In this document: piece after piece, positions 1 through 64,000 of the stretch
Layout: each line of letters starts with the position of its first letter
How positions within the stretch are numbered: the first letter of the stretch is position 1
NCBI RefSeq assembly: GCF_023913755.1
Contig: NZ_JAMXBJ010000050.1
Coordinates: 372,001-436,000, forward strand
Origin: Pseudarthrobacter cellobiosi
Lineage (GTDB): Bacteria; Actinomycetota; Actinomycetes; Actinomycetales; Micrococcaceae
Direction: 5' to 3'
Length of the DNA: 64,000 bases
The notes under the pieces: model-generated
What the model was told of the DNA's origin: nothing
Databases searched by the model: none
What the model saw: the letters and a program-made list of their open reading frames with translations, nothing else
Translations under genes and position numbers: made by a program

Positions 1-38
1 AAGCGCGCGGGCTGGCGTTCTGTCAGGGCGCGGGCCAT
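1..38 (-). CDS. 5' end of an unidentified gene (partial)
   Basis: Only the first 12 codons (MARALTERQPAR) are in the window; the gene runs leftward off the edge. The ATG at 38-36 is preceded on the minus strand by GAGGAG at good spacing, which supports a real start. It follows catC by 204 bp and may belong to the same catabolic locus, but the fragment is too short to assign a family. The 39-242 gap shows no gene. Confidence 0.5.
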   Translation of the reverse strand, partial: MARALTERQPAR

Positions 39-242
39 CGGACTCCTCACGTTCGTCCTTGAATTTTGTCTGATCCGTGGATGCCGTTGAAATGAAGTAC
101 AGGGTCGGCATGACGGGACTGCACATTGGCGGCCGACACATTGCCTGCCGGACAGACTGCAGTCCAGCAGGCCGGCGCCGGTGCGGGCACTCGCCGGGGC
201 CTTGCCCTTCAAAGTGCCGCACCAGCGACGGCTGGCTGATCC

Positions 243-545
243 CTAGTTCGTTGTTACAGCCAATTCGAGAGATATGTCTGAAGGATGCGCTGCCAAGGGC
301 GTGATGTCCATTTTCATGAAGGGGAAGAGCGGCAGGCCCCAGAGAATCTCGTGCAAGCGTTCATTGCCAGTGACATCAAAGATGCTGATATTCGCATATT
401 CACCGACGCAGCGCCAGATGTTCTGCCACTCCCCCGTGCGCTGCAGGTCCTGCGAGTACGCCTTTTCCCGGACGAGCAATTCTGCCTTGGTGTGTGCATC
501 CATGTCCTGCGGAATGGTGACGTCCATGCGGACTGCGAATAGCAC
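243..545 (-). CDS. catC: muconolactone delta-isomerase CatC
   Basis: This cytosolic enzyme isomerises muconolactone to 3-oxoadipate enol-lactone, the third step of the catechol ortho-cleavage branch. The N-terminus MLFAVRMDVTIPQDM and the overall length of 100 residues are typical of the family (about 96 residues, decameric in characterised members). The start is a GTG at 545-543 with AAGGAG seven bases upstream. It lies 42 bp downstream of catA on the same strand and is probably cotranscribed with it. catB, which makes its substrate, is separate at the far end of the cluster. Confidence 0.93.
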   Translation of the reverse strand: MLFAVRMDVTIPQDMDAHTKAELLVREKAYSQDLQRTGEWQNIWRCVGEYANISIFDVTGNERLHEILWGLPLFPFMKMDITPLAAHPSDISLELAVTTN

Positions 546-587
546 GTGTTTGCTCCTTCGTGTGTCGTTCGGCGCGTTGGTCGTGCT

Positions 588-1451
588 TCAGGAACGGGCG
601 GCGTCGAGCACGAAGTCGTACGTGACCTCGCTGCCTGCAGCGTCAGTGCGCGCAGTGGGGCTCAGGACAAGTTCGGGCTTGACGGCAGAGGCTATGTCAT
701 CGGAGAGGTGCTGATCCCCTTCGAAGTAGAGCTGCGCGGTCAGCAGCTGGTGCCCGGGAGCTGACACCTTCAGGTGCAGGTGCGCCGGGCGCCAGGCGTG
801 CCAGCCGGCCGCGGCGATGAGCTTACCGCAAGCACCGTCCATGGGAATCTGGTACGGGGCCGGCTGCACGGTGTTCAGCGCGAAGTTGCCCTCGGCGTCG
901 GCCACAACGGTGCCGCGCAGGTTCCACTCCGGCAGGCCGGGGGCGAACTGGGAGTAGAAGCCGTTGTCATCGGCGTGCCAGATCTCCACCCGTGCGCCCG
1001 GGAGCGGGGTGCCATCGACAGCGCGCACCTGGCCCTGGAACAGCAGCGGCGTACCGCCCTCATCCTCGCGCATCGGCAGGGTCGCCGGGGTCTCAAATTC
1101 AGGAGCGCCCGGGATGTAGTACGGGCCCTCAATGGTGCCCTTGTTCCCTTCCCGGTCCTCGGTGGAAACTTCCTCCACGACGTGCTCTACCCACACGTCC
1201 ATGAACAAAGGCCATTCGCCGTCTTCACCGACGTTGATAAGCCAGGCTTTGAGGGCGTTGAACTCGTCATAGGTCACCTTGTGCTTGCGGATCGTCTCAT
1301 GCACCGCGCTAAGCACCTCGTTGACCAACAGCGACACGCGCTCTTTCGGAACAGCCAGCGCTGCCGTCTTGCCGCTCTCACGGAAGCGCTCCGTGGCGGC
1401 ATTGCCGGACTCAGCGGCTTTCGCTTCAAATTCACTCTGTTGGGTTGTCAT
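588..1451 (-). CDS. catA: catechol 1,2-dioxygenase CatA
   Basis: This intradiol dioxygenase cleaves catechol to cis,cis-muconate using a non-haem Fe(III). With the start at the ATG of MTTQQSEF the protein has 287 residues, and the four iron ligands of the family are visible: Tyr166 (GFYSQF), Tyr200 (APYQIP), His224 and His226 (RPAHLHLKV). A helical N-terminal dimerisation region precedes the catalytic beta-sandwich. The reading frame is open ten codons further upstream, but GTGAG seven bases before codon 1 favours the start given. catC follows, and a dyad-containing promoter region lies upstream at 1575-1642. Confidence 0.95.
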   Translation of the reverse strand: MTTQQSEFEAKAAESGNAATERFRESGKTAALAVPKERVSLLVNEVLSAVHETIRKHKVTYDEFNALKAWLINVGEDGEWPLFMDVWVEHVVEEVSTEDREGNKGTIEGPYYIPGAPEFETPATLPMREDEGGTPLLFQGQVRAVDGTPLPGARVEIWHADDNGFYSQFAPGLPEWNLRGTVVADAEGNFALNTVQPAPYQIPMDGACGKLIAAAGWHAWRPAHLHLKVSAPGHQLLTAQLYFEGDQHLSDDIASAVKPELVLSPTARTDAAGSEVTYDFVLDAARS

Positions 1452-1574
1452 CGTTGACTCACTTTCATAAGGGGCGTACACCGCAGCGCGGGCGCCCGGA
1501 AGTTACGGCCAAGAGGAAGCTTTGGAGGCTCCGCTCCTTCGTGGGTTCATACTTACGCCACTGTTGGCTCAAAA

Positions 1575-1642
1575 GCGTACGCGTGATTTTAGTGATAAAC
1601 AAAGACTTAAATGCCTCCTATTCATATCCATGCGATAAGAAT
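1575..1642 (-). promoter_or_regulatory. catA promoter region with 23-bp dyad operator
   Basis: Positions 1620-1642 form an imperfect palindrome, ATTCATA-N9-TAAGAAT. A conserved TAAAAT (minus strand, 1591-1586), the likely -10 box, lies nearer the gene. The whole 68-bp block aligns without gaps to 14256-14323 upstream of catB with about 48 matches. The dyad contains a T-N11-A core, as LysR-type operators do, so CatR is the likely ligand (inference). Confidence 0.7.
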
Positions 1643-1703
1643 CTCCCCCAGCCTCAACCTCGGTAAAACCCTTGGTGCCGGAAGGGCCCTCAGGCCGCTT
1701 TTC

Positions 1704-2402
1704 TCACCAGGACGGCAGCTCCGGCAGCGGCCCATCGGACTCAACGTTCTCGGCGTGGCCGCGGGCGAGCCACTCCAGCATGCCCTCACGGTCGGACGCG
1801 ACGCGCAAGGCACCGTCGCCGATGATCCATTCATCCCGTTCCTCGGTCACAAGGGTCATGCCAGGGGCATTCTTGGCACGCATGGTGCGCACTGCGGCTT
1901 CCAGAGCGTCCAGCAGCGAATCCGGGTCGGCCTCCTCAATGGTCCAGGCCGTATCGAGGTCGTGATGGTGGACGACAATCTCGCTGATCCTCAGCGCCAC
2001 AATAGCCGTGGCAGGGATTTTTTTACCGTGCAAATGCACCTCGCCCAGCGCAAGATCCCCACCCAGCCGCTGGGCCTGTTCGGCAAAGAACTGGGCGGAC
2101 TCCCGCAGTTTGATCATGAGTCCTTCGCGGGGCAGGGCCGCCAGCGAAGAGATCTCCCGGGCGCGGGCATCCGGAGACGCATAGAGTTGCTGCTCCTCAC
2201 CCGTGGCAGCCCAATCAATGAGCTTGACCAGGGCAGGCCCGTTGGACGTGAGGTGGGCAACCACGTCAGCCCGGGTCCACCCCGCACACAAGGAAGGGGC
2301 GGCCAGCTCGTCGTCGGACAAGGACGCGACGGTGGCCAGGAACATCTCCGTCTCCCGATTGAGCCTGGACAGGTCTGAGTGCAAGCGCGTGGCATTGATC
2401 AT
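1704..2402 (-). CDS. maleylpyruvate isomerase family, mycothiol-dependent (DinB-like fold)
   Basis: The 232-residue protein matches the actinobacterial mycothiol-dependent maleylpyruvate isomerase/DinB-like family. The expected metal ligands are visible as His50 (DVVAHLTS) and Glu141 with His145 in SEIVVHHHDLD. Family members isomerise maleylpyruvate in the gentisate pathway or act on other mycothiol-linked substrates; no gentisate gene is in view, so the substrate is unknown. A TAGAGT hexamer lies exactly six bases before the ATG, so the message is probably leaderless. It is divergent from benK and ends about 250 bp upstream of catA. Confidence 0.75.
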   Translation of the reverse strand: MINATRLHSDLSRLNRETEMFLATVASLSDDELAAPSLCAGWTRADVVAHLTSNGPALVKLIDWAATGEEQQLYASPDARAREISSLAALPREGLMIKLRESAQFFAEQAQRLGGDLALGEVHLHGKKIPATAIVALRISEIVVHHHDLDTAWTIEEADPDSLLDALEAAVRTMRAKNAPGMTLVTEERDEWIIGDGALRVASDREGMLEWLARGHAENVESDGPLPELPSW

Positions 2403-2534
2403 GGGGTCACTCTAGCCAGGCGCCCCGGTGCAGGCTACCAGTGCCGGCCAGGACCGGGTCCAATTCCCGAGCGCCCCCACCTGCTTCATCGCGCTGCACT
2501 GTCACTTTAGGCCATAACCGAGCCATTTTACTGG

Positions 2535-2557
2535 ATTGATACCTCAGGCCTATGAAT
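2535..2557 (+). promoter_or_regulatory. benK operator, third member of the 23-bp dyad family
   Basis: The sequence is ATTGATA-N9-TATGAAT. Its length and half-sites match the dyads before catA and catB. It lies about 135 bp upstream of the benK start in the gap shared with the divergent isomerase gene. A possible -10 (TATGAT, 2591-2596) follows. Confidence 0.65.
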
Positions 2558-2562
2558 TACAC

Positions 2563-2579
2563 CCCTGACAAAGTCAGGG
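2563..2579. promoter_or_regulatory. perfect 7-3-7 palindrome in the benK control region
   Basis: CCCTGACAAAGTCAGGG is a perfect inverted repeat five bases downstream of the 23-bp dyad, with no T-run after it. It is more like an operator for a second regulator than a terminator. CTGACA inside it could serve as a weak -35 for TATGAT at 2591. Confidence 0.45.
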
Positions 2580-2693
2580 CATTTGCCTCATATGATCCAG
2601 ATCACGGCTTTGCCAGACTGAAATGTAATCAGACACCCCTGCGGTTTCCCCGCTTTGGTAATGCCACATGCTCCGCTCAGAGAGGACCCGGAC

Positions 2694-4085
2694 ATGATCA
2701 AACCGAATATCGTCATCGCCGAAGACCCGCGCAAAGAGGCGCGCACCGCCAATTGGGTGGCCTTCGTCATCTGCCTGGCCCTGTTGTTCGACGGCTATGA
2801 CCTCGTCGTGTACGGCACAGTCCTGCCCGGCCTGCTGGCCGACCCGAGCCAGATCGGCGCCTTCGACCTGGCCACCGCCGGCATCCTTGGTTCCTGGGCA
2901 CTCATTGGGGTGCTGGTCGGCTCCCTGTTCTGCGGCGCGGTTGGGGACTTCTTCGGCCGTCGCCGGCTGATGCTGCTGGGTATTGCCTGGTTCTCGGTCG
3001 GTATGTTCGTCACGGCACTGACCACTACTGTCATGGCTTTCGGCACGATGCGCTTCATCACCGGCCTGGGCCTTGGCGTGGTAATAGCCACCGCCGGTGC
3101 CACCATGGCTGAGTTTGCGCCGCACGGACGGCGTCAGTTCTACAATGCAATTGTTTACTCCGGCGTTCCCGCCGGCGGCGTGTTTGCCTCTGTCATTGGC
3201 ATCCTGCTCCTCAATAACATCGGCTGGCGCGGGCTGTTCATGATCGGCGCGCTGCCCCTCGTCCTGCTGGTGCCCATAGCGTGGTTCAAGCTCCCTGAGT
3301 CTCCACGCTGGCTGCTGTCCCGCGGCCGCGAGCAGGAGGCCCAGGCCGCTTCCCAGCGCACCGGCGTTCCGCTTGTCGAGGAACGGATCATTCAAGAGGT
3401 GGGCGCCGCACCGCAAAAAGCAGGTTTCGCCGCGGTGTTCTCCCGGCAGTTCGCTGTGGCATCCATTTTGCTCGGGCTGATGTCGTTCTGTGGCCTGCTG
3501 CTGACCTACGGCTTGAACACATGGCTGCCCAAGATCATGGAAGGGTACGGCTACGGGCGTACATACTCCCTGTTCTTCCCGCTGGCACTGAACCTGGGTG
3601 CCGTCGCAGGCGGCCTGCTCCTCTCGCGCGTCGCTGACAAGAGCGGCCCCCAGCGGGTCATCGCCTCCACCTTCGTCCTGGCGACCATGAGCCTGATGCT
3701 CATGACCTTCAGCTTCCCGCTACCCCTACTCTTCACCTTCATCGCCATCGCCGGCGTAGGCACCCTGGGCACCCAGGTCCTAATTTACGGGTTCCAGTCG
3801 AACTACTACACCACGAACGCCCGGGCCGCTGGCGTGGCCTGGTGCGCCAGCGTAGGACGCTTCGGCGGGATCCTGGGACCGATCATCGGCGGCTGGTTGG
3901 CCGCCGCAGGCATCGGAGGGGCCACGGCGTTTTATATTTATGGCGCCGTCGCCCTCGTCGGGGCAGTCGTGACCGTCCTGGTTCCTCACCAGCGCAAGCT
4001 GGAGGAGGCTGAGCACAAGGTGGAGGAGATCGCCGAGCACCGTGCCGACGACGGTGTGCCTGCTGCCCGTACACCCCGCCCCTAG
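2694..4085 (+). CDS. benK: benzoate/aromatic acid:H+ symporter BenK (MFS, AAHS family)
   Basis: This 463-residue inner-membrane transporter has the twelve-segment MFS layout. The AAHS signature DGYDLVVYG lies in the first membrane segment, the loop motif GDFFGRRRL after segment 2, and PESPRWLLSRGRE before the central loop. The ATG at 2694 is chosen over one 13 codons upstream because AGAGAGGA sits just before it. Its place inside the ben/cat cluster points to benzoate or a related acid as substrate. A strong terminator follows at 4113. Confidence 0.88.
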   Translation: MIKPNIVIAEDPRKEARTANWVAFVICLALLFDGYDLVVYGTVLPGLLADPSQIGAFDLATAGILGSWALIGVLVGSLFCGAVGDFFGRRRLMLLGIAWFSVGMFVTALTTTVMAFGTMRFITGLGLGVVIATAGATMAEFAPHGRRQFYNAIVYSGVPAGGVFASVIGILLLNNIGWRGLFMIGALPLVLLVPIAWFKLPESPRWLLSRGREQEAQAASQRTGVPLVEERIIQEVGAAPQKAGFAAVFSRQFAVASILLGLMSFCGLLLTYGLNTWLPKIMEGYGYGRTYSLFFPLALNLGAVAGGLLLSRVADKSGPQRVIASTFVLATMSLMLMTFSFPLPLLFTFIAIAGVGTLGTQVLIYGFQSNYYTTNARAAGVAWCASVGRFGGILGPIIGGWLAAAGIGGATAFYIYGAVALVGAVVTVLVPHQRKLEEAEHKVEEIAEHRADDGVPAARTPRP

Positions 4086-4112
4086 GGCAGAGGGGCCACC
4101 GGATTCCCGGTA

Positions 4113-4164
4113 GTCTCCCCGGCAGAGCTTCCTGATCAGGTCGCTCTGCCGGGGAGACCTGTTT
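4113..4164 (+). terminator. Rho-independent terminator after benK
   Basis: A perfect 15-bp stem, GTCTCCCCGGCAGAG (4113-4127) with CTCTGCCGGGGAGAC (4144-4158), is followed by CTGTTT. The 16-base loop itself contains the palindrome CCTGATCAGG. Confidence 0.8.
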
Positions 4165-4369
4165 AAGCGGCCCCCCGGCCGTCTCGGACCGGGCACCCCG
4201 GTCATCCGAGGACCTGCGGTTCGTCAGTTGGGTCCCCGCTGGCTCCGGGCTGTTCCGCAAACCCCGGACTATATGCGTTGCATGCACTACTGAAGGATAT
4301 TCAGGCTATTCTGCATATAAATAACCCGAAGGCAGACAGCCAGGTCCGAGCGGAAAGACAGTATCGACA

Positions 4370-5260
4370 ATGGACATCCGCCAGCTTAGCTATTTCATCG
4401 CCGTCGCCGAGGAGCGCCACTTCGGTCGAGCCGCTAAACGCCTGCACATGGCACAGCCACCCCTATCGCAGCAGATCCGGCAGCTGGAGGAGCAGCTGGG
4501 CGTGCAATTGCTTAACCGCACCACCCGCCGGGTAGACCTCACGGCCGCCGGTGAGGAACTGCTAAGCCGTGGAAGGCACATCGTCAACGCCATGGAGACG
4601 CTCCAGGCCGACGTGTACCAGGTCGGCCAAGGGGCGGCCGGCGTGCTCCGCGTCGGGTTCTCCGGTTCCTCGACCTACGGGGTCATGCCCCCCATCGTCC
4701 GCCGCGTCAAGCAGGTACTTCCCGGCTTGACCCTGGCCCTCCGCGGGGAGATGCTTACGCCGGCCATGGAAGCCGGCCTGCGGGACGGAACGCTGGATGC
4801 AGCGCTGCTGCGGCCGCCGGTCTCAGCCCCGGAGATCGAATACCGCATCGTGGGTCGTGAACAGCTGGTCGTGGCGCTGCCCTCCTTCAGCCCGCTGGCA
4901 GCGGGCCGGCCTGTGGCCGTACACGAACTCCAAGACCAGGACTTTATCGCCTATCCGCCGGAGTCGGTGCTGTACCGCACCACTGCAGATATGTGCCGCA
5001 GTGAGGGGTTCCGGCCGCGCGTCACTCAGGTGATCGGCGAAACCTCCACCATGCTCTCCTTTGTGGCCGCCGGCAGCGGAATTGCCGTCGTTCCGGAAAG
5101 TGTCCGCGCTCTGCAGCTTGAAGGCGTGGTCTACTGTTCCATCGAGGACGCACCCCAGGTGGAATTGGCAGTCGCATGGCGGCGTGACGACCGCTCGGCG
5201 TTGCTGCGCAATTTCCTCGACGTGGTAGGCCCCGCAGAGGAGGCGACCCGCCCGCGCTGA
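4370..5260 (+). CDS. catR: LysR-type regulator CatR/BenM-like
   Basis: The 296-residue protein begins with a typical LysR winged helix-turn-helix (MDIRQLSYFIAVAEERHFGRAAKRL, here shown only as its start MDIRQLSYFIAVAEE), followed by a two-lobed effector domain from about residue 90. Homologues bind cis,cis-muconate and/or benzoate and activate cat and ben genes. It stands alone between benK and the convergent benR. The three 23-bp dyads upstream of catA, catB and benK, each with a T-N11-A core, are the obvious candidates for its sites. No equally good site was found before catR itself. The symbol is by context and family. Confidence 0.75.
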   Translation: MDIRQLSYFIAVAEERHFGRAAKRLHMAQPPLSQQIRQLEEQLGVQLLNRTTRRVDLTAAGEELLSRGRHIVNAMETLQADVYQVGQGAAGVLRVGFSGSSTYGVMPPIVRRVKQVLPGLTLALRGEMLTPAMEAGLRDGTLDAALLRPPVSAPEIEYRIVGREQLVVALPSFSPLAAGRPVAVHELQDQDFIAYPPESVLYRTTADMCRSEGFRPRVTQVIGETSTMLSFVAAGSGIAVVPESVRALQLEGVVYCSIEDAPQVELAVAWRRDDRSALLRNFLDVVGPAEEATRPR

Positions 5261-5295
5261 CGACAAGGTGCTCCCGGCCGCGTGGAAGCAATTCT

Positions 5296-8124
5296 TCAGT
5301 CCGAATCCCGGAACCGGGCGGCAAGTTCGCTGCGGGAGCGGATCCCCAATTTCCCGTAGACCCGTGTCAGGTGGTATTGGACGGTCTTCTCGGCCAGGAA
5401 CAGCGCACGGGCGGCCTCCTTGTTGGTGGCCCCGTCGGCCACCAGTTCGCTTACTGCCTGCTCTTGGGGGGTGAGCTGGGCCTGCGAGCGGGCAGTTGCG
5501 GAAAGCACGGGGTCAGCGGGGTCGGGCAGGCTGCCGACGTCAACCCCCGTCGCTTTGAGTTCCCGGTCGCACCGGTCTACGTAGGTGGTCGCGCCCAGGG
5601 ATTCGTAAAGATCCCGGGCGACCCGCAGCACTGAGGACGCCAGGCGCTTCTTGCCGGCGCGCCGCATGCTCTGTCCGAAGGCGAAGCTCACCCGAGCCCG
5701 CAGATAGGGCCGGTTCAGCCCGCCCAGATGCCTTAGGGCTGCTTCGAAGTGCTCCCGGGCCGTGTCGGGATCACCTTGGGCGGCCACCAGGCGGCCCCTG
5801 GCCCATGCCATCCGCGCAAGGTCTGAGGGTATGTTCCGTTCCCGCCGCACCCCTTCGAAGGCAGTAAGGAAAGCATCCGCTGTGTCAAGCTGATCGGTCA
5901 TCACGAGGGCGTTGACGTAGGTGTCCTGCCAGGGCCAGAAGGACACCCGCTCCCCGGTCCATCGGTCCAGCTCCGTCAACGGCTGTAGCGCTTCCAAAAC
6001 GCCCTCGTAGTCCGCTCGGGCCTCATGGAAACGGGCTCGGGCCAAACTGGCCGGCACCTGCATGGCCCCATAAGTTCCCGGCTGCACGGCAGCCTGGGAG
6101 ACGTAGTACCTTGCCCTGTCCCAGTCGCCGCGCATGGACCACAGTTCAGCGGCGGTCCAGTACAGCAAGGGCCGGATCAGCGGCATCTGTGAACTCTCGA
6201 GGCGCACAGATGCGCGGGCCACGGTAGCAGCGGCTGCATCCCAGTTACCAAGCACAAGATGGGTGCGGGCCAACCAGGCCTCAGCCCACAGGGAAATCCG
6301 CATCGAGCCGCCGCGGTACTCCGTGGGAGCCGCCGCTTCGAGATTCACAAGTGCTGTCTCGGCGTCGTCGAGGCGCAAGGCCAACCAGCCGGCACCCATC
6401 TGCACGCGCTGTTTCTGTGCGTTCTCCGCGGCATGGTCGAAGGCCCGTTGGTACGAGGCCTCGGCCTCCGCCAAGCGGCCCTGCGCGTACAGGCCCAGCC
6501 CGTAAATGGCCTCCGATTCGATGTGCGCGGGCGTGCCGGGTTCCGCCAGGGACATCGCCCGCTCGGCCCAGCCGGTGATGAGCGGACCGTCCCAGGAGGC
6601 CAGTCCGTGCAGCACCAGGCGCTGGGCCACCTGGGCGGCGGCAGCCGGATCCCGTTCCGGATTGCTGGTCCGCCAGGCCATCTCCAGCAGGGACTGGGCG
6701 CTAAGGTTTTGCCCCGACGCGGTGGAGAGATAGCCCAGCACAGACGAACGCAGCGGGGAAGACGGCATGGCGTCAACGGCGGCAGCCCACATCTGCGCCT
6801 GCGCGATGTTGCCGGAGCCTACCAGCGCATCAACGCCCCTCAGCAGCCGGTCGTTGTGCGAGCGGACGTCCGAGGAGAGCCGGGAAGCGGAAAACAACGC
6901 GGTCGAGACATCCTGCCAAGCCCCTAGGAGGGCCTGGCGGCGGGCGAACTCCTCCAGTTCAGCGGCCAGCGCCTCGTCGGCGCCCGGGGTCGCCGACACC
7001 CGGTGTCCCAGCCGTTCGCCTTCGGCCTGGACCACCTCTGCGGCACGGCGGTGCAGAGCAATCCGCCGGCTGGGTAAAATCTGTTCATAGACCGCTTCAG
7101 CAGTGCCGGGCTCGAAGAACGCCACCACGGACCGCGCCTGTTCCACTGACAGGCCCAGCAGTCCGGCGCTGTGCCCCTCGTCGAGCGCCTGCATCACGGA
7201 GGCCATGCCACTGACAGCGGAGACCTCCGTCAATCCGGCGGAGCGTCCAAGAACGGACACGGCTTCGGCTACGGCGACCAGGTGCGGCGACGCGGCACTG
7301 AGAAGGCTATGCACCCTGGCCCGCACCCGCGAGCTCGGTGGCAGGGAGGGGAACCACGTATGCCAGGTTTCCGCGGGCAGCTCACCCAGCAGCTCGACAA
7401 TCGGCTGAGGCGTTCCCCCTGTGTGCCGCACGAGCCCGTGGGCGGCGGTGGCACTCAGCTCAATGCCGAATGAGCGCCGGGCGAGGTCCTGGACGTGTTG
7501 AGGCGACAGGGGCTCCAGCGGGATACGGGCAACTTGGTGGCCGGAGAGGAAACCAAGCACCCCCGCCGGGACATGCGCGGCCTGACTGGGGTCCAGAGTG
7601 ACCACGAACAGGATCCGCTTGCCCCGCAGGCGTCGCATGGCAAACACCAGGATGTGAAGGCTCTCGGCGTCGAAATGCTGGATGTCGTCGACGGCAACGA
7701 CCACGGAGCCGTGCGACTGCAGCCCCTCAAGGTGCGTGCTGAGGGTGGAGGCATATTTGAGGACCTGCCCAGGGTCGAGGGCGGCGCCAGGGACGGGGAA
7801 CCCTGCCTCACGGTTATCCCCCTTGGCCGAGCGCAACGGTGCGGTGAGCATGAGCTGGGAATAGCCGGCAAGGGCGAACTGGGCTTCCCACTCGTCCCCC
7901 GTGGCGGAGAGCAGCCGCACTCCCCGGGCCACCGAAGAGCAGCGGTCCAGGAACAAATCGAGAAGCGCGGTCTTTCCCGACCCGGGCGGGCCTGTGAGCA
8001 CGACAGTGCGCACATGGCCCTTTCGCACCGCGCGGAGGGTCTCCTGTAGTTTCTCGAAAACCACGGCCCGGCCCAGGAGTGGCAGCTCCGCTCCTGTGCC
8101 GCTATCGTGGGGGCCCGCCGTCAT
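5296..8124 (-). CDS. benR: large LuxR-family (LAL) ATP-binding regulator, BenR-like
   Basis: The 942-residue protein has an N-terminal NTPase with Walker A TGPPGSGKTALL (Lys51) and a Walker B-like VVVAVDDIQHFD near residue 140. A long TPR-like helical region follows, and it ends in a LuxR HTH (LTPQEQAVSELVADG ... KTVQYHLTRVYGKLG). In corynebacteria a LuxR-type BenR sits directly after benABCD, and this gene has that same position. The ATG at 8124 has GGGAG upstream. An in-frame GTG at 8202 would overlap the end of benD and is less likely. It probably activates ben genes in response to a pathway acid. Confidence 0.78.
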   Translation of the reverse strand: MTAGPHDSGTGAELPLLGRAVVFEKLQETLRAVRKGHVRTVVLTGPPGSGKTALLDLFLDRCSSVARGVRLLSATGDEWEAQFALAGYSQLMLTAPLRSAKGDNREAGFPVPGAALDPGQVLKYASTLSTHLEGLQSHGSVVVAVDDIQHFDAESLHILVFAMRRLRGKRILFVVTLDPSQAAHVPAGVLGFLSGHQVARIPLEPLSPQHVQDLARRSFGIELSATAAHGLVRHTGGTPQPIVELLGELPAETWHTWFPSLPPSSRVRARVHSLLSAASPHLVAVAEAVSVLGRSAGLTEVSAVSGMASVMQALDEGHSAGLLGLSVEQARSVVAFFEPGTAEAVYEQILPSRRIALHRRAAEVVQAEGERLGHRVSATPGADEALAAELEEFARRQALLGAWQDVSTALFSASRLSSDVRSHNDRLLRGVDALVGSGNIAQAQMWAAAVDAMPSSPLRSSVLGYLSTASGQNLSAQSLLEMAWRTSNPERDPAAAAQVAQRLVLHGLASWDGPLITGWAERAMSLAEPGTPAHIESEAIYGLGLYAQGRLAEAEASYQRAFDHAAENAQKQRVQMGAGWLALRLDDAETALVNLEAAAPTEYRGGSMRISLWAEAWLARTHLVLGNWDAAAATVARASVRLESSQMPLIRPLLYWTAAELWSMRGDWDRARYYVSQAAVQPGTYGAMQVPASLARARFHEARADYEGVLEALQPLTELDRWTGERVSFWPWQDTYVNALVMTDQLDTADAFLTAFEGVRRERNIPSDLARMAWARGRLVAAQGDPDTAREHFEAALRHLGGLNRPYLRARVSFAFGQSMRRAGKKRLASSVLRVARDLYESLGATTYVDRCDRELKATGVDVGSLPDPADPVLSATARSQAQLTPQEQAVSELVADGATNKEAARALFLAEKTVQYHLTRVYGKLGIRSRSELAARFRDSD

Positions 8125-8185
8125 GGTCGCAAGCTTACTCCCGCGGGCCCTGTTGCCATTCCGGCGGGTTCCCGTCAAACCAGCA

Positions 8186-9010
8186 TCAGCCGAGGTCCCC
8201 ACCCGCTACCGGAAGGATGCTACCGGTGATGTAGGACGCCTCGTCGGAGGCCAGGAACACGATCGGCGCGGCCTGCTCATCGAGGGTGCCGTAGCGCTTC
8301 ATGAAGGAGGACTGCACGGTCTGGTCCACGATGCCCTGGTACCACGCCTTTTCCGCGGAAGACTCCGCACCAGGCCCGCGTTGGACCTTTCTTGGCGGAG
8401 CCTCAGTGCCGCCCGGGGCTGTTGCGACGACGCGGATCCCGCGCCCGGCAACCTCCATGGCCAAAGACTGCGTCAGGGCGTTGACACCGCCCTTCGCTGC
8501 GGCATACGGGACCCGGTTCATGCCCCGGGTAGCCACCGAGGAGACGTTGACAATGGTGCCGGAGCCTTGCCCAAGCATGATTGGAAGCACGGCCCGGCAG
8601 GACCAGAGTGTAGGGAACAGCGAGCGGCGGATCTCCTTCTCGATTTTCTCCTCGTCGTACTCTTCGTAGGGGCGGGCCCAGATGGTGCCGCCCACATTGT
8701 TGACGAGAACATCCACCCGCCCGTAGGCGGCAAGTGCTCCGTCCACCGCCTGTTGCGCTCCGGTAAAGGTCTCCAAGTCAGCGGTCAACGACGTGGCGTT
8801 TCCCCCCGAGCCGGACAACTGCGCTCCGTCCTTAATTCCGAGGGCAACCTCGTGCACCAGTTCGGCCCGGTCCACGAGAAAGACAGAGCCCCCTTCAGCC
8901 CCGATCCTTTCTGCCACCTTCTGCCCGATGCCCTGGGCCGAGCCCGTCACGATCGCCACTTTGCCGGCGAAACGGCCAGGAGAGAGGAACTGCCCGTGCG
9001 GCGCCGGCAT
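8186..9010 (-). CDS. benD: benzoate cis-diol dehydrogenase BenD (SDR)
   Basis: This short-chain dehydrogenase oxidises and decarboxylates 1,6-dihydroxycyclohexa-2,4-diene-1-carboxylate to catechol with NAD+. The 274 residues carry the nucleotide motif TGSAQGIG (about 22-29), the NNVGG motif, a catalytic serine around 157, and Tyr169/Lys173 in YAAAK. Its ATG shares one base with the benC stop (TGATG), so translation is coupled. It is the last enzyme gene of benABCD, with benR behind it. Confidence 0.93.
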   Translation of the reverse strand: MPAPHGQFLSPGRFAGKVAIVTGSAQGIGQKVAERIGAEGGSVFLVDRAELVHEVALGIKDGAQLSGSGGNATSLTADLETFTGAQQAVDGALAAYGRVDVLVNNVGGTIWARPYEEYDEEKIEKEIRRSLFPTLWSCRAVLPIMLGQGSGTIVNVSSVATRGMNRVPYAAAKGGVNALTQSLAMEVAGRGIRVVATAPGGTEAPPRKVQRGPGAESSAEKAWYQGIVDQTVQSSFMKRYGTLDEQAAPIVFLASDEASYITGSILPVAGGDLG

Positions 9011-10584
9011 CAGGAATCAGCCATCTTGGCGTCGATCGCCCCGGACATGGTTTCCTTGGCTTCACGGGTGTGGGCCATGATGACCTGGCGTGCGCGTTCT
9101 TTATCACGGCGCTCGAACGCTTCCACGAGGTCCAGGTGGTCCTGTGTGACGCGCTCAAAGATCTCGGTCCCCTTCTCGAAAGTCGCCGCCATCTGGGCAT
9201 GGACATCGAGCCGGCGGTAGGACTCCAGGAGCATGGGGTTGTCGCAGATCAGGAAAAGGTACTCGTGTAAGGCCTCGTTGGTCTGCACGTATTCTTCAGG
9301 GTCTTGAACCGTGCCGGCGCCCACGGAGCGGGTGGTGGCCTCGGCACGCCGGCGGAACTGTTGAAGTTGTTCCTCGCTGAGGCGACCAAGCATCAGCTCG
9401 GTAACTGCGAGCTCAAGGCCCATGCGCGCTTCAAGGTGGGCGTAGCTGTCTTCCTTGCGAAACTCCAGCCGGCCGGTCTCCAGGGAGGAGATGGCCTGGG
9501 CGCGGCTGATCTTGTCGCCCTCAGCCTCGATCTGCTGTACGGGGGCCGGGGCACCCGTCTCGGCGTCACCGCCGGTGGTTTCCTTCGGGGCGAACCGCTC
9601 AAAGTAGAAGTTGGCCGGCTGGACATTCTCGACGTCCAACCACTTTGAGACTGCATTGACCATGGGGGGCGGGCCGCACAGGTAGACATCGACGTCGCCG
9701 TCGTTGAGGTGGGCGGGCTCGATAATCTGGGTCACGTAGCCGGTGTGCGGGGCCGAGGTGCCCGGATCGGAGGCGATGTAGTCCCAAGTGAAGTTTGGCA
9801 GTTTCGCTTCGAAGGCCCACAGCCAGTCGAGCCCGACGATGTCCGCTTCACGGGTGACACCGTAGATCAGGTGCACCGGCGTGGCAGGCGGGTTGTCGGA
9901 AAGTTTCGCCAGGATTGACAGGAGGGGGGCCAGGCCGGTGCCCCCTGCCAGCAGGAGCAAGGGTCGCTTCGGCTCGCGCAGGAAGAACGATCCGTAGGGT
10001 CCCGTGAATTCGATGGTGTCACCCACCGCCGCCCGGTCGCGCAGGTACTCGGACATCGCGCCCTGGGGGGTGATACGCACCATGAAGGATGCATCGTCCA
10101 CGCCGGGGCCGTTGCTGAAGGAGTACGAGCGCTCTGCGTCCGTTCCGGGGACCTTGATATTGACGTACTGGCCGGGCAGAAACGCCAGGGCCTCCCGGTC
10201 CTGCACGTCCAGCGTGAAGGAGATCGTGGATTCCGAGTGCTTGTTGAGCTCTTTGACGGTTGACGTGAACGTGGCGGCCGAGGTCTTCGCGGATTCCGAA
10301 GTTGCCGGGATCTGGATGGACAAGTCGGATTCCGGGACGGCCTGGCAGGTCAGCATGTAACCCTTCTCCAGCTCCTCCTCGGTCATGGCGTCGTCGATAA
10401 AGTCTCCCGGATCGAAGGAGCCGGAGTCGCAGAAGGCCTTGCAGGTGCCGCAGGCACCGTCCCGGCAGTCCGACGGGATGTTGATTCGCGCCTTGTAGGC
10501 GGCGTCCATGACGGTCTCGTAGTCGCCGACCTTGATGACCTTGGTGACGCCATCCTCGAAGCTGAGGGCTACCTGGTGGCCCAT
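9010..10584 (-). CDS. benC: benzoate dioxygenase reductase BenC with C-terminal FCD-like domain
   Basis: Residues 1-335 are a complete ferredoxin reductase: a plant-type [2Fe-2S] domain (Cys40, Cys45, Cys48, Cys80), an FAD domain (RSYSFSNGP near 152) and an NAD domain ending YLCGPPPMV (301-309). It passes electrons from NADH to BenAB. After a linker at about 335-375, residues 376-515 resemble the all-helical FCD effector domain of FadR/GntR regulators, with Asn436-x3-His440, His483 and His505 in the metal-ligand spacing. No DNA-binding domain is present. Proteobacterial BenC is about 338 residues and lacks this part. My recollection is that actinobacterial BenC proteins are often longer than 500 residues, so the fusion may be lineage-wide. 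Confidence 0.88.
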   Translation of the reverse strand: MGHQVALSFEDGVTKVIKVGDYETVMDAAYKARINIPSDCRDGACGTCKAFCDSGSFDPGDFIDDAMTEEELEKGYMLTCQAVPESDLSIQIPATSESAKTSAATFTSTVKELNKHSESTISFTLDVQDREALAFLPGQYVNIKVPGTDAERSYSFSNGPGVDDASFMVRITPQGAMSEYLRDRAAVGDTIEFTGPYGSFFLREPKRPLLLLAGGTGLAPLLSILAKLSDNPPATPVHLIYGVTREADIVGLDWLWAFEAKLPNFTWDYIASDPGTSAPHTGYVTQIIEPAHLNDGDVDVYLCGPPPMVNAVSKWLDVENVQPANFYFERFAPKETTGGDAETGAPAPVQQIEAEGDKISRAQAISSLETGRLEFRKEDSYAHLEARMGLELAVTELMLGRLSEEQLQQFRRRAEATTRSVGAGTVQDPEEYVQTNEALHEYLFLICDNPMLLESYRRLDVHAQMAATFEKGTEIFERVTQDHLDLVEAFERRDKERARQVIMAHTREAKETMSGAIDAKMADS

Positions 10585-10600
10585 AATTTCCTCCTGGCTG

Positions 10601-10702
10601 GGGTCGCGTCCCTGCGACCCGGAAAAGTTTTTGCGGTGTGCTCGATCGAGCGGTGCGGTAGGCAGGATCCCGGACTGTGCCCGCCGGAGCAGGCACAGTC
10701 CG
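10601..10702. repeat. three inverted repeats in the benB-benC gap
   Basis: The 125-bp gap holds GGGTCGC/GCGACCC (10601-10607, 10614-10620), the palindrome GCTCGATCGAGC (10640-10651) and a perfect 11-bp stem CGGACTGTGCC/GGCACAGTCCG (10671-10681, 10692-10702). None has a T-run. They could adjust the ratio of oxygenase to reductase by RNA processing or partial termination. Confidence 0.6.
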
Positions 10703-10709
10703 TGGGCCG

Positions 10710-11246
10710 TCAGACCATGTAGACGTCCACCACGTGGTGGATGTAGTCGTTCTTGAGAACGACTTTCTTTTTTAGGATCACCGGCTTTTCGCCTGAGAGA
10801 TCAATCGTGTAGAAACTGGTCCCGAAGTAGGTGTCAGTCGTGTTGTAGCGGAAGTACAGCGTGAACCAGTTGAAGCGGACCTTGACCTGGTCGCCGTCGT
10901 GCTCCATCACTTCAATGTCCGTGATGTTGTGCCCGGTGCGGGGCTCGGGCAGGGAGGTGGCCGAGGACCGGTCGGTCTTGATGCGGAATACGCGGTCCTC
11001 GATGCCGCCGCGGTTGTCATAGTAGATCAGAGAGATTTCGTTCTGGGGATCCGTGGTGAGGCGGTCATCAACGTCCCACGCCGGCATCCAGAATTCCGAG
11101 TCCGGGTGGTAGCACTCGAGCCACTCGTCGAACTGGCGGTCGTCCAGCAAGCGGGCTTCCTTGTACAGGAACGCGCGCACGCTCTCAAGGGTGGCGATCT
11201 CCTCAGCGGTCTTGAACGCCGTCACGGGGTTGAGCAGGTTGGCCAT
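10710..11246 (-). CDS. benB: benzoate 1,2-dioxygenase small subunit BenB
   Basis: This beta subunit of the ring-hydroxylating oxygenase supports the alpha subunit in the BenA3B3 hexamer. The sequence ESVRAFLYKEARLLDDRQFD and the SnoaL-like fold pattern, ending in the conserved VDVYMV region, identify it. The start at 11246 (MANLLNP) gives 178 residues and uses GAAAGAG upstream. A GTG four codons earlier would leave no room for a ribosome site. It lies 40 bp after benA. Confidence 0.92.
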   Translation of the reverse strand: MANLLNPVTAFKTAEEIATLESVRAFLYKEARLLDDRQFDEWLECYHPDSEFWMPAWDVDDRLTTDPQNEISLIYYDNRGGIEDRVFRIKTDRSSATSLPEPRTGHNITDIEVMEHDGDQVKVRFNWFTLYFRYNTTDTYFGTSFYTIDLSGEKPVILKKKVVLKNDYIHHVVDVYMV

Positions 11247-11286
11247 GGTGTTCAGCACTCTTTCTGTAATTTGGAAGTTGTCTTGG

Positions 11287-12669
11287 TCAGGCAGTGACGG
11301 GAACGGTTTCCTGGGCGGAGCGTTCCTCTTCCGTGAGAGCCTTGTCCATTACTTCCTTCCAGTACCCGTGCTGGATGGGGTACAGCCCCTCATCCTCGGT
11401 GCGCACACCGGACGCGATGACCCGGGTCATGCCGAGCGCTGTGGCCTGCTCGTCCGGGCCGGCGATCTCGTGGGTGGAACCACGGGTCATGTCGTTCCAG
11501 GGAGCGGCGGTGGCCCAGTACGTCTTGTTGCAGGAGCGGAACTCCTCCAGGTCATCGGGGGTGGCCATACCGGTCGCGTTGAAGAAGTCCTCGTACTGGC
11601 GGATACGCTTCGAACGGTTCTCCTGCGACTCGCCCTTTGGGGCGATGCAGTAGATGGTGACCTCCGTCTGGTCCGCGGAGATGGGACGAAAGTGGCGGAT
11701 CTGCGAGGAGAACTGGTCCATGATGTAGACGTTGGGGTACAGGCAGAGGTTGCGCGAGATGTTGATCATGAAGTTGGCCATCTCCTCGCCGTACTTCTCC
11801 ACGAGCTCGTCGCGGCGGTCCCATAGCGGACGGTCCTGCGGGTTAGTCCACTCCTGCCACAGCAAAAGGTGCCCGTGGTCGTAAGAATAGAAGCCGCCCT
11901 TGACTTTGCCCCACTTGCTGGCGTCCATGGCCTTGGTCGTGTTGGCGGAGTCGCCGGAGTTGCGTCGGGCGGTGGTTGCTGCGTAGTTCCAGTGCACGGC
12001 AGTGACGTGGTAGCCGTCAGCGCCGTTCTCCGCCTGGACTTTCCAGTTGCCGTCATAGGTGTAGGTCGAAGCGCCCCGCAGGACCTCAAGCCCTTCGGGT
12101 GACTGGTCCACGATGGAATCGATCACCTTGGTAGCGTCGCCCAGATGCTCCTCCAGCGGGAGGACGTCCGCGTTCAGGGAGCCGAACAGGAAGCCCCGGT
12201 AGGAATCGAAACGGGCAACCTTCGTGAGGTCGTGGGAGCCCTCCTTGTTGAAGGTCTCCGGGTATCCGGCATTGCGGGAGTCCTTGACCTTCAAAAGCTC
12301 GCCGGAGTTCTTGAAGGTCCAGCCGTGAAACGGGCAGGTGAAGGTGGTTCGGTTGTCGGTCTTGCGGCGACACAGCATCGCGCCACGGTGCGAGCAGGCG
12401 TTGACGATGCAGTTGAGCTTTTCATCCTTGTCCCGCGTGATAACGACGGGAGTGCGCCCGATGTAGGTGGTGAAGTAGTCGCCGACGTTGGGGACCTGGG
12501 ACTCGTGGGCGAGGTAAACCCAGTTGCCTTCGAAGAGGTGCTTCATCTCCAGCTCGAAGATTTCCTTGTCGGTGAAAATCTCGCGCTTGGCTCGGATGAC
12601 GCCGTTCTCTCGGTCATCGATCACGGCGTCAGCAAGGACTTCACGGACATGTGACAGGTTCTCGGTCAT
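11287..12669 (-). CDS. benA: benzoate 1,2-dioxygenase large subunit BenA
   Basis: The catalytic alpha subunit has 460 residues from the ATG at 12669, which has AAGGAG seven bases before it. The Rieske centre is Cys92-x-His94 and Cys112-x2-His115 (CSHRGAMLC ... CPFHGW). The mononuclear iron site includes Asp218, His221 and His226 in [16 protein letters not shown]. It adds both atoms of O2 to benzoate to give the cis-diol carboxylate. It heads benABCD. The 283-bp gap before it holds no clear copy of the 23-bp dyad. Confidence 0.95.
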
Positions 12670-12952
12670 GATGTGCTCCTTCTTTGGAGTGTGCGGGGGC
12701 CGGGGTGGGCGGTCCGGAGACCAGGCTCCAACCCAGGCGGCAAAGGGTATATAGCCATTCTTCACGCCGGTGGCCGCGCTCACATCAGGCAAACCCCTAG
12801 TCAGGACCAAGGGTCGTGCTAATTTCATCGTGGGACCCCTATGAGGGCTGATCAATAGCCTGCGGGTCCTAATCCAGCGCCGGCCGGGCAGAGCGCATAG
12901 ACCCGCGGCACCGGCAACGGCTGGCCCGCCCTCACCGCGTCGCGGGAAGGAC
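12670..12952. other. gap between catB and benA
   Basis: No gene is seen in these 283 bp. The minus strand holds a TATATA-containing stretch near 12753-12748 that could be a -10 box for benA, but no convincing -35 or 23-bp dyad accompanies it. A BenR site is possible but cannot be recognised without a known consensus. Confidence 0.4.
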
Positions 12953-14077
12953 TTAAACCGTGGAGCTCAGCGGAGGGGTGTCGAGCCGGTACCTGGCAAG
13001 TTTTTCAGGGTCGATGTCGATACCGATTCCCGGGACCTGCCGCGCCAGCAGCCTGCCGCCCACGATCACAAGTGGTTCGGCCAGGAGGTCATCGGTCATG
13101 TCCAGGAAGTTGGACAACTCGCCTGCCCGGCGCGTAGTGGACTTGTATGCGGCACCGAAGGTGACTGTGCAGAGGGTGCCGATCTGGCCGTCGATCTGAT
13201 TGCCCATCACCACTTCAGCGCCAAGGCCGTCGCATTCGAACAGAACGCGCTGGGAGTGGGAGAACCCGGTTCGCGCCGTCTTGATGCTGACCGCGTTCGC
13301 GGCTCCGTTGAGAAGTTCGCGGGTGACCTGGCCGGGGTTCGTGGCACTTTCATCTGCGACGAACGGGACGGGGCAGCGCTCCACGAGCCACTTGCGTCCG
13401 AGGACGTCGTCGGCCGGGCAAAGCTCTTCAGCGAGCGTAAGGTCCAGATCAGCCATCGCATTGAGGGCGCGCAGGGACTCGGACGGCGTCCACCCGCGGT
13501 TGCCGTCGATGTAGAGTTCGACGTCCGGGCCGAGCTCTTCCCGCAGGGCACGGCATACGTCCACGTCCAGGCTGAGAGGCATGCGGCCCACCTTTACCTT
13601 AAAGGTGGTGATTCCGTAGGTATCACGCATGCGCTCGGCCTCGGCCACCATTTTGGCAGGTTCGTCGAACCCGAGCATGTGGCTGACGCGCATGCCATCG
13701 GAGTAGCCGCCGAGCAGCGCCGTCACGGGCTGACCGAGTGTCTTGCCGATGACGTCCCAGATGGCCATGTCCACCGCGGACTTGGCGGTTGGATTGCCAA
13801 CGGTCCTGTCCATGACCGCATGCACCTGCTCACGGTCTAGAACGGACATCCCCAAGATCTGGGGCGCAAACAGGGTCTCGATCACCGCGACGATGGATTC
13901 CTGGGTTTCGCCGTAGGTGAAGGGCCTCGCCGGCGCCTCGGCATACCCCACAACCCCGTCGTCACTGCACACCCGGACCAGCACATGGCATGCCGTGTGC
14001 ACCTCGCCGCTGGCAAAGCGAAGGGGTTTGAGGTATGGGATAGCGAAGGGTATAGCTTCGATGGAAGTGATCTTCAC
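12953..14077 (-). CDS. catB: muconate cycloisomerase CatB
   Basis: This enolase-superfamily enzyme lactonises cis,cis-muconate to muconolactone. The 374 residues show the MLE-type catalytic pair Lys160-x-Lys162 (FKVKVG), the metal ligands Asp191, Glu217 and Asp242, and Lys266 opposite. The N-terminal capping domain [15 protein letters not shown] is typical. It is separated from catA and catC by the ben genes but shares the catA promoter design (14256-14323). Confidence 0.93.
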
Positions 14078-14255
14078 GGACGTTCTCCAAACTGGCTTAT
14101 CGCCATAAGCGCGGTCTAATTCAGTGGCGGCGGGGAATGCTTCCCCGAGCGGGATCTAGGGGTCGAGACCGCCCGGACAGAGGCCGGCTACTTCCGCACC
14201 TGACGCTGCTGGTTCTCCGCGGTCCCCGACGGCCGCACTCTTCGGTCAGTTCACA

Positions 14256-14323
14256 GCGTAGGCGCGATTTTATGAAGACACAAAGACCTAGATTGCCCTG
14301 ATTGATACGCATGGAATAACAAT
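14256..14323 (-). promoter_or_regulatory. catB promoter region with 23-bp dyad operator
   Basis: Positions 14301-14323 carry ATTGATA-N9-TAACAAT. TAAAAT on the minus strand (14272-14267) is the likely -10. The block aligns ungapped with 1575-1642. Changes at dyad positions 4/20 and 9/15 keep or mirror the symmetry, which argues that the palindrome is selected. Confidence 0.7.
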
Positions 14324-14515
14324 CGTGGTCAGCAGGCCCCATACGCCTCCCGGCGGGAAAATGTGGGCGCCACCACGGGCGTAGGCAGGCGTTCCCGCGG
14401 CGTGTATACGGGGATTCCGGGCCGCCATTGGCGCGGAACCGGACCGCCCGTTGCCAAGGCCGGGCATCCCGCCGGACCCCACAGGTATCCGGGCCCCAGT
14501 AGACTGGCTGCAGCC

Positions 14516-17500
14516 ATGACATTTCATATCTCCTACCCTGCTGAGCTGCCCGTTTCCGAGCGCCGCGAGGACCTGAAGGCTGCCATTGCAGCGAACCAGG
14601 TGACCATCATCGCCGGCGAGACCGGCTCCGGCAAGACCACCCAGATCCCCAAAATGTGCCTCGAGCTGGGCCTGGGCGACAACGGCCTGATCGGCCACAC
14701 CCAGCCGCGGCGGCTCGCAGCCCGCACGGTCGCTGAGCGCATCGCTGAGGAACTCGGTGTGGAAATCGGCCAGGAAGTCGGCTTCCAGGTGCGGTTTACC
14801 GGCGAAGTCAGCCGCGCCACCAAGGTCAAGCTCATGACCGACGGCATCCTGCTCGCAGAGATCCAACGCGACAAGCTGCTGCGCAAATACAACGCCATCA
14901 TTATTGACGAAGCACACGAGCGCAGCCTCAACATCGACTTCATCCTGGGCTACCTCAAGCGCATCCTGCCGCAGCGGCCGGACCTGAAAATCATCATCAC
15001 CTCGGCCACGATCGATCCGGAGCGATTCGCCAAGCACTTCGGGTCCGACGACGAGCCCTCCCCCATCATCGAGGTGTCCGGGCGCACGTTCCCGGTGGAG
15101 ATCCGGTACCGGCCGCTGTCCCAGCCAGCCGGCGGGGCCGACGAGGACGCCTCCGATGACGAACTCGAAGAGGACCGCGATCCGCTCGACGCCGTCTGCG
15201 ACGCCGTTGACGAACTCGCCACCGAGGCCTCCGGCGACATCCTCATCTTCTTCTCCGGTGAGCGCGAAATCCGCGATGCGGCAGAGGCACTCAACGCCAG
15301 GATCCAGTCCAACCGGCGCCTGGCCGGCACCGAGGTGCTCCCGCTGTTCGCCCGTCTGAGCCTGCAGGAACAGCACAAGGTGTTCCACCCCGGCAAAAAC
15401 CGCCGGATTGTGCTGGCCACCAACGTGGCCGAGACGTCCCTGACTGTCCCGGGCATCAAGTACGTCATCGACACCGGCACGGCCCGCATCTCCCGCTACT
15501 CGCACCGTACCAAGGTCCAGCGGCTGCCCATCGAGCGTGTGTCGCAGGCTTCGGCGAACCAGCGCTCGGGCCGGTGCGGCCGCGTGTCGGACGGTATCGC
15601 CATCCGGCTCTATTCGGAAGAGGACTTCGAGTCCCGGCCGCTGTTCACGGATCCGGAAATCCTGCGTACCAACCTGGCGGCAGTCATCCTGCAGATGACC
15701 GCCATGGGCGTTGCCCGTGGGCCCAAGGACGTGGAGAACTTCCCGTTCGTCGAGCCGCCAGACTCGCGGGCAATCAACGACGGCGTTACGCTCCTGCGCG
15801 AGCTCGGCGCCTTGAATGCCGTACGGCCAGGTGACGCCAAGAGCGGCGGACTGACCGCCGTCGGACAGCAGCTTGCCCAGCTGCCGGTGGATCCCCGCCT
15901 CGGCAGGATGATTGTGGAGGCCGGCAAGCGCGGCTGCGTCCGCGAGGTAATGATCCTGGCCGCGGCGCTGACCATCCAGGACCCGCGTGAGCGTCCCACG
16001 GACAAGCAGCAGCTCGCCGCCGAGAAGCATGCCCGCTTCCGCGATGAAAACTCGGACTTCACCGGCTTCCTGAACCTGTGGAACTACCTGCAGGAGAAAC
16101 AGCAGGAACTCTCGTCCACCCAGTTCCGCCGCCTGTGCCGGACCGAGTTCATCAACTACCTTCGGGTCAGGGAATGGCAGGATCTCTTCGCCCAGCTCCG
16201 CCAGATGGCCCGCCCGCTCGGGATCAGCCTGGACAACAAGCGCCTTGCCGATCCTGTGGGCAACCACGAGGGCATCCACATGAGCCTGCTGTCGGGCCTC
16301 CTCAGCCACATCGGCATCCTGGACGAGCGCAAGCGCGAATACGCCGGTGCCCGCGGCAGCCGGTTCGCAATCTTCCCCGGTTCGTCGCTCTTCAAGAAGT
16401 CCCCCACGTTTGTGATGGCTGCCGAACTCGTGGAGACGAGCCGCCTCTGGGCCAGGGTCGCAGCCAAGTTCGATCCCGTCTGGGCAGAACAGGTGGCGCC
16501 GGACCTCGTTAAGCGCAGCTACAGCGAGCCGCACTGGTCCACCAAAATGGGCGCGGTCATGGCGTACGAGAAGGTCACCCTGTACGGCGTGCCCATCATC
16601 CCGCAGCGCCGGGTCAACTACAGCCGAGTGGATCCTGTGCTGGCCCGCGAGCTGTTCATCCGGCACGCCCTGGTGGAAGGCGATTGGAAAACGCATCACA
16701 AGTTCTTCCACCGCAACCGCGCCCTGCTTCTGGAAGTCGAGGAGCTCGAGGCCAGGATGCGCCGCCGCGACCTGCTGGTGGACGACGAAACGCTGTTTGA
16801 GTTCTACGACGCCAGGATCGGCCCCGACGTTGTATCCGAACGGCACTTCGACAAATGGTGGAAGGAGGCCCGGCAGCAGAATCCGGACCTCCTCGACTAC
16901 GACAAGTCATTGCTGCTCAACAACGACGCCGATGACCTGGACGAGGCCGCTTATCCGAAGACCCTGTTGCACAAGGGCTTCGAGCTGCCACTCAGCTACG
17001 AGTTCCACCCGGTGGCGCCCGGGTCACCGCCCAACCCGTCCGACGGCGTCACGGCCGAAGTCCCGGTGCTCTTCCTGAACCAGCTCGATGATGCCGCCTT
17101 CCGCTGGCTGATCCCCGGCCAGCGTGCCGAGCTCGTGGCCGCGCTGATCAAGTCCCTGCCCAAGCAGGTCCGCAAGAACTTCGTCCCCGCCCCGGATGTG
17201 GCCCGGCAGGCCGTTATTGCCCTGGAATCGGACTTTGATCCGGCGCACGATGAGCTGGAAGCTTCACTGGAACTGGCCCTGCGCCGGATCCGCGGCCACG
17301 TCATCCCGCCCGGTTCCTGGAACTGGGATGCTGTGCCATCCCACCTGCGGGTGAGCTTCAAGGTTGTCGATACCCAGGGCAAGGTGCTGGATGAGGGGAA
17401 GGACCTCGCGGCCCTGCAGGAGCGGCTGGCCCCGGCAACACGCCGCGCCATCGCGGAATCCCTGGGGGCGACGCCGGTAACCACGGCTCCGCCGTCTCGG

Positions 17501-18457
17501 GGAAATTCGAAGTTACCCGGAAAGACCGGCGGGACTGTACCCGCGTCATCGGCAGGCGGAAATTCAGCCGGCAGCGGCACAGGCTTCCAGGAACAGACGG
17601 GCCTGACCGAGTGGTCCTTCGGCACCATGCAGCGTCAGGTCAGCAACACCGTCAAGGGCCACACAGTCACCGGCTATCCCGCCTTGGTGGATGAAGGAAC
17701 ATCTGTGGCGCTGCGCGTCTTCCAGACCTCGTCGGAGCAGCTCGAGGCCATGCGCGGCGGCGTGATCCGGCTCCTGGCCCTCAGGGTACCGGCGCCTGAC
17801 CGTTACGTCCTGGAGCATCTCAACAACACCGAAAAGCTGACGTTCAGCCAGAATCCGCACGGTTCGGTGTCAGCCCTTATTGCCGATTGTGCCCTGGCTG
17901 CCGTGGACAAACTGACCCCGGCGGAACTCCCGTGGGACCGGGGGTCCTTCGATGCCCTTTACGAACAGGTCCGGGCGGAACTGATCGATACCGTCTTCAG
18001 TGTGACGGCGGTGGTGGAGCGCGTCCTGGCCAGCACCCGGCGGATTGAGAAACAGCTGACGGGCACCACCAGCCTGGCGCTCATCAGCGCCCTGAACGAT
18101 GTCAGGAGCCAGCTTGAGCAGCTCGTGTTCCTGGGATTTGTGGCCCGCACGGGCTACAAGCAGCTGAGCCAGCTCCCCCGCTACCTTGCCGCCATCGAGA
18201 AACGCCTCGAAAAGCTCCCCGGCAACGTCCAGCGGGATGGCCTGAGCATGGCCGCGGTCCAGCGGCTGGAAGACGATTACGACGACGCCGTGTCGGCCCT
18301 GCTGCCCGGGCGTCGGGTGGGTGCCGAGCTGACCCAGGTCCGCTGGATGATCGAAGAGCTGCGGGTGAGCCTCTTCGCCGTCGAACTCGGAACGGCCTAT
18401 TCCGTCTCCGAAAAGCGGATCAGGGCTGTCCTTAACAAGGCGCTCGCGCCGGCCTAG
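14516..18457 (+). CDS. hrpA: ATP-dependent RNA helicase HrpA (DEAH box)
   Basis: The 1313-residue protein has the DEAH helicase core, with GETGSGKTTQIP (about 34-45), DEAHERS near 128 and SATID, followed by the ratchet/OB domains and the long HrpA-specific C-terminal region (DUF3418). Roles of the family are RNA remodelling and, in E. coli, rescue of collided ribosomes. The ATG at 14516 begins MTFHISYPAELPVSE. TAGACT at 14500-14505 lies only ten bases upstream, so the leader is at most a few bases. An upstream extension lacks family similarity. Confidence 0.92.
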   Translation: MTFHISYPAELPVSERREDLKAAIAANQVTIIAGETGSGKTTQIPKMCLELGLGDNGLIGHTQPRRLAARTVAERIAEELGVEIGQEVGFQVRFTGEVSRATKVKLMTDGILLAEIQRDKLLRKYNAIIIDEAHERSLNIDFILGYLKRILPQRPDLKIIITSATIDPERFAKHFGSDDEPSPIIEVSGRTFPVEIRYRPLSQPAGGADEDASDDELEEDRDPLDAVCDAVDELATEASGDILIFFSGEREIRDAAEALNARIQSNRRLAGTEVLPLFARLSLQEQHKVFHPGKNRRIVLATNVAETSLTVPGIKYVIDTGTARISRYSHRTKVQRLPIERVSQASANQRSGRCGRVSDGIAIRLYSEEDFESRPLFTDPEILRTNLAAVILQMTAMGVARGPKDVENFPFVEPPDSRAINDGVTLLRELGALNAVRPGDAKSGGLTAVGQQLAQLPVDPRLGRMIVEAGKRGCVREVMILAAALTIQDPRERPTDKQQLAAEKHARFRDENSDFTGFLNLWNYLQEKQQELSSTQFRRLCRTEFINYLRVREWQDLFAQLRQMARPLGISLDNKRLADPVGNHEGIHMSLLSGLLSHIGILDERKREYAGARGSRFAIFPGSSLFKKSPTFVMAAELVETSRLWARVAAKFDPVWAEQVAPDLVKRSYSEPHWSTKMGAVMAYEKVTLYGVPIIPQRRVNYSRVDPVLARELFIRHALVEGDWKTHHKFFHRNRALLLEVEELEARMRRRDLLVDDETLFEFYDARIGPDVVSERHFDKWWKEARQQNPDLLDYDKSLLLNNDADDLDEAAYPKTLLHKGFELPLSYEFHPVAPGSPPNPSDGVTAEVPVLFLNQLDDAAFRWLIPGQRAELVAALIKSLPKQVRKNFVPAPDVARQAVIALESDFDPAHDELEASLELALRRIRGHVIPPGSWNWDAVPSHLRVSFKVVDTQGKVLDEGKDLAALQERLAPATRRAIAESLGATPVTTAPPSRGNSKLPGKTGGTVPASSAGGNSAGSGTGFQEQTGLTEWSFGTMQRQVSNTVKGHTVTGYPALVDEGTSVALRVFQTSSEQLEAMRGGVIRLLALRVPAPDRYVLEHLNNTEKLTFSQNPHGSVSALIADCALAAVDKLTPAELPWDRGSFDALYEQVRAELIDTVFSVTAVVERVLASTRRIEKQLTGTTSLALISALNDVRSQLEQLVFLGFVARTGYKQLSQLPRYLAAIEKRLEKLPGNVQRDGLSMAAVQRLEDDYDDAVSALLPGRRVGAELTQVRWMIEELRVSLFAVELGTAYSVSEKRIRAVLNKALAPA

Positions 18458-18500
18458 GCCTGCCAGGCCAAGACCTGGAAGGGCCAAACCGGCGCGAGCG
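18441..18500. terminator. bidirectional hairpin between convergent hrpA and HIT genes
   Basis: CGCTCGCGCCGG (18441-18452) and CCGGCGCGAGCG (18489-18500) form a 12-bp stem with a loop holding further GGCC repeats. The left arm overlaps the end of hrpA. There is no strong T-run. Confidence 0.5.
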
Positions 18501-18506
18501 TCAGGC

Positions 18507-18935
18507 TCAGCTTGCGGGAACGAACTCCGCATAGCCCGCGGCCCGGAGCCCGGCGCGCAGCTTTTCGGCGTTCGCGTCCAGCACCGCGGGATCCGGGTTC
18601 TGGTCGGCCGAGGCGAAATCGAAATCAGCCATGGTCCTGGACGGCCACACGTGGACGTGCAGGTGGTTGATCTCGTACCCGGCCACAATCAGCCCCGCCC
18701 GCTCGGCGGGGAAGACGTCCAGCTGCACGGCACCGATCCGCCGGGCCACTTCCATCACCTTCGCGAGGGTTTCCGGGGAGGCATCGGTCCAGCGGTCCAC
18801 CTCCTCGGTGGGGACCACCAGGGTGTGCCCGTCTGCAAGGGGACCCGTGGTCAGGAAGGCCGCAACGTCAGCCTCCCGCCAGACGAATCGTCCGGGAATC
18901 TCGCCATTGATGATTTTCGTGAACAGGGTGCTCAT
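18507..18935 (-). CDS. HIT-family nucleotide hydrolase/transferase
   Basis: The 142-residue protein carries the histidine triad HLHVHVWP near residue 96 and the N-terminal motif FTKIINGEIPGRFV of Hint/HIT proteins. Such enzymes hydrolyse AMP-amino conjugates or dinucleotides. Its ATG overlaps the stop of the upstream dehydrogenase gene by four bases (ATGA), so the two are translationally coupled. Confidence 0.88.
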   Translation of the reverse strand: MSTLFTKIINGEIPGRFVWREADVAAFLTTGPLADGHTLVVPTEEVDRWTDASPETLAKVMEVARRIGAVQLDVFPAERAGLIVAGYEINHLHVHVWPSRTMADFDFASADQNPDPAVLDANAEKLRAGLRAAGYAEFVPAS

Positions 18936-20113
18936 GCGTCTGCCTTCTCGGCCGGAGCCTGCAAGGTGCTGGCATCCAGCACAAACCGGTATTTGACGTC
19001 TCCTGCCACCATACGGTCGTAGGCCTCATTCAGCTGGTCTGCGCGCACCAGTTCGATATCCGCCACCACGTTGTGCTCGGCGCAGAAGTCGAGCATCTCC
19101 TGCGTTTCGGCGATCCCACCGATCAGCGAGCCTGCGTACGCGATCCGCCGCCTGATTAGGGCTCCGGGGCTGACCGGCGGCATGGCGTCGGAGGGCAGGC
19201 CCAGCTGGAACAGCGCACCGTCCACGCGCAGGGTGCGGAAGAACGGATTCAGGTCATGCGGAGCGGCCACCGTGTCGATGATGAGGTCGATGGTCCGGTC
19301 CGCGGCGGCCATGGCGTCCTTGTCCCGGGACAGAATCACTTCGTCGGCCCCGAGTTCCAGCGCGGCCGGCACCTTGCCTTCGGAGGTGGTGAAGACCACC
19401 ACCCGCGCCCCCATGGCCTTGGCCAGCTTCACGGCCATATGTCCGAGCCCGCCGAGCCCCACCACGCCCACCGCGTCGCCTTCCTCCACGTCGAAGTGCC
19501 GCAAGGGAGAGAACGTGGTGACACCTGCGCAGAGCAAGGGGGCGACGGCGGCCGGGTCCAGGTTGCCGGGCACTCGGACCACGTAGCGCCGGTCCACCAC
19601 CACGACGGACGAGTAGCCGCCCTGCGTGATGGCATCCTCGTTACGTGGATCCTTGGCGCCGTAGGTCCCGATCAGCCCGCTTTCACAGTACTGTTCCAGG
19701 CCGACCAGGCAGCTCTCGCATTCGCGGCAGGAATCAACCATGCACCCGACGCCCACGCGGTCCCCCGGGGTGAAGTCAGTCACGGCCGAGCCGACGCGAC
19801 TGACGGTTCCGACAATCTCATGGCCGGGGACCAGCGGATATTTCTGGCCGCCCCATTCACCACGCGTGGAGTGCACGTCCGAGTGGCACAGGCCGCAGAA
19901 TTCGATGGCAATCTCGACGTCGTCCGCTTTGGGGGCACGCCGGGCAAGCGTCAGGGGCGCCAGGCCGCTTTCAGGGGAAACCGCGCCATAGGCGGCGGCC
20001 AGCAGGCCGGTGCCCGGACCGGCGCCCAGGTCCGTAGCAGGATCGGCAACAGCATCATCGTTCGGCAATACGGGGCGGGCAAGGGGCGGCGGTACGGGGC
20101 GTCCTGGGGTCAT
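18932..20113 (-). CDS. zinc-dependent alcohol dehydrogenase, NAD(P)-dependent
   Basis: The 393-residue medium-chain dehydrogenase has the catalytic zinc site CGLCHSDVH and GHEIVG, four structural-zinc cysteines in CRECESCLVGLEQYC, and the cofactor loop VGLGGLGHMA. It is closest to the YahK/AdhC-like aldehyde reductases, which reduce aldehydes in the cytosol. About 35 residues of low-complexity N-terminus precede the domain. It overlaps the rhodanese gene by four bases. Confidence 0.85.
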   Translation of the reverse strand: MTPGRPVPPPLARPVLPNDDAVADPATDLGAGPGTGLLAAAYGAVSPESGLAPLTLARRAPKADDVEIAIEFCGLCHSDVHSTRGEWGGQKYPLVPGHEIVGTVSRVGSAVTDFTPGDRVGVGCMVDSCRECESCLVGLEQYCESGLIGTYGAKDPRNEDAITQGGYSSVVVVDRRYVVRVPGNLDPAAVAPLLCAGVTTFSPLRHFDVEEGDAVGVVGLGGLGHMAVKLAKAMGARVVVFTTSEGKVPAALELGADEVILSRDKDAMAAADRTIDLIIDTVAAPHDLNPFFRTLRVDGALFQLGLPSDAMPPVSPGALIRRRIAYAGSLIGGIAETQEMLDFCAEHNVVADIELVRADQLNEAYDRMVAGDVKYRFVLDASTLQAPAEKADA

Positions 20114-20997
20114 CCTTCGACGCTACCCCCGCGGGCCGCCGCATGGCCATTCGGCCGGCTGCCCGTCGCCACCGGCAGCGCCGGATTGTTGGACCATTCC
20201 GAGAAGGAACCCGGATAGAGTGCGGCCCGGAATCCTGCGATTTCGAGGGCGGCCACCTCATGGGCGGCGGTCACGCCCGAGCCGCAGTACACGGCCACCG
20301 CGACGTCGTCGCGGACGCCGAGGTCCTCGAACCGATGCCGCAGCAGGTCCGCCGGCAGGAAATGCCCGGCCCCGTCCACGTTCTCCGTTGTTGGCGCGCT
20401 CCGGGCGCCCGGAATGTGGCCCGCGCGCGGATCAACGGGTTCAAATTCGCCCCGGTATCTTTCGCCGGCCCTGGCATCCAGGAGGACGCCGGTTGCCGGC
20501 CAGTCCGCGGCTCCGGCCGCGTCGATGCTGGGCATCTTGCCTCCGTCAGGGGAAACGTCAAAGGAAACATGCCCGACGGCGGCGTCCACGGGTCCGGTGT
20601 CCAGCGGCAGTCCGGCGTCCTGCCAGGCGGCCAGACCGCCGTCGAGCAGGTACACGTCCTGGAACCCGGCGTTGCGGAGCATCCACCAGAGCCGGGCGGC
20701 AGCCATGTTGCCGCTGTTGTCATAGGCCACCACAACGTCGCCGTTGTTGATCCCCCAGCGCCTGGCAGTTTCCTGGAATTCCGCGTCTGTGGGCAGCGGG
20801 TGCCTGCCGCGGGCCGGGGTGGCCGGCGTGGCCAACTCGGTGGCGAGGTCCACAAAAACTGCCCCCGGGAGGTGGCCCCCAAGGTAGTGTTCCCGGCCGT
20901 GCGGGTCCCCCAGCGCCCAGCGGACGTCCAGCACCACGGTTCGCTGGCCGGCGGCGAAACGCGCCGCCAAAGCCGGGACAGCCATCAGTGGACCCAT
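20110..20997 (-). CDS. two-domain rhodanese, thiosulfate/3-mercaptopyruvate sulfurtransferase
   Basis: The protein has 295 residues from the ATG at 20997, which has AAGGAG just upstream. Two rhodanese domains are present; the second holds the active loop CGSGVTAA with the catalytic cysteine. It transfers sulfane sulfur from thiosulfate or mercaptopyruvate to cyanide or thiols. It is divergent from the Cds1-type gene, which suggests a shared role in sulfide or cysteine handling. Confidence 0.88.
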   Translation of the reverse strand: MGPLMAVPALAARFAAGQRTVVLDVRWALGDPHGREHYLGGHLPGAVFVDLATELATPATPARGRHPLPTDAEFQETARRWGINNGDVVVAYDNSGNMAAARLWWMLRNAGFQDVYLLDGGLAAWQDAGLPLDTGPVDAAVGHVSFDVSPDGGKMPSIDAAGAADWPATGVLLDARAGERYRGEFEPVDPRAGHIPGARSAPTTENVDGAGHFLPADLLRHRFEDLGVRDDVAVAVYCGSGVTAAHEVAALEIAGFRAALYPGSFSEWSNNPALPVATGSRPNGHAAARGGSVEG

Positions 20998-21084
20998 CGT
21001 TCTCCTTGCAATTGTGCTTGTGTGGTGTGCAGTCGCTGATCCAACTCTAGCTCCGGCAGAACGGCTGGCAGGGAGCGCCGCCGG

Positions 21085-21096
21085 TAGGCTGGTCCG
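21085..21096 (+). promoter_or_regulatory. leaderless promoter -10 for the Cds1-type gene
   Basis: TAGGCT (21085-21090) is followed by six bases and the GTG start at 21097, the TANNNT-N6-start pattern of leaderless actinobacterial messages. There is no purine-rich ribosome site. Confidence 0.6.
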
Positions 21097-22176
21097 GTGA
21101 AGAACGCGAGCGCGGACCGGGCCTGGGCTGACGAGGCCATCAGAAAAATCAATGCAGAAAACAACCGGTCCGCGGATACCCATCTCTACTCGGTACCGCT
21201 CCCGCAGCACTGGGGCGTCCAGCTGTACCTCAAGGACGAGTCCACGCACCGTTCGGGGAGCCTCAAGCACCGGCTGGCCCGCTCTCTGTTCCTCTTTGGC
21301 CTGGTCAACGGCTGGATCCGCGAAGGTACCACCATCGTGGAGGCTTCCAGCGGAAGCACCGCGGTCTCGGAGGCATATTTCGCGCAGCTCCTGGGGTTGC
21401 CGTTCGTAGCGGTCATGACCCCCACGACGAGCCCGGAGAAGATCGCGCTGATCGAACAGTTCGGCGGCTCGTGCCTGTTGGTTGACCATGCCTCAGAGGT
21501 TTATGCCGCGGCGGCGGACGTCGCTGCCACGTCCAACGGCCACTACATGGACCAGTTCACCTACGCGGAGCGGGCCACGGACTGGCGCGGCAACAACAAC
21601 ATCGCGGAGTCCATCTTCGGTCAGCTGGCGCTGGAGGAACACCCGGTCCCCCGCTGGATCGTGGTGGGTGCGGGGACCGGCGGCACCAGCGCGACCATCG
21701 GCCGCTACCTGCGCTACCGCGGCCACGACACGCGCCTTGCGGTGGTAGACCCGGAGAATTCAGCGTTTTACCCCGGCTGGGTGAACGGGACTGGTGGAGC
21801 CAGCACCGGCCTGCCGTCCCGGATCGAAGGCATCGGCCGCCCGCGGATGGAACCGAGCTTTGTGCCCGCCATCATCGACCACATGATCCAGGTTCCCGAT
21901 GCCGCCTCCATCGCAGCCATGCGGCACCTGCGCACCGTCGCCGACCTGCACGCCGGACCGTCCACCGGCACCAACCTGTGGGGTGTCTGGCAACTCGTGG
22001 CGGAAATGGTGGCACAGGGACAGCGCGGCAGCATTGTGTCGTTGATGTGCGACGGCGGCGACCGCTATGCGGGCAACTACTACAATCCGGCGTGGCTGTC
22101 CGGCCAAGGCCTGGACCCCGAGCCGCATGAGGATGTCATCCGCCGGTTTTTCGAGACCGGCGTCTGGAACGCGTAG
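21097..22176 (+). CDS. cds1: PLP-dependent L-cysteine desulfhydrase, Cds1-like
   Basis: The 359-residue protein belongs to the cysteine-synthase fold. The PLP lysine is Lys57 in [11 protein letters not shown], followed by [11 protein letters not shown] and the glycine loop [11 protein letters not shown]. It matches the actinobacterial group of Mycobacterium Cds1, which degrades cysteine to sulfide, pyruvate and ammonia, rather than CysK. A cystathionine- or diaminopropionate-type synthase is the alternative. It is divergent from the rhodanese operon. Confidence 0.7.
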
Positions 22177-22180
22177 CTGA

Positions 22181-22837
22181 TCAGACCTCCACCGATTCCC
22201 GCGGGGCAAGGCGGGTGTACTCGGTGCCGTATTTCCGGCCCAACCGGGCAACATGGGATTCTGCGACCTTCAGGCCCGTTTCGTTGAGCAGCCCATCGTG
22301 GATCTGGAACGCACGCGGGGCCCGGACGGCGATAACGAAGTCCACCACCTCGCTGACCTTGCTCCACGGTGCGTGGAGCGGAACCAGCAGCGTCTGCACG
22401 CTGAGGCCGTCGGGGATGATGAAAGAGTCCCCCGGGTGATACACGTTGCCGTCCACCAGGTAGCCGATGTTGGCCACTATGGGAACCTGCGGGTGGATCA
22501 GTGCGTGCTGTCCGCCGAAGCTGCGCACGTTGAAGCCGGCCGCGTCAAAACTGGAGCCGGGTTCAACCGTGTGGATCCGCACTGCAGCCTGCGGCGCTTC
22601 CTCCCGCAGATGGGCGGCCACTCCGGCCGGCGCGAAGACCGCCAGGACGTCAGAGCGGCTCAGTGCGTTGACCATGGCCGGCACATCCACATGGTCGGCG
22701 TGCTCGTGCGTGATGAGCACGGCCTGCGCCCCGGCCAGGGCTTCGGCCGTCTCGGAGAACGTTCCCGGATCAAGCACCAGCACCCCGCCGTCCTTCTCAA
22801 GCCGGACGCACGCGTGGGTGTATTTTGTCAGCTTCAT
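22181..22837 (-). CDS. metallo-beta-lactamase-fold hydrolase, UlaG-like
   Basis: The 218-residue protein starts MKLTKYTHACVRLEK and has the metal motif THEHADHVD near residue 55, with later His and Asp ligands. Family members are cytosolic hydrolases of varied substrates, so no substrate is claimed. TACGCT lies exactly six bases before the ATG at 22837, so the message is probably leaderless. It is convergent with cds1, four bases apart. Confidence 0.8.
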   Translation of the reverse strand: MKLTKYTHACVRLEKDGGVLVLDPGTFSETAEALAGAQAVLITHEHADHVDVPAMVNALSRSDVLAVFAPAGVAAHLREEAPQAAVRIHTVEPGSSFDAAGFNVRSFGGQHALIHPQVPIVANIGYLVDGNVYHPGDSFIIPDGLSVQTLLVPLHAPWSKVSEVVDFVIAVRAPRAFQIHDGLLNETGLKVAESHVARLGRKYGTEYTRLAPRESVEV

Positions 22838-22947
22838 AGCGCCAGCGTAGGGTCCGGCCCCAAGCCTGTCCAAGGGGCGTCCGGCTGTTCAGCCCCGGCT
22901 GGTAATCTTGATGATTGCCACCGTCCCTCAGGGAAGCGAGTACCTTC

Positions 22948-23430
22948 ATGCCGTTCGGCACCAAAGCTGACGCCACGCCGTCGAACGCTGCATCCGGCGC
23001 AGGCACCGTCAGTGTGCCCGGCAAGGAGCAGCGCGTCACCAAGCAGCGTGTGGCCGTCAGCGCTGCCCTGGACGAGCTGGATGACTTCGTCAGCACGCAG
23101 GAGCTATACCGCATCCTGCAGAACAAGGGCGTCTCAGTTTCCCTGGCAACGGCGTACCGGATCCTGCAGTCCCTCGCCGACGACGGTCTCGTGGACGTGC
23201 TGCGCAACGGCGAGGGCGAAGCCGTTTACCGGCGCTGTGCCGTGACCGGGCACCATCACCATCTGCTGTGCCGCAACTGCGGGAAGGCCGTGGAAGTCGA
23301 GGCCCCGGCGGTGGAAACCTGGGCCTCCCGGATCGCCACCGAACATGGCTACACCGAGGTGGCGCACACCGTGGAGATCTTCGGCCTGTGCCCGGAGTGC
23401 ACAGCCCTCAGGGCCGCCGGCAAGCTCTGA
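22948..23430 (+). CDS. zur: zinc uptake regulator Zur (Fur family)
   Basis: The 160-residue protein has a winged helix (QRVTKQRVAVSAALDEL) and a dimerisation domain with HHHHLLCRNCGK and CPEC, the two CXXC pairs of the structural zinc. The start at 22948 uses GGGAAGCGAG upstream. Its position end-to-end with znuB of a zinc importer argues for Zur rather than Fur or PerR. Confidence 0.85.
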   Translation: MPFGTKADATPSNAASGAGTVSVPGKEQRVTKQRVAVSAALDELDDFVSTQELYRILQNKGVSVSLATAYRILQSLADDGLVDVLRNGEGEAVYRRCAVTGHHHHLLCRNCGKAVEVEAPAVETWASRIATEHGYTEVAHTVEIFGLCPECTALRAAGKL

Positions 23431-23474
23431 CGGCCTGCGCCGCCGCAACCTGAAGCATCCGGCGTGTGCCCGTG

Positions 23475-24350
23475 TCAGCGGGCGTGGACCAGCCGGCCGT
23501 TGATGCCCTTCTTGGCCCGGACACTGCCGACGACGCGGCACACCACGTATATCAGGAATGACAGCGTGGTGACGTAGGGGCTGATGGGGATCCGCCCGCC
23601 CAGGGCAAGCAGGATTCCGCCCACCGTGGCCGTGACGGCGAAAACAACGCTGAGCGCCACCACGGCCACGGGAGCGGACGTCACGCGGAGCGCCGCCGCT
23701 GCCGGGGTGATCAGCAATGCGAGCACCAGGAGTGCACCCACCACTTGGATGGACAGCGCTACGCTGACTCCCAGCAGCACCATAAAGATCAGCGCGAGCG
23801 TCCGCACGGGCACCCCGCGGGCCTCTGCCAGTTCGGGATCAACGCTGGCAAAGTTCAGCGGGCGCCAAATGGCTGCCAGGGCCGCAATGACCAGCACGGC
23901 GGCGCCGGCGAGGACCTGGAGCTGGACGGTGTCCACGGAGACGATCTGCCCCGTGAGCAGGCCGAATTTGTTGGCGGCACGGCCTTCGTAGAGCGAGAGG
24001 AACAGGATGCCGAGCCCCAGGCCGAACGGCATGATCACCCCGATGATGGAGTTTTTGTCCCGTGCCCGGACCCCCATCAGGCCCAGGAGCAGCGCCGCCG
24101 CCACCGAGCCGATCAGCGAGCCAAACACGATGTCCGAGCCGATAAGGAGCGCAAACGCTGCCCCGGCGAAAGAGAGTTCGGAGATGCCGTGGACGGCGAA
24201 GGCCAGGTCCCGTTTCATCACGAAAGTGCCCACCAGCCCGCCGAGCAGGCCCAACACGGCCCCGGCCCAGATCGAGTTCTGGACCAGCAGCAGCAGCTCA
24301 CCGTAGTTCTCGAAGCTGAAGATCGCTCCGATGATGCTGTCCGCATCCAT
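23475..24350 (-). CDS. znuB: zinc ABC transporter permease ZnuB
   Basis: The 291-residue integral membrane protein has about eight hydrophobic segments and the ABC-3 family pattern (GISELSFAGAAFALL, EARGVPV). It forms the channel of the ZnuABC zinc importer. Its ATG shares one base with the znuC stop. Zur is the expected repressor. A manganese importer is possible, but the neighbours favour zinc. Confidence 0.88.
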   Translation of the reverse strand: MDADSIIGAIFSFENYGELLLLVQNSIWAGAVLGLLGGLVGTFVMKRDLAFAVHGISELSFAGAAFALLIGSDIVFGSLIGSVAAALLLGLMGVRARDKNSIIGVIMPFGLGLGILFLSLYEGRAANKFGLLTGQIVSVDTVQLQVLAGAAVLVIAALAAIWRPLNFASVDPELAEARGVPVRTLALIFMVLLGVSVALSIQVVGALLVLALLITPAAAALRVTSAPVAVVALSVVFAVTATVGGILLALGGRIPISPYVTTLSFLIYVVCRVVGSVRAKKGINGRLVHAR

Positions 24351-25165
24351 CAGGCCACCTCCCCCGCCGTTGCGTGGACATCGGCATGGTGGTGCGTGGT
24401 CGCGTCGGGCAGGCCGACGACGACGATGCGCCCGTTCGCGTGGATGACCTCCACATGGCTGCCATAGAGCTCAGACAGGACCTCAGTGGTCATGACCTCT
24501 TCCGGGGTCCCCACGCGGAACCGCCCGCCGGCCAGATACAGCACCCGGTCAACGTAATCGATGATGGGGTTGATTTCGTGGGTGACAAAAACCACCGCGC
24601 TGTTCTGGGCGTGGCACTGCTTGTTGATCAGCGCGCTGACGGCCTGCTGGTGGTGCAGGTCCAGGGACAGCAACGGTTCGTCGCAGAGGAGGACCTTGGG
24701 GTCCGTGGCCAGCGCCTGGGCCACCCGGAGGCGCTGCTGCTCGCCGCCGGAGAGCTGGCCCACCGGGACTTTGGCGTACTCACTGGCGCCCACCAGTTCC
24801 AGAAGCTCATCGATCCTGCGGTTTGCCCCGGACCTGCCCAGCCGCAGCCCCCAGCGGTGGCCATCCACACCGAGCCCCACCAGGTCCCGGGCACGCATGG
24901 GGGTGTCCGGAGCAAAGGATTTCTGCTGCGGAATGTAGCCGATCAGCTTGCTGCCCCGCTCCACGGGACGGTCGCCCAAAGTGGCCCGGCCGGACTGCAG
25001 TTCCTGAAGGCCCAGGAGAACCTTGAGGAAACTGGTCTTTCCGCTGCCATTCGGACCCAGAACAGCGAAGAACTCACCGGGCCTGATATCCAGGTCGAGA
25101 TCCTCCCACAGCAAGCGTTTGCCGAACTGCAGGGACGCCCCGCGGAGGCTGACCACCGGTTTCAA
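24350..25165 (-). CDS. znuC: zinc ABC transporter ATPase ZnuC
   Basis: The 271-residue ATPase shows Walker A GPNGSGKTSFLK, signature LSGGEQQRLRVA, Walker B VLLCDEPLLSLD and the switch histidine in VTHEI. Its C-terminus ends in a histidine-rich stretch (THHHADVHA), common in zinc systems. It overlaps znuA by four bases. Confidence 0.9.
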   Translation of the reverse strand: MKPVVSLRGASLQFGKRLLWEDLDLDIRPGEFFAVLGPNGSGKTSFLKVLLGLQELQSGRATLGDRPVERGSKLIGYIPQQKSFAPDTPMRARDLVGLGVDGHRWGLRLGRSGANRRIDELLELVGASEYAKVPVGQLSGGEQQRLRVAQALATDPKVLLCDEPLLSLDLHHQQAVSALINKQCHAQNSAVVFVTHEINPIIDYVDRVLYLAGGRFRVGTPEEVMTTEVLSELYGSHVEVIHANGRIVVVGLPDATTHHHADVHATAGEVA

Positions 25166-26160
25166 CTATTTTTCTCCAAAACTTTGCTGACGTTGTCAAC
25201 ATTGTCCGTCATCCACTGCAGGTACGTCTTGCCTTCGGGCAGGGTTTCGCTGAAGTCAATGACGGGAACGCCGGCTGATTCGGCTGCCTTTTTCAGCGCC
25301 TGCGTCTGTGGTCCCTCTGTCTGCGCGTTGTAGGCGAGGAATCTGATGTCCTTGGATCCTGCCAGCTCCGCGGCGGCCTTCAGCACGGCTGGCGGAACGT
25401 CCGAGCCTTCCTCGATCGCGGCTGTGTAGTCGGCCGGAGTCCTGTTCTCCAGCCCTGCTGCCTCGAGCAGGTACAGTGGGACGGGTTCGGTCACGGCCAC
25501 GGCTGCGCCTGTTCCGTTGGCCTTCAGTGCGGCGAGTTTGCCGGCCAGGCCGTCCACCCCGGCTTTGAAGGTTGCGGCATTGGAAGTGAACAGGGCGGCT
25601 GAGCCCGGTTCCAGTTCACCCAGCTTGGCCGCAAGTAAATCAGCGAGCTTGCCCATGGCATCCAGGCTGTACCAGGCGTGTTCGTTGAATGCACCGGGCT
25701 CGTGCGCGTGTTCGTCGGCTGATTCGCTAACCGACGGCGACGTTTCGGCGTGCGCTTCCTCCGGCGCCAGGCCGCCTACCTCCACGGCCGTGACGATATT
25801 GCTGTGCGCGATGTTGCTGTCGTCGGCCATCTTGTGGAGGAAGGCGTCGTAGCCGCCGCCGTTCTCGATCACCAGTTCCGCTTTGGACACCAGCAGCCGG
25901 TCCTGCGCGGTGGCCTCGTACGAATGCGGGTCCTGGCTGGTCTTGGTGATGATGGAGGTGACGTTGACCTTGTCCCCGCCGATGATCGCGGCGATGTCCC
26001 CGTACACGTTGGTGGAGGCCACAACGTCGACGACGCCGACGGATGAGTCGGCGCCGGACGTCGCCGACGGTGCGCCGCCTCCGGAGCCGCAGGCGGTGAG
26101 CAGCAGGCTCACCCCGGCGAGGGCTGCGAGGGACGTTCGGATGGCGGCGGGGTGGCGCAC
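25162..26160 (-). CDS. znuA: zinc-binding lipoprotein ZnuA
   Basis: The 332-residue solute-binding protein has a lipoprotein signal (LLLTACGSGGG, lipobox cysteine near 25) and the cluster A-I fold. An acidic, His-bearing insert (residues about 137-160, with HAETSP, EHAHEP and NEHAW) is typical of zinc rather than manganese binders. The start is GTG with GAGG five bases before it. A dyad that could bind Zur lies upstream at 26223-26241. Confidence 0.88.
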   Translation of the reverse strand: MRHPAAIRTSLAALAGVSLLLTACGSGGGAPSATSGADSSVGVVDVVASTNVYGDIAAIIGGDKVNVTSIITKTSQDPHSYEATAQDRLLVSKAELVIENGGGYDAFLHKMADDSNIAHSNIVTAVEVGGLAPEEAHAETSPSVSESADEHAHEPGAFNEHAWYSLDAMGKLADLLAAKLGELEPGSAALFTSNAATFKAGVDGLAGKLAALKANGTGAAVAVTEPVPLYLLEAAGLENRTPADYTAAIEEGSDVPPAVLKAAAELAGSKDIRFLAYNAQTEGPQTQALKKAAESAGVPVIDFSETLPEGKTYLQWMTDNVDNVSKVLEKNS

Positions 26161-26222
26161 GGAAACCTCAGTTCAGTACAGGGATGGACTTTTGCGTCTC
26201 CAAAAAGCTTACATCCAAATGT

Positions 26223-26241
26223 GAATGATTCCTATTTAGGA
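26223..26241 (-). promoter_or_regulatory. candidate Zur box upstream of znuA
   Basis: GAATGATTC (26223-26231) is a nine-base palindrome with an AATGATT core resembling Zur and Fur-family sites. It runs into TCCTATTTAGGA, a second near-palindrome, at 26230-26241. No other dyad is seen in the 115-bp gap before znuA. Confidence 0.45.
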
Positions 26242-26275
26242 TAGCCGGGCCGGTCCCTTCCGTACCCGGGCGCGC

Positions 26276-27346
26276 TCAGTCACCGTTCGGTTCGCCCAGC
26301 CTCCTGATGCCGGTGGCCTGTGTGGCGTCCCGGATCTCTCCCACCAGCTGCTCGATCACGTCTTCCAGGAAGAGGACGCCGCGGGTCTGCCCGTCCGCGC
26401 CGATCACGCGGGCCAGGTGTGAGCCCGTGCGCTGCATGACGGACATGGCCGTTTCAACTTCGTCGTCCAGCGCGAGGTTGGCCAGCGAGCGGATCCTGCT
26501 CTCGGCGATGGGGTGCTGGTAGTCCGACTCGGGAATGGACAGCACATCCTTCACGTGGAGGTAGCCGGACAGCATGCCGTCATCGTCCAGCATGGGGAAC
26601 CGTGAGAACCCGGTCCTGCTGACGGCTTTTTCAAACTCCACCGGCGTGGTGGCCGCCTTCAGCATGACCAGATCGTCCAGTGGAACCATGATGTTCGAAG
26701 CCGTGTATTCGGAGAATTCCAGGGCGCCGGTGATCAGGCCCGCGTCATCATCCACCAGCCCGTGACGGGTGGATTCCTGCACGATCGACTGGACTTCTTC
26801 GAGCGTGAAGGACGAATTCACCTCATCCTTGGGCTCAATCCGCAGGAGCTTGAGGATGTGGTTGGCGGACCAGTTCAGCGCGACGATGGCCGGGTTGACC
26901 AGCTTTGCAACAAACATCAGCGGCGGCGCCAGCAGCAAGGCAGCCTTGTCCGCCACCGATACCGAGATGTTCTTCGGCACCATCTCGCCGAACGTCACGT
27001 GGAGGAAGGTCACCACCATCAGGGCAATGGCGAACGCTGCGACGTCGGCAACTTCCACCGGCAGCCCGACAGCTTCCAGGGGAGCCGCCATCAGGTGGTG
27101 GATGGCCGGTTCGGCCACCTGCAGGATCAGCAGCGAGCACACGGTGATGCCCAACTGCGCACAGGCCAGCATCAATGAGACGTTTTCCATGGCGCGCAAC
27201 GTGGTCTGTGCCCGCTTGGAACCGGCCTCGGCAAGGGGTTCAATCTGGCTGCGCCTGGCCGACATCACGGCGAACTCGGCGCCGACAAAAAACGCGTTAC
27301 CCAGCAGGAGGACAACCAGCCAGGCAATTCCGGCCCAGTCACTCAT
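26276..27346 (-). CDS. CNNM/CorC-family membrane protein with CBS domains (downstream copy)
   Basis: The 356-residue protein has a DUF21/CNNM transmembrane domain (about residues 1-190) and a CBS pair (about 210-340). It lacks the C-terminal CorC/HlyC transporter-associated domain found in its neighbour. Such proteins are linked to magnesium or cobalt efflux, and some are misnamed hemolysins. It overlaps the upstream paralogue by four bases. Confidence 0.85.
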   Translation of the reverse strand: MSDWAGIAWLVVLLLGNAFFVGAEFAVMSARRSQIEPLAEAGSKRAQTTLRAMENVSLMLACAQLGITVCSLLILQVAEPAIHHLMAAPLEAVGLPVEVADVAAFAIALMVVTFLHVTFGEMVPKNISVSVADKAALLLAPPLMFVAKLVNPAIVALNWSANHILKLLRIEPKDEVNSSFTLEEVQSIVQESTRHGLVDDDAGLITGALEFSEYTASNIMVPLDDLVMLKAATTPVEFEKAVSRTGFSRFPMLDDDGMLSGYLHVKDVLSIPESDYQHPIAESRIRSLANLALDDEVETAMSVMQRTGSHLARVIGADGQTRGVLFLEDVIEQLVGEIRDATQATGIRRLGEPNGD

Positions 27347-28677
27347 CGTTCACTCCCGTCTTCCGGAACAGGCTCCGCTTCAGGCGCCGCCGGATGGAAG
27401 GAGATCCGCTCGATCCTTCGGCCGTCCATCCTTGTCACGCTCAGCGTGCCTCCGCCTACGTCGACGGTGTCCCCCACTGCGGCGATCCGGCCCAGTTCAC
27501 TCATAACGTACCCGCCCACGGTTTCGTAGGCGGCTTCGTCCGGAACGGTCAGCCCCGGGATCTGTTCGGAAAGCTCGTCGGGGCGCAGCAGCCCGGGGAA
27601 GTACCAATCCCCGGAGGCGCTCTGGAGCAGTCCCGGGCGTACCTTGTCGTGCTCGTCGGACACTTCACCGACGATTTCCTCCACCAGGTCCTCAAGGGTG
27701 GCGATGCCTGCGGTTCCGCCGTATTCATCCAGGACAATCGCGAGCTGGAGGTTTCCCTCGCGCAGCTCGGCCAGGAGGGCATCGAGGTGGATGGTCTCCG
27801 GCACGCGGAGGACATCGGTCATGATGGCTCCGGCCTCCAGGTTGGCCCGCCGGTCCCACGGCACGGCAACGGCCTTCTTGACGTGGACCAGGCCCTTGAT
27901 GTCGTCCGAGGACTCCCCGATGACGGGGAAGCGGGAGTACCCGGTGCGCCGGGCGGCGTCCAGGATGTCCGAGACAGGCTGGTCGGCGTCGATGGTTTCC
28001 ATCCGGATCCGGGGCGTCATAACATCGGCGGCCGTCCGGGCCGAGAAGTTCAGGGTGCGGGCCACAAAGTTGGCCGTCCCGGCGTCGAGGGTTCCCATGG
28101 CGGCGGAGCGCCGCACCAGGGAGGCGAGCTCGGCCGGCGTCCGGGCACCGGAAATCTCTTCCTTGGCCTCCAGGCCAAAGACATTCAGTACCTTGTTGGA
28201 AAAGCCGTTGAGCACCACGATGGCGGGCTTGAAGATGGCCGTAAAGACCAGCTGCGGCCGCGCCAGCGCCTTGCCCACCTGGAAGGACAGCGCAATTGCC
28301 ATGTTCTTGGGCACGAGTTCGCCAAGCAGCATGGACAACAGCGTGGCCAGCACCATGGCGATGACCAGGGAAACGGATGCCGCCGCCACTTCGGGAATTC
28401 CGACGGCGGCCAACGGGCCCTCAAGGAGGCGCCCTACCGACGGTTCCATCACGTAACCGGTCAGAAGGGTGGTGAGGGTGATGCCGAGCTGACAGCTGGA
28501 AAGCTGGGTTGAGAGGGATTTCAGGCACTTGAGCAGCGGGACGGCACCGGTGTCACCGTTATCGATGGCACGTTGGACCGTGGCCTGATCAAGGGCAATA
28601 AGGGAAAATTCGACGGCGACGAAAAAGCCGGTGCCGGCGATCAGCAGGAGGCCTGCCGCGAGGAGCAACCACTCCAT
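27343..28677 (-). CDS. CNNM/CorC-family membrane protein with CBS and CorC_HlyC domains
   Basis: The 444-residue paralogue contains the DUF21 membrane domain, the CBS pair, and a C-terminal CorC_HlyC domain (about 355-435; EYGGTAGIATLEDLVEEIVGE marks the junction, of which EYGGTAGIATLEDLV is the conserved core). The two genes form an operon and probably a heteromeric complex. Confidence 0.87.
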   Translation of the reverse strand: MEWLLLAAGLLLIAGTGFFVAVEFSLIALDQATVQRAIDNGDTGAVPLLKCLKSLSTQLSSCQLGITLTTLLTGYVMEPSVGRLLEGPLAAVGIPEVAAASVSLVIAMVLATLLSMLLGELVPKNMAIALSFQVGKALARPQLVFTAIFKPAIVVLNGFSNKVLNVFGLEAKEEISGARTPAELASLVRRSAAMGTLDAGTANFVARTLNFSARTAADVMTPRIRMETIDADQPVSDILDAARRTGYSRFPVIGESSDDIKGLVHVKKAVAVPWDRRANLEAGAIMTDVLRVPETIHLDALLAELREGNLQLAIVLDEYGGTAGIATLEDLVEEIVGEVSDEHDKVRPGLLQSASGDWYFPGLLRPDELSEQIPGLTVPDEAAYETVGGYVMSELGRIAAVGDTVDVGGGTLSVTRMDGRRIERISFHPAAPEAEPVPEDGSER

Positions 28678-29177
28678 TCAGCATCCCGCCCGAAAATCGG
28701 GGGAAGCGATGTGGATCCGGGGGAAACTGCCCGGCGGAGGATGATCGGCGGAAGCCGATGCTGTTTCCATAGGGGCTCCGCCGGGGTGCACTGACGGAGA
28801 GTGATGGGCACGTGTTCGGGGTTTGCCGGCTCTGCGGGTGGACTGCGCGGTGCTGTACTTCATGCTCCGCTGACAGCCCCCAGGCCGGCACCTAGATTTA
28901 CTGTCCATAAGAATTTCAGTCTACAGGAGCAGATTGCGCCTTCCGGATGGCTGCCCGGAGGTCCTGGCACACCCGCGCAGGGACAGCTTCCGGACGCCAC
29001 AATCCGTGATCTCCGCGTCATTGCCATGATTTGGGTCACCGTTATTGGCAGTTAACGCAGAATGCTCATTAGACTGGCAACGGTCCGGGTTCAGGACGCA
29101 GAGACTGGTTCGAATGTTGTGCTGCGGCACCGTGGCGGCCAGAGAGAAATCAAACTCATGGAAGAGGCGTATTTCAA
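28678..29177. other. 500-bp gap before the 2-oxoglutarate dehydrogenase gene
   Basis: No convincing gene is seen. A possible promoter for the next gene is TTGGCA (29045-29050), 19 bases, TAGACT (29070-29075). That would give an unusually long 5' leader of about 95 bases, which might hold regulation. GGAAGAGG about ten bases before the GTG is the ribosome site. Confidence 0.45.
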
Positions 29178-32100
29178 GTGCCAGAGCAGCCTAGCCACCG
29201 TCTACCAGAGGAATTTGGCGGAAACGAGTGGCTCGTTGACGAACTGTACGAGCAGTATCAGAAAGACAAGAACACGGTGGATACCAAATGGTGGCCCCTG
29301 TTCGAGTCCTTCGATTCAGGCAGCGGTTCTTCTTCCAACGGAAGCACGGCAGTAGCCGTGGCCCACCCAGCAACCCGCGAAATGCCGGCTGTACCACCGG
29401 CGCCTCCGGCTTCTGCAACTGCTGCACCGGCAACGTCGCCGGCCGCACAGCCCGCAGCGCCGGCCGCACAGCCCGCGGCGGCAAAGAAAGCTCCCGCTAC
29501 GGTCGCCCGCGATGGCGCGAAGAAGACCGAGCCCGGAAGTACGGCCCAGCCGATCCCCGCCCAGCTTCCCAAAAACGTCAAGGCACCCACGGCTCCGGAA
29601 GAGGACGTGGTCTCCGTTCTTCGCGGCCCGGCCAAGGCCATCGCCACCAACATGGTCACCAGCCTTGAGGTCCCCACGGCCACCAGCGTCCGGGCTATTC
29701 CGGCAAAGCTGCTGATCGACAACCGCGTGGTCATCAACTCCAACCTGGCCAGAGCACGCGGCGGCAAGGTTTCCTTCACACACCTCATCGGCTACGCCGT
29801 GATCCGCGCACTCGCCCAGTTCCCGTCGATGAACGTCTACTACGACGAAATCGACGGCAAGCCCAGTGCTGTCCAGCCGGCCCACGTCAACTTCGGCATC
29901 GCCATTGACATGCCCAAGCCGGACGGCACCCGCCTGCTCATAGTGCCCAACATCAAGAAAGCGGAGACCCTCAACTTCTCCGAGTTCTGGCACACCTATG
30001 AAGACCTGATCAAGCGTGCCCGCAGCGGCAAGCTGACCGCTGATGACCACTCCGGCACCACGGTGTCCCTGACCAACCCCGGCGGCATCGGCACCGTTCA
30101 CTCCGTGCCGCGTCTGTCCAAGGGACAGGCCGCCATCATCGGCGTCGGCGCGCTGGACTACCCGGCCGAGTTCCAGGGCGCCAGCGAAAAGATCATCGCG
30201 CAGAATGCCATCAGCAAGGTCCTTACGCTGACGTCCACCTATGACCACCGCGTCATCCAGGGAGCCGGCAGCGGCGAGTTCCTGAAGCTTGTGCACCAGC
30301 TGCTGCTCGGTGCCCAGAACTTCTACGACGACATCTTCGAGTCACTGCGCATCCCGTACGAGCCCATCCGCTGGAGCCCCGACCTGCAGGTGGACCCCGC
30401 TGACGAGATCAACAAGGTTGCCCGGATCCAGCAACTGATCCACTCCTACCGTGTGCGCGGCCACCTGATGGCGGACACCGATCCCCTGGAGTATGTCCAG
30501 CGCAAGCACCCGGACCTTGACGTCCTCACCTACGGGCTGACGCTGTGGGACCTGGACCGTCAGTGGCCCACCGGCGGTTTCGGCGGCGCACCCATGCTCA
30601 AGTTCCGCGACATCCTCGGCGTACTCCGCGACGCCTACTGCCGCACCACGGGCATCGAGTACATGCACATCCAGGAGCCGGAAGAACGCAAGTGGTTCCA
30701 GGACCAGCTGGAGCACGCATACTCGAAGCCGAGCCGCGAAGAGCAGCTGCGCATCGTGTCCCGGCTCAACGCGGCCGAAGCGTTTGAAACCTTCCTGCAG
30801 ACCAAGTTCGTCGGCCAGAAGCGCTTCTCCCTGGAAGGCGGCGAATCCCTGATTCCGCTGCTGGACGCCATCATTTCCGATGCCGCTGACGACGGTCTGG
30901 ACGAAGTTGCAATCGGCATGGCCCACCGCGGCCGCCTGAACGTCCTCACCAACATCGCCGGCAAGACCTACGCCCAAGTGTTCCGCGAATTCGAAGGCAC
31001 CCAGGATCCCCGCTCCGTGCAGGGCTCCGGCGACGTGAAGTACCACCTCGGTACCGAAGGCACGTTCACCTCGGAAAACGGCAACGAGACCAAGGTCTAC
31101 CTCGCTGCCAACCCGTCCCACCTCGAGGCTGTCGACTCGGTGCTCGAAGGCATCGTCCGCGCCAAGCAGGACCGCCTGGACCAGGGCGAGGCCTTCCCGG
31201 TCCTGCCCCTCATGGTCCACGGAGATGCTGCGTTCGCAGGCCAGGGCGTGGTTGCTGAGACGCTGAACCTGTCCCAGCTCCGCGGATACCGGACCGGCGG
31301 CACCATCCACGTGGTGGTCAACAACCAGGTCGGCTTCACCACAGCACCGTCGTCGTCGCGCTCGTCCACCTACTCCACGGACGTCGCCAAGATGATCCAG
31401 GCGCCGGTGTTCCACGTGAACGGTGACGATCCCGAGGCAGTGGTGCGCATCGCCCAGCTCGCCTACAAGTTCCGCCAGCGGTTCCACAAGGACGTTGTGA
31501 TCGACATGGTGTGCTACCGCCGCCGTGGCCACAACGAGGGTGACGACCCCTCGATGACCCAGCCCATGATGTACAACCTGATCGAAGCCAAGCGCTCCGT
31601 CCGCAAGCTGTACACCGAGGCGCTCATCGGCCGTGGCGACATCACCGAGGAAGAAGCCGAGCAGCTGCTCCGCGACTACCAGGAACGGCTGGAACGGGTC
31701 TTCGCCGAAACGCACGCGGCCCAGACCTCGCCCATTCCGATCATCACCGCGGACTCCGCCGCCGTCGCCGACATTGAGCGTCCCATCGCCCAGCAGGCTG
31801 ACTCCGGCACCAACGCCCCGGCCTCCACTGCAATTTCGCCGGAAACCCTGGCGCACATCGGCAAGGCCCACGTCCAGATCCCCGAGGGCTTCACCGTCCA
31901 CGCCAAGCTCAAGCAGCTCCTCGAAAAGCGCGAACAGATGTCCCGCGAAGGCGGCATCGACTGGGGCTTTGGCGAGATCGCGGCCTTCGGCTCGCTGATC
32001 ATGGAAGGCGTTCCCGTCCGGCTTGCCGGCCAGGACTCGCGCCGCGGCACGTTTGTGCAGCGCCACGCAGTGTTCCACGACCGCGCCAACGGCAACGAGT

Positions 32101-32978
32101 GGCTGCCCCTGGGCCACCTCTCGGATGACCAGGCCAAGCTGTGGATCTACGACTCCCTGCTGTCCGAATACGCGGCCATGGGCTTCGAATACGGCTACTC
32201 GGTGGAACGCCCGGATGCCCTGGTGCTGTGGGAAGCGCAGTTCGGCGACTTCGTCAACGGCGCGCAGACCATCATCGATGAGTTCATCTCCTCGGCCGAA
32301 CAGAAGTGGGGCCAGCGCTCCTCCCTGGTCCTGATGCTGCCGCACGGCTACGAGGGCCAGGGTCCGGACCACTCCTCGGCACGCATCGAACGCTTCCTGC
32401 TGATGTGCGCCGAAGAGAACATGATCGTGGCCAACCCCACCACGGCGGCATCACACTTCCACCTGCTGCGCCGCCAGGCCTACAGCAGGCCGCGCAAGCC
32501 GCTGATCATCTTCACGCCGAAGCAGCTCCTGCGCCTCAAGGCAGCCGCGTCGTCCGTCGAGGACTTCACCACCGGCGCCTTCCGCCCCGTCATCGGCGAC
32601 CACGAGCAGCTGGCGGCAGACGCCGTCGAGCGCGTGCTGCTGGTCTCGGGCCGCCTGTACTACGATCTCCTGTCCACCCGGCAGAAGACCGACGACAAGA
32701 CCACCGCGATTGTCCGCGTGGAGCAGCTCTACCCGCTGCCGCACGAAGAAATCGCAGCGGAGCTGGCCAAGTACCCGAACGCCGAGGTTGTCTGGGCACA
32801 GGACGAGCCCGCCAACCAGGGACCGTGGCCGTTTATGGGCCTGAACCTCCCGGATGCGCTGGATCGGCGCGTCCGTCTGGTGTCGCGTCCCGCATCTGCC
32901 TCCACGGCGGCCGGCTCCATGAAACGGCACGCAGCTGAGCAGGATTCACTCCTGAAGCAGGCATTTGCACGGAAGTAG
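29178..32978 (+). CDS. kgd: multifunctional 2-oxoglutarate dehydrogenase E1/E2 (OdhA/Kgd)
   Basis: The 1266-residue protein has the actinobacterial fusion: a short E1-type N-terminal helix (FGGNEWLVDELYEQYQKD), an Ala/Pro linker (about 55-125), an E2 succinyltransferase core ending with TYDHRVIQGAGSGEF near 355, then the thiamin-diphosphate E1 domain (HRGRLNVL, GDAAFAGQGV) to the end. No lipoyl domain is present. It oxidises 2-oxoglutarate in the TCA cycle together with E2p and Lpd, and homologues are inhibited by the FHA protein OdhI/GarA. The start is GTG. Confidence 0.93.
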   Translation: MPEQPSHRLPEEFGGNEWLVDELYEQYQKDKNTVDTKWWPLFESFDSGSGSSSNGSTAVAVAHPATREMPAVPPAPPASATAAPATSPAAQPAAPAAQPAAAKKAPATVARDGAKKTEPGSTAQPIPAQLPKNVKAPTAPEEDVVSVLRGPAKAIATNMVTSLEVPTATSVRAIPAKLLIDNRVVINSNLARARGGKVSFTHLIGYAVIRALAQFPSMNVYYDEIDGKPSAVQPAHVNFGIAIDMPKPDGTRLLIVPNIKKAETLNFSEFWHTYEDLIKRARSGKLTADDHSGTTVSLTNPGGIGTVHSVPRLSKGQAAIIGVGALDYPAEFQGASEKIIAQNAISKVLTLTSTYDHRVIQGAGSGEFLKLVHQLLLGAQNFYDDIFESLRIPYEPIRWSPDLQVDPADEINKVARIQQLIHSYRVRGHLMADTDPLEYVQRKHPDLDVLTYGLTLWDLDRQWPTGGFGGAPMLKFRDILGVLRDAYCRTTGIEYMHIQEPEERKWFQDQLEHAYSKPSREEQLRIVSRLNAAEAFETFLQTKFVGQKRFSLEGGESLIPLLDAIISDAADDGLDEVAIGMAHRGRLNVLTNIAGKTYAQVFREFEGTQDPRSVQGSGDVKYHLGTEGTFTSENGNETKVYLAANPSHLEAVDSVLEGIVRAKQDRLDQGEAFPVLPLMVHGDAAFAGQGVVAETLNLSQLRGYRTGGTIHVVVNNQVGFTTAPSSSRSSTYSTDVAKMIQAPVFHVNGDDPEAVVRIAQLAYKFRQRFHKDVVIDMVCYRRRGHNEGDDPSMTQPMMYNLIEAKRSVRKLYTEALIGRGDITEEEAEQLLRDYQERLERVFAETHAAQTSPIPIITADSAAVADIERPIAQQADSGTNAPASTAISPETLAHIGKAHVQIPEGFTVHAKLKQLLEKREQMSREGGIDWGFGEIAAFGSLIMEGVPVRLAGQDSRRGTFVQRHAVFHDRANGNEWLPLGHLSDDQAKLWIYDSLLSEYAAMGFEYGYSVERPDALVLWEAQFGDFVNGAQTIIDEFISSAEQKWGQRSSLVLMLPHGYEGQGPDHSSARIERFLLMCAEENMIVANPTTAASHFHLLRRQAYSRPRKPLIIFTPKQLLRLKAAASSVEDFTTGAFRPVIGDHEQLAADAVERVLLVSGRLYYDLLSTRQKTDDKTTAIVRVEQLYPLPHEEIAAELAKYPNAEVVWAQDEPANQGPWPFMGLNLPDALDRRVRLVSRPASASTAAGSMKRHAAEQDSLLKQAFARK

Positions 32979-32987
32979 AACCAGTGG

Positions 32988-33037
32988 CTGCCCGGCCGGA
33001 CGTCGAAATACCAGACTCCGGCCGGGCAGTTCTGTTT
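32988..33037 (+). terminator. Rho-independent terminator after kgd
   Basis: CTGCCCGGCCGGA (32988-33000) pairs with TCCGGCCGGGCAG (33017-33029), followed by TTCTGTTT. The stem is 13 bp. Confidence 0.85.
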
Positions 33038-33059
33038 AATGAAGATGGATCATAGCCAC

Positions 33060-33079
33060 GCCGATTGGCCTCAATCGGC
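33060..33079. repeat. inverted repeat upstream of the SGNH gene
   Basis: GCCGATT and AATCGGC surround the six bases GGCCTC. It lies 20 bp before the next start, just upstream of the ribosome site, so it may be an operator or a leader hairpin. Confidence 0.4.
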
Positions 33080-33099
33080 ACGGACGTAAAGAGGGACTT

Positions 33100-33699
33100 G
33101 TGGAAGACAGGAAGCTGCGGATCGCAGCTGTTGGAGATGAACTGCTAGCCGGGCTGGGCGATCCCAGGGCCCTCGGCTGGCTGGGCCGCGTGTTGGCCCG
33201 CACTCCGCAGGACGGCATGGTCATGGAAGCGTATGCCCTCCCCTGTCCCCAGGAAGGAACGGAAGGGCTGGCTGCCCGCTGGCAGGAGGAGGCCGGGCGG
33301 CGGTTCGGCGACCAGCACGAGAACCGCCTGGTGATCGGCCTCTCGGGCCGGGACATCGAGTTCGGCCTTTCCACCGCCCGGAGCCGCCTGAACCTGGCCA
33401 ACATCCTGGATACCGCCACGCAGAACCGGATCGAGGTGTTTGTGGTGGGCCCGCCGCCCACGCTGGACCCGGTCCAGAACCGCCGGCTCGCCGATCTGAA
33501 CACGGCCTTCGCTGACGTCACCACCAGGCGCAAGCACCTCTACGTGGACACGTTCTCTCCGCTGCTGAACCACGAACAGTGGCGCCAGGACCTTGCGGCC
33601 AACACCGGCACTCCCGGGCAAGCAGGCTATGGCCTGATGGCCTGGCTGGTCCTCCACCGTGGCTGGTTCCAATGGCTGGGCATGGACGCCCCCGAGTAA
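33100..33699 (+). CDS. SGNH/GDSL-like hydrolase (cytosolic)
   Basis: The 199-residue protein has the SGNH layout: GDELLAGLG at block I (Glu where GDSL proteins have Ser), GLSGRDIE at block II/III and a C-terminal block. The nucleophile position being GDE rather than GDS raises doubt about classical esterase activity. No signal peptide is seen. The GTG at 33100 has AAAGAGGG before it. Confidence 0.6.
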   Translation: MEDRKLRIAAVGDELLAGLGDPRALGWLGRVLARTPQDGMVMEAYALPCPQEGTEGLAARWQEEAGRRFGDQHENRLVIGLSGRDIEFGLSTARSRLNLANILDTATQNRIEVFVVGPPPTLDPVQNRRLADLNTAFADVTTRRKHLYVDTFSPLLNHEQWRQDLAANTGTPGQAGYGLMAWLVLHRGWFQWLGMDAPE

Positions 33700-33719
33700 A
33701 ACATCCCCAACCCTTCCAG

Positions 33720-33786
33720 TCGCGATATATCTTGACGGCTCCAGCGGTCCGTTGTATCTTGAAGTATCAGTCACGATATATCGCGA
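33720..33786 (+). promoter_or_regulatory. promoter bracketed by two PadR-type 16-bp palindromes
   Basis: TTGACG (33732-33737), a 17-base spacer and TATCTT (33755-33760) form a good sigma-A promoter. Palindrome 1, TCGCGATATATCTTGA (33720-33735), overlaps the -35. Palindrome 2, TCACGATATATCGCGA (33771-33786), lies just after the -10. A 12-base core is shared in opposite orientation. Binding by the PadR protein encoded two genes on is inferred. Confidence 0.75.
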
Positions 33787-33799
33787 TTTTGGAGGATTC

Positions 33800-34642
33800 A
33801 TGACAGAGGACAGCTGGACCGTCACAGGTCCGCAAACCATCGATGTTGACAACGTCAGGTCGCTGAAGCTGGGCATGGTCCGCGGCAGGTTCGACGTCGT
33901 CACCCATGCCGACGCCGTTGCCCGCGTGGAGATCAACGACGTCCAGGGCGATCCCGTGTCGGTGACACTGACGGACGGCAGGCTCGAGGTCCGCCATCAG
34001 CTGCACGGCCCGCAGGGCTGGTTCAAAAACCTGATGGGCACGGTCAACCACAACAGCAACAACTCAGCGGTTATCAGTATTGCCCTGCCGGCCGGCGTCG
34101 AGGTGGAGGCCGGTACGGTCAGCGGCGATGGCCTTGTGTCCGGAATCAGCGGGCACACCCGGCTCAATACCGTCTCAGGTTCTGTGATGGCAGACGGCAC
34201 GTCCGGGGAACTTCACGTCAACACCGTCAGCGGCGAGGTCATCGCGCGAAACCACGACGGCGTCCTGACCGCCAAGAGTGTCTCCGGCGAGGTCACCGCA
34301 TCCGGCCGGTTCAGCAACATCCGGGCTCACACGGTCAGCGGCGACATGAGTTTTGACCTACTCGGCTTTACCCACGACTTCGGCGCCAATTCAGTCTCCG
34401 GCGACCTCACCATCAGGCTGCCCCATGACGTCGGGGTGGACATCGTGGCGAAGTCTGCCAGCGGCGTTGTGGTGATTGATGACCAGCAGTACTCGCAGCC
34501 CGGCGGCAAGGTGGAAACCATTGCCGGACCGGACGGGAAGCTGATGCTGGTCCGGACCAACTCGGTGTCCGGCAAAACGTCCATCTTCCATGGCCAGCCG
34601 GCCCGCAACGACGACGCAAGAAGCCCGGAAGCGGGGCACTGA
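33800..34642 (+). CDS. DUF4097 beta-helix-like protein
   Basis: The 280-residue protein is built of repeats around the phrase (V/N)SG(D/E/S): TVSGDGLVSG, TVSGSVMADG, TVSGEVIARN, SVSGEVTASG, TVSGDMSFD, SVSGDLTI. This is the DUF4097 pattern, predicted as a stacked beta structure. No signal peptide or membrane segment is seen. TTGGAGG precedes the ATG. Its stop overlaps the PadR start (TGATG). The function of the family is unknown; a role in sensing envelope stress is often suggested. Confidence 0.82.
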   Translation: MTEDSWTVTGPQTIDVDNVRSLKLGMVRGRFDVVTHADAVARVEINDVQGDPVSVTLTDGRLEVRHQLHGPQGWFKNLMGTVNHNSNNSAVISIALPAGVEVEAGTVSGDGLVSGISGHTRLNTVSGSVMADGTSGELHVNTVSGEVIARNHDGVLTAKSVSGEVTASGRFSNIRAHTVSGDMSFDLLGFTHDFGANSVSGDLTIRLPHDVGVDIVAKSASGVVVIDDQQYSQPGGKVETIAGPDGKLMLVRTNSVSGKTSIFHGQPARNDDARSPEAGH

Positions 34643-35253
34643 TGCCTCCGGTGTTCGCCCATGGTGCGCTCCGGCTGTACCTGCTCGCCCTGCTGGAGTC
34701 AGGGCCCAAACACGGCTATGAACTGATCAAAGCCCTCAGCGAACGGTTCGGCGGCACCTACTCCCCCAGCGCGGGAACCATCTATCCCCGGCTTGGGAAG
34801 CTGGAGGAAGAAGGGCTCGTCGCCACTGAATCAGAAGGCCGCCGCACCAACTACCGCATCACCGCGGCGGGGCTTGCAGAACTCAACAAGCGCCGGGAGG
34901 AACTCGCCGGAGTCGAGAACGACATTTCCGCTTCCGTCCGCCGCCTGGCGGACAACCTGCGGGCGGATATCCGCGTCAACATGCGCGGGTTGCGGGCAGA
35001 CCTGGCGGCCACGGCAGAGGCGGCCCGTTCCACGGCGCGGGCCGCCGATTTCAGGAAAGCCGGCCGCCAGTCTTCGGAAGGGTTCCGGGAGCTGAAGGAA
35101 GCGGAGATGCTGCTGCAGGCGTTCCGAGACGACCTGCGCGTGGAACTGCGGCTTCAGGCCACCCGGCAACCGCTCGGCGCCGTCACGCTGGAAACTGTCA
35201 GGACCGTGCTGGACCAGGCGCGCATCTCCATCCGCAACTCACTGCCCGGCTGA
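34642..35253 (+). CDS. PadR-family transcriptional regulator
   Basis: The 203-residue protein has the PadR winged helix (KHGYELIKALSERFGG, SAGTIYPRLGKLEEEGLV, GRRTNYRITAAG) and a long helical C-terminus (PadR group with extended dimerisation region). It is coupled to the DUF4097 gene and very likely represses the operon through the two palindromes at 33720-33786. Confidence 0.88.
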   Translation: MPPVFAHGALRLYLLALLESGPKHGYELIKALSERFGGTYSPSAGTIYPRLGKLEEEGLVATESEGRRTNYRITAAGLAELNKRREELAGVENDISASVRRLADNLRADIRVNMRGLRADLAATAEAARSTARAADFRKAGRQSSEGFRELKEAEMLLQAFRDDLRVELRLQATRQPLGAVTLETVRTVLDQARISIRNSLPG

Positions 35254-35383
35254 GCCGCCGGACTGCGCCCCCGGGTCGGTGTTGCCCCCCCGGTCACAGC
35301 CCGTTTCGGTTTCGCGGCGTGTCCCATGGTGTGGGAGACTTGAGGGCAGCTCTTTTGAGTACCAACATTTAAGGAGGCCAGCT

Positions 35384-35458
35384 ATGAGCAAGCGTGCACG
35401 TAAACGTCGTGACCGTAAGCGTGGCGGCGCGAACCACGGGAAGCGCCCCAACGCCTAA
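35384..35458 (+). CDS. ribosomal micro-protein bL37 (24 residues)
   Basis: A tiny, very basic protein starts MSKRARKRRDRKR and ends ANHGKRPNA. It closely matches the 24-residue 50S subunit protein bL37 seen in mycobacterial ribosome structures. AAGGAGG (35371-35377) lies seven bases upstream, and a strong terminator follows at 35486, so it is a complete gene. Size-limited gene callers miss it. Confidence 0.85.
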   Translation: MSKRARKRRDRKRGGANHGKRPNA

Positions 35459-35485
35459 GCTAAAGCTTGGAAATCGGTTTAAGCG

Positions 35486-35528
35486 AAGGACCCCGGAAGC
35501 CACACGGCTTCCGGGGTCCTTCGTCTTT
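35486..35528 (+). terminator. strong Rho-independent terminator after bL37
   Basis: AAGGACCCCGGAAGCC (35486-35501) pairs perfectly with GGCTTCCGGGGTCCTT (35506-35521) around the loop ACAC, then CGTCTTT. Confidence 0.9.
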
Positions 35529-35623
35529 GAGCTGCTTTTTGGCGCCTGCGGTACTACTGACGGGCATCGACGCAGCCAGGCGTCCACGCAGTCAGGTGTC
35601 CCTTCAGACGGCTACCGCTTGGG

Positions 35624-35884
35624 TTAGGCGTCTACCGGGCGGATGGAGTGGATCCGGTCCAAAATGGCGTTCTTCAGGTTTTCCGGAGCGGCCTCGGTGC
35701 ACGAGCGCTTCACCATGGTGCGGATCACGCACTCGAGGTCGTACTGCTCGGTGCATTCAGGGCACTCATCAAGATGGGTCTTGATTTCCGTGATGTCCTC
35801 GCGGGTCAACGCCCCGTCGAGGTATTCGTAGATGCGTTGCATCCGGGCGTCATCGCAGTCGCCCAATCCCTGGCAGTCGCTCAT
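35624..35884 (-). CDS. rsrA: mycothiol-system anti-sigma factor RsrA
   Basis: The 86-residue ZAS protein has the zinc motif His37-x3-Cys41-x2-Cys44 (HLDECPEC) plus extra cysteines at 4, 10, 52 and 62. In this family, disulfide formation releases zinc and frees SigR under thiol oxidation. Its ATG overlaps the sigR stop by four bases. Confidence 0.92.
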
Positions 35885-36693
35885 TTCCTGTTCTCCTGTT
35901 TTGTGGTCGCGGCCGTGTCCTGTGATTCGACGGCGCCTTTGAATCCTCGTTCGGCGGCATAGTCCGCCAGCATGTCCCGCAACATTTTCCGGCCGCGGTG
36001 CAACCGGGACATCACTGTCCCGATCGGCGTGTTCATGATGTCCGAGATTTCCTTGTACGCGAAGCCTTCGACATCGGCGAAGTACACTGCCAGCCGGAAC
36101 TCCTCGGGAATGGCCTGGAGCGCCCGCTTGACGTCCGAGTCCGGCAGGTGGTCCAGCGCCTCAGCCTCGGCCGAGCGCAGGCCGCGGGACGTGTGCGACT
36201 CCGCCCTGGCCAGCTGCCAGTCCTCGATGGTGTCCGAGTTCGACTGCAGCGGTTCGCGCTGCCGCTTGCGGTAGAGATTGATGTACGTGTTCGTCAGGAT
36301 CCGGTACAGCCAGGCCTTGAGGTTGGTGCCGGGCTTGTATTGGTGGAACGCTGAGAACGCCTTGGTGTAGGCCTCCTGGACCAGGTCTTCCGCATCGGCG
36401 GGGTTCCTGGCCATCCGCATGGCGGCCGAGTAGAGCTGATCCACGTACTGCATGGCATCACGCTCAAAACGGACCCGGCGTTCTTCCGCTGATTCGGTGG
36501 CCACATCCACGGGTTGCTCGGCGGGCGCAGGCCCAGCGGGCACAGGGACATCCGCTGCAGGCTGCGCGTCACTCCCTGCCGGTGCGTCGCTGCTGGCATT
36601 GGCGTCGCTGCTGGCATTGGCTTCGCTGCTTGTTTTGGCTTCGCGTTCGGAGGCCTCATACATGGCCTCGAGGGCCGGATCCAGGGTGCTCAT
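35881..36693 (-). CDS. sigR: thiol-oxidative-stress sigma factor SigR/SigH
   Basis: This 270-residue group 4 sigma factor has region 2 ([43 protein letters not shown]) and region 4 ([33 protein letters not shown]). About 80 residues of Ala/Ser/Pro-rich sequence, including [12 protein letters not shown]-like repeats, precede region 2; most relatives are near 200-230 residues. TAGACT lies eight bases before the ATG at 36693, suggesting a leaderless long form. RsrA is encoded downstream. Confidence 0.9.
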
Positions 36694-37009
36694 TGCGTTC
36701 AAGTCTACTGTGACGGCCTTGGCGCGCCGCGATCCGTACTCCGGAAGATCGGATTCCAGAGTCTGCAGTGCTAAGGGTCCGGCGGGCTCCGTCCCGTCCT
36801 TCAGTAACCTCAAGGGCAACTCCACTCTGTGTCAGGCCATGGTGTTCCAGGCAAATACCTGCCGGGCAATCCATGATGAGTCAATTCGTCCGGTGTTCGG
36901 CGGACCCGCAAACCATAACCGCTGGCGGCAGGCAAATATTCCCCAAAAGTGCAAGACTAGAACGGACTCCGCCGCATCCGGTGCGGTTCGTCCAGCCAGG
37001 AGGAAACCC

Positions 37010-37546
37010 ATGTCCTTTGTCCGTACTCTCGCCCGCCCCATGCTGGCTTCCAGTTTCGTAGTCGCCGGACTGGACAAGCTGAAGAACGCGGATGACACCG
37101 CCACCCAGCTCTCGCCGCTCCTGCAGAAGGCAGCCGCGTCGCTTCCGTTCCAGGCCGACGAAAAGATGCTGGCACGCGTGATCGGCGGAACGCAGGTGGG
37201 TGCCGGCGTGCTGTTCGGCCTGGGCAAGTTCAGCCGCCTCTCGGCAACACTGCTGACCGTCATCTCGCTACTGAACACCTTTGTGGAATGGCGCAGCGCG
37301 GACATCAGCACCAAGGAAGGCCGCGAGGCCCGCCGGAACCAGCTGCTCAAGAACATTTCCCTCAGCGGTGGCGCCCTGCTGGCCTCGGTGGACACCGCCG
37401 GCAAGCCTGGCCTGGCCTGGCGTGCCGAGCACCTCGCCGCGGATGCCCGGAAGACTGCCGCCGGCGCCCGCAAGACCACCGGCCAGAAGCTACACAAGGC
37501 GGACAAGGCCGTGCGCCGCGCCGTGGAACACGCAACGGGGGCGTAA
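37010..37546 (+). CDS. DoxX-family membrane protein
   Basis: The 178-residue protein has the DoxX pattern (ARPMLASSFVVAGLDKLKN, then three further hydrophobic helices) and a basic Lys/Ala-rich cytoplasmic tail. AGGAGG precedes the ATG. Mycobacterial DoxX joins SodA and SseA in a thiol-stress complex, which fits the adjacent divergent sigR. The 184-bp gap before it shows no convincing GGAAT-N18-GTT SigR promoter. Confidence 0.82.
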   Translation: MSFVRTLARPMLASSFVVAGLDKLKNADDTATQLSPLLQKAAASLPFQADEKMLARVIGGTQVGAGVLFGLGKFSRLSATLLTVISLLNTFVEWRSADISTKEGREARRNQLLKNISLSGGALLASVDTAGKPGLAWRAEHLAADARKTAAGARKTTGQKLHKADKAVRRAVEHATGA

Positions 37547-37552
37547 GGACGG

Positions 37553-38953
37553 ATGACCGGTTCCACCCCGCCCGCAGCCACCGACGCACACAACTCCACC
37601 GACACCGTTCCGCACTGGCCGGCCCCCTTCGCCAGCAGGCCCATCAACGCCACTGTCACGGTGCCTGGCTCAAAATCCCTGACCAACAGGTTCCTGGTCC
37701 TTGCCGCGCTGGCTGACGGGCCGTCCCGGCTCCGTGCTCCCCTGCATTCCCGGGACTCTGCATTGATGATCGATGCCCTCCGCCAGCTGGGAGCCACCAT
37801 CACGGAGGTGCCCGGCGACGGCGCCTACGGGCCGGACCTTGAGGTCACGCCCCTGAGCCAGGAGGCGCCGTCGCCACGGACGCACATTGATTGCGGCCTC
37901 GCCGGAACAGTGATGCGTTTTGTTCCGCCGCTTGCGGCGCTGCGCAACGGCGTGAGCGTGTTCGACGGCGACCCCCACGCCCGGAAGCGCCCCATGGGCA
38001 CCATCATCGAGGCCCTGAAAGCCCTCGGGGTGGCCCTCACGGCGGACGACGGCGGGACCCCCTCGTCGCTGCCCTTCACCGTTGCAGGCACCGGGGAAGT
38101 CCGGGGCGGCCACCTGGTGATCGATGCCAGTGCGTCATCCCAGTTCGTCTCCGCCCTTCTGCTGGTCGGCGCCAGGTTTACCGACGGACTCCATCTGGAG
38201 CACGTGGGCAAGCCCGTGCCGAGCCTGGACCATATCAACATGACCGTTGCCGTGCTCCGCGGCGTGGGTGTCTCAGTGGACGATTCGGTGCCGAACCACT
38301 GGGTAGTGGCACCGGGCCCCATCCGCGCCTTTGACCAGCGCATCGAGCAGGACCTCTCCAACGCCGGCCCGTTCCTGGCCGCCGCGCTGGCCTCCGGCGG
38401 CACCGTCCGGATCCCGGACTGGCCCGCCGGCACCACCCAGGTGGGAGACCTCTGGCGCAGCATCCTGGCGGACATGGGCGCGGACGTCAGCCTGGCTGAC
38501 GGCGTCCTGACCGTCACGGGCGGGCCAGAGATCAAGGGTGCGGATTTTGACGAAACCAGCGAACTCGCCCCTACCGTGGCGGCCCTCTGCGCCCTGGCCA
38601 GCGGACCTTCACGGCTGACCGGCATCGCGCACCTGCGCGGCCACGAGACGGACCGGCTGGCCGCGCTGGTCACCGAAATCAACCGCCTCGGCGGCGATGC
38701 GGAGGAAACCAGCGACGGCCTGGTGATCCGCCCGGCGAAGCTGCACGCCGGCGTCGTCCACAGCTACGCGGACCACCGGATGGCCACCGCCGGCGCCATC
38801 CTGGGCCTCGCAGTGCCGGGCATCGAGGTCCAGGACATCGCCACCACTGCTAAGACCATGCCGGAATTCCCGCAGATGTGGGCGGACATGCTGGCCCAGG
38901 GCGCGGCTGCCGACGACACCTCGGAAGGTCCCACTGGTGGCACGCAGCACTGA
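37553..38953 (+). CDS. aroA: 3-phosphoshikimate 1-carboxyvinyltransferase AroA
   Basis: EPSP synthase joins shikimate-3-phosphate and phosphoenolpyruvate in aromatic amino-acid synthesis. The 466 residues carry PGSKSLTNRFL, the GLAGTVMRF loop, RKRPMGTIIEALK and GHETDRLAAL. A Pro/Thr-rich N-terminal tail of about 25 residues precedes the domain. It follows the DoxX gene by six bases and overlaps rsgA by 17. Confidence 0.93.
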   Translation: MTGSTPPAATDAHNSTDTVPHWPAPFASRPINATVTVPGSKSLTNRFLVLAALADGPSRLRAPLHSRDSALMIDALRQLGATITEVPGDGAYGPDLEVTPLSQEAPSPRTHIDCGLAGTVMRFVPPLAALRNGVSVFDGDPHARKRPMGTIIEALKALGVALTADDGGTPSSLPFTVAGTGEVRGGHLVIDASASSQFVSALLLVGARFTDGLHLEHVGKPVPSLDHINMTVAVLRGVGVSVDDSVPNHWVVAPGPIRAFDQRIEQDLSNAGPFLAAALASGGTVRIPDWPAGTTQVGDLWRSILADMGADVSLADGVLTVTGGPEIKGADFDETSELAPTVAALCALASGPSRLTGIAHLRGHETDRLAALVTEINRLGGDAEETSDGLVIRPAKLHAGVVHSYADHRMATAGAILGLAVPGIEVQDIATTAKTMPEFPQMWADMLAQGAAADDTSEGPTGGTQH

Positions 38954-40052
38954 TTCCTGGGACGAGTCCGACGTCCGGATCCGGCCCAGCAAAAAGGGCT
39001 CCCGGCCGCGCACGAAGGACCGCCCCAGCCACGACGACGCCGTCACGGGCCGCATCATCACCGTGGACCGCGGCCGCTACACCGCCGTCGTCGGCGAGGA
39101 CTCGGGCGACGAGCGGATCATCATCGCAGCCAGGGCCCGCGAACTCCGCCGCTCCCCCGTGGTTGCCGGCGACTTCGTCTCCCTCGTTGGAGATGTCTCC
39201 GGGGAACCCGACACGCTTGCCCGCCTGGTCCGGATCCAGGACCGCAGGACCCTGCTGCGCCGCAGCGCCGATGACACTGATCCGATCGAGCGTGCGGTGG
39301 TGGCCAACGCCGATCAGCTCGTGGTGGTGGTGGCCGCCGCAAACCCGGAGCCGCGCACCGGCTTCATTGACCGCGCCCTGGTGGCCGCTTACGACGCCGG
39401 CATCGAGCCGCTGCTGCTCGTCACTAAGGCGGATGTCAAGGATCCCGCGGAACTGTTGTCCAACTATGAGCACCTGGACTTCCCTGTGATCATCAGCCGC
39501 ACGTCGGACTCCGAGGCCTCAGGTATTGATGCCCGCTCCGACGACGGCCTCTCTGCCCGCCTGGACAGTGATGCAGTTTCGCAGCTCCGCGCGTACCTCG
39601 AGGGCAAGGTCTCGGTGATGCTGGGTCATTCCGGCGTGGGCAAGTCCACCATGGTCAATGCGCTCACCGGGGCCGAACGGGCCACCGGTGGTGTGAACGC
39701 GGTGACCGGCCGTGGCCGCCACACGTCGTCGTCGGCCCTTGCCCTGAAGTTGACCGGAGCTCCGGCCGGAAGCTGGATCATCGACACCCCTGGCATCCGT
39801 TCGTTCGGCCTTGCCCATGTGGACCCGGACCGGATCCTGCGGTCCTTCCCGGACCTGGAGCCGGGTACGGATGCCTGCGAGCGTGGCTGCAAGCACAACA
39901 CCGCGGCCGTCAACTGCGGGGTGGATGCCTGGGTGTCCGCCGGCCAGGCGGGCCCCACAGGCCCGGCCAGGCTCGCGTCACTGCGGCGGCTGCTGGGCAC
40001 TGATCCCCGCCTGGTGGGCCAGGAAACCAAGGAACTGGGCAGCATCGGCTAG
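38937..40052 (+). CDS. rsgA: ribosome small-subunit biogenesis GTPase RsgA
   Basis: The 371-residue protein has an N-terminal OB domain, then a circularly permuted GTPase: the G4 motif TKAD precedes G1 GHSGVGKST (about 231-239) and G3 DTPG. A C-terminal zinc site, CERGCKHNTAAVNC, follows. It helps late 30S maturation. The GTG start lies inside the end of aroA. Confidence 0.92.
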   Translation: MARSTDSWDESDVRIRPSKKGSRPRTKDRPSHDDAVTGRIITVDRGRYTAVVGEDSGDERIIIAARARELRRSPVVAGDFVSLVGDVSGEPDTLARLVRIQDRRTLLRRSADDTDPIERAVVANADQLVVVVAAANPEPRTGFIDRALVAAYDAGIEPLLLVTKADVKDPAELLSNYEHLDFPVIISRTSDSEASGIDARSDDGLSARLDSDAVSQLRAYLEGKVSVMLGHSGVGKSTMVNALTGAERATGGVNAVTGRGRHTSSSALALKLTGAPAGSWIIDTPGIRSFGLAHVDPDRILRSFPDLEPGTDACERGCKHNTAAVNCGVDAWVSAGQAGPTGPARLASLRRLLGTDPRLVGQETKELGSIG

Positions 40053-40092
40053 ACGGAACGCCGATGTCCCCAACCCTGCGGTCCGGAGACGG

Positions 40093-40104
40093 TAGTTTGG
40101 AACC
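40093..40104 (+). promoter_or_regulatory. leaderless promoter -10 for hisN
   Basis: TAGTTT (40093-40098) is followed by six bases and the ATG at 40105. There is no ribosome site. Confidence 0.6.
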
Positions 40105-40917
40105 ATGATCCAACCCGCTTCGAGCTACAACGATGACTTGCGCCTTGCCCATGTGCTGGCAGATTCCGTGGATGACCAGACCATGAGCCGCTTCAAGGCA
40201 CTGGACCTCCGCATCGAGACCAAGCCGGACCTGACGCCGGTTACGGACGCGGACAAGTCCGCGGAGGAAGCCATCCGCGGCCAGCTGTCCCGCTCGCGTC
40301 CCCGCGACGCCGTGCTGGGCGAGGAATTCGGCAGTTCGGGCCATGGCTCCCGCCGCTGGATCATTGATCCCATCGACGGCACCAAGAACTTTGTCCGCGG
40401 CGTCCCGGTTTGGGCCACCCTGATCGCCCTCGTGGACGAAGGTGAACCCGTGGTGGGAGTGGTCAGCGCGCCCGCGCTGGGCAAGCGCTGGTGGGCCGCC
40501 AAGGGTTCCGGCGCGTACATGGGCAAGTCCCTCGCCGCCGCAACGCGGCTCCGGGTCTCGGACGTCTCCAAGCTTTCGGATGCCTCCCTGTCCTACTCCA
40601 GCCTGGGCGGCTGGAAGGAGCGCGGCAACCTGGATGAGTTCCTGGGCCTGACCGAGGACGTGTGGCGCACACGCGCCTACGGCGATTTCTGGTCCTACTG
40701 CATGGTGGCCGAAGGTTCCGTGGACATCGCCTGCGAGCCCGAACTGAACCTCTACGACATGGCTGCCCTCGTGCCCATCGTGGTGGAAGCCGGCGGCCGC
40801 TTCACCTCCCTGGAGGGACAGGACGGGCCGTTCGGCGGAAACGCTCTGGCCACGAACTCCATCCTGCACTCAGAGGTGCTCAAGCGGCTGAACCCGGACC
40901 TGGACGATCTTCTCTAG
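40105..40917 (+). CDS. hisN: histidinol-phosphatase HisN (inositol monophosphatase fold)
   Basis: The 270-residue protein shows the metal motifs [20 protein letters not shown] and a C-terminal [10 protein letters not shown] of the IMPase superfamily. The actinobacterial gene next to aroA and rsgA is normally the HisN type, which removes phosphate from histidinol phosphate. Inositol monophosphatase activity is the alternative. Confidence 0.85.
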
Positions 40918-40935
40918 GCACTTTTTTCGAATTAT

Positions 40936-40980
40936 CGACGGCGGACGCCTCCTCAAGGGGGCGTCCGCCGTCGTATCTTC
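40936..40980 (+). terminator. Rho-independent terminator after hisN
   Basis: CGACGGCGGACGCC (40936-40949) pairs with GGCGTCCGCCGTCG (40960-40973), then TATCTTC. On the minus strand it is followed by AT-rich AATTCGAAAAAAG, so it is mainly a plus-strand terminator. Confidence 0.8.
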
Positions 40981-41073
40981 GACAAATGTGCGGTTCCTCA
41001 AACGCGCGTAACAAAGTCCTTAACATTGGGCCGGCTTCCTTTCTGCAGCGGCAGATGTTCTACGCTCTTAACA

Positions 41074-41152
41074 GGTCACGAGTGCCAGCGCTAAACCCCG
41101 GTTTGCTGGCCGGCAACCCTCCATTCGCGGTGGGGTGCCCCGGGTGACGACC
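41074..41152 (+). ncRNA. SAM-IV riboswitch aptamer
   Basis: The block from GGTCACGAGTGCCAGCG to GGGTGACGACC has the SAM-IV core as I recall it: GAGTGCCAGCG, CCCCGG, GCTGGCCGGCAACCCTCC, then GCGGTGGGGTGCCCCGGGTGA. The outer stem GGTC/GACC closes it. It lies 70 bases before a sulfur-metabolism gene. A downstream stretch to about 41215, with the pairing TCCCGGTACCGGGA, could act as the expression platform. Confidence 0.9.
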
Positions 41153-41222
41153 AGGCCGGTCCGGAATGGACACGGCAAGCGCGGATTCCCGGTACCGGGA
41201 GTCCTTTTAGAGTGAGGTCTCC

Positions 41223-42677
41223 GTGACAGCTGCCACCGTCTCCCCCAACACTGTTTCTCCCAACCCTGTCTCGCCCAACAACGCTGCCCCCGTCAACGCC
41301 GCTGCGCTGTTCAACGAGGCCGCCGCCATCGCCGGGCAGCCCCTCTCCGCTGTCACCGGCGCGGAGATCCAGGCGCCGCTGATCCAGGGCGGCCATGTTC
41401 GCTACGCAAACCTGGACTACGGCGCATCCGCGCCCGCCCTCTCCGTGGTGTCCGCCTACCTCAACGAAATCCTGCCGTTCTACGCCAGCGTCCACCGCGG
41501 CGCCGGCTTTGCGTCGCAGATCAGCACCTCCGTCTACGAGAACGCCCGGAACATCGTGCGCGACTTTGTGGGCGGGCGCCCGGACGACTCCGTCATCTTC
41601 ACCCGGAACACCACCGACTCGCTGAACCTGCTGGCGGGTTGCCTGCCGGCGACGGACGGGCGGCCGAATGGTGACGTCCTCTACCTGGACATCGAGCACC
41701 ACGCCAACCTGCTGCCGTGGCAGGGCGTCCCACACCGCAGCGTCGTCGCCGCGGACACCATCGCGGGGACCATCGAGGTCCTCCGCGCCGAACTTGAGCA
41801 GGGCAACGTCAGCCTGCTCGCGGTCACGGGTGCGTCCAACGTGACCGGCGAGATCCTTCCGATCAGGGCCCTGGCCGCCCTGGCCCACGAGTACGGCGCG
41901 CGCATCGTGGTGGACGCCGCGCAGCTCGCGCCGCACCGGCGCATCAATATCAGTGCCGACGACGTCGACTACCTCGCCTTCTCCGGCCACAAGCTCTATG
42001 CGCCGTTCGGTTCCGGGGTTCTGGTGGGCCGCACCGACTGGCTCGACGCCGGTACTCCCCACCTCGCCGGCGGCGGTGCCGTCCGCGAGGCAAAGCTCGA
42101 CGGCGTCAGCTGGGCCACAGGTCCGGCCCGGCACGAGGGCGGCTCCCCCAACGTCCTGGGCGCGGCCACCCTGGCCCGTGCCACCCAGGTCATCGCGTCC
42201 CTGGACCAGGACCGCTGGCACGCCCATGAGGCGGCCATCAGGTCATTCCTGGTGGACGGGCTCGGGAAGGTCGACGGCGTCACGGTGCACCAGATCTTCT
42301 CGGACACGGACGCTGAAACCGGGACCATCGGTGTGGTGAACTTCTCCGTGGCGGGGTACGACGCCGGACTTGTGGCGGCCTACCTGTCGGCCGAGCATGG
42401 CGTTGGCCTCCGCGACGGCCGCTTCTGCGCGCACCCGCTGCTCAAGCGCCTGGGCCTTCCGTCAGGTTCGCTGCGGGCCAGCCTCGGGGTGGGCTCACGG
42501 TTGGAGGATGCCCAGCGGCTCCTTGCAGGCCTGGAACAGCTCCGCCGGACCGGCCTGGGCTGGGACTACGTGGTGGACGCGGGCCGCTGGGTTCCGGCCA
42601 ACGACACCCGCACTTACCCGCACTGGGCGCCCAACACGCCCGGCACGGCCGGCGCGGCGCCGTGCCTTGACGACTGA
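41223..42677 (+). CDS. PLP aminotransferase class V, cysteine desulfurase-like
   Basis: The 484-residue protein is of the SufS/CsdA type. The PLP lysine sits in FSGHKLYAPFG, and the motifs NLDYGASAP, IEHHANLLPW and VDAAQLAPHR are clear. The N-terminus has a threefold VSPN repeat. The C-terminal region lacks an obvious catalytic cysteine loop like that of SufS, so the exact substrate is open. Control by the SAM-IV riboswitch points to a role in methionine or cysteine economy. The start is GTG after AGTGAGG. Confidence 0.75.
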   Translation: MTAATVSPNTVSPNPVSPNNAAPVNAAALFNEAAAIAGQPLSAVTGAEIQAPLIQGGHVRYANLDYGASAPALSVVSAYLNEILPFYASVHRGAGFASQISTSVYENARNIVRDFVGGRPDDSVIFTRNTTDSLNLLAGCLPATDGRPNGDVLYLDIEHHANLLPWQGVPHRSVVAADTIAGTIEVLRAELEQGNVSLLAVTGASNVTGEILPIRALAALAHEYGARIVVDAAQLAPHRRINISADDVDYLAFSGHKLYAPFGSGVLVGRTDWLDAGTPHLAGGGAVREAKLDGVSWATGPARHEGGSPNVLGAATLARATQVIASLDQDRWHAHEAAIRSFLVDGLGKVDGVTVHQIFSDTDAETGTIGVVNFSVAGYDAGLVAAYLSAEHGVGLRDGRFCAHPLLKRLGLPSGSLRASLGVGSRLEDAQRLLAGLEQLRRTGLGWDYVVDAGRWVPANDTRTYPHWAPNTPGTAGAAPCLDD

Positions 42678-42706
42678 CTGGGCTTTTACGTCTGACTGAC
42701 GCTTAC

Positions 42707-42762
42707 CTGACCAGGCGGCCGGCTGACCAGGCGGCCGGCTGACCGGGCGGCTGATCAGACGG
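42707..42762. repeat. short tandem repeat
   Basis: CTGACCAGGCGGCCGG occurs twice head to tail (42707-42722, 42723-42738) and is followed by two related 12-base units, CTGACCGGGCGG and CTGATCAGACGG. It lies in the gap between two genes. Confidence 0.8.
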
Positions 42763-42822
42763 CTGCGGCCCATGCGGTAAATTCGAAGGATGCGCATGGG
42801 CATCAGCTGAAGGAGGCCGCAC

Positions 42823-43581
42823 GTGGCACGGGGTGGCCCCAGACTTGAGCACGGACGCCGTCTGGAACTCGGACAGAGCTTCCAGGACGGCGGCGAACAT
42901 TACCAGCGCGTACGCCCTGGCTACCCTGCCGAATCAGCGGACTGGCTGATCCCGGCCGGGGCCAGGGACGCCGTGGACGTGGGCGCCGGGACCGGCAAGT
43001 TCACCGCCCTGCTGCTGAAACGCGGCCTGGCGGTTTCGGCCGTGGACCCATCGCCGGACATGCTTGAACAGCTGCGGGCCCACTACCCGGCGGTGGCCGC
43101 GACCCAGGGGACCGCCGAGGCAACCGGCCTCGCTGACTCCACGTTCGACGTCGTCAGCGTTGCGCAGGCGTGGCACTGGTGCGATCCGCTGCCGGCGAGC
43201 ACCGAGCTGGCGCGGATCCTGCGGCCCGGCGGCACGCTGGGGCTGATCTGGAACCAGCTGGACACCTCGATTCCATGGGTCCACCGGCTGTCCCGCATCA
43301 TGCACGCCGGCGATGTCTACAAGCCCGGCTTCCGCCCGGTGGTGGGGCCGGAGTTCCAAGGCCTCGAAAGCCATGTGACCCGCTGGGAGGACAGCCTCAG
43401 CACGGCGGACATCATGGAACTGACGAAGTCCCGCAGCTATTATCTGCGCGCCGGCAAAGCCACGCGCGGCAGGGTCCTCGCCAATCTTGACTGGTACCTG
43501 CACGAACACCTGGGGCACGCCGCCGAAGAGGAGATCAGTCTGCCGTACCTGACGCTGACGTGGCGGGCCGGAAAGGCGTGA
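42823..43581 (+). CDS. class I SAM-dependent methyltransferase
   Basis: The 252-residue protein has the Rossmann motif VDVGAGTGKFTALLL (about 48-62), AVDPSPDML, and VVSVAQAWHWCD of the methyltransferase-11 group. The substrate is not predictable. GTG start with AAGGAGG six bases before. Confidence 0.82.
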   Translation: MARGGPRLEHGRRLELGQSFQDGGEHYQRVRPGYPAESADWLIPAGARDAVDVGAGTGKFTALLLKRGLAVSAVDPSPDMLEQLRAHYPAVAATQGTAEATGLADSTFDVVSVAQAWHWCDPLPASTELARILRPGGTLGLIWNQLDTSIPWVHRLSRIMHAGDVYKPGFRPVVGPEFQGLESHVTRWEDSLSTADIMELTKSRSYYLRAGKATRGRVLANLDWYLHEHLGHAAEEEISLPYLTLTWRAGKA

Positions 43582-43599
43582 CGGCCACCGACCACCGGG

Positions 43600-43612
43600 T
43601 AGGCTTGGAGAC
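43600..43612 (+). promoter_or_regulatory. leaderless promoter -10 for the MntR-like gene
   Basis: TAGGCT (43600-43605), seven bases, then GTG at 43613. Confidence 0.55.
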
Positions 43613-44326
43613 GTGAAGACCAGTGCGCCCTCCTCCTCGATCGAGGACTACGTCAAGGTTATCTACGGCTTCACGGAGTGGCAGGACAAACCCATCACGT
43701 CCTCGCAGCTCGCACAGCGGCTGGGTGTGGCCAATTCCTCGGTCTCGGAGATGGTCCGAAAGCTCAAGGACCAGGGCCTGGTGGACCACAAACCGTACAG
43801 CGCCATCACCCTCACGGAATCCGGAGTACGGCTGGCGCTGTCCATGGTGCGCCGGCACCGCCTCATTGAGACCTACCTCGTGCAGGAGCTCGGCTACAGC
43901 TGGGACGAAGTCCATGACGAAGCCGAACTGCTGGAGCATGCGGTGTCGGACACATTTATTGAACGCATGGCGGCCAAACTGGGCAACCCGCAACGTGACC
44001 CGCACGGTGACCCGATCCCCGCCGCGGACGGCACGGTGCTGCTGCCCGAAGCCCATCTGCTCGGCGAACTCGATCCCGGGCACACCGGCCGGATCACCCG
44101 CATCAGCGACGAGAACCCGGATCTGCTGCGGTATCTTTCCGCCGAGGAAATTGACCTCGACGCCGAGGTGGAGGTAGTGGGCCGCAAGCCGTTCGGCGGC
44201 GCCCTCGTGGTGCGGATCAGCAACGCCGGCAGGAAGCGGGACTACGACCTCGCGGATGAAGTCACCGCGGCGCTCTGGGTCCACAGCGACCACCCCCATG
44301 CCGGCTGCACCCTCAGCGGCAGCTGA
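43613..44326 (+). CDS. DtxR/MntR-family metal-dependent repressor
   Basis: The 237-residue protein has the DtxR winged helix (SSIEDYVKVIYGF, SSQLAQRLGVANSSVSEMVRKL), a metal-binding/dimer domain (RRHRLIETYL, HDEAELLEHAVSD) and a C-terminal FeoA/SH3-like domain. This is the iron/manganese regulator layout. Met or Cys at the first metal site cannot be settled by eye, so IdeR or MntR is left open. It is followed immediately by two fluoride-channel genes. Confidence 0.85.
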   Translation: MKTSAPSSSIEDYVKVIYGFTEWQDKPITSSQLAQRLGVANSSVSEMVRKLKDQGLVDHKPYSAITLTESGVRLALSMVRRHRLIETYLVQELGYSWDEVHDEAELLEHAVSDTFIERMAAKLGNPQRDPHGDPIPAADGTVLLPEAHLLGELDPGHTGRITRISDENPDLLRYLSAEEIDLDAEVEVVGRKPFGGALVVRISNAGRKRDYDLADEVTAALWVHSDHPHAGCTLSGS

Positions 44327-44761
44327 ATGCCAAACGCCCGCGTCCCGCACTCGCGGGCCTGGCTGGCCGTGGCGGTGGGCGGCCTGGCCGGAACGGAACT
44401 GCGGTACGGCCTGGGACTCGCGTTTCCGGAATCCGCGGGGGCAATGCCCTGGGCCACCCTGGGTATCAACGTAGCTGGCAGCTTTGTGCTGGCTGCCCTG
44501 ACGACGGTCTGGATGGCCAGGCCGCTGACGGCATTCTGGCTCCGCGCCGGCCTGGGGCCCGGCCTTCTGGGCTCGTTCACAACGTTCTCAGCTGTGGTTT
44601 TCTCGGTGGACCAGCTGGCCCGGGCCGGCGAGCACCCCGTGTGGATTGCCTACCTGGGGCTGTCCCTACTGCTTGGCCTGGGCGCTGCGGCCGGCGGCTG
44701 GCGGACCGGGCGGCTTTTCGCTGACCGGCTGCAGGCCGACCGGCTGGGGGCAGCATCATGA
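44327..44761 (+). CDS. crcB1: fluoride channel CrcB/FluC, first copy
   Basis: The 144-residue protein has four hydrophobic helices, GGLAGTELRYG, the helix-2 asparagine in NVAGSFVLA and the pore motif GSFTTFSAVVF. It starts one base after the regulator's stop. Paired CrcB genes form heterodimeric fluoride exporters in many Gram-positives. Confidence 0.88.
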   Translation: MPNARVPHSRAWLAVAVGGLAGTELRYGLGLAFPESAGAMPWATLGINVAGSFVLAALTTVWMARPLTAFWLRAGLGPGLLGSFTTFSAVVFSVDQLARAGEHPVWIAYLGLSLLLGLGAAAGGWRTGRLFADRLQADRLGAAS

Positions 44762-45156
44762 TGGGCGCGGTCCTGGTGGGAGTGTTCGGCATGGCGGGCG
44801 CCCTGCTGCGCTTCGCCGTCGACAGCTGGTTCGCTCACCGCGGGGCGCAGCGTGAAGCTGTCACCGCCAGCGGTACGCCGCGGCACTGGCCGTGGGCCAC
44901 GCTCACCGTCAACGTGACCGGGTGCCTGATTATCGGGCTCTCCATCGGCATCACCGGACGGCTCGGCCTGGCACCCGAGTGGCAGGCCGCCGTCGCCACC
45001 GGCCTTGCGGGCGGGCTCACCACGTTCAGTTCCTGGACGACCGCCACGGTGCGGCTGCTGAGCGAGTCGCGGTTCGGTGCCGCCGTCCTGAATATCGGCG
45101 CCAACCTGGCCGCGGGATTCGCCGCGGCGGCCTTGGGCATAGCCCTCGCCTCGTAG
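44758..45156 (+). CDS. crcB2: fluoride channel CrcB/FluC, second copy
   Basis: The 132-residue partner carries GMAGALLRFAVD, NVTGCLIIG and GLAGGLTTFSSWTT. Its ATG overlaps the first copy's stop by four bases. The final codons form the left arm of a 17-bp hairpin. Confidence 0.88.
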   Translation: MMGAVLVGVFGMAGALLRFAVDSWFAHRGAQREAVTASGTPRHWPWATLTVNVTGCLIIGLSIGITGRLGLAPEWQAAVATGLAGGLTTFSSWTTATVRLLSESRFGAAVLNIGANLAAGFAAAALGIALAS

Positions 45157-45188
45157 GTGGTTGTGTTCCGAACCTACGAGGCGAGGGC
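45142..45188 (+). terminator. 17-bp hairpin overlapping the crcB2 stop
   Basis: GCCCTCGCCTCGTAGGT (45142-45158) is perfectly complementary to ACCTACGAGGCGAGGGC (45172-45188). No T-run follows, so termination is uncertain. It may instead protect the 3' end of the messenger. Confidence 0.5.
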
Positions 45189-45200
45189 GATGAACTGACT

Positions 45201-45239
45201 ACCCGGATTGGATCCGCGAGAGCTGGATCCACCCCGGGT
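45201..45239 (-). terminator. possible hairpin at the end of the surface-protein gene
   Basis: ACCCGG and CCGGGT enclose two GGATCC copies with a small internal loop. It lies nine bases past the minus-strand stop codon. There is no T-run. Confidence 0.35.
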
Positions 45240-45247
45240 TCCTACCG

Positions 45248-47326
45248 TTACGGCGTGCCGGAGAGGAAGTAGCCTGCGACGTCGGCGATGAGGTGGGTCG
45301 TGCCGTTGGAACGGTTGAACAGGGCGACTTTTCCATCGCCCCCGACACGGACGGTGACCGAGTTTGGCACGGTCTGACCCGGGTAGAAGTTTTCGTTCGA
45401 GGCGTTGGGCCGGGTTGTTCCGGAGGGGTAGGCAGCGATAAACCCGAAGTCTTGGGGCTGTGTCACCGTCATGTTGAAGACCACCGCCGAGACCTTCGCC
45501 GGTATCCCGGCAACCCCGCCGACTTTGAAGGACACTGCCGAATCGGCACCGACAGGGACCGTGTCACGGGTGTCCAGGAACCGTGAGGGGACCACAGGTG
45601 CGAACGCTCCGGGGACGGCCGGGGTTCCAGCTATGTAATACCCGGCGACGTCAGCGATGAGGTGAGTGGTGCCGTTGGACCGGTTGAAGAGCGTGACTTT
45701 CCCGTCAGCGCCGACTGGGACGGTGACCGAATTTGGTACGGTCTGACCCGGGTAGAAGTTTTCGTTCGAGGCGTTGGGCCGAGCTGTTCCGGAGGGGTAG
45801 GCAGCGATAAACCCGAAGTCTTGGGGCTGTGTCACCGTCATGTTGAAGACCACCGCCGAGACCTTCGCCGGTATCCCGGCAACCCCGCCGACTTTGAAGG
45901 ACACTGCCGAATCGGCACCGACAGGGACCGCGTCACGGGTGTCCAGGAACCGTGTCGGGGCGATCGGCACGAACGTCCCGGGAGCCGTTGGAACCGGCGC
46001 CACACCGATGGGCCTGTCAGCGAACCAGTAGCGCTTGGCCACGTCGTCGCTGGCCATCACCACGAGGCCCGTCTTGCTGTTCACCGACTGCTTGCTGGTG
46101 GTCACATTGTTAATGTTGGGAGAAGCGGGATCCTCCATGATGGGTGTGCCCCGGCCCGCTGCAAATACGGGGTTGTCCATGGACGCAGTCTTCTCATAAA
46201 TGCTGCCCTCCACGCCGTCAAAAGCGCAACCGTTGACCGTCGATGAGGGTCCTGTTTGGAACGCGTGGACGAGGTTGTTTTCGGGGTCAAGCACAATTTG
46301 CGGCCGAGTCGTGCAATCGCCGGTGAGTGAAATCGTCGACGTCGAGAAGGAGCCGGTGCCTGGTTTGAAAACCAGTAGCACCAACTGGGCCAGCGTCGGA
46401 TCTGTAGAGGTAACGTCGAGATTGGTCTTCACCGCGGCGAAGACCCTGCCAGCGGAGTCGGCCTGCAGTGATTTGAGGTTAAGATGGTCATCGGCCAGTC
46501 CTGTGCCCTTGGTCGCGGACTGGACTTTCCATGACGACGTTGAGGTCGCTGCAGTACCATCGGTGCGCGTGGCCCACCACACGGACCCTGTTCGCTGGTC
46601 GGTCCACATCACCCCGATTTTCTTCTCGCCGTATGCGACGATGGCTGAGATGTCATCGGGTGCTGGATTCGGGTTGGAAACCGGAATAATAAACGGAGTT
46701 GCCCAGCTTGTGCCGCCAGGAGCGGAGTTGTTGACGTAAACCGTGTTGGTGAACCCGGCGACTGGGTCGCCGGCAACCTGCGTCCACGTGGCCCAGACAG
46801 CACCGGTGGTGTCCTGGGCTATAGTCATTGACTCGCTGCTGTTGTTGGTGATGACAGTCGGAAAACCACTGTCCAGCGTGTATTTTCCGCCGGAATAGCT
46901 GTACCTATAGAGGTAGGCAGGTCCTGATACTGAAGGCAGTGGTGTTGTTTCATTGGTCAGAGTGACCAAATGGGAGGCGATGTACAGGTGACTGCCGTCC
47001 CATAGCGTGTCCGCCAGAGTGTTTGCCCGCCTGTCATTAAGCAGCCCCGTATCCACCCATGTCTGGGAGCTACGGTCCAGCCGATAGATGTGCCACCCGC
47101 TGTCTGTCGTCCACATGTCGGCCCACCAGGAGCCATCATTCCACCAGAGCTTGCTTTGCGGCTTGTCCGATGTGGGAGGCTTGCCGACTCCTGCATAGCT
47201 GATACTCGGATGCCCGTACGTGGTGGCGGCCTCGGCTCTGCTGGAAGCAGCGAAACCAGTTCCAGCAACGCATGTCGCCAAAACCATGAGAGTAATCAGC
47301 CAACTGATAGAACGCTTCACTTTCAT
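45248..47326 (-). CDS. secreted protein with C-terminal tandem RFLDTRD units
   Basis: The 692-residue protein starts MKVKRSISWLITLMVLATCVAG, with a Sec signal ending near AEA-ATT (the first residues MKVKRSISWLITLM are shown as typical). Residues about 45-440 form a repetitive beta-rich region, perhaps a propeller (WNDGSWWADMW, VWATWTQVAG, VWWATRTDG). Two 123-residue units follow, each with RFLDTRD, VGGVAGIPAKVSAVVFNMTV and LIADVAGY. This unit is common at the end of actinobacterial exported proteins. No anchor is seen. AGGAGA precedes the ATG. Confidence 0.75.
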   Translation of the reverse strand: MKVKRSISWLITLMVLATCVAGTGFAASSRAEAATTYGHPSISYAGVGKPPTSDKPQSKLWWNDGSWWADMWTTDSGWHIYRLDRSSQTWVDTGLLNDRRANTLADTLWDGSHLYIASHLVTLTNETTPLPSVSGPAYLYRYSYSGGKYTLDSGFPTVITNNSSESMTIAQDTTGAVWATWTQVAGDPVAGFTNTVYVNNSAPGGTSWATPFIIPVSNPNPAPDDISAIVAYGEKKIGVMWTDQRTGSVWWATRTDGTAATSTSSWKVQSATKGTGLADDHLNLKSLQADSAGRVFAAVKTNLDVTSTDPTLAQLVLLVFKPGTGSFSTSTISLTGDCTTRPQIVLDPENNLVHAFQTGPSSTVNGCAFDGVEGSIYEKTASMDNPVFAAGRGTPIMEDPASPNINNVTTSKQSVNSKTGLVVMASDDVAKRYWFADRPIGVAPVPTAPGTFVPIAPTRFLDTRDAVPVGADSAVSFKVGGVAGIPAKVSAVVFNMTVTQPQDFGFIAAYPSGTARPNASNENFYPGQTVPNSVTVPVGADGKVTLFNRSNGTTHLIADVAGYYIAGTPAVPGAFAPVVPSRFLDTRDTVPVGADSAVSFKVGGVAGIPAKVSAVVFNMTVTQPQDFGFIAAYPSGTTRPNASNENFYPGQTVPNSVTVRVGGDGKVALFNRSNGTTHLIADVAGYFLSGTP
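45276..45954 (-). repeat. two 310-bp direct repeats inside the surface-protein gene
   Basis: Positions 45276-45585 and 45645-45954 match at a constant offset of 369 bases (123 codons). A central stretch of about 140 bases appears identical, including synonymous positions, pointing to recent duplication or gene conversion. Confidence 0.85.
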
Positions 47327-47568
47327 TGCAGCTCTCCTGGGTAGGATCGGACACCAAAGCAATCCCTCGCTCAACGTCTATGGAGGGCGCGGCAGTACCT
47401 GTTCCCGGTTAGGACTTGGTCTCTGCCCCAACTGCCGTCGGCATTGATCCCGGCCGGTCCGTAGAGTCTATTGATTGGCACCTAAGGCTGTCCCGAGTAG
47501 TGGGTACTCGTTTTTGTCCATTTCCCCTATCGGCCCATGTTTGTCCCGGTCCCGTATCGTTGACTCTG

Positions 47569-47937
47569 ATGATTAGCAGACGCGACGCGGCAATTGCCCT
47601 TGATGTACCGATGGAAATGGCCCAGCGCCATGGCATCCCGAAACGACTGACCGAGGCGGAGCTGGGCGAAATCCTGGACAACCCGCCGGCATGGCTGATC
47701 CAGTCGCGGGCCAACCGGACCGGCAAGCGTCCGGTCTGGGTGCACCTGGAATGCGCCGTCTGCGGCTACGAGGAAGCTGCCCGGCCCAAAAAATGGTGGC
47801 CGGAATTCACGTATGTGGTGTGCGAGCACCATGCCCTGGATGAGGTGCCGCCGCTGCGGCCGGGCCTCATCAGGAGCGAGTTCGACGGCGTCGGGACCCG
47901 TTTTGTGGGCATCGCGGACGTTGCAGTTCCGGACTGA
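47569..47937 (+). CDS. DUF5997-family protein, unknown function
   Basis: The 122-residue protein starts MISRRDAAIALDVPMEMAQRHG and has a helical N-terminal part, followed by CAVCGYEEAARPKKWWPEF and CEHHALDE, a likely zinc-binding pair. I associate it with the actinobacterial DUF5997 family from memory. TATCGT lies eight bases before the ATG (leaderless candidate). Confidence 0.6.
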   Translation: MISRRDAAIALDVPMEMAQRHGIPKRLTEAELGEILDNPPAWLIQSRANRTGKRPVWVHLECAVCGYEEAARPKKWWPEFTYVVCEHHALDEVPPLRPGLIRSEFDGVGTRFVGIADVAVPD

Positions 47938-48018
47938 TTCGGGGCATTACATTCGGGGCTGAACAGGCGTATTTTACGAAGTGGGACGCAGCCTGTCCCC
48001 CGTTGTAAGGAGCACGCC

Positions 48019-48156
48019 ATGCCGGACAAGTCACCACACCAGCAGCTGCACAAGAAGCCGGTCAAAACCATCAAGGAAAAACGCGCCGACAAGAAGGCCA
48101 AGAGCCCGATTGAAGGCCCGCAGGACCCGGTAGCGCACCTGAAGAAGCGCCGGTAG
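48019..48156 (+). CDS. small basic protein, 45 residues
   Basis: The product begins MPDKSPHQQLHKKPVKTIKE and ends DPVAHLKKRR. AAGGAG lies seven bases before the ATG. It is highly charged, with no membrane segment. The clear ribosome site and isolated position support a real gene; function unknown. Confidence 0.65.
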   Translation: MPDKSPHQQLHKKPVKTIKEKRADKKAKSPIEGPQDPVAHLKKRR

Positions 48157-48161
48157 CGGTA

Positions 48162-49140
48162 TTACCCGTTCCCGGCCATCTCTTCGGGCACTGCCACAAT
48201 GTCCACTTCCTGGCCGTCCCTCAGCACTCGAATCGCCAGCGGCTGGCCGATCGCATCGGCGAACAGCAGCTTCTGGAGGCTTTCGGCGTTGCTGACGGGG
48301 CGGCTTCCGGCTGTCAGGATGACGTCACCCGCCCGCAGGCCCCCGCGATCTGCAGGCGAACCTGCCAGGACCTCCGCCACGCGCAGCCCGTCCCGTTGTC
48401 CCGTCCTGATCACCGCGCTGGCATTGAGCCGGAACGGTGTGCTGACAACGCCGAGATAGGCACGCCTTACGCGGCCGTCCTTCAGGCGCTGCGATGATGC
48501 GCCGTGTGGTGGCGTTGATAGGCACGGCCAGGCCCAGCCCGGCGCCGGCCACCGCGGTATTGATTCCCACGATGTGGCCGTGCGTATCGGCCAGGGCGCC
48601 GCCGGAACTGCCTGCGTTGAGTGCGGCGTCGGTCTGGATGACGTCCTCGATCACGCGCCGGTTGCCGCCGGACCACACTGGGATGGCCCGCCCCAGACCG
48701 CTGACCACTCCTGCGGTGACCGATCCTGCCAGTCCAAGGGGATTGCCCACCGCAATGACCAGCTGGCCCACCCGCAGCGTCTCGGCGTCCCCGAACTGCG
48801 CCGGGGCTACTTTTGGCGGCCGGCCATGGACCACCGCGAGGTCGGACAACGGATCCATGCCCACCAGTTCAAGATCGGTCCGGCTGCCGTCCGCAAAGGC
48901 GGCGTGGCCTTGGTTTGTGCCGGCTACGACGTGCGAATTGGTCAGCAGGTAGCCGTCTTCCGTGAAGAGCACCGCCGAGCCGGCACCCAGGCGGAACCGG
49001 CCATTGCGGCGGTTGCCGGTCATTTCAATGGCCGCAACATGCGGGGTGACCGTCTCAGCCACGCGCATGACGGTCTCCGAATACGAGTCCAGGGGACCGT
49101 CGTCGGCCGCTGCTGAATTGGGTTCCTGCGCGGCGTCCAT
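48162..49140 (-). pseudogene. HtrA/DegP-like serine protease, frameshifted
   Basis: The first frame (from the ATG at 49140, AGGAGG upstream) encodes a trypsin-like domain with His in TNSHVV, Asp in LSDLAVV and Ser in NAGSSGGAL. Near 48485 one extra G (plus strand) shifts the frame after NATTRRIIAA. The second frame resumes with LKDGRVRRAYLGVV and a PDZ domain (AEVLAGSPADRGGLRAGDVI) to the stop at 48162. Deleting one base restores one continuous protein. No signal peptide is seen. It is either a recent pseudogene or a sequencing error. Confidence 0.8.
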
Positions 49141-49290
49141 GGAGCACCTCCTGGCTGGCGTTACTGCCTCCGGATTCCAGACCTTGGTGCTGCGCCGGAG
49201 CTTATTGGCGACAACCATGGCGTGGCCCCGCGTAGTCCCGGAACGGCTACGCCGTCGGTGAACAGGATGCTCAACAGGGCGTTTAGATGC

Positions 49291-49320
49291 CAAAAGACCC
49301 GGACGCGGGGTCCGGGTCTT
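49291..49320 (-). terminator. minus-strand terminator beyond the first tRNA-like 3' end
   Basis: On the minus strand, AAGACCCGGA pairs with TCCGGGTCTT around a seven-base loop and is followed by TTGG. It lies 25 bases past the tRNA-like 3' end at 49345 and probably served that RNA gene. Confidence 0.7.
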
Positions 49321-49344
49321 CTGGCAATGTCTTGCGACATTCAA

Positions 49345-49373
49345 AATGTGGTGATGGGGGAATTGAACCCCCG
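49345..49373 (-). repeat. 3'-end fragment of a tRNA-like gene (att-like site 1)
   Basis: The minus strand reads GGGGGTTCAATTCCCCC, a perfect T-arm, then CATCACCACATTT (acceptor 3' strand). No matching 5' half of a tRNA lies within 100 bases, and the acyltransferase gene starts too close for a complete tmRNA. It resembles 51381-51410 and is interpreted as an attachment-site scar. Confidence 0.65.
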
Positions 49374-49522
49374 TTTGGCCCTAGCCCACCTGTCCGTGTT
49401 CCCGGTCATCGCCCTATTCCCGCTACTCAACGGCGCCCGCGCCACCACCATCGCGCTGCAGCCTCGTAAGTGGGCGCCTGCCCGCCGACGGCATAGTGTC
49501 CAACGTATTCTAAGGCCCTGCG

Positions 49523-50779
49523 TCAACGCCCTGGCGGTGCGGGGCTTCCATTCGTTCCGAGCTGGAGGACGCCCGCAGCGTCAGAGGGCGCCTCGCCGGC
49601 GGCGTGACTGGAAGACACGTATTCTCTGAATTTCGCACTTGCGAACCGTCCTGCACGCTTACTCAGGCGGTGCGCAGGAAGTTCGACAACCTTGGAGAAC
49701 AGCCAGGCGACGACAACCGATATAGGAATAGCGAACAGCAGCGCCCGCATCCAATGATCGGCACCTAGCAGGCGGCTGAATAGAAGGATAATCGGGACAT
49801 GGACCAAATAGAGGCTGAAAGATATCTTACCCAGCCACTGAATGAGTCCCCACTCAAGGAAACGAGTGGCAGTCCTTGAGAATACGGCGCAGAGGACGAT
49901 GAGCACAGCACCCGGAATACTCAATGCCTTGCCAATCGCCAGCGTGAGCGGATCAGTGACGCCACCAATATGCATCGGCCAATAAGCGCACATCAGCAGG
50001 ACTCCCACAGAGAAGCATCCAAACCAGCCTGCTCGGGTCAAGAGCGATGTGCGCCGTGGACGGTAACGTCGGGTCCTGGCCATCACGGGAAAGGCCATTA
50101 CCGCCCCCGCAAGGAAAGCCGAGAGGAAGGTCATGAAGCCGATTTCGTTCATCGCACCGACAACAGAGAGGGCTGTGCAGGCAATCGTCGTCGCGACAGT
50201 CCACCGTCTCAGTACTACGGCGATTCCAACGAAGACCGGCAGCAGCAATGAGAACAGGAACTCCCATTGCAGCGACCAAAGTGGGTTGTTGATCCGCGTT
50301 GGTCCACGAACGGCATCAAAACCACGAACAACTTCTTGCCACTCAAGCAGCGGAACGTCAGATGAGCTGACCCATTTGCTGACAGTCGTCGCAGGGTCAA
50401 TTGTGACAAGTGTTACCCAGAGGCTGGCAAGAAGTAGGGAAGCTGCCACCGGCACCCATAGACGAAGCGTCCTTGCGACGTAGTAGGCGATCCAGTCGAA
50501 GGACTTGGCCCGAAGAACAGGCAGTGACACAACAAGCCCGCTCAGGACGAAGAACAGCAGGACCGCCTCGCCGCCGGCAGTGAAGATCTTCAACGGGGTA
50601 GCGTTCAACCACCAGAGCAGCGTCCCTTCCGCAGGTGTTTCCCGCGTAAAGTACAGATTCGCGAAATCCGGAACGGTCAGCGCGGAATGGTGGATCACGA
50701 CGATCAGTGCGGCCAGCCCGCGACAACCATCGAGGGATCGAAGCCGAGGCGGCCGCGGCGTCGAGGTGGGGTAAGTCAT
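49523..50779 (-). CDS. acyltransferase 3 family membrane protein
   Basis: The 418-residue integral membrane protein has about ten hydrophobic segments and the family hallmarks RLRSLDGCRGLAALIVVIHHS near the N-terminus (core DGCRGLAAL, then the catalytic His). Such enzymes O-acylate cell-surface polysaccharides, peptidoglycan or lipids. Lower GC and a position between two att-like repeats suggest transfer. Surface modification could alter phage receptors (speculation). The ribosome site is weak. Confidence 0.85.
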   Translation of the reverse strand: MTYPTSTPRPPRLRSLDGCRGLAALIVVIHHSALTVPDFANLYFTRETPAEGTLLWWLNATPLKIFTAGGEAVLLFFVLSGLVVSLPVLRAKSFDWIAYYVARTLRLWVPVAASLLLASLWVTLVTIDPATTVSKWVSSSDVPLLEWQEVVRGFDAVRGPTRINNPLWSLQWEFLFSLLLPVFVGIAVVLRRWTVATTIACTALSVVGAMNEIGFMTFLSAFLAGAVMAFPVMARTRRYRPRRTSLLTRAGWFGCFSVGVLLMCAYWPMHIGGVTDPLTLAIGKALSIPGAVLIVLCAVFSRTATRFLEWGLIQWLGKISFSLYLVHVPIILLFSRLLGADHWMRALLFAIPISVVVAWLFSKVVELPAHRLSKRAGRFASAKFREYVSSSHAAGEAPSDAAGVLQLGTNGSPAPPGR

Positions 50780-51300
50780 CAGCTGCCTATTGTTGTTTCG
50801 GCCAACCAGAGGGAGTTAGACGTCGGACTCGGCGGCCCCCAAAGCTTTCCGAACGCGGTTCAAGCATACATCGAGGGCCGACGGACATGTCGCTCGATGT
50901 AAGGCAGGCACGTTGCCACCAGGATGGGGCACGCGGCATTGCGGGATCCGCGCCGGGGAGCGGCCCTGAGTTAGTCGACATGCCCAGTCGCCTGCACCAG
51001 TACGTGCCCGCGGCCCACGCGCCGACCTCCGCGTGCAGCAGTGCCTCGTTGGCTTTCGTCTTGGTCCGAAAACCTCCGAAGGCGACAGCGCAGCGGAGTC
51101 GCGTCTGGCCGCATGGCCCTTGTGCTAACCCTGATCACCGCTGATGCCGCGCTCGAAGCCAACGTCTTGGGGCCACTCGGCCTGCTACTTCCTGCAATTT
51201 ATTCGCTGTTCCCTCCCGGGCGGCACCATCAACGACGCAGCCACTGGATAGAGCATCCGGGAACACAGAATCGACCCCACCCGGAACTACCAGCCCAGAC
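50780..51300. other. gap without recognisable genes
   Basis: Open frames here lack ribosome sites, family similarity or consistent codon use. It may be decayed mobile-element DNA plus the promoter of the acyltransferase gene. Confidence 0.4.
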
Positions 51301-51334
51301 AAAGAAAAACACCCCGGTCCGAAGACCGGGGTGT
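51301..51334 (-). terminator. minus-strand terminator beyond the second tRNA-like 3' end
   Basis: ACACCCCGGT (51309-51318) pairs with ACCGGGGTGT (51325-51334). On the minus strand it is followed by TTTTCTTTG. It lies 47 bases past the acceptor end at 51381. Confidence 0.8.
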
Positions 51335-51380
51335 AACCGATGACCCGACTCATCCGTGAAGGATGTGTCGACTCATCACA

Positions 51381-51410
51381 AATGTGGAGATGGGGGGAAT
51401 TGAACCCCCC
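51381..51410 (-). repeat. 3'-end fragment of a tRNA-like gene (prophage att site)
   Basis: The minus strand reads GGGGGGTTCAATTCCCCCC, then CATCTCCACATTT. The acceptor CATCTCC-A is typical of tmRNA, but the identity is not proven. Only the last roughly 30 bases are present. Prophage genes lie to the right, so the intact gene is expected beyond the right end of the prophage. Confidence 0.65.
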
Positions 51411-51500
51411 AAAATCCCATATAGACACTGAAACCGCGTCATCAGAGTTGTTGCATTTAGGGACATTAGCGCGTTTCTATGAACACACAAAACACGCCGA

Positions 51501-51517
51501 TGTCATCCGTGATGACA
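51501..51517. promoter_or_regulatory. perfect palindrome before the first prophage gene
   Basis: TGTCATCCGTGATGACA is a 7-3-7 perfect inverted repeat 67 bases upstream of the next start. It is a plausible phage operator. Confidence 0.45.
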
Positions 51518-51571
51518 CGATTTTCACACGTTTCCACCACCAAAACCGACCACTCCGAACACCATCCGCGA

Positions 51572-51583
51572 TAGAATTGGACC
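51572..51583 (+). promoter_or_regulatory. leaderless promoter -10 of the first prophage gene
   Basis: TAGAAT (51572-51577), six bases, then the ATG at 51584. Confidence 0.6.
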
Positions 51584-52111
51584 ATGACCACAACCCCCGA
51601 AGCAGTCGAAAACTCCCCCGCGCGCTCGACCGACGAACTGATGCTCGACAGCATGGGCGCTACGCCGAACGGTTTTGAAATCAGGACTCACGCCGGAGGC
51701 CCGGAGACGGCCGACACGCTGCTGTTCATTGCGGATGCCATGCGCGATGCACTGGACGGGCACAACGCCCCGAACTATCTGGAGATGGAAGTGAAGGCGT
51801 CGGACGGCAAGCGCTACATCATGAACTTGCAGCGCGCGGGAAAGCTCACCCCTCACCAGGCGCGCGTCAATGCCGAGGAAGCGCTTGAAGCCAGCAAGCC
51901 CCGCACCATCACGAAGGCGGAGGAACTGGACGCGCTGCCGGTAGGGTCCGTCGTGCTTCACAACGGGCGAGCGTTCCAGCACTACCCGGCATACCCGGCG
52001 CCGTTCGACGAGTACCAGCAATGGAAGTGCGGCGACGGCGGATTTGTCCGCTCAACCAAGGACGGCAGCTCTATCCTCCCCGCTACCGTCCTGCATGAGG
52101 CCGCCAAGTGA
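51584..52111 (+). CDS. prophage protein, unknown function
   Basis: The 175-residue protein contains a C-terminal segment, TKAEELDALPVGSVVLHNG, seen in various phage proteins, with no enzyme motif. It is read from a probable leaderless promoter and overlaps the next small gene (GTGA). It may be expressed in the lysogen, being near the left att site. Confidence 0.65.
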   Translation: MTTTPEAVENSPARSTDELMLDSMGATPNGFEIRTHAGGPETADTLLFIADAMRDALDGHNAPNYLEMEVKASDGKRYIMNLQRAGKLTPHQARVNAEEALEASKPRTITKAEELDALPVGSVVLHNGRAFQHYPAYPAPFDEYQQWKCGDGGFVRSTKDGSSILPATVLHEAAK

Positions 52112-52257
52112 TCGCAAAGTGGTTCTACCTCAGCGCATTCGTCATCAATGCGGTCCTCTTTCTGGCGAACTTCCTTGAGCGCGATACGCACGACATGATC
52201 TTCCATGGCTTCGCGGCCGCGATCTGGTACGCCTGTGCAGAAAGGTCCGCCAAGTGA
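52108..52257 (+). CDS. small membrane protein, 49 residues
   Basis: The GTG start overlaps the previous stop. The product begins VIAKWFYLSAFVINAVLFLA, with one or two hydrophobic helices (the second GFAAAIWYACA). Start-stop overlaps on both sides support it. It may be a lysogeny or exclusion protein. Confidence 0.55.
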   Translation: MIAKWFYLSAFVINAVLFLANFLERDTHDMIFHGFAAAIWYACAERSAK

Positions 52258-52535
52258 TCCCGGCAGAGGCTGTCGAGGCGGCGGTCCCGTGGATCACGAA
52301 CTTCCTTGAGCGCCGCGGCCTGTCACTCAGGGGCAAAGAGGCTGAGGCGCTGGCGGGCTACATCCTCACAGCCGCAGCCCCGCACATGCTGGCAGCGGCA
52401 CAGTCGGCCGCGCTGGAGGAAGTCGCCGACCTGATTGAGCCATTCAGTGGGATCGGATTGGCGCATGGCGCGACACGGGGCGACGTCGCGCGCTGGCTCC
52501 GCGACCGGGCCGCCACCTACAGGCCCGCCGAGTGA
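52254..52535 (+). CDS. prophage protein, unknown function
   Basis: The 93-residue alpha-helical protein has a GTG start overlapping the upstream stop and in turn overlaps the HNH gene. No domain is recognised. Confidence 0.55.
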   Translation: MIPAEAVEAAVPWITNFLERRGLSLRGKEAEALAGYILTAAAPHMLAAAQSAALEEVADLIEPFSGIGLAHGATRGDVARWLRDRAATYRPAE

Positions 52536-52894
52536 GCCCGATCCGCGCCAGCGAGAAACTGCGCTACCCGGAGGACTGGCGAGAGATCAGCGCACGCATC
52601 CGGTTCGAGCGGGCCAACGGCCAGTGCGAATGCTTAGGCGAGTGCGGGCGGGGCACTCACGGCGACCGTTGCCCGAACCGTCACGGGATGCCCGCTTACG
52701 GCACCGGCTCCAACGTCGTGCTCACCACGGCGCACCTTGACCACACCCCGGAGAACTGCGAGGACGACAACCTGAAGGCGATGTGCCAGGGCTGCCACCT
52801 CCACTACGACAAAGGCCACCACTCCGAGACGCGGGCCGCCACGAAGGCTGCCGCCGTAGCGCTGGCTGGGCAGATGGCACTTCCGCTCGCCTGA
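52532..52894 (+). CDS. HNH endonuclease-like protein
   Basis: The 120-residue protein has cysteine pairs (CECLGECG; CQGCH) around TTAHLDHTPEN and a closing HLHYDKGHH, the HNH pattern with a zinc site. Phage HNH proteins act in packaging or as free-standing nickases. Its place at the left end, away from any terminase, makes the role unclear. Confidence 0.78.
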   Translation: MSPIRASEKLRYPEDWREISARIRFERANGQCECLGECGRGTHGDRCPNRHGMPAYGTGSNVVLTTAHLDHTPENCEDDNLKAMCQGCHLHYDKGHHSETRAATKAAAVALAGQMALPLA

Positions 52895-52949
52895 ATGGTT
52901 CCGCGGCCGGAACAATTCTGCATATCCAGCATCGGTTGATTATCAAACC

Positions 52950-53321
52950 TCAGCCGCCTGAAGCTCCACCCTTCGCAACGAGCACGGCCGCGAGTGAGGC
53001 TAGAACGTTGCGGTCCTCCGGTGGGAGTTGGCCGGCGCCGGGGAGTACCAGGTCTGTCCGGTTCCCCTCCCCCACATCCAAGCCGACCTGACGCGCCGCA
53101 GCCAACAACACGTCAGTCTCCGACACGCCAAGGCCGCGGGCGAACGCGCGCACCGTCACCGGATCCGGCAACAGCTTCCGCTCAAAGTCCGGGGACCCCC
53201 ACTGCTGCCACGACGACAGAGTCGAAAGTGCGCCCAACGATGCCGCCCGGTCCTTCAACTCCCGGAACGAACGATCCCCCTTCAACTCCGCAATCAGGGC
53301 CGCGAGCGTCGGGCCGGTCAC
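52950..53321 (-). CDS. phage HTH protein, repressor-like
   Basis: The 123-residue protein has an N-terminal helical region (SFRELKDRAASLGA) and PVTVRAFARGLGVSETDVLLAA, resembling actinophage immunity-repressor HTH proteins. Its ATG overlaps the lipoprotein stop. It is read leftward with the lysogeny genes. Confidence 0.6.
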   Translation of the reverse strand: MTGPTLAALIAELKGDRSFRELKDRAASLGALSTLSSWQQWGSPDFERKLLPDPVTVRAFARGLGVSETDVLLAAARQVGLDVGEGNRTDLVLPGAGQLPPEDRNVLASLAAVLVAKGGASGG

Positions 53322-53710
53322 GGCACCACCACCGAACCGCCCAGCTTGTCCTTGATCTTCGCCAACATGCTTTCGTCCTCCGACTGGATCAACCAGCGGG
53401 GACCTTGGAGTGACGGCGTCTTGGTAAACCCCGTCATGACCTTCCCAGTAATCATCGCGTCATCCGTCTTGAAGACATGCAACCCGAGATCGCTGGAGCA
53501 CTTCAGGAAGTCCTCATCGCCGCTGTCCGACTTATCCGACGCGTCGCCGGGACACTCCACACCGGACGCCACAACAGCCTCCCGCAGCTTCGACGCACTC
53601 TCATACGTCGCATCCTTCGCCGGGCCGCCACAACCAGCCAGGGCCAATACCAACACAGGTGCCCAAAGAAACCTCTTCAACGTTCCGCCTTCAATAAGGG
53701 GCCAGCCCAT
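53318..53710 (-). CDS. prophage lipoprotein
   Basis: A basic N-terminus, a hydrophobic stretch and the lipobox LALAGCGGP mark a lipoprotein of up to 130 residues. The start may be the ATG at 53710 or a TTG ten codons later. Lipoproteins in phage lysogeny modules can block superinfecting DNA (as Ltp of a streptococcal phage), but no direct similarity is claimed. Confidence 0.65.
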   Translation of the reverse strand: MGWPLIEGGTLKRFLWAPVLVLALAGCGGPAKDATYESASKLREAVVASGVECPGDASDKSDSGDEDFLKCSSDLGLHVFKTDDAMITGKVMTGFTKTPSLQGPRWLIQSEDESMLAKIKDKLGGSVVVP

Positions 53711-53732
53711 CCGGGCCGACCTGGTTCAGTTC

Positions 53733-54161
53733 CTACGCAACGAGAACACCTTCCGGATGCTCCGCCGACAACTCCACACCGATACACCGAACCGCGCACA
53801 CATCCAGCATCAGCCGCTCAAGCTTCGAGAGGCCCATGAGCCGCGCATAAACCAGCTCGCAATCCACATTCAACATCACCGCCAACGCGCTGACATCACT
53901 GCACGCAATATAAGCATCCAATAGTGCCCGAAATGGGATGAAATACTCAGCCGTCATCTTCTCGACCCTGATCTCCCGTGCCATCCTGACACCCGGAGCG
54001 CCGCACGGCTCATGCTTCAGGAACTTATGGAATCTTTCATGCGTAACAGTCAAGCGTCTCTGATGTCGATCGAGCCGCTCATCCGCATGAATCAGGCCCG
54101 TAGCGTGATCGTAATAGCCTAAAACCCGACTGGGCATAACACCCAAAACCACACCGTCCAC
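53733..54161 (-). CDS. ImmA/IrrE-like metallopeptidase
   Basis: The protein carries THERFHKFLKHE, an HExxH zinc-protease motif, and the ImmA/IrrE layout with a following acidic helix. ImmA of ICEBs1 cleaves the neighbouring repressor ImmR. Here a repressor gene lies directly upstream. GTG at 54161 is preferred because GGGAG lies seven bases before; a TTG at 54212 is the longer option. Confidence 0.72.
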   Translation of the reverse strand: MDGVVLGVMPSRVLGYYDHATGLIHADERLDRHQRRLTVTHERFHKFLKHEPCGAPGVRMAREIRVEKMTAEYFIPFRALLDAYIACSDVSALAVMLNVDCELVYARLMGLSKLERLMLDVCAVRCIGVELSAEHPEGVLVA

Positions 54162-54214
54162 CGAGTTACTCCCAGGCCCCCGAGGATCCCCCCATGGAAT
54201 CCAGTAGCCCAAGT

Positions 54215-54264
54215 ATTGGATTAAATTTCAGTGTTCGCAACACGCAGAATATACATTTGTGGAC
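54215..54264. promoter_or_regulatory. shared operator elements upstream of the ImmA-like gene
   Basis: ATTGGATTAAAT (54215-54226) also occurs at 54891-54902, and ATTTGTGGAC (54255-54264) is the inverse of GTCCACAAAT at 54831-54840. Both partners lie in the repressor-Cro gap, so one regulator may bind both places. Confidence 0.5.
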
Positions 54265-54281
54265 ACTGGATTTCCGCAGGT

Positions 54282-54776
54282 TCAGTCGTGTTTTTCCGCA
54301 GGTTTTGCGCGGCCCCTGGGCTGGCGCGGAAAGAGCTCCCGACGCGCCGCCAATTCGTACTGTTCCGTCGCCGACATCAGCCGGCCTTCACTCTTCTCCT
54401 GAACATGTTCGGCCGTGGCGGGACTCTTCTTGTCCACAAGTTTTTCCAGCTTTTCGACATATTCCTTCTCCTCGACCATAGTGCGGACCATTTCCGCTAC
54501 TGCGTTCTTCTGACGTTCTGACAGCTTCTCCGTACCGGCCGGCATTGTGAGCGGCCTGGCAGCCACACCGGAGGTAATCCGGTACAGCTGTTCAACAGGG
54601 ACCCGGAGCGCGGAGGCCAGCTTCTCCATGTTCTCCACGGAGGTTGTAGCGCCCGTCATGATGACCGCATTGGCCCGCGTATGGTCCGGCAGTCCGGCGA
54701 CTTTTGCGAGCTGCCGGATTGAGGTGATGCCCACCTTCTGCATGAGGTCCATCCAGGGCCCCGGTATTGCTGTCAT
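54282..54776 (-). CDS. prophage repressor (XRE/cI-like)
   Basis: The protein has 164 residues from the ATG at 54776. An N-terminal HTH (SIRQLAKVAGLPDHTRANAVI, core RQLAKVAGLP) is followed by SVENMEKLASALRVPVEQLY, the XRE pattern, and a charged coiled-coil-like tail (KEYVEKLEKLVDKK). No LexA-type peptidase domain is seen, which fits control by the adjacent ImmA-like protease rather than RecA-driven self-cleavage. Confidence 0.75.
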   Translation of the reverse strand: MTAIPGPWMDLMQKVGITSIRQLAKVAGLPDHTRANAVIMTGATTSVENMEKLASALRVPVEQLYRITSGVAARPLTMPAGTEKLSERQKNAVAEMVRTMVEEKEYVEKLEKLVDKKSPATAEHVQEKSEGRLMSATEQYELAARRELFPRQPRGRAKPAEKHD

Positions 54777-54830
54777 GGCTTCAATCTTCCTGTTGCTGTT
54801 ACGTGTGTCAATGGAACATTTTACGGACCC

Positions 54831-54954
54831 GTCCACAAATACCAGCGTTGTAATTCCGGTGTTTCCATAACCCCGTAGGCAAATCCAACGATTGGATTAA
54901 ATAAGTTGTAGACAGAGCCGATCACAAACGTGTAATGTGTTTCGTATCAACACA
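54831..54954. promoter_or_regulatory. repressor-Cro intergenic control region
   Basis: It holds AATCCAACGATTGGATT (54882-54898, perfect 7-3-7 dyad) and TGTGTT-N7-AACACA (54936-54954). A rightward promoter is possible as TAGACA (54909-54914), 18 bases, TAATGT (54933-54938); the second dyad overlaps its -10. Confidence 0.6.
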
Positions 54955-55025
54955 CCACGACTCAGCAGGTCTCAACGGTCGAGTGTTACGTGTATAGGAA
55001 GAACACACCCCACCAAGGAGACACC

Positions 55026-55337
55026 ATGCGCACCACCACCGAAAGGCTCGACATCAAACTCAGCAACGCCGACCTGTTCGCCCAGATCATGAAGGCGAAC
55101 GGCTACACCGTGAGGACCCTCACCGAATCCGTGCAGCACGTCCTCATTCGCAAACGCTCCAAAGCCCGCATCAGCAAATCCACCATCGGCCACCTCCGAT
55201 CCGGCGCCCGCAACACCGTCAACCACGACGTCGCCCTCGCCATCGCCGAACTATTCAAACTCCCCGCAAACGCACTCTTCACACCCAAAGTCGTCACCGT
55301 CACCCGCGACGTCCCATCCACCAGGAGCAAGCCATGA
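55026..55337 (+). CDS. Cro-like HTH regulator
   Basis: The 103-residue protein has an XRE-type HTH (NGYTVRTLTESV ... ISKSTIGHLRSGARNTVNHD, AIAELFKLP). It is divergent from the repressor and heads the rightward early operon. AAGGAG precedes the ATG at 55026. Its stop overlaps the next start (ATGA). Confidence 0.75.
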   Translation: MRTTTERLDIKLSNADLFAQIMKANGYTVRTLTESVQHVLIRKRSKARISKSTIGHLRSGARNTVNHDVALAIAELFKLPANALFTPKVVTVTRDVPSTRSKP

Positions 55338-55573
55338 CCCGCCCCGCAGTCCTCGAATCCCCGACCGCCCCCGATTGGACCAGCCAGGCGTTCGCCGCGC
55401 TCGAGGCCGCAGCACTCGCCGGCCACCCCTGCGACGCCCGGTCCCTCATCGCGCACGGCCTCCCGAAACCGCCCGTCGCCTGCATGTGGGGAGCATTGTT
55501 CGCCGAAGCATCCAAGGCGCGGATCATCCGCAAAGTCACCGGCCCGCGCAGATCATGGCTGGCATCCGCATGA
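55334..55573 (+). CDS. small prophage protein, 79 residues
   Basis: The helical protein (TSQAFAALEAAALAGHPCDARSLI) is bounded by start-stop overlaps on both sides. It has no recognised family. Confidence 0.55.
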   Translation: MTRPAVLESPTAPDWTSQAFAALEAAALAGHPCDARSLIAHGLPKPPVACMWGALFAEASKARIIRKVTGPRRSWLASA

Positions 55574-55701
55574 CCTACGCCGAAGCCCTCCGCCACGCAG
55601 TCCACGCCGTCATCAACGCCGACCTCCCGCTGGCCGACACCCGCACCGCCGTCATGAACCTCATCCCGAAGGAACATCATGTTGCTCACCACCAGCGCTA
55701 A
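55570..55701 (+). CDS. small prophage protein, 43 residues
   Basis: It starts MTYAEALRHAVHAVINADLP, with its ATG overlapping the upstream stop. It is short and helical, function unknown. The downstream gene begins inside it. Confidence 0.5.
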   Translation: MTYAEALRHAVHAVINADLPLADTRTAVMNLIPKEHHVAHHQR

Positions 55702-55897
55702 GACCACCCTCCCGCAACACTCCACCGGCTGGCGGGTCATGCGACTCGTCACCGACCGCGGCGGCAAGAACCTCGTGGAACCGCCCACGGCGTGGGGACG
55801 CCATCGGAACCTCACCGCTGAGGAAGCGTTCAAACTCCTCGAACGGCGTGTCCGAATCGCCCGCGGCCTCATGAGCCTCCGGGAAACCAGACCGTGA
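55679..55897 (+). CDS. small prophage protein, 72 residues
   Basis: AAGGA precedes the ATG. The sequence is basic (WRVMRLVTDRGGKNLVEPP) and has no recognised domain. It overlaps the following HTH gene. Confidence 0.55.
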   Translation: MLLTTSAKTTLPQHSTGWRVMRLVTDRGGKNLVEPPTAWGRHRNLTAEEAFKLLERRVRIARGLMSLRETRP

Positions 55898-56133
55898 CCG
55901 CAGCGCCGACGGAGGCGCCCCGCACCTACACGGTCGCCCAGCTCGCGGACATCCTCCAGATCGACCCCCGCACCGTCCGCACCAAAGCCCGCACCGGAAC
56001 CTGGCCATCACTCGACTTCGGCCCCCGCACCATCCGCTTCACCGAAACCCACCTCGACACCATCCTCACCACATCAGAAGCAACCCCACCACCAGAGCGG
56101 ACCACACGCCGCAGAACAAGGAGACCGTCATGA
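55894..56133 (+). CDS. excisionase-like HTH protein
   Basis: The 79-residue protein has TYTVAQLADILQIDPRTVRTKARTGTWP, a MerR/AlpA-type winged helix typical of phage excisionases (core QLADILQIDPRTVRTKA), and a basic tail. It could be Xis, or a regulator of the early operon. Confidence 0.7.
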   Translation: MTAAPTEAPRTYTVAQLADILQIDPRTVRTKARTGTWPSLDFGPRTIRFTETHLDTILTTSEATPPPERTTRRRTRRPS

Positions 56134-56210
56134 ACAGATGCGCCGGAACGTGGGAAACCACCGGCAACATCCGCGTCCACCGCCCATGCACCCACCGCCC
56201 CACCAGATAG
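56130..56210 (+). CDS. micro-protein, 26 residues
   Basis: AAGGAG lies seven bases before the ATG, which overlaps the upstream stop. The product (MNRCAGTWETTG ... PCTHRPTR) has two cysteines and two histidines. Its size is marginal, but the signals are good. Confidence 0.45.
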   Translation: MNRCAGTWETTGNIRVHRPCTHRPTR

Positions 56211-56220
56211 GAGAACCGCC

Positions 56221-56400
56221 ATGCAACTCCCCTACGTTGAACCCGTCTTCGGCAAGCACGCCGCCAAACTCACCCGCGAAGAAATCCGCGAACAGGGCCT
56301 CACCCTCGCAGCAAACGGCGGCACCATCCACACTGGCTGGGGCAAGCACCGCCGCAACCTCTACGAACACATCAGCTACCGAGTAGTCGAGGCCGCATAA
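56221..56400 (+). CDS. small prophage protein, 59 residues
   Basis: It starts MQLPYVEPVFGKHAAKL after TAGGAGAA. The helical N-terminus contains LTREEIREQG. Its stop TAA overlaps the next ATG. No family is recognised. Confidence 0.55.
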   Translation: MQLPYVEPVFGKHAAKLTREEIREQGLTLAANGGTIHTGWGKHRRNLYEHISYRVVEAA

Positions 56401-56786
56401 TGTCCATCCGCAAAACCACCGAACGCCACGCCCGCGCCGTCATCCTCTCCCAGTGCCGCCAGTTCATCGAAGACACCACCTGGGACGAACCCGGCACCGT
56501 ATGGGACCGCCGCGTCGAAAACCTCGCCAAGATGCTCGACGCCGAGACGGGGGCCGACATCTCCCAGAAAGCCATCGCCGACCTCCGCGAACTCGTCACC
56601 ACCCTCGAAGAGATCCAGTCCGTCGACGCCGGCACCCACCACCGCATCGTCATGAACACCGCACTGACGATCGACAACCGCCCCGACCTCCGCGACGAAC
56701 TCAACCAAACCCTCCGCGACAACATCGCCGAGCTGCTCCAGGTCGCCGCGTTCCGCGCAACAGACGATCGGCAGGTGGCGGCGTGA
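56400..56786 (+). CDS. prophage protein, unknown, 128 residues
   Basis: It is an alpha-helical, charged protein (TTERHARAVILSQCRQFIED), coupled on both sides. No enzyme motif is seen. Confidence 0.6.
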   Translation: MSIRKTTERHARAVILSQCRQFIEDTTWDEPGTVWDRRVENLAKMLDAETGADISQKAIADLRELVTTLEEIQSVDAGTHHRIVMNTALTIDNRPDLRDELNQTLRDNIAELLQVAAFRATDDRQVAA

Positions 56787-57175
56787 GCACCATCGAAGAA
56801 CTCGAAGCGCAGGGTTACATCGTGATCCCACCCACCGACCTTCCCGAGATAAAGACCAACGAGGACGAACTACTCGCCTACTGCGACGGCATAGACAAGA
56901 TGGCCCTCTACGGATCCTTGATCAAGCGGAGCGTCCCACTCCCGTCCACATCAAACCTCGGCGCCAACCACTCCGTCAGCAACGAGTACCGCCGCGCCGT
57001 GGCTCACCTTGCAATGGCCAAGTGGTACGAGGAGAACCTGCCCTTCGAGGAGAAGGTCTGCAAGCTGCGCAACGAGATCCTCAAGGGCGACGGGATGGAA
57101 TGGTGGCAGGCCAAGCCTAAGCGGATGCGCACGGCGACCAAGCAGGCACGCGCCCTCCTGCGGGTGCAGCCATGA
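56783..57175 (+). CDS. prophage protein, unknown, 130 residues
   Basis: The GTG at 56783 overlaps the upstream stop, and the stop overlaps the next ATG. The product starts VSTIEELEAQGYIVIPP. No domain is recognised. Confidence 0.6.
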   Translation: MSTIEELEAQGYIVIPPTDLPEIKTNEDELLAYCDGIDKMALYGSLIKRSVPLPSTSNLGANHSVSNEYRRAVAHLAMAKWYEENLPFEEKVCKLRNEILKGDGMEWWQAKPKRMRTATKQARALLRVQP

Positions 57176-57366
57176 CCGCCGCCATGTACTCGGCCAGCAT
57201 GGTCATCTCCCCTGCTGGGTACGCGCGCCGGATCCGCGCCGCCGAACGCCGCGTCACGATCGCCCAAAAACGGGCATCCACCAACCCCACCCCCGCCAAC
57301 CGGGAAGCCTCCGCCGAACTCGAAGCAGGCCTCACCCGACTCAAAGCAGAGGCCGCGACGATATGA
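57172..57366 (+). CDS. small prophage protein, 64 residues
   Basis: A basic helical protein (YARRIRAAERRVTIAQKR), coupled to both neighbours by ATGA overlaps. Confidence 0.55.
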   Translation: MTAAMYSASMVISPAGYARRIRAAERRVTIAQKRASTNPTPANREASAELEAGLTRLKAEAATI

Positions 57367-57560
57367 CCGAGAGAACGTTCAACCCCAAGATTCACGCACT
57401 GCCGAACAGTAAGACCATCCTCATCGACCTCGGCCAGGACAACTACCTGAGCATGTCGGCCGACGTCGCAAAGAAGTTCGCCGGCCGGATCCTAACCGCC
57501 GCCAACGAAGCCGAAGGCAATCTGCCCGCACACATGTTCGTGATCGAGGTGGAGAAGTGA
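57363..57560 (+). CDS. small prophage protein, 65 residues
   Basis: It starts MTERTFNPKIHALPNSKTIL and is bounded by overlaps at both ends. A beta-alpha pattern is visible; no family is recognised. Confidence 0.55.
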   Translation: MTERTFNPKIHALPNSKTILIDLGQDNYLSMSADVAKKFAGRILTAANEAEGNLPAHMFVIEVEK

Positions 57561-57679
57561 GCCGCCAGCCGATCCGCCTGACCCGCCGCGGGGAACTCGT
57601 ATTCGGTGCACTCGGCGCCATCCTCGCGCTCGTCATCACCCCGGCCGCATGGACCGTGTTCCTGGTGGTGGCACGATGA
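57557..57679 (+). CDS. single-span membrane peptide, 40 residues
   Basis: The GTG start overlaps the upstream stop. A basic N-terminus (VSRQPIRLTRRGE) is followed by one hydrophobic helix (ALGAILALVITPAAWTVFLV). Confidence 0.5.
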   Translation: MSRQPIRLTRRGELVFGALGAILALVITPAAWTVFLVVAR

Positions 57680-57966
57680 GCACCTCACTCGACCTGGACA
57701 TCTCAGCACTCGTCGGCGAGATGGACGCCGTGCCCTGCGAACATACCCAGCACGGGCTCCACCCGCTCCACACCGACAGCCCCGCAAGCCACTACGTCCG
57801 CGTGCACTGCCCATCATGCCCGTACGACTCCGGCGTGTTCGCCGCCTGCCAAGGATTCATCGCCGCCGTCCTCGCCAACATGACGGGAAGATGCTTCGGA
57901 TGCGACACCACCACCCCCGCCAGCGAAGCAGTCACCATCCTCGGACCCGTAGGAGGTTCCAAATGA
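57676..57966 (+). CDS. zinc-ribbon-like prophage protein
   Basis: The 96-residue protein has CEHTQHG, HCPSCPYD and CFGCDT, so it probably binds zinc. It is coupled to its neighbours, and its function is unknown. Confidence 0.6.
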   Translation: MSTSLDLDISALVGEMDAVPCEHTQHGLHPLHTDSPASHYVRVHCPSCPYDSGVFAACQGFIAAVLANMTGRCFGCDTTTPASEAVTILGPVGGSK

Positions 57967-58313
57967 GCTTGAAATGCCCCCGATGCAACCGCCGCACGTT
58001 CGTTCCTGCCCGTGTCGGTAACTTCCGGGTCCGGCCCACGAACCTCCCGGCCGGGGTCATCGCCGCTATCACGTTGGATGGGACGTGCACGACTTGCTAC
58101 CGGTTCCTCAAGGGCAAGACCCGGCTCATCACCAAAGGCACCACGAGCAAGGAAGAGCGCGTCTACCGGCACACCATGAGCGACGCCGAAATCGAGCAGG
58201 CCCGGCAAGAGCTCCAGAGATTGTGGGCCGCGAGACGCCGGAGAGGCGTCCACCCCGAAGGCCTGGACCCCGCCACGCTCCACCGGCCCGGACTGACATT
58301 GCTTGAAGCCTGA
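57963..58313 (+). CDS. zinc-ribbon prophage protein
   Basis: The 116-residue protein has CPRCNRRTF near the start and CTTCYRFLKGK, an N-terminal zinc ribbon, then a helical tail. It could bind nucleic acid. It ends a coupled gene run; a 104-bp AT-richer gap follows. Confidence 0.6.
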   Translation: MSLKCPRCNRRTFVPARVGNFRVRPTNLPAGVIAAITLDGTCTTCYRFLKGKTRLITKGTTSKEERVYRHTMSDAEIEQARQELQRLWAARRRRGVHPEGLDPATLHRPGLTLLEA

Positions 58314-58349
58314 AAATTGGTGGATGTTTAGTGCTGGAAACACTACAAA

Positions 58350-58379
58350 TTGTCATTACAAGCATGTAGAGTCTACTTA
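58350..58379 (+). promoter_or_regulatory. possible internal early promoter
   Basis: TTGTCA (58350-58355), 18 bases, TACTTA (58374-58379) lies in the only sizeable gap of the early operon, before the recombination genes. Confidence 0.35.
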
Positions 58380-58417
58380 TCACCTTCCCGCAAGATCCCC
58401 CTTGAGAGGTAAACCAA

Positions 58418-59623
58418 ATGAGCAAGCTCACGTTCGCAGAGTTCAGCAAGTTCCAGCGACTCAACTACGTCCAGATCGCACCCTCCGGCTCGCTCGTCGC
58501 CCTCGCTGGCAAGAACAAGCAGGGAAAGTCGAGCATCCTTGACGGACTCGAAGCCGCCATCTGCGGGCACAACGGCAGAGTCATCACCCGCCCCATCAAC
58601 GACGGCGCCGACAAGGCAGCCATCACCGTCGAAACTGACGACGGCCTGCAGGTCACCCGCACCTACACCCCGGCCGGCTCCAAGCTCGTCATCAAGGCAG
58701 CCGACGGCGCCAAGTACGGGCAGGCCAAGCTGGACTCCCTCATCGGCTCCCTTGGACTCGACGCCTCACAGTTCGCCAGCCTCAACGACAAGGACCAGCT
58801 CAAGACACTTCTCGGCCTCGTGGAGCTACCCTTCGACCCGGCCACTCTGGAGGACGAACGCAAGGCGATCTTCGATCAGCGCACCGAAGCCAACCGGCGC
58901 GAGAAGGAACTCACCGCGCAGGTCGCAAGGTTCCTCGCCCTTCCCGCCGACCTGCCCGCCGAAGAGGTCAGCGTCTCCGCGCTCGTCACGGCCTACCGCG
59001 AAGGTCAGGCGCTCAACGCCAAGATCATCGAAGCGGACGCCGCCGTAAGCACCTGGACCAGAAGAGTCGAACAGCTGACAGCAGAGCTTGCGACCGCGCA
59101 GGAGCAGCTGGACAACGCATCCGACTACTCCGCCAAGGCTCCCGCCCCCGTCGACGTCGACACCATTCAGCACAAGATCGACGGCGCCGAAGTCACCAAC
59201 GCACAAGTCCGGGCCGCGCAGGAAAAGGCTCGACTCGAAGCCTCGCTGAAGGATGCCGACGCAGCCTCCGACGACCTGACCGCCAAGCTCGCCGCCATCG
59301 ACAAGCGCAAAGCTGACGGCCTCGCCGCCGCAATCTTCCCCGTCGATGACCTCAGCTTCGACGAAGAAGGCGTGCTCTACAAGGGCCGCCCCTTCAACCG
59401 CGCGTCATCCGCTGAGAAGGTCCTCGTCTCCGCGGCCATGATGATCGCACTCAACCCGGAACTCCGGGTCCTCATCGTCCGCAACGGCAACGACCTCGAC
59501 TCCGACAGCCTCACCGCACTGGAGACAATGGCCGCCGACGCAGACTTCCAGGTGTTCATCGAAATCGTCAACGAAACCGGCGACTTCGGCATCACTATCG
59601 AAGACGGCGAAGTAGCGGCATGA
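58418..59623 (+). CDS. SbcC/RecF-like AAA ATPase of the recombination module
   Basis: The 401-residue protein has Walker A AGKNKQGKSSILDGLEAAICG (core GKNKQGKSS), a central coiled coil (about 150-300) and a C-terminal half-ATPase with SSAEKVLVSAAMMIA (signature-like). The expected Walker B is LRVLIVRNGNDLD, lacking the usual Asp-Glu pair. It may act with the nuclease at 59972 as an SbcCD-like or Gam-like helper. Confidence 0.72.
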   Translation: MSKLTFAEFSKFQRLNYVQIAPSGSLVALAGKNKQGKSSILDGLEAAICGHNGRVITRPINDGADKAAITVETDDGLQVTRTYTPAGSKLVIKAADGAKYGQAKLDSLIGSLGLDASQFASLNDKDQLKTLLGLVELPFDPATLEDERKAIFDQRTEANRREKELTAQVARFLALPADLPAEEVSVSALVTAYREGQALNAKIIEADAAVSTWTRRVEQLTAELATAQEQLDNASDYSAKAPAPVDVDTIQHKIDGAEVTNAQVRAAQEKARLEASLKDADAASDDLTAKLAAIDKRKADGLAAAIFPVDDLSFDEEGVLYKGRPFNRASSAEKVLVSAAMMIALNPELRVLIVRNGNDLDSDSLTALETMAADADFQVFIEIVNETGDFGITIEDGEVAA

Positions 59624-59805
59624 GCCCCGACCAGTGCTACTGCCGCGGCGCCGGCATCTGCGACAACAACCACCACATCTGCGAGGCCTGCACCTGCGAG
59701 CACGACGGCGCACCGCATACCCAAGCCGAAGTCACATCCGGCCACGTCAACCCATCCAGTGCCCGCCTCGACGCGTGGCAAGAGAAATTGGAGGCCACCC
59801 GATGA
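59620..59805 (+). CDS. cysteine-rich small protein, 61 residues
   Basis: It starts MSPDQCYCRGAGICDNNHHIC, with seven cysteines and four histidines, so metal binding is likely. It is coupled on both sides. Confidence 0.55.
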   Translation: MSPDQCYCRGAGICDNNHHICEACTCEHDGAPHTQAEVTSGHVNPSSARLDAWQEKLEATR

Positions 59806-59975
59806 GCTGGGAACCACAAGACGACGCACCATACGCCGAATGGATCGTCTACGGCGAAACCGGCGAAGTCATCGGCACCTACGGCCAAGACGAACACCGC
59901 GCCAAAGAAGCCGCCCGAGCCTGCGGCGGCCGCGACCTCGGCATCGAAGCCCAATACGTGGAGGTGGGAGGATGA
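59802..59975 (+). CDS. small prophage protein, 57 residues
   Basis: It starts MSWEPQDDAPYAEWIVYGE and is acidic, with ATGA overlaps on both sides. Unknown family. Confidence 0.55.
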   Translation: MSWEPQDDAPYAEWIVYGETGEVIGTYGQDEHRAKEAARACGGRDLGIEAQYVEVGG

Positions 59976-60793
59976 GCGTCAAGACGGCCACGCCCGCCAA
60001 GGGCCTGACGTTCACGCACAACGGACACCGCTACAAGCTCGACGGCCTACCCGTCACCGGCGTGACCACCATCATCGGCGGCGGAATCCCCAAGCCGGCA
60101 CTCGTGCGCTGGGCCCCCCGCGTTGTTGCCGAGTGGGTCACCGACCCGGACAACCGCGCACGCCTCGACGAGCTCCTGGCCGGTGATCCCGAATCCGCAA
60201 TCCGCGAGCTCAAGGAACTGCCCACGAAGGTCCGCGACGAAGCCGGAGTGCGCGGCACCGCCGTCCACGACCACGCCGAAGTCCTCCACAACACCGGCGA
60301 AGCGGTCGACGTCCCGGAAGAACTCATCCCCTACGTGGAGGGCTACGCCGACTTCCTCGACAAATGGCAGATCACCACACTCCTGACCGAGCGGCCGGTC
60401 GCCAGCCGCAAGGACTGGTACGCGGGCAAGTTCGACCTGTTCTGCACCTCACCCTTCCTGGCCGATGGCAAGCCAATCCAGATCGACCTCAAAACCTCCA
60501 AGGGTGTATACGGCGAGACTGCACTGCAGACCGCCGCATACTCCAAGGCCGAGTTCTACATCGATGAGGAAGGCAACGAGCACCCACTCCCGGAAATCGT
60601 TGCCACGTACGTGGCGCACGTGACCCCGGACGGCACGGCACTCTACGAGCTGGCGCGCAACCCGGAAGAAATCGACCAGCATTACCAGATGTTTCTTGCT
60701 GCCGCCTACACCCACAAGACCGCGAAGCTCCGCGACGCGATCATCACCGAACCCCTCACCATCCCAGCCATCGAAGGAAGCGAAGCAGCATGA
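59972..60793 (+). CDS. PD-(D/E)XK exonuclease (RecB/Cas4-like)
   Basis: The 273-residue protein shows GTAVHDHAE, AGKFDLF and IQIDLKTSKGVYGE with a following QTAAY, the PD-(D/E)XK nuclease motifs. It probably resects DNA 5' ends to give RecT its substrate. It overlaps recT by four bases. Confidence 0.82.
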   Translation: MSVKTATPAKGLTFTHNGHRYKLDGLPVTGVTTIIGGGIPKPALVRWAPRVVAEWVTDPDNRARLDELLAGDPESAIRELKELPTKVRDEAGVRGTAVHDHAEVLHNTGEAVDVPEELIPYVEGYADFLDKWQITTLLTERPVASRKDWYAGKFDLFCTSPFLADGKPIQIDLKTSKGVYGETALQTAAYSKAEFYIDEEGNEHPLPEIVATYVAHVTPDGTALYELARNPEEIDQHYQMFLAAAYTHKTAKLRDAIITEPLTIPAIEGSEAA

Positions 60794-61713
60794 GCGAAGT
60801 AGCCATCACCCAGCAGCCCGGACAAGTTGCCCAGTTCGGGACACCCACCGTCGCCCCAACGGCCACGACCATCTCACTCATGGAGTGGGCGCAGGAACTC
60901 TCCGCCGCGCACCAGCTCGGCACCGCCCTCTGCAGCACCGAGTTCGTTCCGGCATCATTCCGTGGGAAGCCGGAAGCCGCGGCCGCCGCGATCCTCGCCG
61001 GGAAGTCCCTCGGGCTGGACCCGATGAACGCGCTGGCGAACATCTTTGTCGTCTCCGGCCGACCCTCCATGTACGCCCGCACGATGGCCGCGCTGGTCAT
61101 GCAGGCAGGCCACACCATCCGCCGCATCCAAGCCACGGAACAGAGCGTCATCTACGAAGGCAAGCGCAAGGGCGACACCACATACACCCGCGTTGAGTGG
61201 ACCATCGCTCGCGCCCAGAAGGCCGGCTACACGTCGAACAAGAAATACCAGTCCGACCCCATCGCCATGCTCACGGCAAAGTGCCAGGCGGAAATCTGCC
61301 GGGTCATCGCCCCCGACGTCCTGACGGGCATCGCCGCTACCTCGGTGGAAGAGGTGGAACTGGACGACCTCGGCGAGACGGGCACCAGCACGGCCACCGA
61401 AGCGCCGAAGGCTAAGCGGACCGTCACCCGCAAGCAGCAGCCCGCACCGGAGCTCCCCGCCGCCGTGCACGACGCGCCGGCCGACGATGCAGAACCCGCG
61501 CCGGAAGATGAGCCCGACACTGCTGAGCCGGGGATCACCACCGCGCAGCTCACCAAGCTCAACATCATCCTCCAAGAGCAAGGCCTCAGTGACCGGGAGG
61601 ACAAGCTCAACTACCTCTCCACCTACCTGGGCCGCTCCATCGAGTCATCCAGGGACCTGACCAAATCCGAAGCCCACCGACTCATCGACGAACACGAAAC
61701 GGACGCAGCGTAA
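60790..61713 (+). CDS. recT: RecT-family single-strand annealing protein
   Basis: The 307-residue protein has the RecT core ([51 protein letters not shown] in the middle, core [11 protein letters not shown]) and an acidic Pro/Ala-rich tail after about residue 200 with a final helical segment. It pairs with the nuclease for phage recombination. Confidence 0.88.
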
Positions 61714-61715
61714 CC

Positions 61716-62270
61716 ATGGCAAACGAAACCATCATCACCGTAGTAGGCAACCTCACGAATGACCCGGAGCTGAGGTTCACGCCGTCCGGATCCGCCGTCG
61801 CCAACTTCACCATCGCTTCCACGCCGAAGACCTTCGACCGGCAGAAGAATGAATTCGTTGACGGGGAGACTCTGTTCCTCCGCTCCGCCGTGTGGCGCGA
61901 GATGGCCGAGAACGTGGCCGAGTCACTGACCAAGGGCATGCGCGTCGTGGCCCAGGGCCGCCTCAAGTCCCGCAGCTACGACACAAAAGAAGGCGAGAAG
62001 CGCACCGTCATTGAATTCGAGATTGACGAAATCGGGCCGTCTCTCCGGTTCGCCAACGCAAAGGTCAACCGCGCCCAGCGGAGTGGCAACGGCGGCGGCC
62101 AGGCTGCAGGCGGCGGATTCGGCGGCGGTTCTAGTCAAACCTCGAATGGCTCGAATGGAGGCTTCGGCGGTTCTAGTGCGCAAGCATCACAGGAAGATCC
62201 GTGGGCTACGACTCCCACATCCAACGCGGGCGGTTGGGGTAACGGCCCCGACGTCGAGCCGCCTTTTTAG
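61716..62270 (+). CDS. ssb: phage single-stranded DNA-binding protein
   Basis: The 184-residue protein has an OB fold ([33 protein letters not shown]), a Gly-rich linker and the acidic tip DVEPPF. It serves phage replication and recombination next to recT. Confidence 0.92.
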
Positions 62271-62322
62271 GCCCCCCTTTTTTACCCACCGTGTTGCGCG
62301 TTGACCACCAACAGGAGACACC

Positions 62323-62637
62323 ATGAGACACCCCGCTGACCGCTGGAAGATCGAATCCGGCACCGACTTCATCACCGGAAAACCCAACTGGAAAACAACC
62401 CCGCCACGCTTCGTCTACGGGCCCCGCGCCGAAGGCAAACGCTCCCACGACACCTACGACCAGGCACTCGCCCACGTCCACACCTCCAAGGAACGACGGC
62501 CCATCGTCTTCGAATCCAAGACCCACGTCGGCGAATGGTTCTGGCTCCACCCCGACGGCGCATCGGGTTGGGAAAAAACCCGCGACGAAGCCCACGCCAA
62601 GGCCGGGGCCGTCACCATCGAAACGGAAGTCGCCTGA
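62323..62637 (+). CDS. prophage protein, unknown, 104 residues
   Basis: AGGAGACACC precedes the ATG. The product has Trp-rich patches (GEWFWLHPDGASGWEKT). No family is assigned. Confidence 0.6.
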   Translation: MRHPADRWKIESGTDFITGKPNWKTTPPRFVYGPRAEGKRSHDTYDQALAHVHTSKERRPIVFESKTHVGEWFWLHPDGASGWEKTRDEAHAKAGAVTIETEVA

Positions 62638-62855
62638 TGCCGCGCCTCACCCCCGACGGCCCATCGATCTACCCCAACTGTGGTGACAGGGCCGCCTACT
62701 ACAGGCACCTCCGCAACGGCACGCAGCCCTGCCGACCCTGCAAGAACGCCCTCGCCAAATCCATGGACGAATGGCGGCATAGCACGGGCAAAGTCAAGTC
62801 CCGCGTCATCTCCGACGCCGTCATTGAGAAGCACGGAATCAAGGTCAGGGCATGA
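62637..62855 (+). CDS. small cysteine-bearing prophage protein, 72 residues
   Basis: It has NCGDRAAYYRHLRNGTQPCRPCKNA, a motif of actinophage small proteins with three cysteines (core QPCRPCKNA), and a helical tail. It could be a small zinc-binding DNA-associated protein. The ATG overlaps the upstream stop. Confidence 0.55.
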   Translation: MPRLTPDGPSIYPNCGDRAAYYRHLRNGTQPCRPCKNALAKSMDEWRHSTGKVKSRVISDAVIEKHGIKVRA

Positions 62856-63148
62856 GGCCGCAGCGGATCCAGCGGAAGCGCACCAAAGGCTGGCGGATGC
62901 CGGAAGGTGCCGTCTACGTCGGGCGCGGCTCCAAGTGGGGCAACCCTCACGCCGTTGTCGAAACGGGCAGTCAAGCGGCCGCAGTCGCCGCCTACGTCAA
63001 CGACTGGCTGAACGATCCCCTCCGGCTCATTAACGCATCACACACATTCCTCGAACTCGGCGGCAAAGACCTCGCATGCTGGTGCCCACTGGACAAGCCC
63101 TGCCACGCCGACGTCTTGCTTGACATTGCGAACGGGGCCGCATCATGA
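62852..63148 (+). CDS. DUF4326 protein
   Basis: The 98-residue protein has VYVGRGSKWGNP and KDLACWCPLDKPCHADVLLDIA, the DUF4326 signature. The family is frequent in phages; its function is unknown but it is thought to be enzymatic or nucleotide-binding. It is coupled to the ASCH gene. Confidence 0.8.
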   Translation: MRPQRIQRKRTKGWRMPEGAVYVGRGSKWGNPHAVVETGSQAAAVAAYVNDWLNDPLRLINASHTFLELGGKDLACWCPLDKPCHADVLLDIANGAAS

Positions 63149-63549
63149 AGGCCCTGACCGTCAAGCAGCCGTGGGCGCGGGCCATCATCTTCGATGGCAA
63201 GGACGTGGAGAACCGCAGCAAGCCGACCAAGTACCGCGGCCAGCTGCACATCCACGCCGGGCTGGCATGGGACAAGGCGGCCGTGGCGTTCATCGCCAGG
63301 ATCACCGGCAGGGCCTACATGGCTACCTTGCACGGCTCCGTCATCGGCACTGTGGACGTCGTCGGCTGCCACCACGCCGACGATTGCTGGACCGGGTCGA
63401 TCGACAAATCCGACAACGTCCACGAGGAACACTGCTCATCCTGGGGCATGGAAGGGCACTACCACTGGGAACTTGCGAACCCGCAACCCGTGGAACCGTT
63501 CGCCGCCAAGGGCAAGCTCGGCATCTGGAACCTTGAGGCGCCATCATGA
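63145..63549 (+). CDS. ASCH-domain protein
   Basis: The 134-residue protein has MKALTVKQPWARAIIFDGKD and ENRSKPTKYRGQLHIHA, the ASCH (PUA-like) motif. Members bind or act on RNA or modified bases. It follows DUF4326. Confidence 0.8.
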   Translation: MKALTVKQPWARAIIFDGKDVENRSKPTKYRGQLHIHAGLAWDKAAVAFIARITGRAYMATLHGSVIGTVDVVGCHHADDCWTGSIDKSDNVHEEHCSSWGMEGHYHWELANPQPVEPFAAKGKLGIWNLEAPS

Positions 63550-63827
63550 GCGCCACCCGCCTCCGGCCCCCGGTCATCACCGAAGCGCAGATCCTCAAGA
63601 ACCGCTACGACGAAGCCCGGCAGATCAAAGACGCCTGGGACTGGCGACTGAGGAGAGCGCAGCACGAGCTCCGCGACGCCACAGTCAACGGCACCGGTGA
63701 CCGCCACGCGGCCGCAAGGAACGCGGCCGCCGTCGAAATCCAAGTAGCCGACGCCGCCGGGGAACTCCGCGTCGCCCTCAACGCATGGATGCAAGCCACC
63801 CTCACCCACGAAAGGAAGACCGCGTGA
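63546..63827 (+). CDS. prophage protein, helical, 93 residues
   Basis: A charged, mostly alpha-helical protein (ILKNRYDEARQIKDAWDWRL), coupled on both sides. Unknown function. Confidence 0.55.
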   Translation: MSATRLRPPVITEAQILKNRYDEARQIKDAWDWRLRRAQHELRDATVNGTGDRHAAARNAAAVEIQVADAAGELRVALNAWMQATLTHERKTA

Positions 63828-64000
63828 GTTACACTCCGCCACCACCCGCACCCGAACGCCTCCAACAAGCCGCCGACCTCTTCGCCGACGGCGCATCCCA
63901 GCGGGAAGTGCAACGGACTACCGGCCTCGCCCGCGAAACCCTCGCCAAACACTTCCCCGGCCGCGGCTGGACGTACAAGGAAGGCGGCGACTTCCGCGCA
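63824..64000 (+). CDS. HTH-like prophage protein (partial)
   Basis: The GTG start overlaps the upstream stop. The 59 visible residues include FADGASQREVQRTTGLARETLAKHF (core GASQREVQRTTGLARETL), a resolvase-type helix-turn-helix. The gene continues past the window. Confidence 0.55.
   Translation, partial: MSYTPPPPAPERLQQAADLFADGASQREVQRTTGLARETLAKHFPGRGWTYKEGGDFRA

Follow-up and report, generated by a model that had tools for sequence, protein, structure and literature searches.

Copies of the ssrA 3' end in the window

The window, i.e. the whole stretch of 64,000 nt that we analyzed, corresponds to C32:372001-436000 of the 4.30-Mb genome of an Arthrobacter-like actinobacterium. The features discussed here are listed in Table 1. 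A preliminary description had reported two tRNA-like 3' ends, each with a minus-strand terminator downstream, and both ends (referred to as sites A and B) are found on the minus strand at the positions it gave, as are the two hairpins. It had also named ssrA as a possible source gene and suggested looking for an intact RNA gene past position 64000. We found an intact ssrA (tmRNA) with a matching 3' end at C32:478502-478870 on the minus strand, 42.5 kb past the window end, with the tag peptide AKSNRTDFALAA. Site B (GGGGGTTCAATTCCCCCCATCTCCAC, minus strand) has 0 mismatches to the last 26 nt of this gene. The naming of ssrA is thereby supported. Site A (AAACGGGGGTTCAATTCCCCCATCACCACATTTTGAA, minus strand, 49340-49376) has one C fewer than ssrA and one T-to-A change.

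Table 1. Features around sites A and B (positions in the window)
Feature	Position	Strand	Evidence
Hairpin of the native ssrA terminator	49296-49318	-	Related sequence, same position, in the 26 relative loci with intact ssrA
Site A, ssrA 3' end in decayed form	49346-49373	-	Sequence; homology to relatives' ssrA
Acyltransferase gene, 418 aa, PF01757, 58.3% GC	49523-50779	-	ORF list, domain, GC
Remnant IS481-family right end, terminal base 51380	51221-51380		80-87% match to ends of intact IS copies
Decayed end of transposase gene (44 codons versus the last 47 residues, one stop)	51225-51356	+	tblastn, E 4e-15
Hairpin within the IS right end (second terminator of the preliminary description)	51312-51331	-	Also present in intact copies
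16-nt stretch expected to be duplicated by an IS entering ssrA (tRNA nt 62-77)	51381-51396	-	Comparison with L071, IS at ssrA in G040
Site B, 26 nt identical to the ssrA 3' end, putative distal prophage attachment site	51384-51409	-	Identity to ssrA; integrase at the opposite end
Left part of the ~55-kb prophage, continuing to C32:478.5 kb	51410-64000		PHROGs: HNH endonuclease, repressors, RecT, exonuclease, SSB, others

The 17-mer core GGGGGTTCAATTCCCCC has exactly three exact copies in the genome (site A, site B and the ssrA 3' end), all inside ~57 kb. Six more places in the genome match it with 1 or 2 mismatches, and its backward control has 0 genome matches with up to 2 mismatches allowed. 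A scan of viral contigs with the core returned 40 loci. According to Rfam, site B is a tmRNA fragment (31.2 bits, E 5e-10, below the gathering score of 47), and site A has no match at E up to 1. Within the window, ARAGORN called neither a complete tRNA nor a complete tmRNA. A complete unrelated RNA gene at these loci, which would have spoken against the preliminary description, is thus found by neither program, and for site A this candidate was ruled out (no ARAGORN call, and no Rfam match at the above E-value). The folding of 49341-49520 is not unusual (z -0.26).

The interval between A and B contains the acyltransferase gene and no further ORF of at least 200 aa, and no integrase or other element gene survives in it. 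The low GC content noted earlier for the acyltransferase ORF is confirmed: windows of equal size in the left flank have a median of 65.2%, and 1 of 160 is lower. Its proposed role as cargo of an integrating element is not supported, and its closest relative found (in G147) lies ~13 kb upstream of ssrA. Large repeat-bearing ORFs, alike by eye, are found near the acyltransferase gene both in the window (45248-47374) and in G147 (L175:5497-8175), which may reflect a neighborhood, mobile or rearranged, that is common to both loci. We also note an HtrA-type protease-like ORF (recognized by eye) at 48162-49344 on the minus strand, which is in two frames (48325-49344 and 48162-48413) with a stop inside the translation of 48162-49140; it is a pseudogene or reflects a sequencing error.

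The native junction of ssrA

Comparison of window positions 49180-49374 with relatives gave identities of up to 91%. In the ten best relatives the match stops at query position 192-195, which is the outer edge of the T-stem, and the homology to the DNA downstream of the relatives' ssrA stops at ~49374. We fetched 29 same-genus loci, picked by their match to the A side. Among them, 26 have an intact ssrA according to ARAGORN, followed directly by A-side-like DNA and a terminator, and tmRNA is absent from the other three (L022, L035 and L036). Since ssrA in the relatives runs into A-side DNA, we take the A side as the native downstream sequence of ssrA, with the ~57 kb from A to ssrA being inserted; the uninterrupted site in these 26 loci concerns this whole insert and not the prophage alone. 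Many of the 70 ssrA genes that we surveyed in the genus (the 70 best scores, own gene included, and not a random draw) have different downstream DNA, so the A-side joint is to be read as the ancestral state of the nearer relatives. The alternative that the B-side DNA is the native downstream sequence was rejected, because the best-matching relatives carry A-side sequence there, and because B-side DNA is also found behind different tRNA or tmRNA genes in 9 of 11 loci (L056-L066).

Prophage at ssrA

The preliminary description had placed the start of a prophage right at the second tRNA-like end, which agrees with the extent of the phage region from ssrA to B and with the integrase beside ssrA. 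A gene for a 389-aa tyrosine integrase (PF00589, PHROG integrase) starts ~100 bp behind ssrA. The genes between ssrA and B include those for endolysin, minor tail proteins, Dit, tape measure, portal and terminase, and further those for helicase, methyltransferase, SSB, RecT, exonuclease and repressors. The region therefore starts with an intact tmRNA gene and an adjoining integrase, continues with phage genes and closes with a direct repeat of the tmRNA 3' end; since the integrase abuts ssrA and the phage genes lie between, we consider B to be the attachment site at the distal end of a ~55-kb prophage of the tailed-phage type.

A second tyrosine recombinase-like gene is found within the tail cluster of the prophage (C32:470582-471586, equal to L042:16582-17586), and its DNA is 82% identical to an annotated gene of phage Judy. 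Two prophages were considered as an explanation of the second recombinase and set aside: the Arthrobacter phages Judy, Isolde and Auxilium are annotated with two each, so one prophage is simpler. Integrases of known Arthrobacter phages are up to 52% identical to the integrase of the window prophage. Those of Isolde and Auxilium (~51% identical) have, by eye, a tRNA-Ser(gga) 3' end nearby.

The same layout is seen in G009, where ssrA is accompanied by an integrase 86% identical to that of the window prophage and, ~56 kb off, by an ssrA scar and then an IS right end (see below). Among the 70 genus ssrA genes (own included), 5 have a related integrase within 1.4 kb, and in 10 the distance to an IS right end is at most 45 nt, as compared to a background of 3 out of 1803 windows for the latter.

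IS481-family remnant beside site B

The stretch adjoining site B (51221-51383) has many matches in the genus, and in 9 of the 11 fetched loci its homologue adjoins a tRNA-Arg, Ser, Ala, Tyr or Leu gene or tmRNA. Intact copies of the IS are ~1.35 kb long with a single 405-aa IS481-family gene. The transposases of two intact relatives score 244.4 and 245.7 bits with NF033577 (cut-off value: 224), and 90 and 86 bits with the ISNCY_2 model (cut-off value: 250), in a comparison at the level of family models. In L058 and L060, the transposase gene is the only long coding-strand ORF inside the IS bounds, and no Tn7-type accessory targeting gene (TnsC, TniQ/TnsD) appears as another long coding-strand ORF. 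Searching PDB sequences with the transposase gave only weak retroviral integrase-like matches, and searching plasmids with the IS right end gave no match. An AlphaFold2 model of the transposase built from three sequences was set aside (mean pLDDT 50, pTM 0.24).

Because the sequence and terminator beside B belong, by homology, to the end of an IS481-family transposon, the insertions at ssrA are probably three rather than two. Of the earlier proposal of two successive integrations into one gene, the repeated use of a single 3' end with scars left behind is retained, and the number is revised.

A second IS481 right-end remnant is present in the same genome (C32:157593-157668, L243), directly behind tRNA-Arg(tct) and with a hairpin of its own.

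Census of related transposases

We collected copies of the IS by transposase similarity, irrespective of their location. Transposase matches were found in 2 of 101 genomes of the same genus (E up to 1e-60), and in 27 of 245, 38 of 394 and 11 of 296 genomes in the family, class and phylum searches, respectively; the named genomes gave 10 transposase loci, and the general IS481 model had matches in 19 of 41 family genomes (E up to 1e-40). The fetched copies are a part of those listed; for instance, three rows of the class search and about ten of the general-IS481-model search are outside the set. Out of 144 rows, 137 were long enough (230 aa) for a quick tree. L105, L118, L121, L148, L169, L224, L226, L227, L238, L239 and L240 were left out of the tree (each repeats a copy already included, has an identical counterpart in a sister genome, or is a piece at the end of a contig), as was L073, a repeat of L072.

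The tree contains a clade of 92 rows (SH-aLRT 96), 64 of which are at a complete tRNA or tmRNA gene with the RNA 3' end facing the end of the transposase gene; 13 are at a tRNA 3' fragment, 9 at neither and 6 at contig edges. None of the 45 IS481 rows outside the clade (42 distinct, with three repeated loci, namely L244 and the two of L262) is found at a tRNA. When short rows are included, the clade has 98 rows, and the 67 at complete genes represent 24 anticodons and tmRNA. In a phylum sample outside the tree, 12 distinct copies include 7 at complete genes, 4 at fragments and 1 at neither (the L386 result is that of the L379 copy, and the second copy on the L386 contig was left out). As for the nine clade rows at neither, L156 is the second of a tandem pair at one tRNA-Leu; in L119, L143 and L149, inspection by eye shows DNA resembling a T-arm with the same spacing; and L124, L126, L131, L133 and L188 have no tRNA explanation, the transposase end being cut or decayed in some of them.

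Target site of the clade

The target analysis covered 80 of the 98 clade rows, i.e. those in which the motif GTTCRANTC occurs and the distal sequence is long enough. Of these 80 assessable copies, 65 have a duplication of 11 nt or more and 15 have none of that length. The duplication starts at tRNA nt 62 in 63 of the 65 copies (two bases later in the other 2), it extends over 15-16 bp to the right end in 60, and the left end terminates in ACA in 61; the TGT side is fixed by construction, as right ends were located by TGT. Besides the T-arm bases required by the search, nt 74 is C in 62 of 64 distinct targets. The T-arm motif was required by the nt-62 search, which makes its conservation in the alignment partly a matter of construction, and tRNA conservation would yield much of the target pattern, so the pattern is no proof of what the enzyme reads. 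That copies also occur at tRNA fragments suggests that the target may need no more than the T-arm side; at such sites, a later prophage could have moved the IS to a scar, as in the window.

Right ends and terminators

A terminator-like hairpin in the tRNA sense was found in 38 of 50 non-redundant right ends, as compared to 1 of 50 in antisense, 19 of 50 in internal sequences and 109 of 500 in Markov shuffles. The terminator signal of the right ends is an enrichment, not proof. In a draw of 61 genomes, 26 have a right end by a stricter count, or 38 if all matches with E up to 1e-6 are taken, and 3 have a left end; the stricter count, made by hand, takes matches that start at most 6 nt from the IS end and span at least 60 nt, and the left-end query came from the G040 copy and the right-end query from the window, with which diverged left ends may be missed. 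Among 32 right-end remnants (30 distinct, as L174 and L176 were fetched twice), 25 (23 distinct) immediately follow a complete tRNA or tmRNA, 4 follow a fragment of a T-arm, and the other three show, by eye, a degenerate T-arm or duplicated acceptor sequence. The excess of right ends over left ends perhaps comes from their use as terminators.

A model of the locus and its alternatives

The reading that we favor (with a probability of roughly 0.85, judged from sequence comparison) is that the ssrA 3' end has been used at least three times, by an integrase-type element, an IS481-family IS and the ~55-kb prophage, and that the IS comes from a clade that targets tRNA and tmRNA genes. An integrase-type element would have entered ssrA first, with scar A remaining. 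An IS481-family transposon would then have inserted into the restored ssrA 3' end, leaving the right end that is recognized by homology (Table 1). The ~55-kb prophage, whose attachment repeats are seen, would finally have entered by tyrosine recombination, which restored ssrA and left the IS end behind the distal scar B. Site A contains the T-loop and the IS duplications do not, which makes an integrase scar, and the oldest event, the best reading of A; the IS end is directly behind B, so the IS should have been at ssrA before the prophage arrived. This order of events is by parsimony, not proof.

We further think it probable, with real room for doubt, that the clade consists of stand-alone IS481-family elements, phylum-wide, and that these recognize the T-arm at the DNA level in tRNA and tmRNA genes, with neither helper proteins nor a guide RNA. 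The ~400-residue DDE transposase would recognize T-arm DNA, cutting at nt 61/62 and 15-16 bp beyond and placing the right end at the tRNA 3' end. Because the duplication of 15-16 bp would rebuild the 3' half, the tRNA gene stays whole, and the right-end hairpin in the tRNA sense would supply a new terminator. Hosts would retain the right end in this role, which may be why right ends outlast the decayed remainder of the element.

Three other explanations were weighed against these readings. If only integrase-type elements had been active at ssrA, the B-side stretch would belong to the terminus of the first element, and its similarity to sequences elsewhere would reflect a shared terminator. Some right-end matches indeed do not extend beyond the hairpin (query 47-81), a structure that may simply be a usual terminator in the genus, but the B-side match reaches the exact IS terminus and the transposase C-terminus, and full-length B-side matches are found behind many different tRNAs, which makes this explanation highly improbable. 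Site A could instead be the target duplication of an IS insertion at ssrA whose body has decayed, and the five C residues before ATC in A do resemble the L071 IS duplication at ssrA. However, A carries GGGGGTTCAATT on its inner side, whereas the IS duplications nearly always begin at nt 62 (63 of 65), and the IS left end was not found in the own genome; we regard such an origin of A as very unlikely.

The third explanation concerns the clade as a whole, which might insert widely, with the tRNA-adjacent copies surviving selection as harmless. tRNA 3' ends are known as safe sites for many elements (PMC11406308), and 9 of the 92 clade rows are indeed away from tRNAs. Against this, selection for a harmless place would not set the cut to one nucleotide, and the other IS481 rows, under similar selection, are never at tRNAs (0 of 45). 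We therefore consider survival of harmless copies very unlikely as the source of the pattern, and favor targeting by the clade.

Comparison with known systems

tRNA 3' ends are classic landing sites of integrase-borne elements, and some casposons insert there with a duplication of ~14 bp. Casposons are large elements with a Cas1-type enzyme, whereas the clade consists of one-gene DDE ISs. In the clade, a one-gene DDE transposon appears convergent on the integrase site, with near single-nucleotide precision.

The published comparisons draw on parts of the papers cited. The stacked integration site at ssrA is itself ordinary: stacked genomic islands at ssrA are documented in Dehalococcoides (PMC3146451), which share with the window the successive ssrA insertions, the direct repeats of the 3' end and the cargo between repeats. 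They differ in that the Dehalococcoides islands have a serine recombinase, whereas the window has a tyrosine integrase and an IS end at the same site. Targets of IS481-family elements elsewhere include NCTAGN (ISLxc2; PMC2516522) and REP sequences (P. fluorescens SBW25; PMC11708052). These elements share the transposase family (NCBIfam) and TGT...ACA ends with the clade. Unlike the short duplication of ISLxc2 at NCTAGN (PMC2516522), the clade duplicates 15-16 bp from tRNA nt 62; a given target type is not required of every IS481 member, so a different target marks a subgroup.

The IS1202 family contains dif-hunting ISs and a subgroup with 16-28-bp duplications for which a target was not found (PMC10132070). 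Like the clade, these are one-gene DDE ISs with TGT...ACA ends, a special target and fixed orientation, but the group studied there uses dif sites with duplications of 3-5 bp and the transposases of our clade fall under the IS481 model. The word 'tRNA' is absent from the text of PMC10132070 that was searched. Tn7-like elements and CASTs at tRNA genes also resemble the clade in DDE transposition and TGT/ACA ends (PMC11406308), but they need TniQ/TnsD or a guide RNA, whereas the IS of the clade is ~1.35 kb with one transposase gene. Three IS481 elements are named in Kocuria without their targets in the part of PMC12500396 drawn on, and IS481 is mentioned without tRNA targeting in the corresponding parts of PMC2909200 and PMC9569102. 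In the literature searched, which lies mostly outside subscription papers and ISfinder, we found no description of IS481 elements at tRNA genes, and targeting of tRNA nt 62 by an IS481-family clade was likewise not found in print there.

The natural variation within the clade should be useful for locating the part of the transposase that would read the T-arm, and the clade might be developed into a compact tool for targeted insertion that does no harm. The domestication of IS ends as tRNA terminators becomes a testable idea. With a prophage and an IS at one ssrA, attachment scars can carry IS ends off the gene.

IS ends in tandem

Two IS481 ends are found in tandem behind one tRNA-Ser(gct) in G041 (C18; L060/L169): past the first IS and its target duplication, another related element is represented by its right end and by what is left of its transposase (43% identity). 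In L083 (G013 C1, ~8076-8158), the ssrA 3' end is followed by a repeat of its last bases and then by an IS right end, as if the sequence held the duplications of two insertions.
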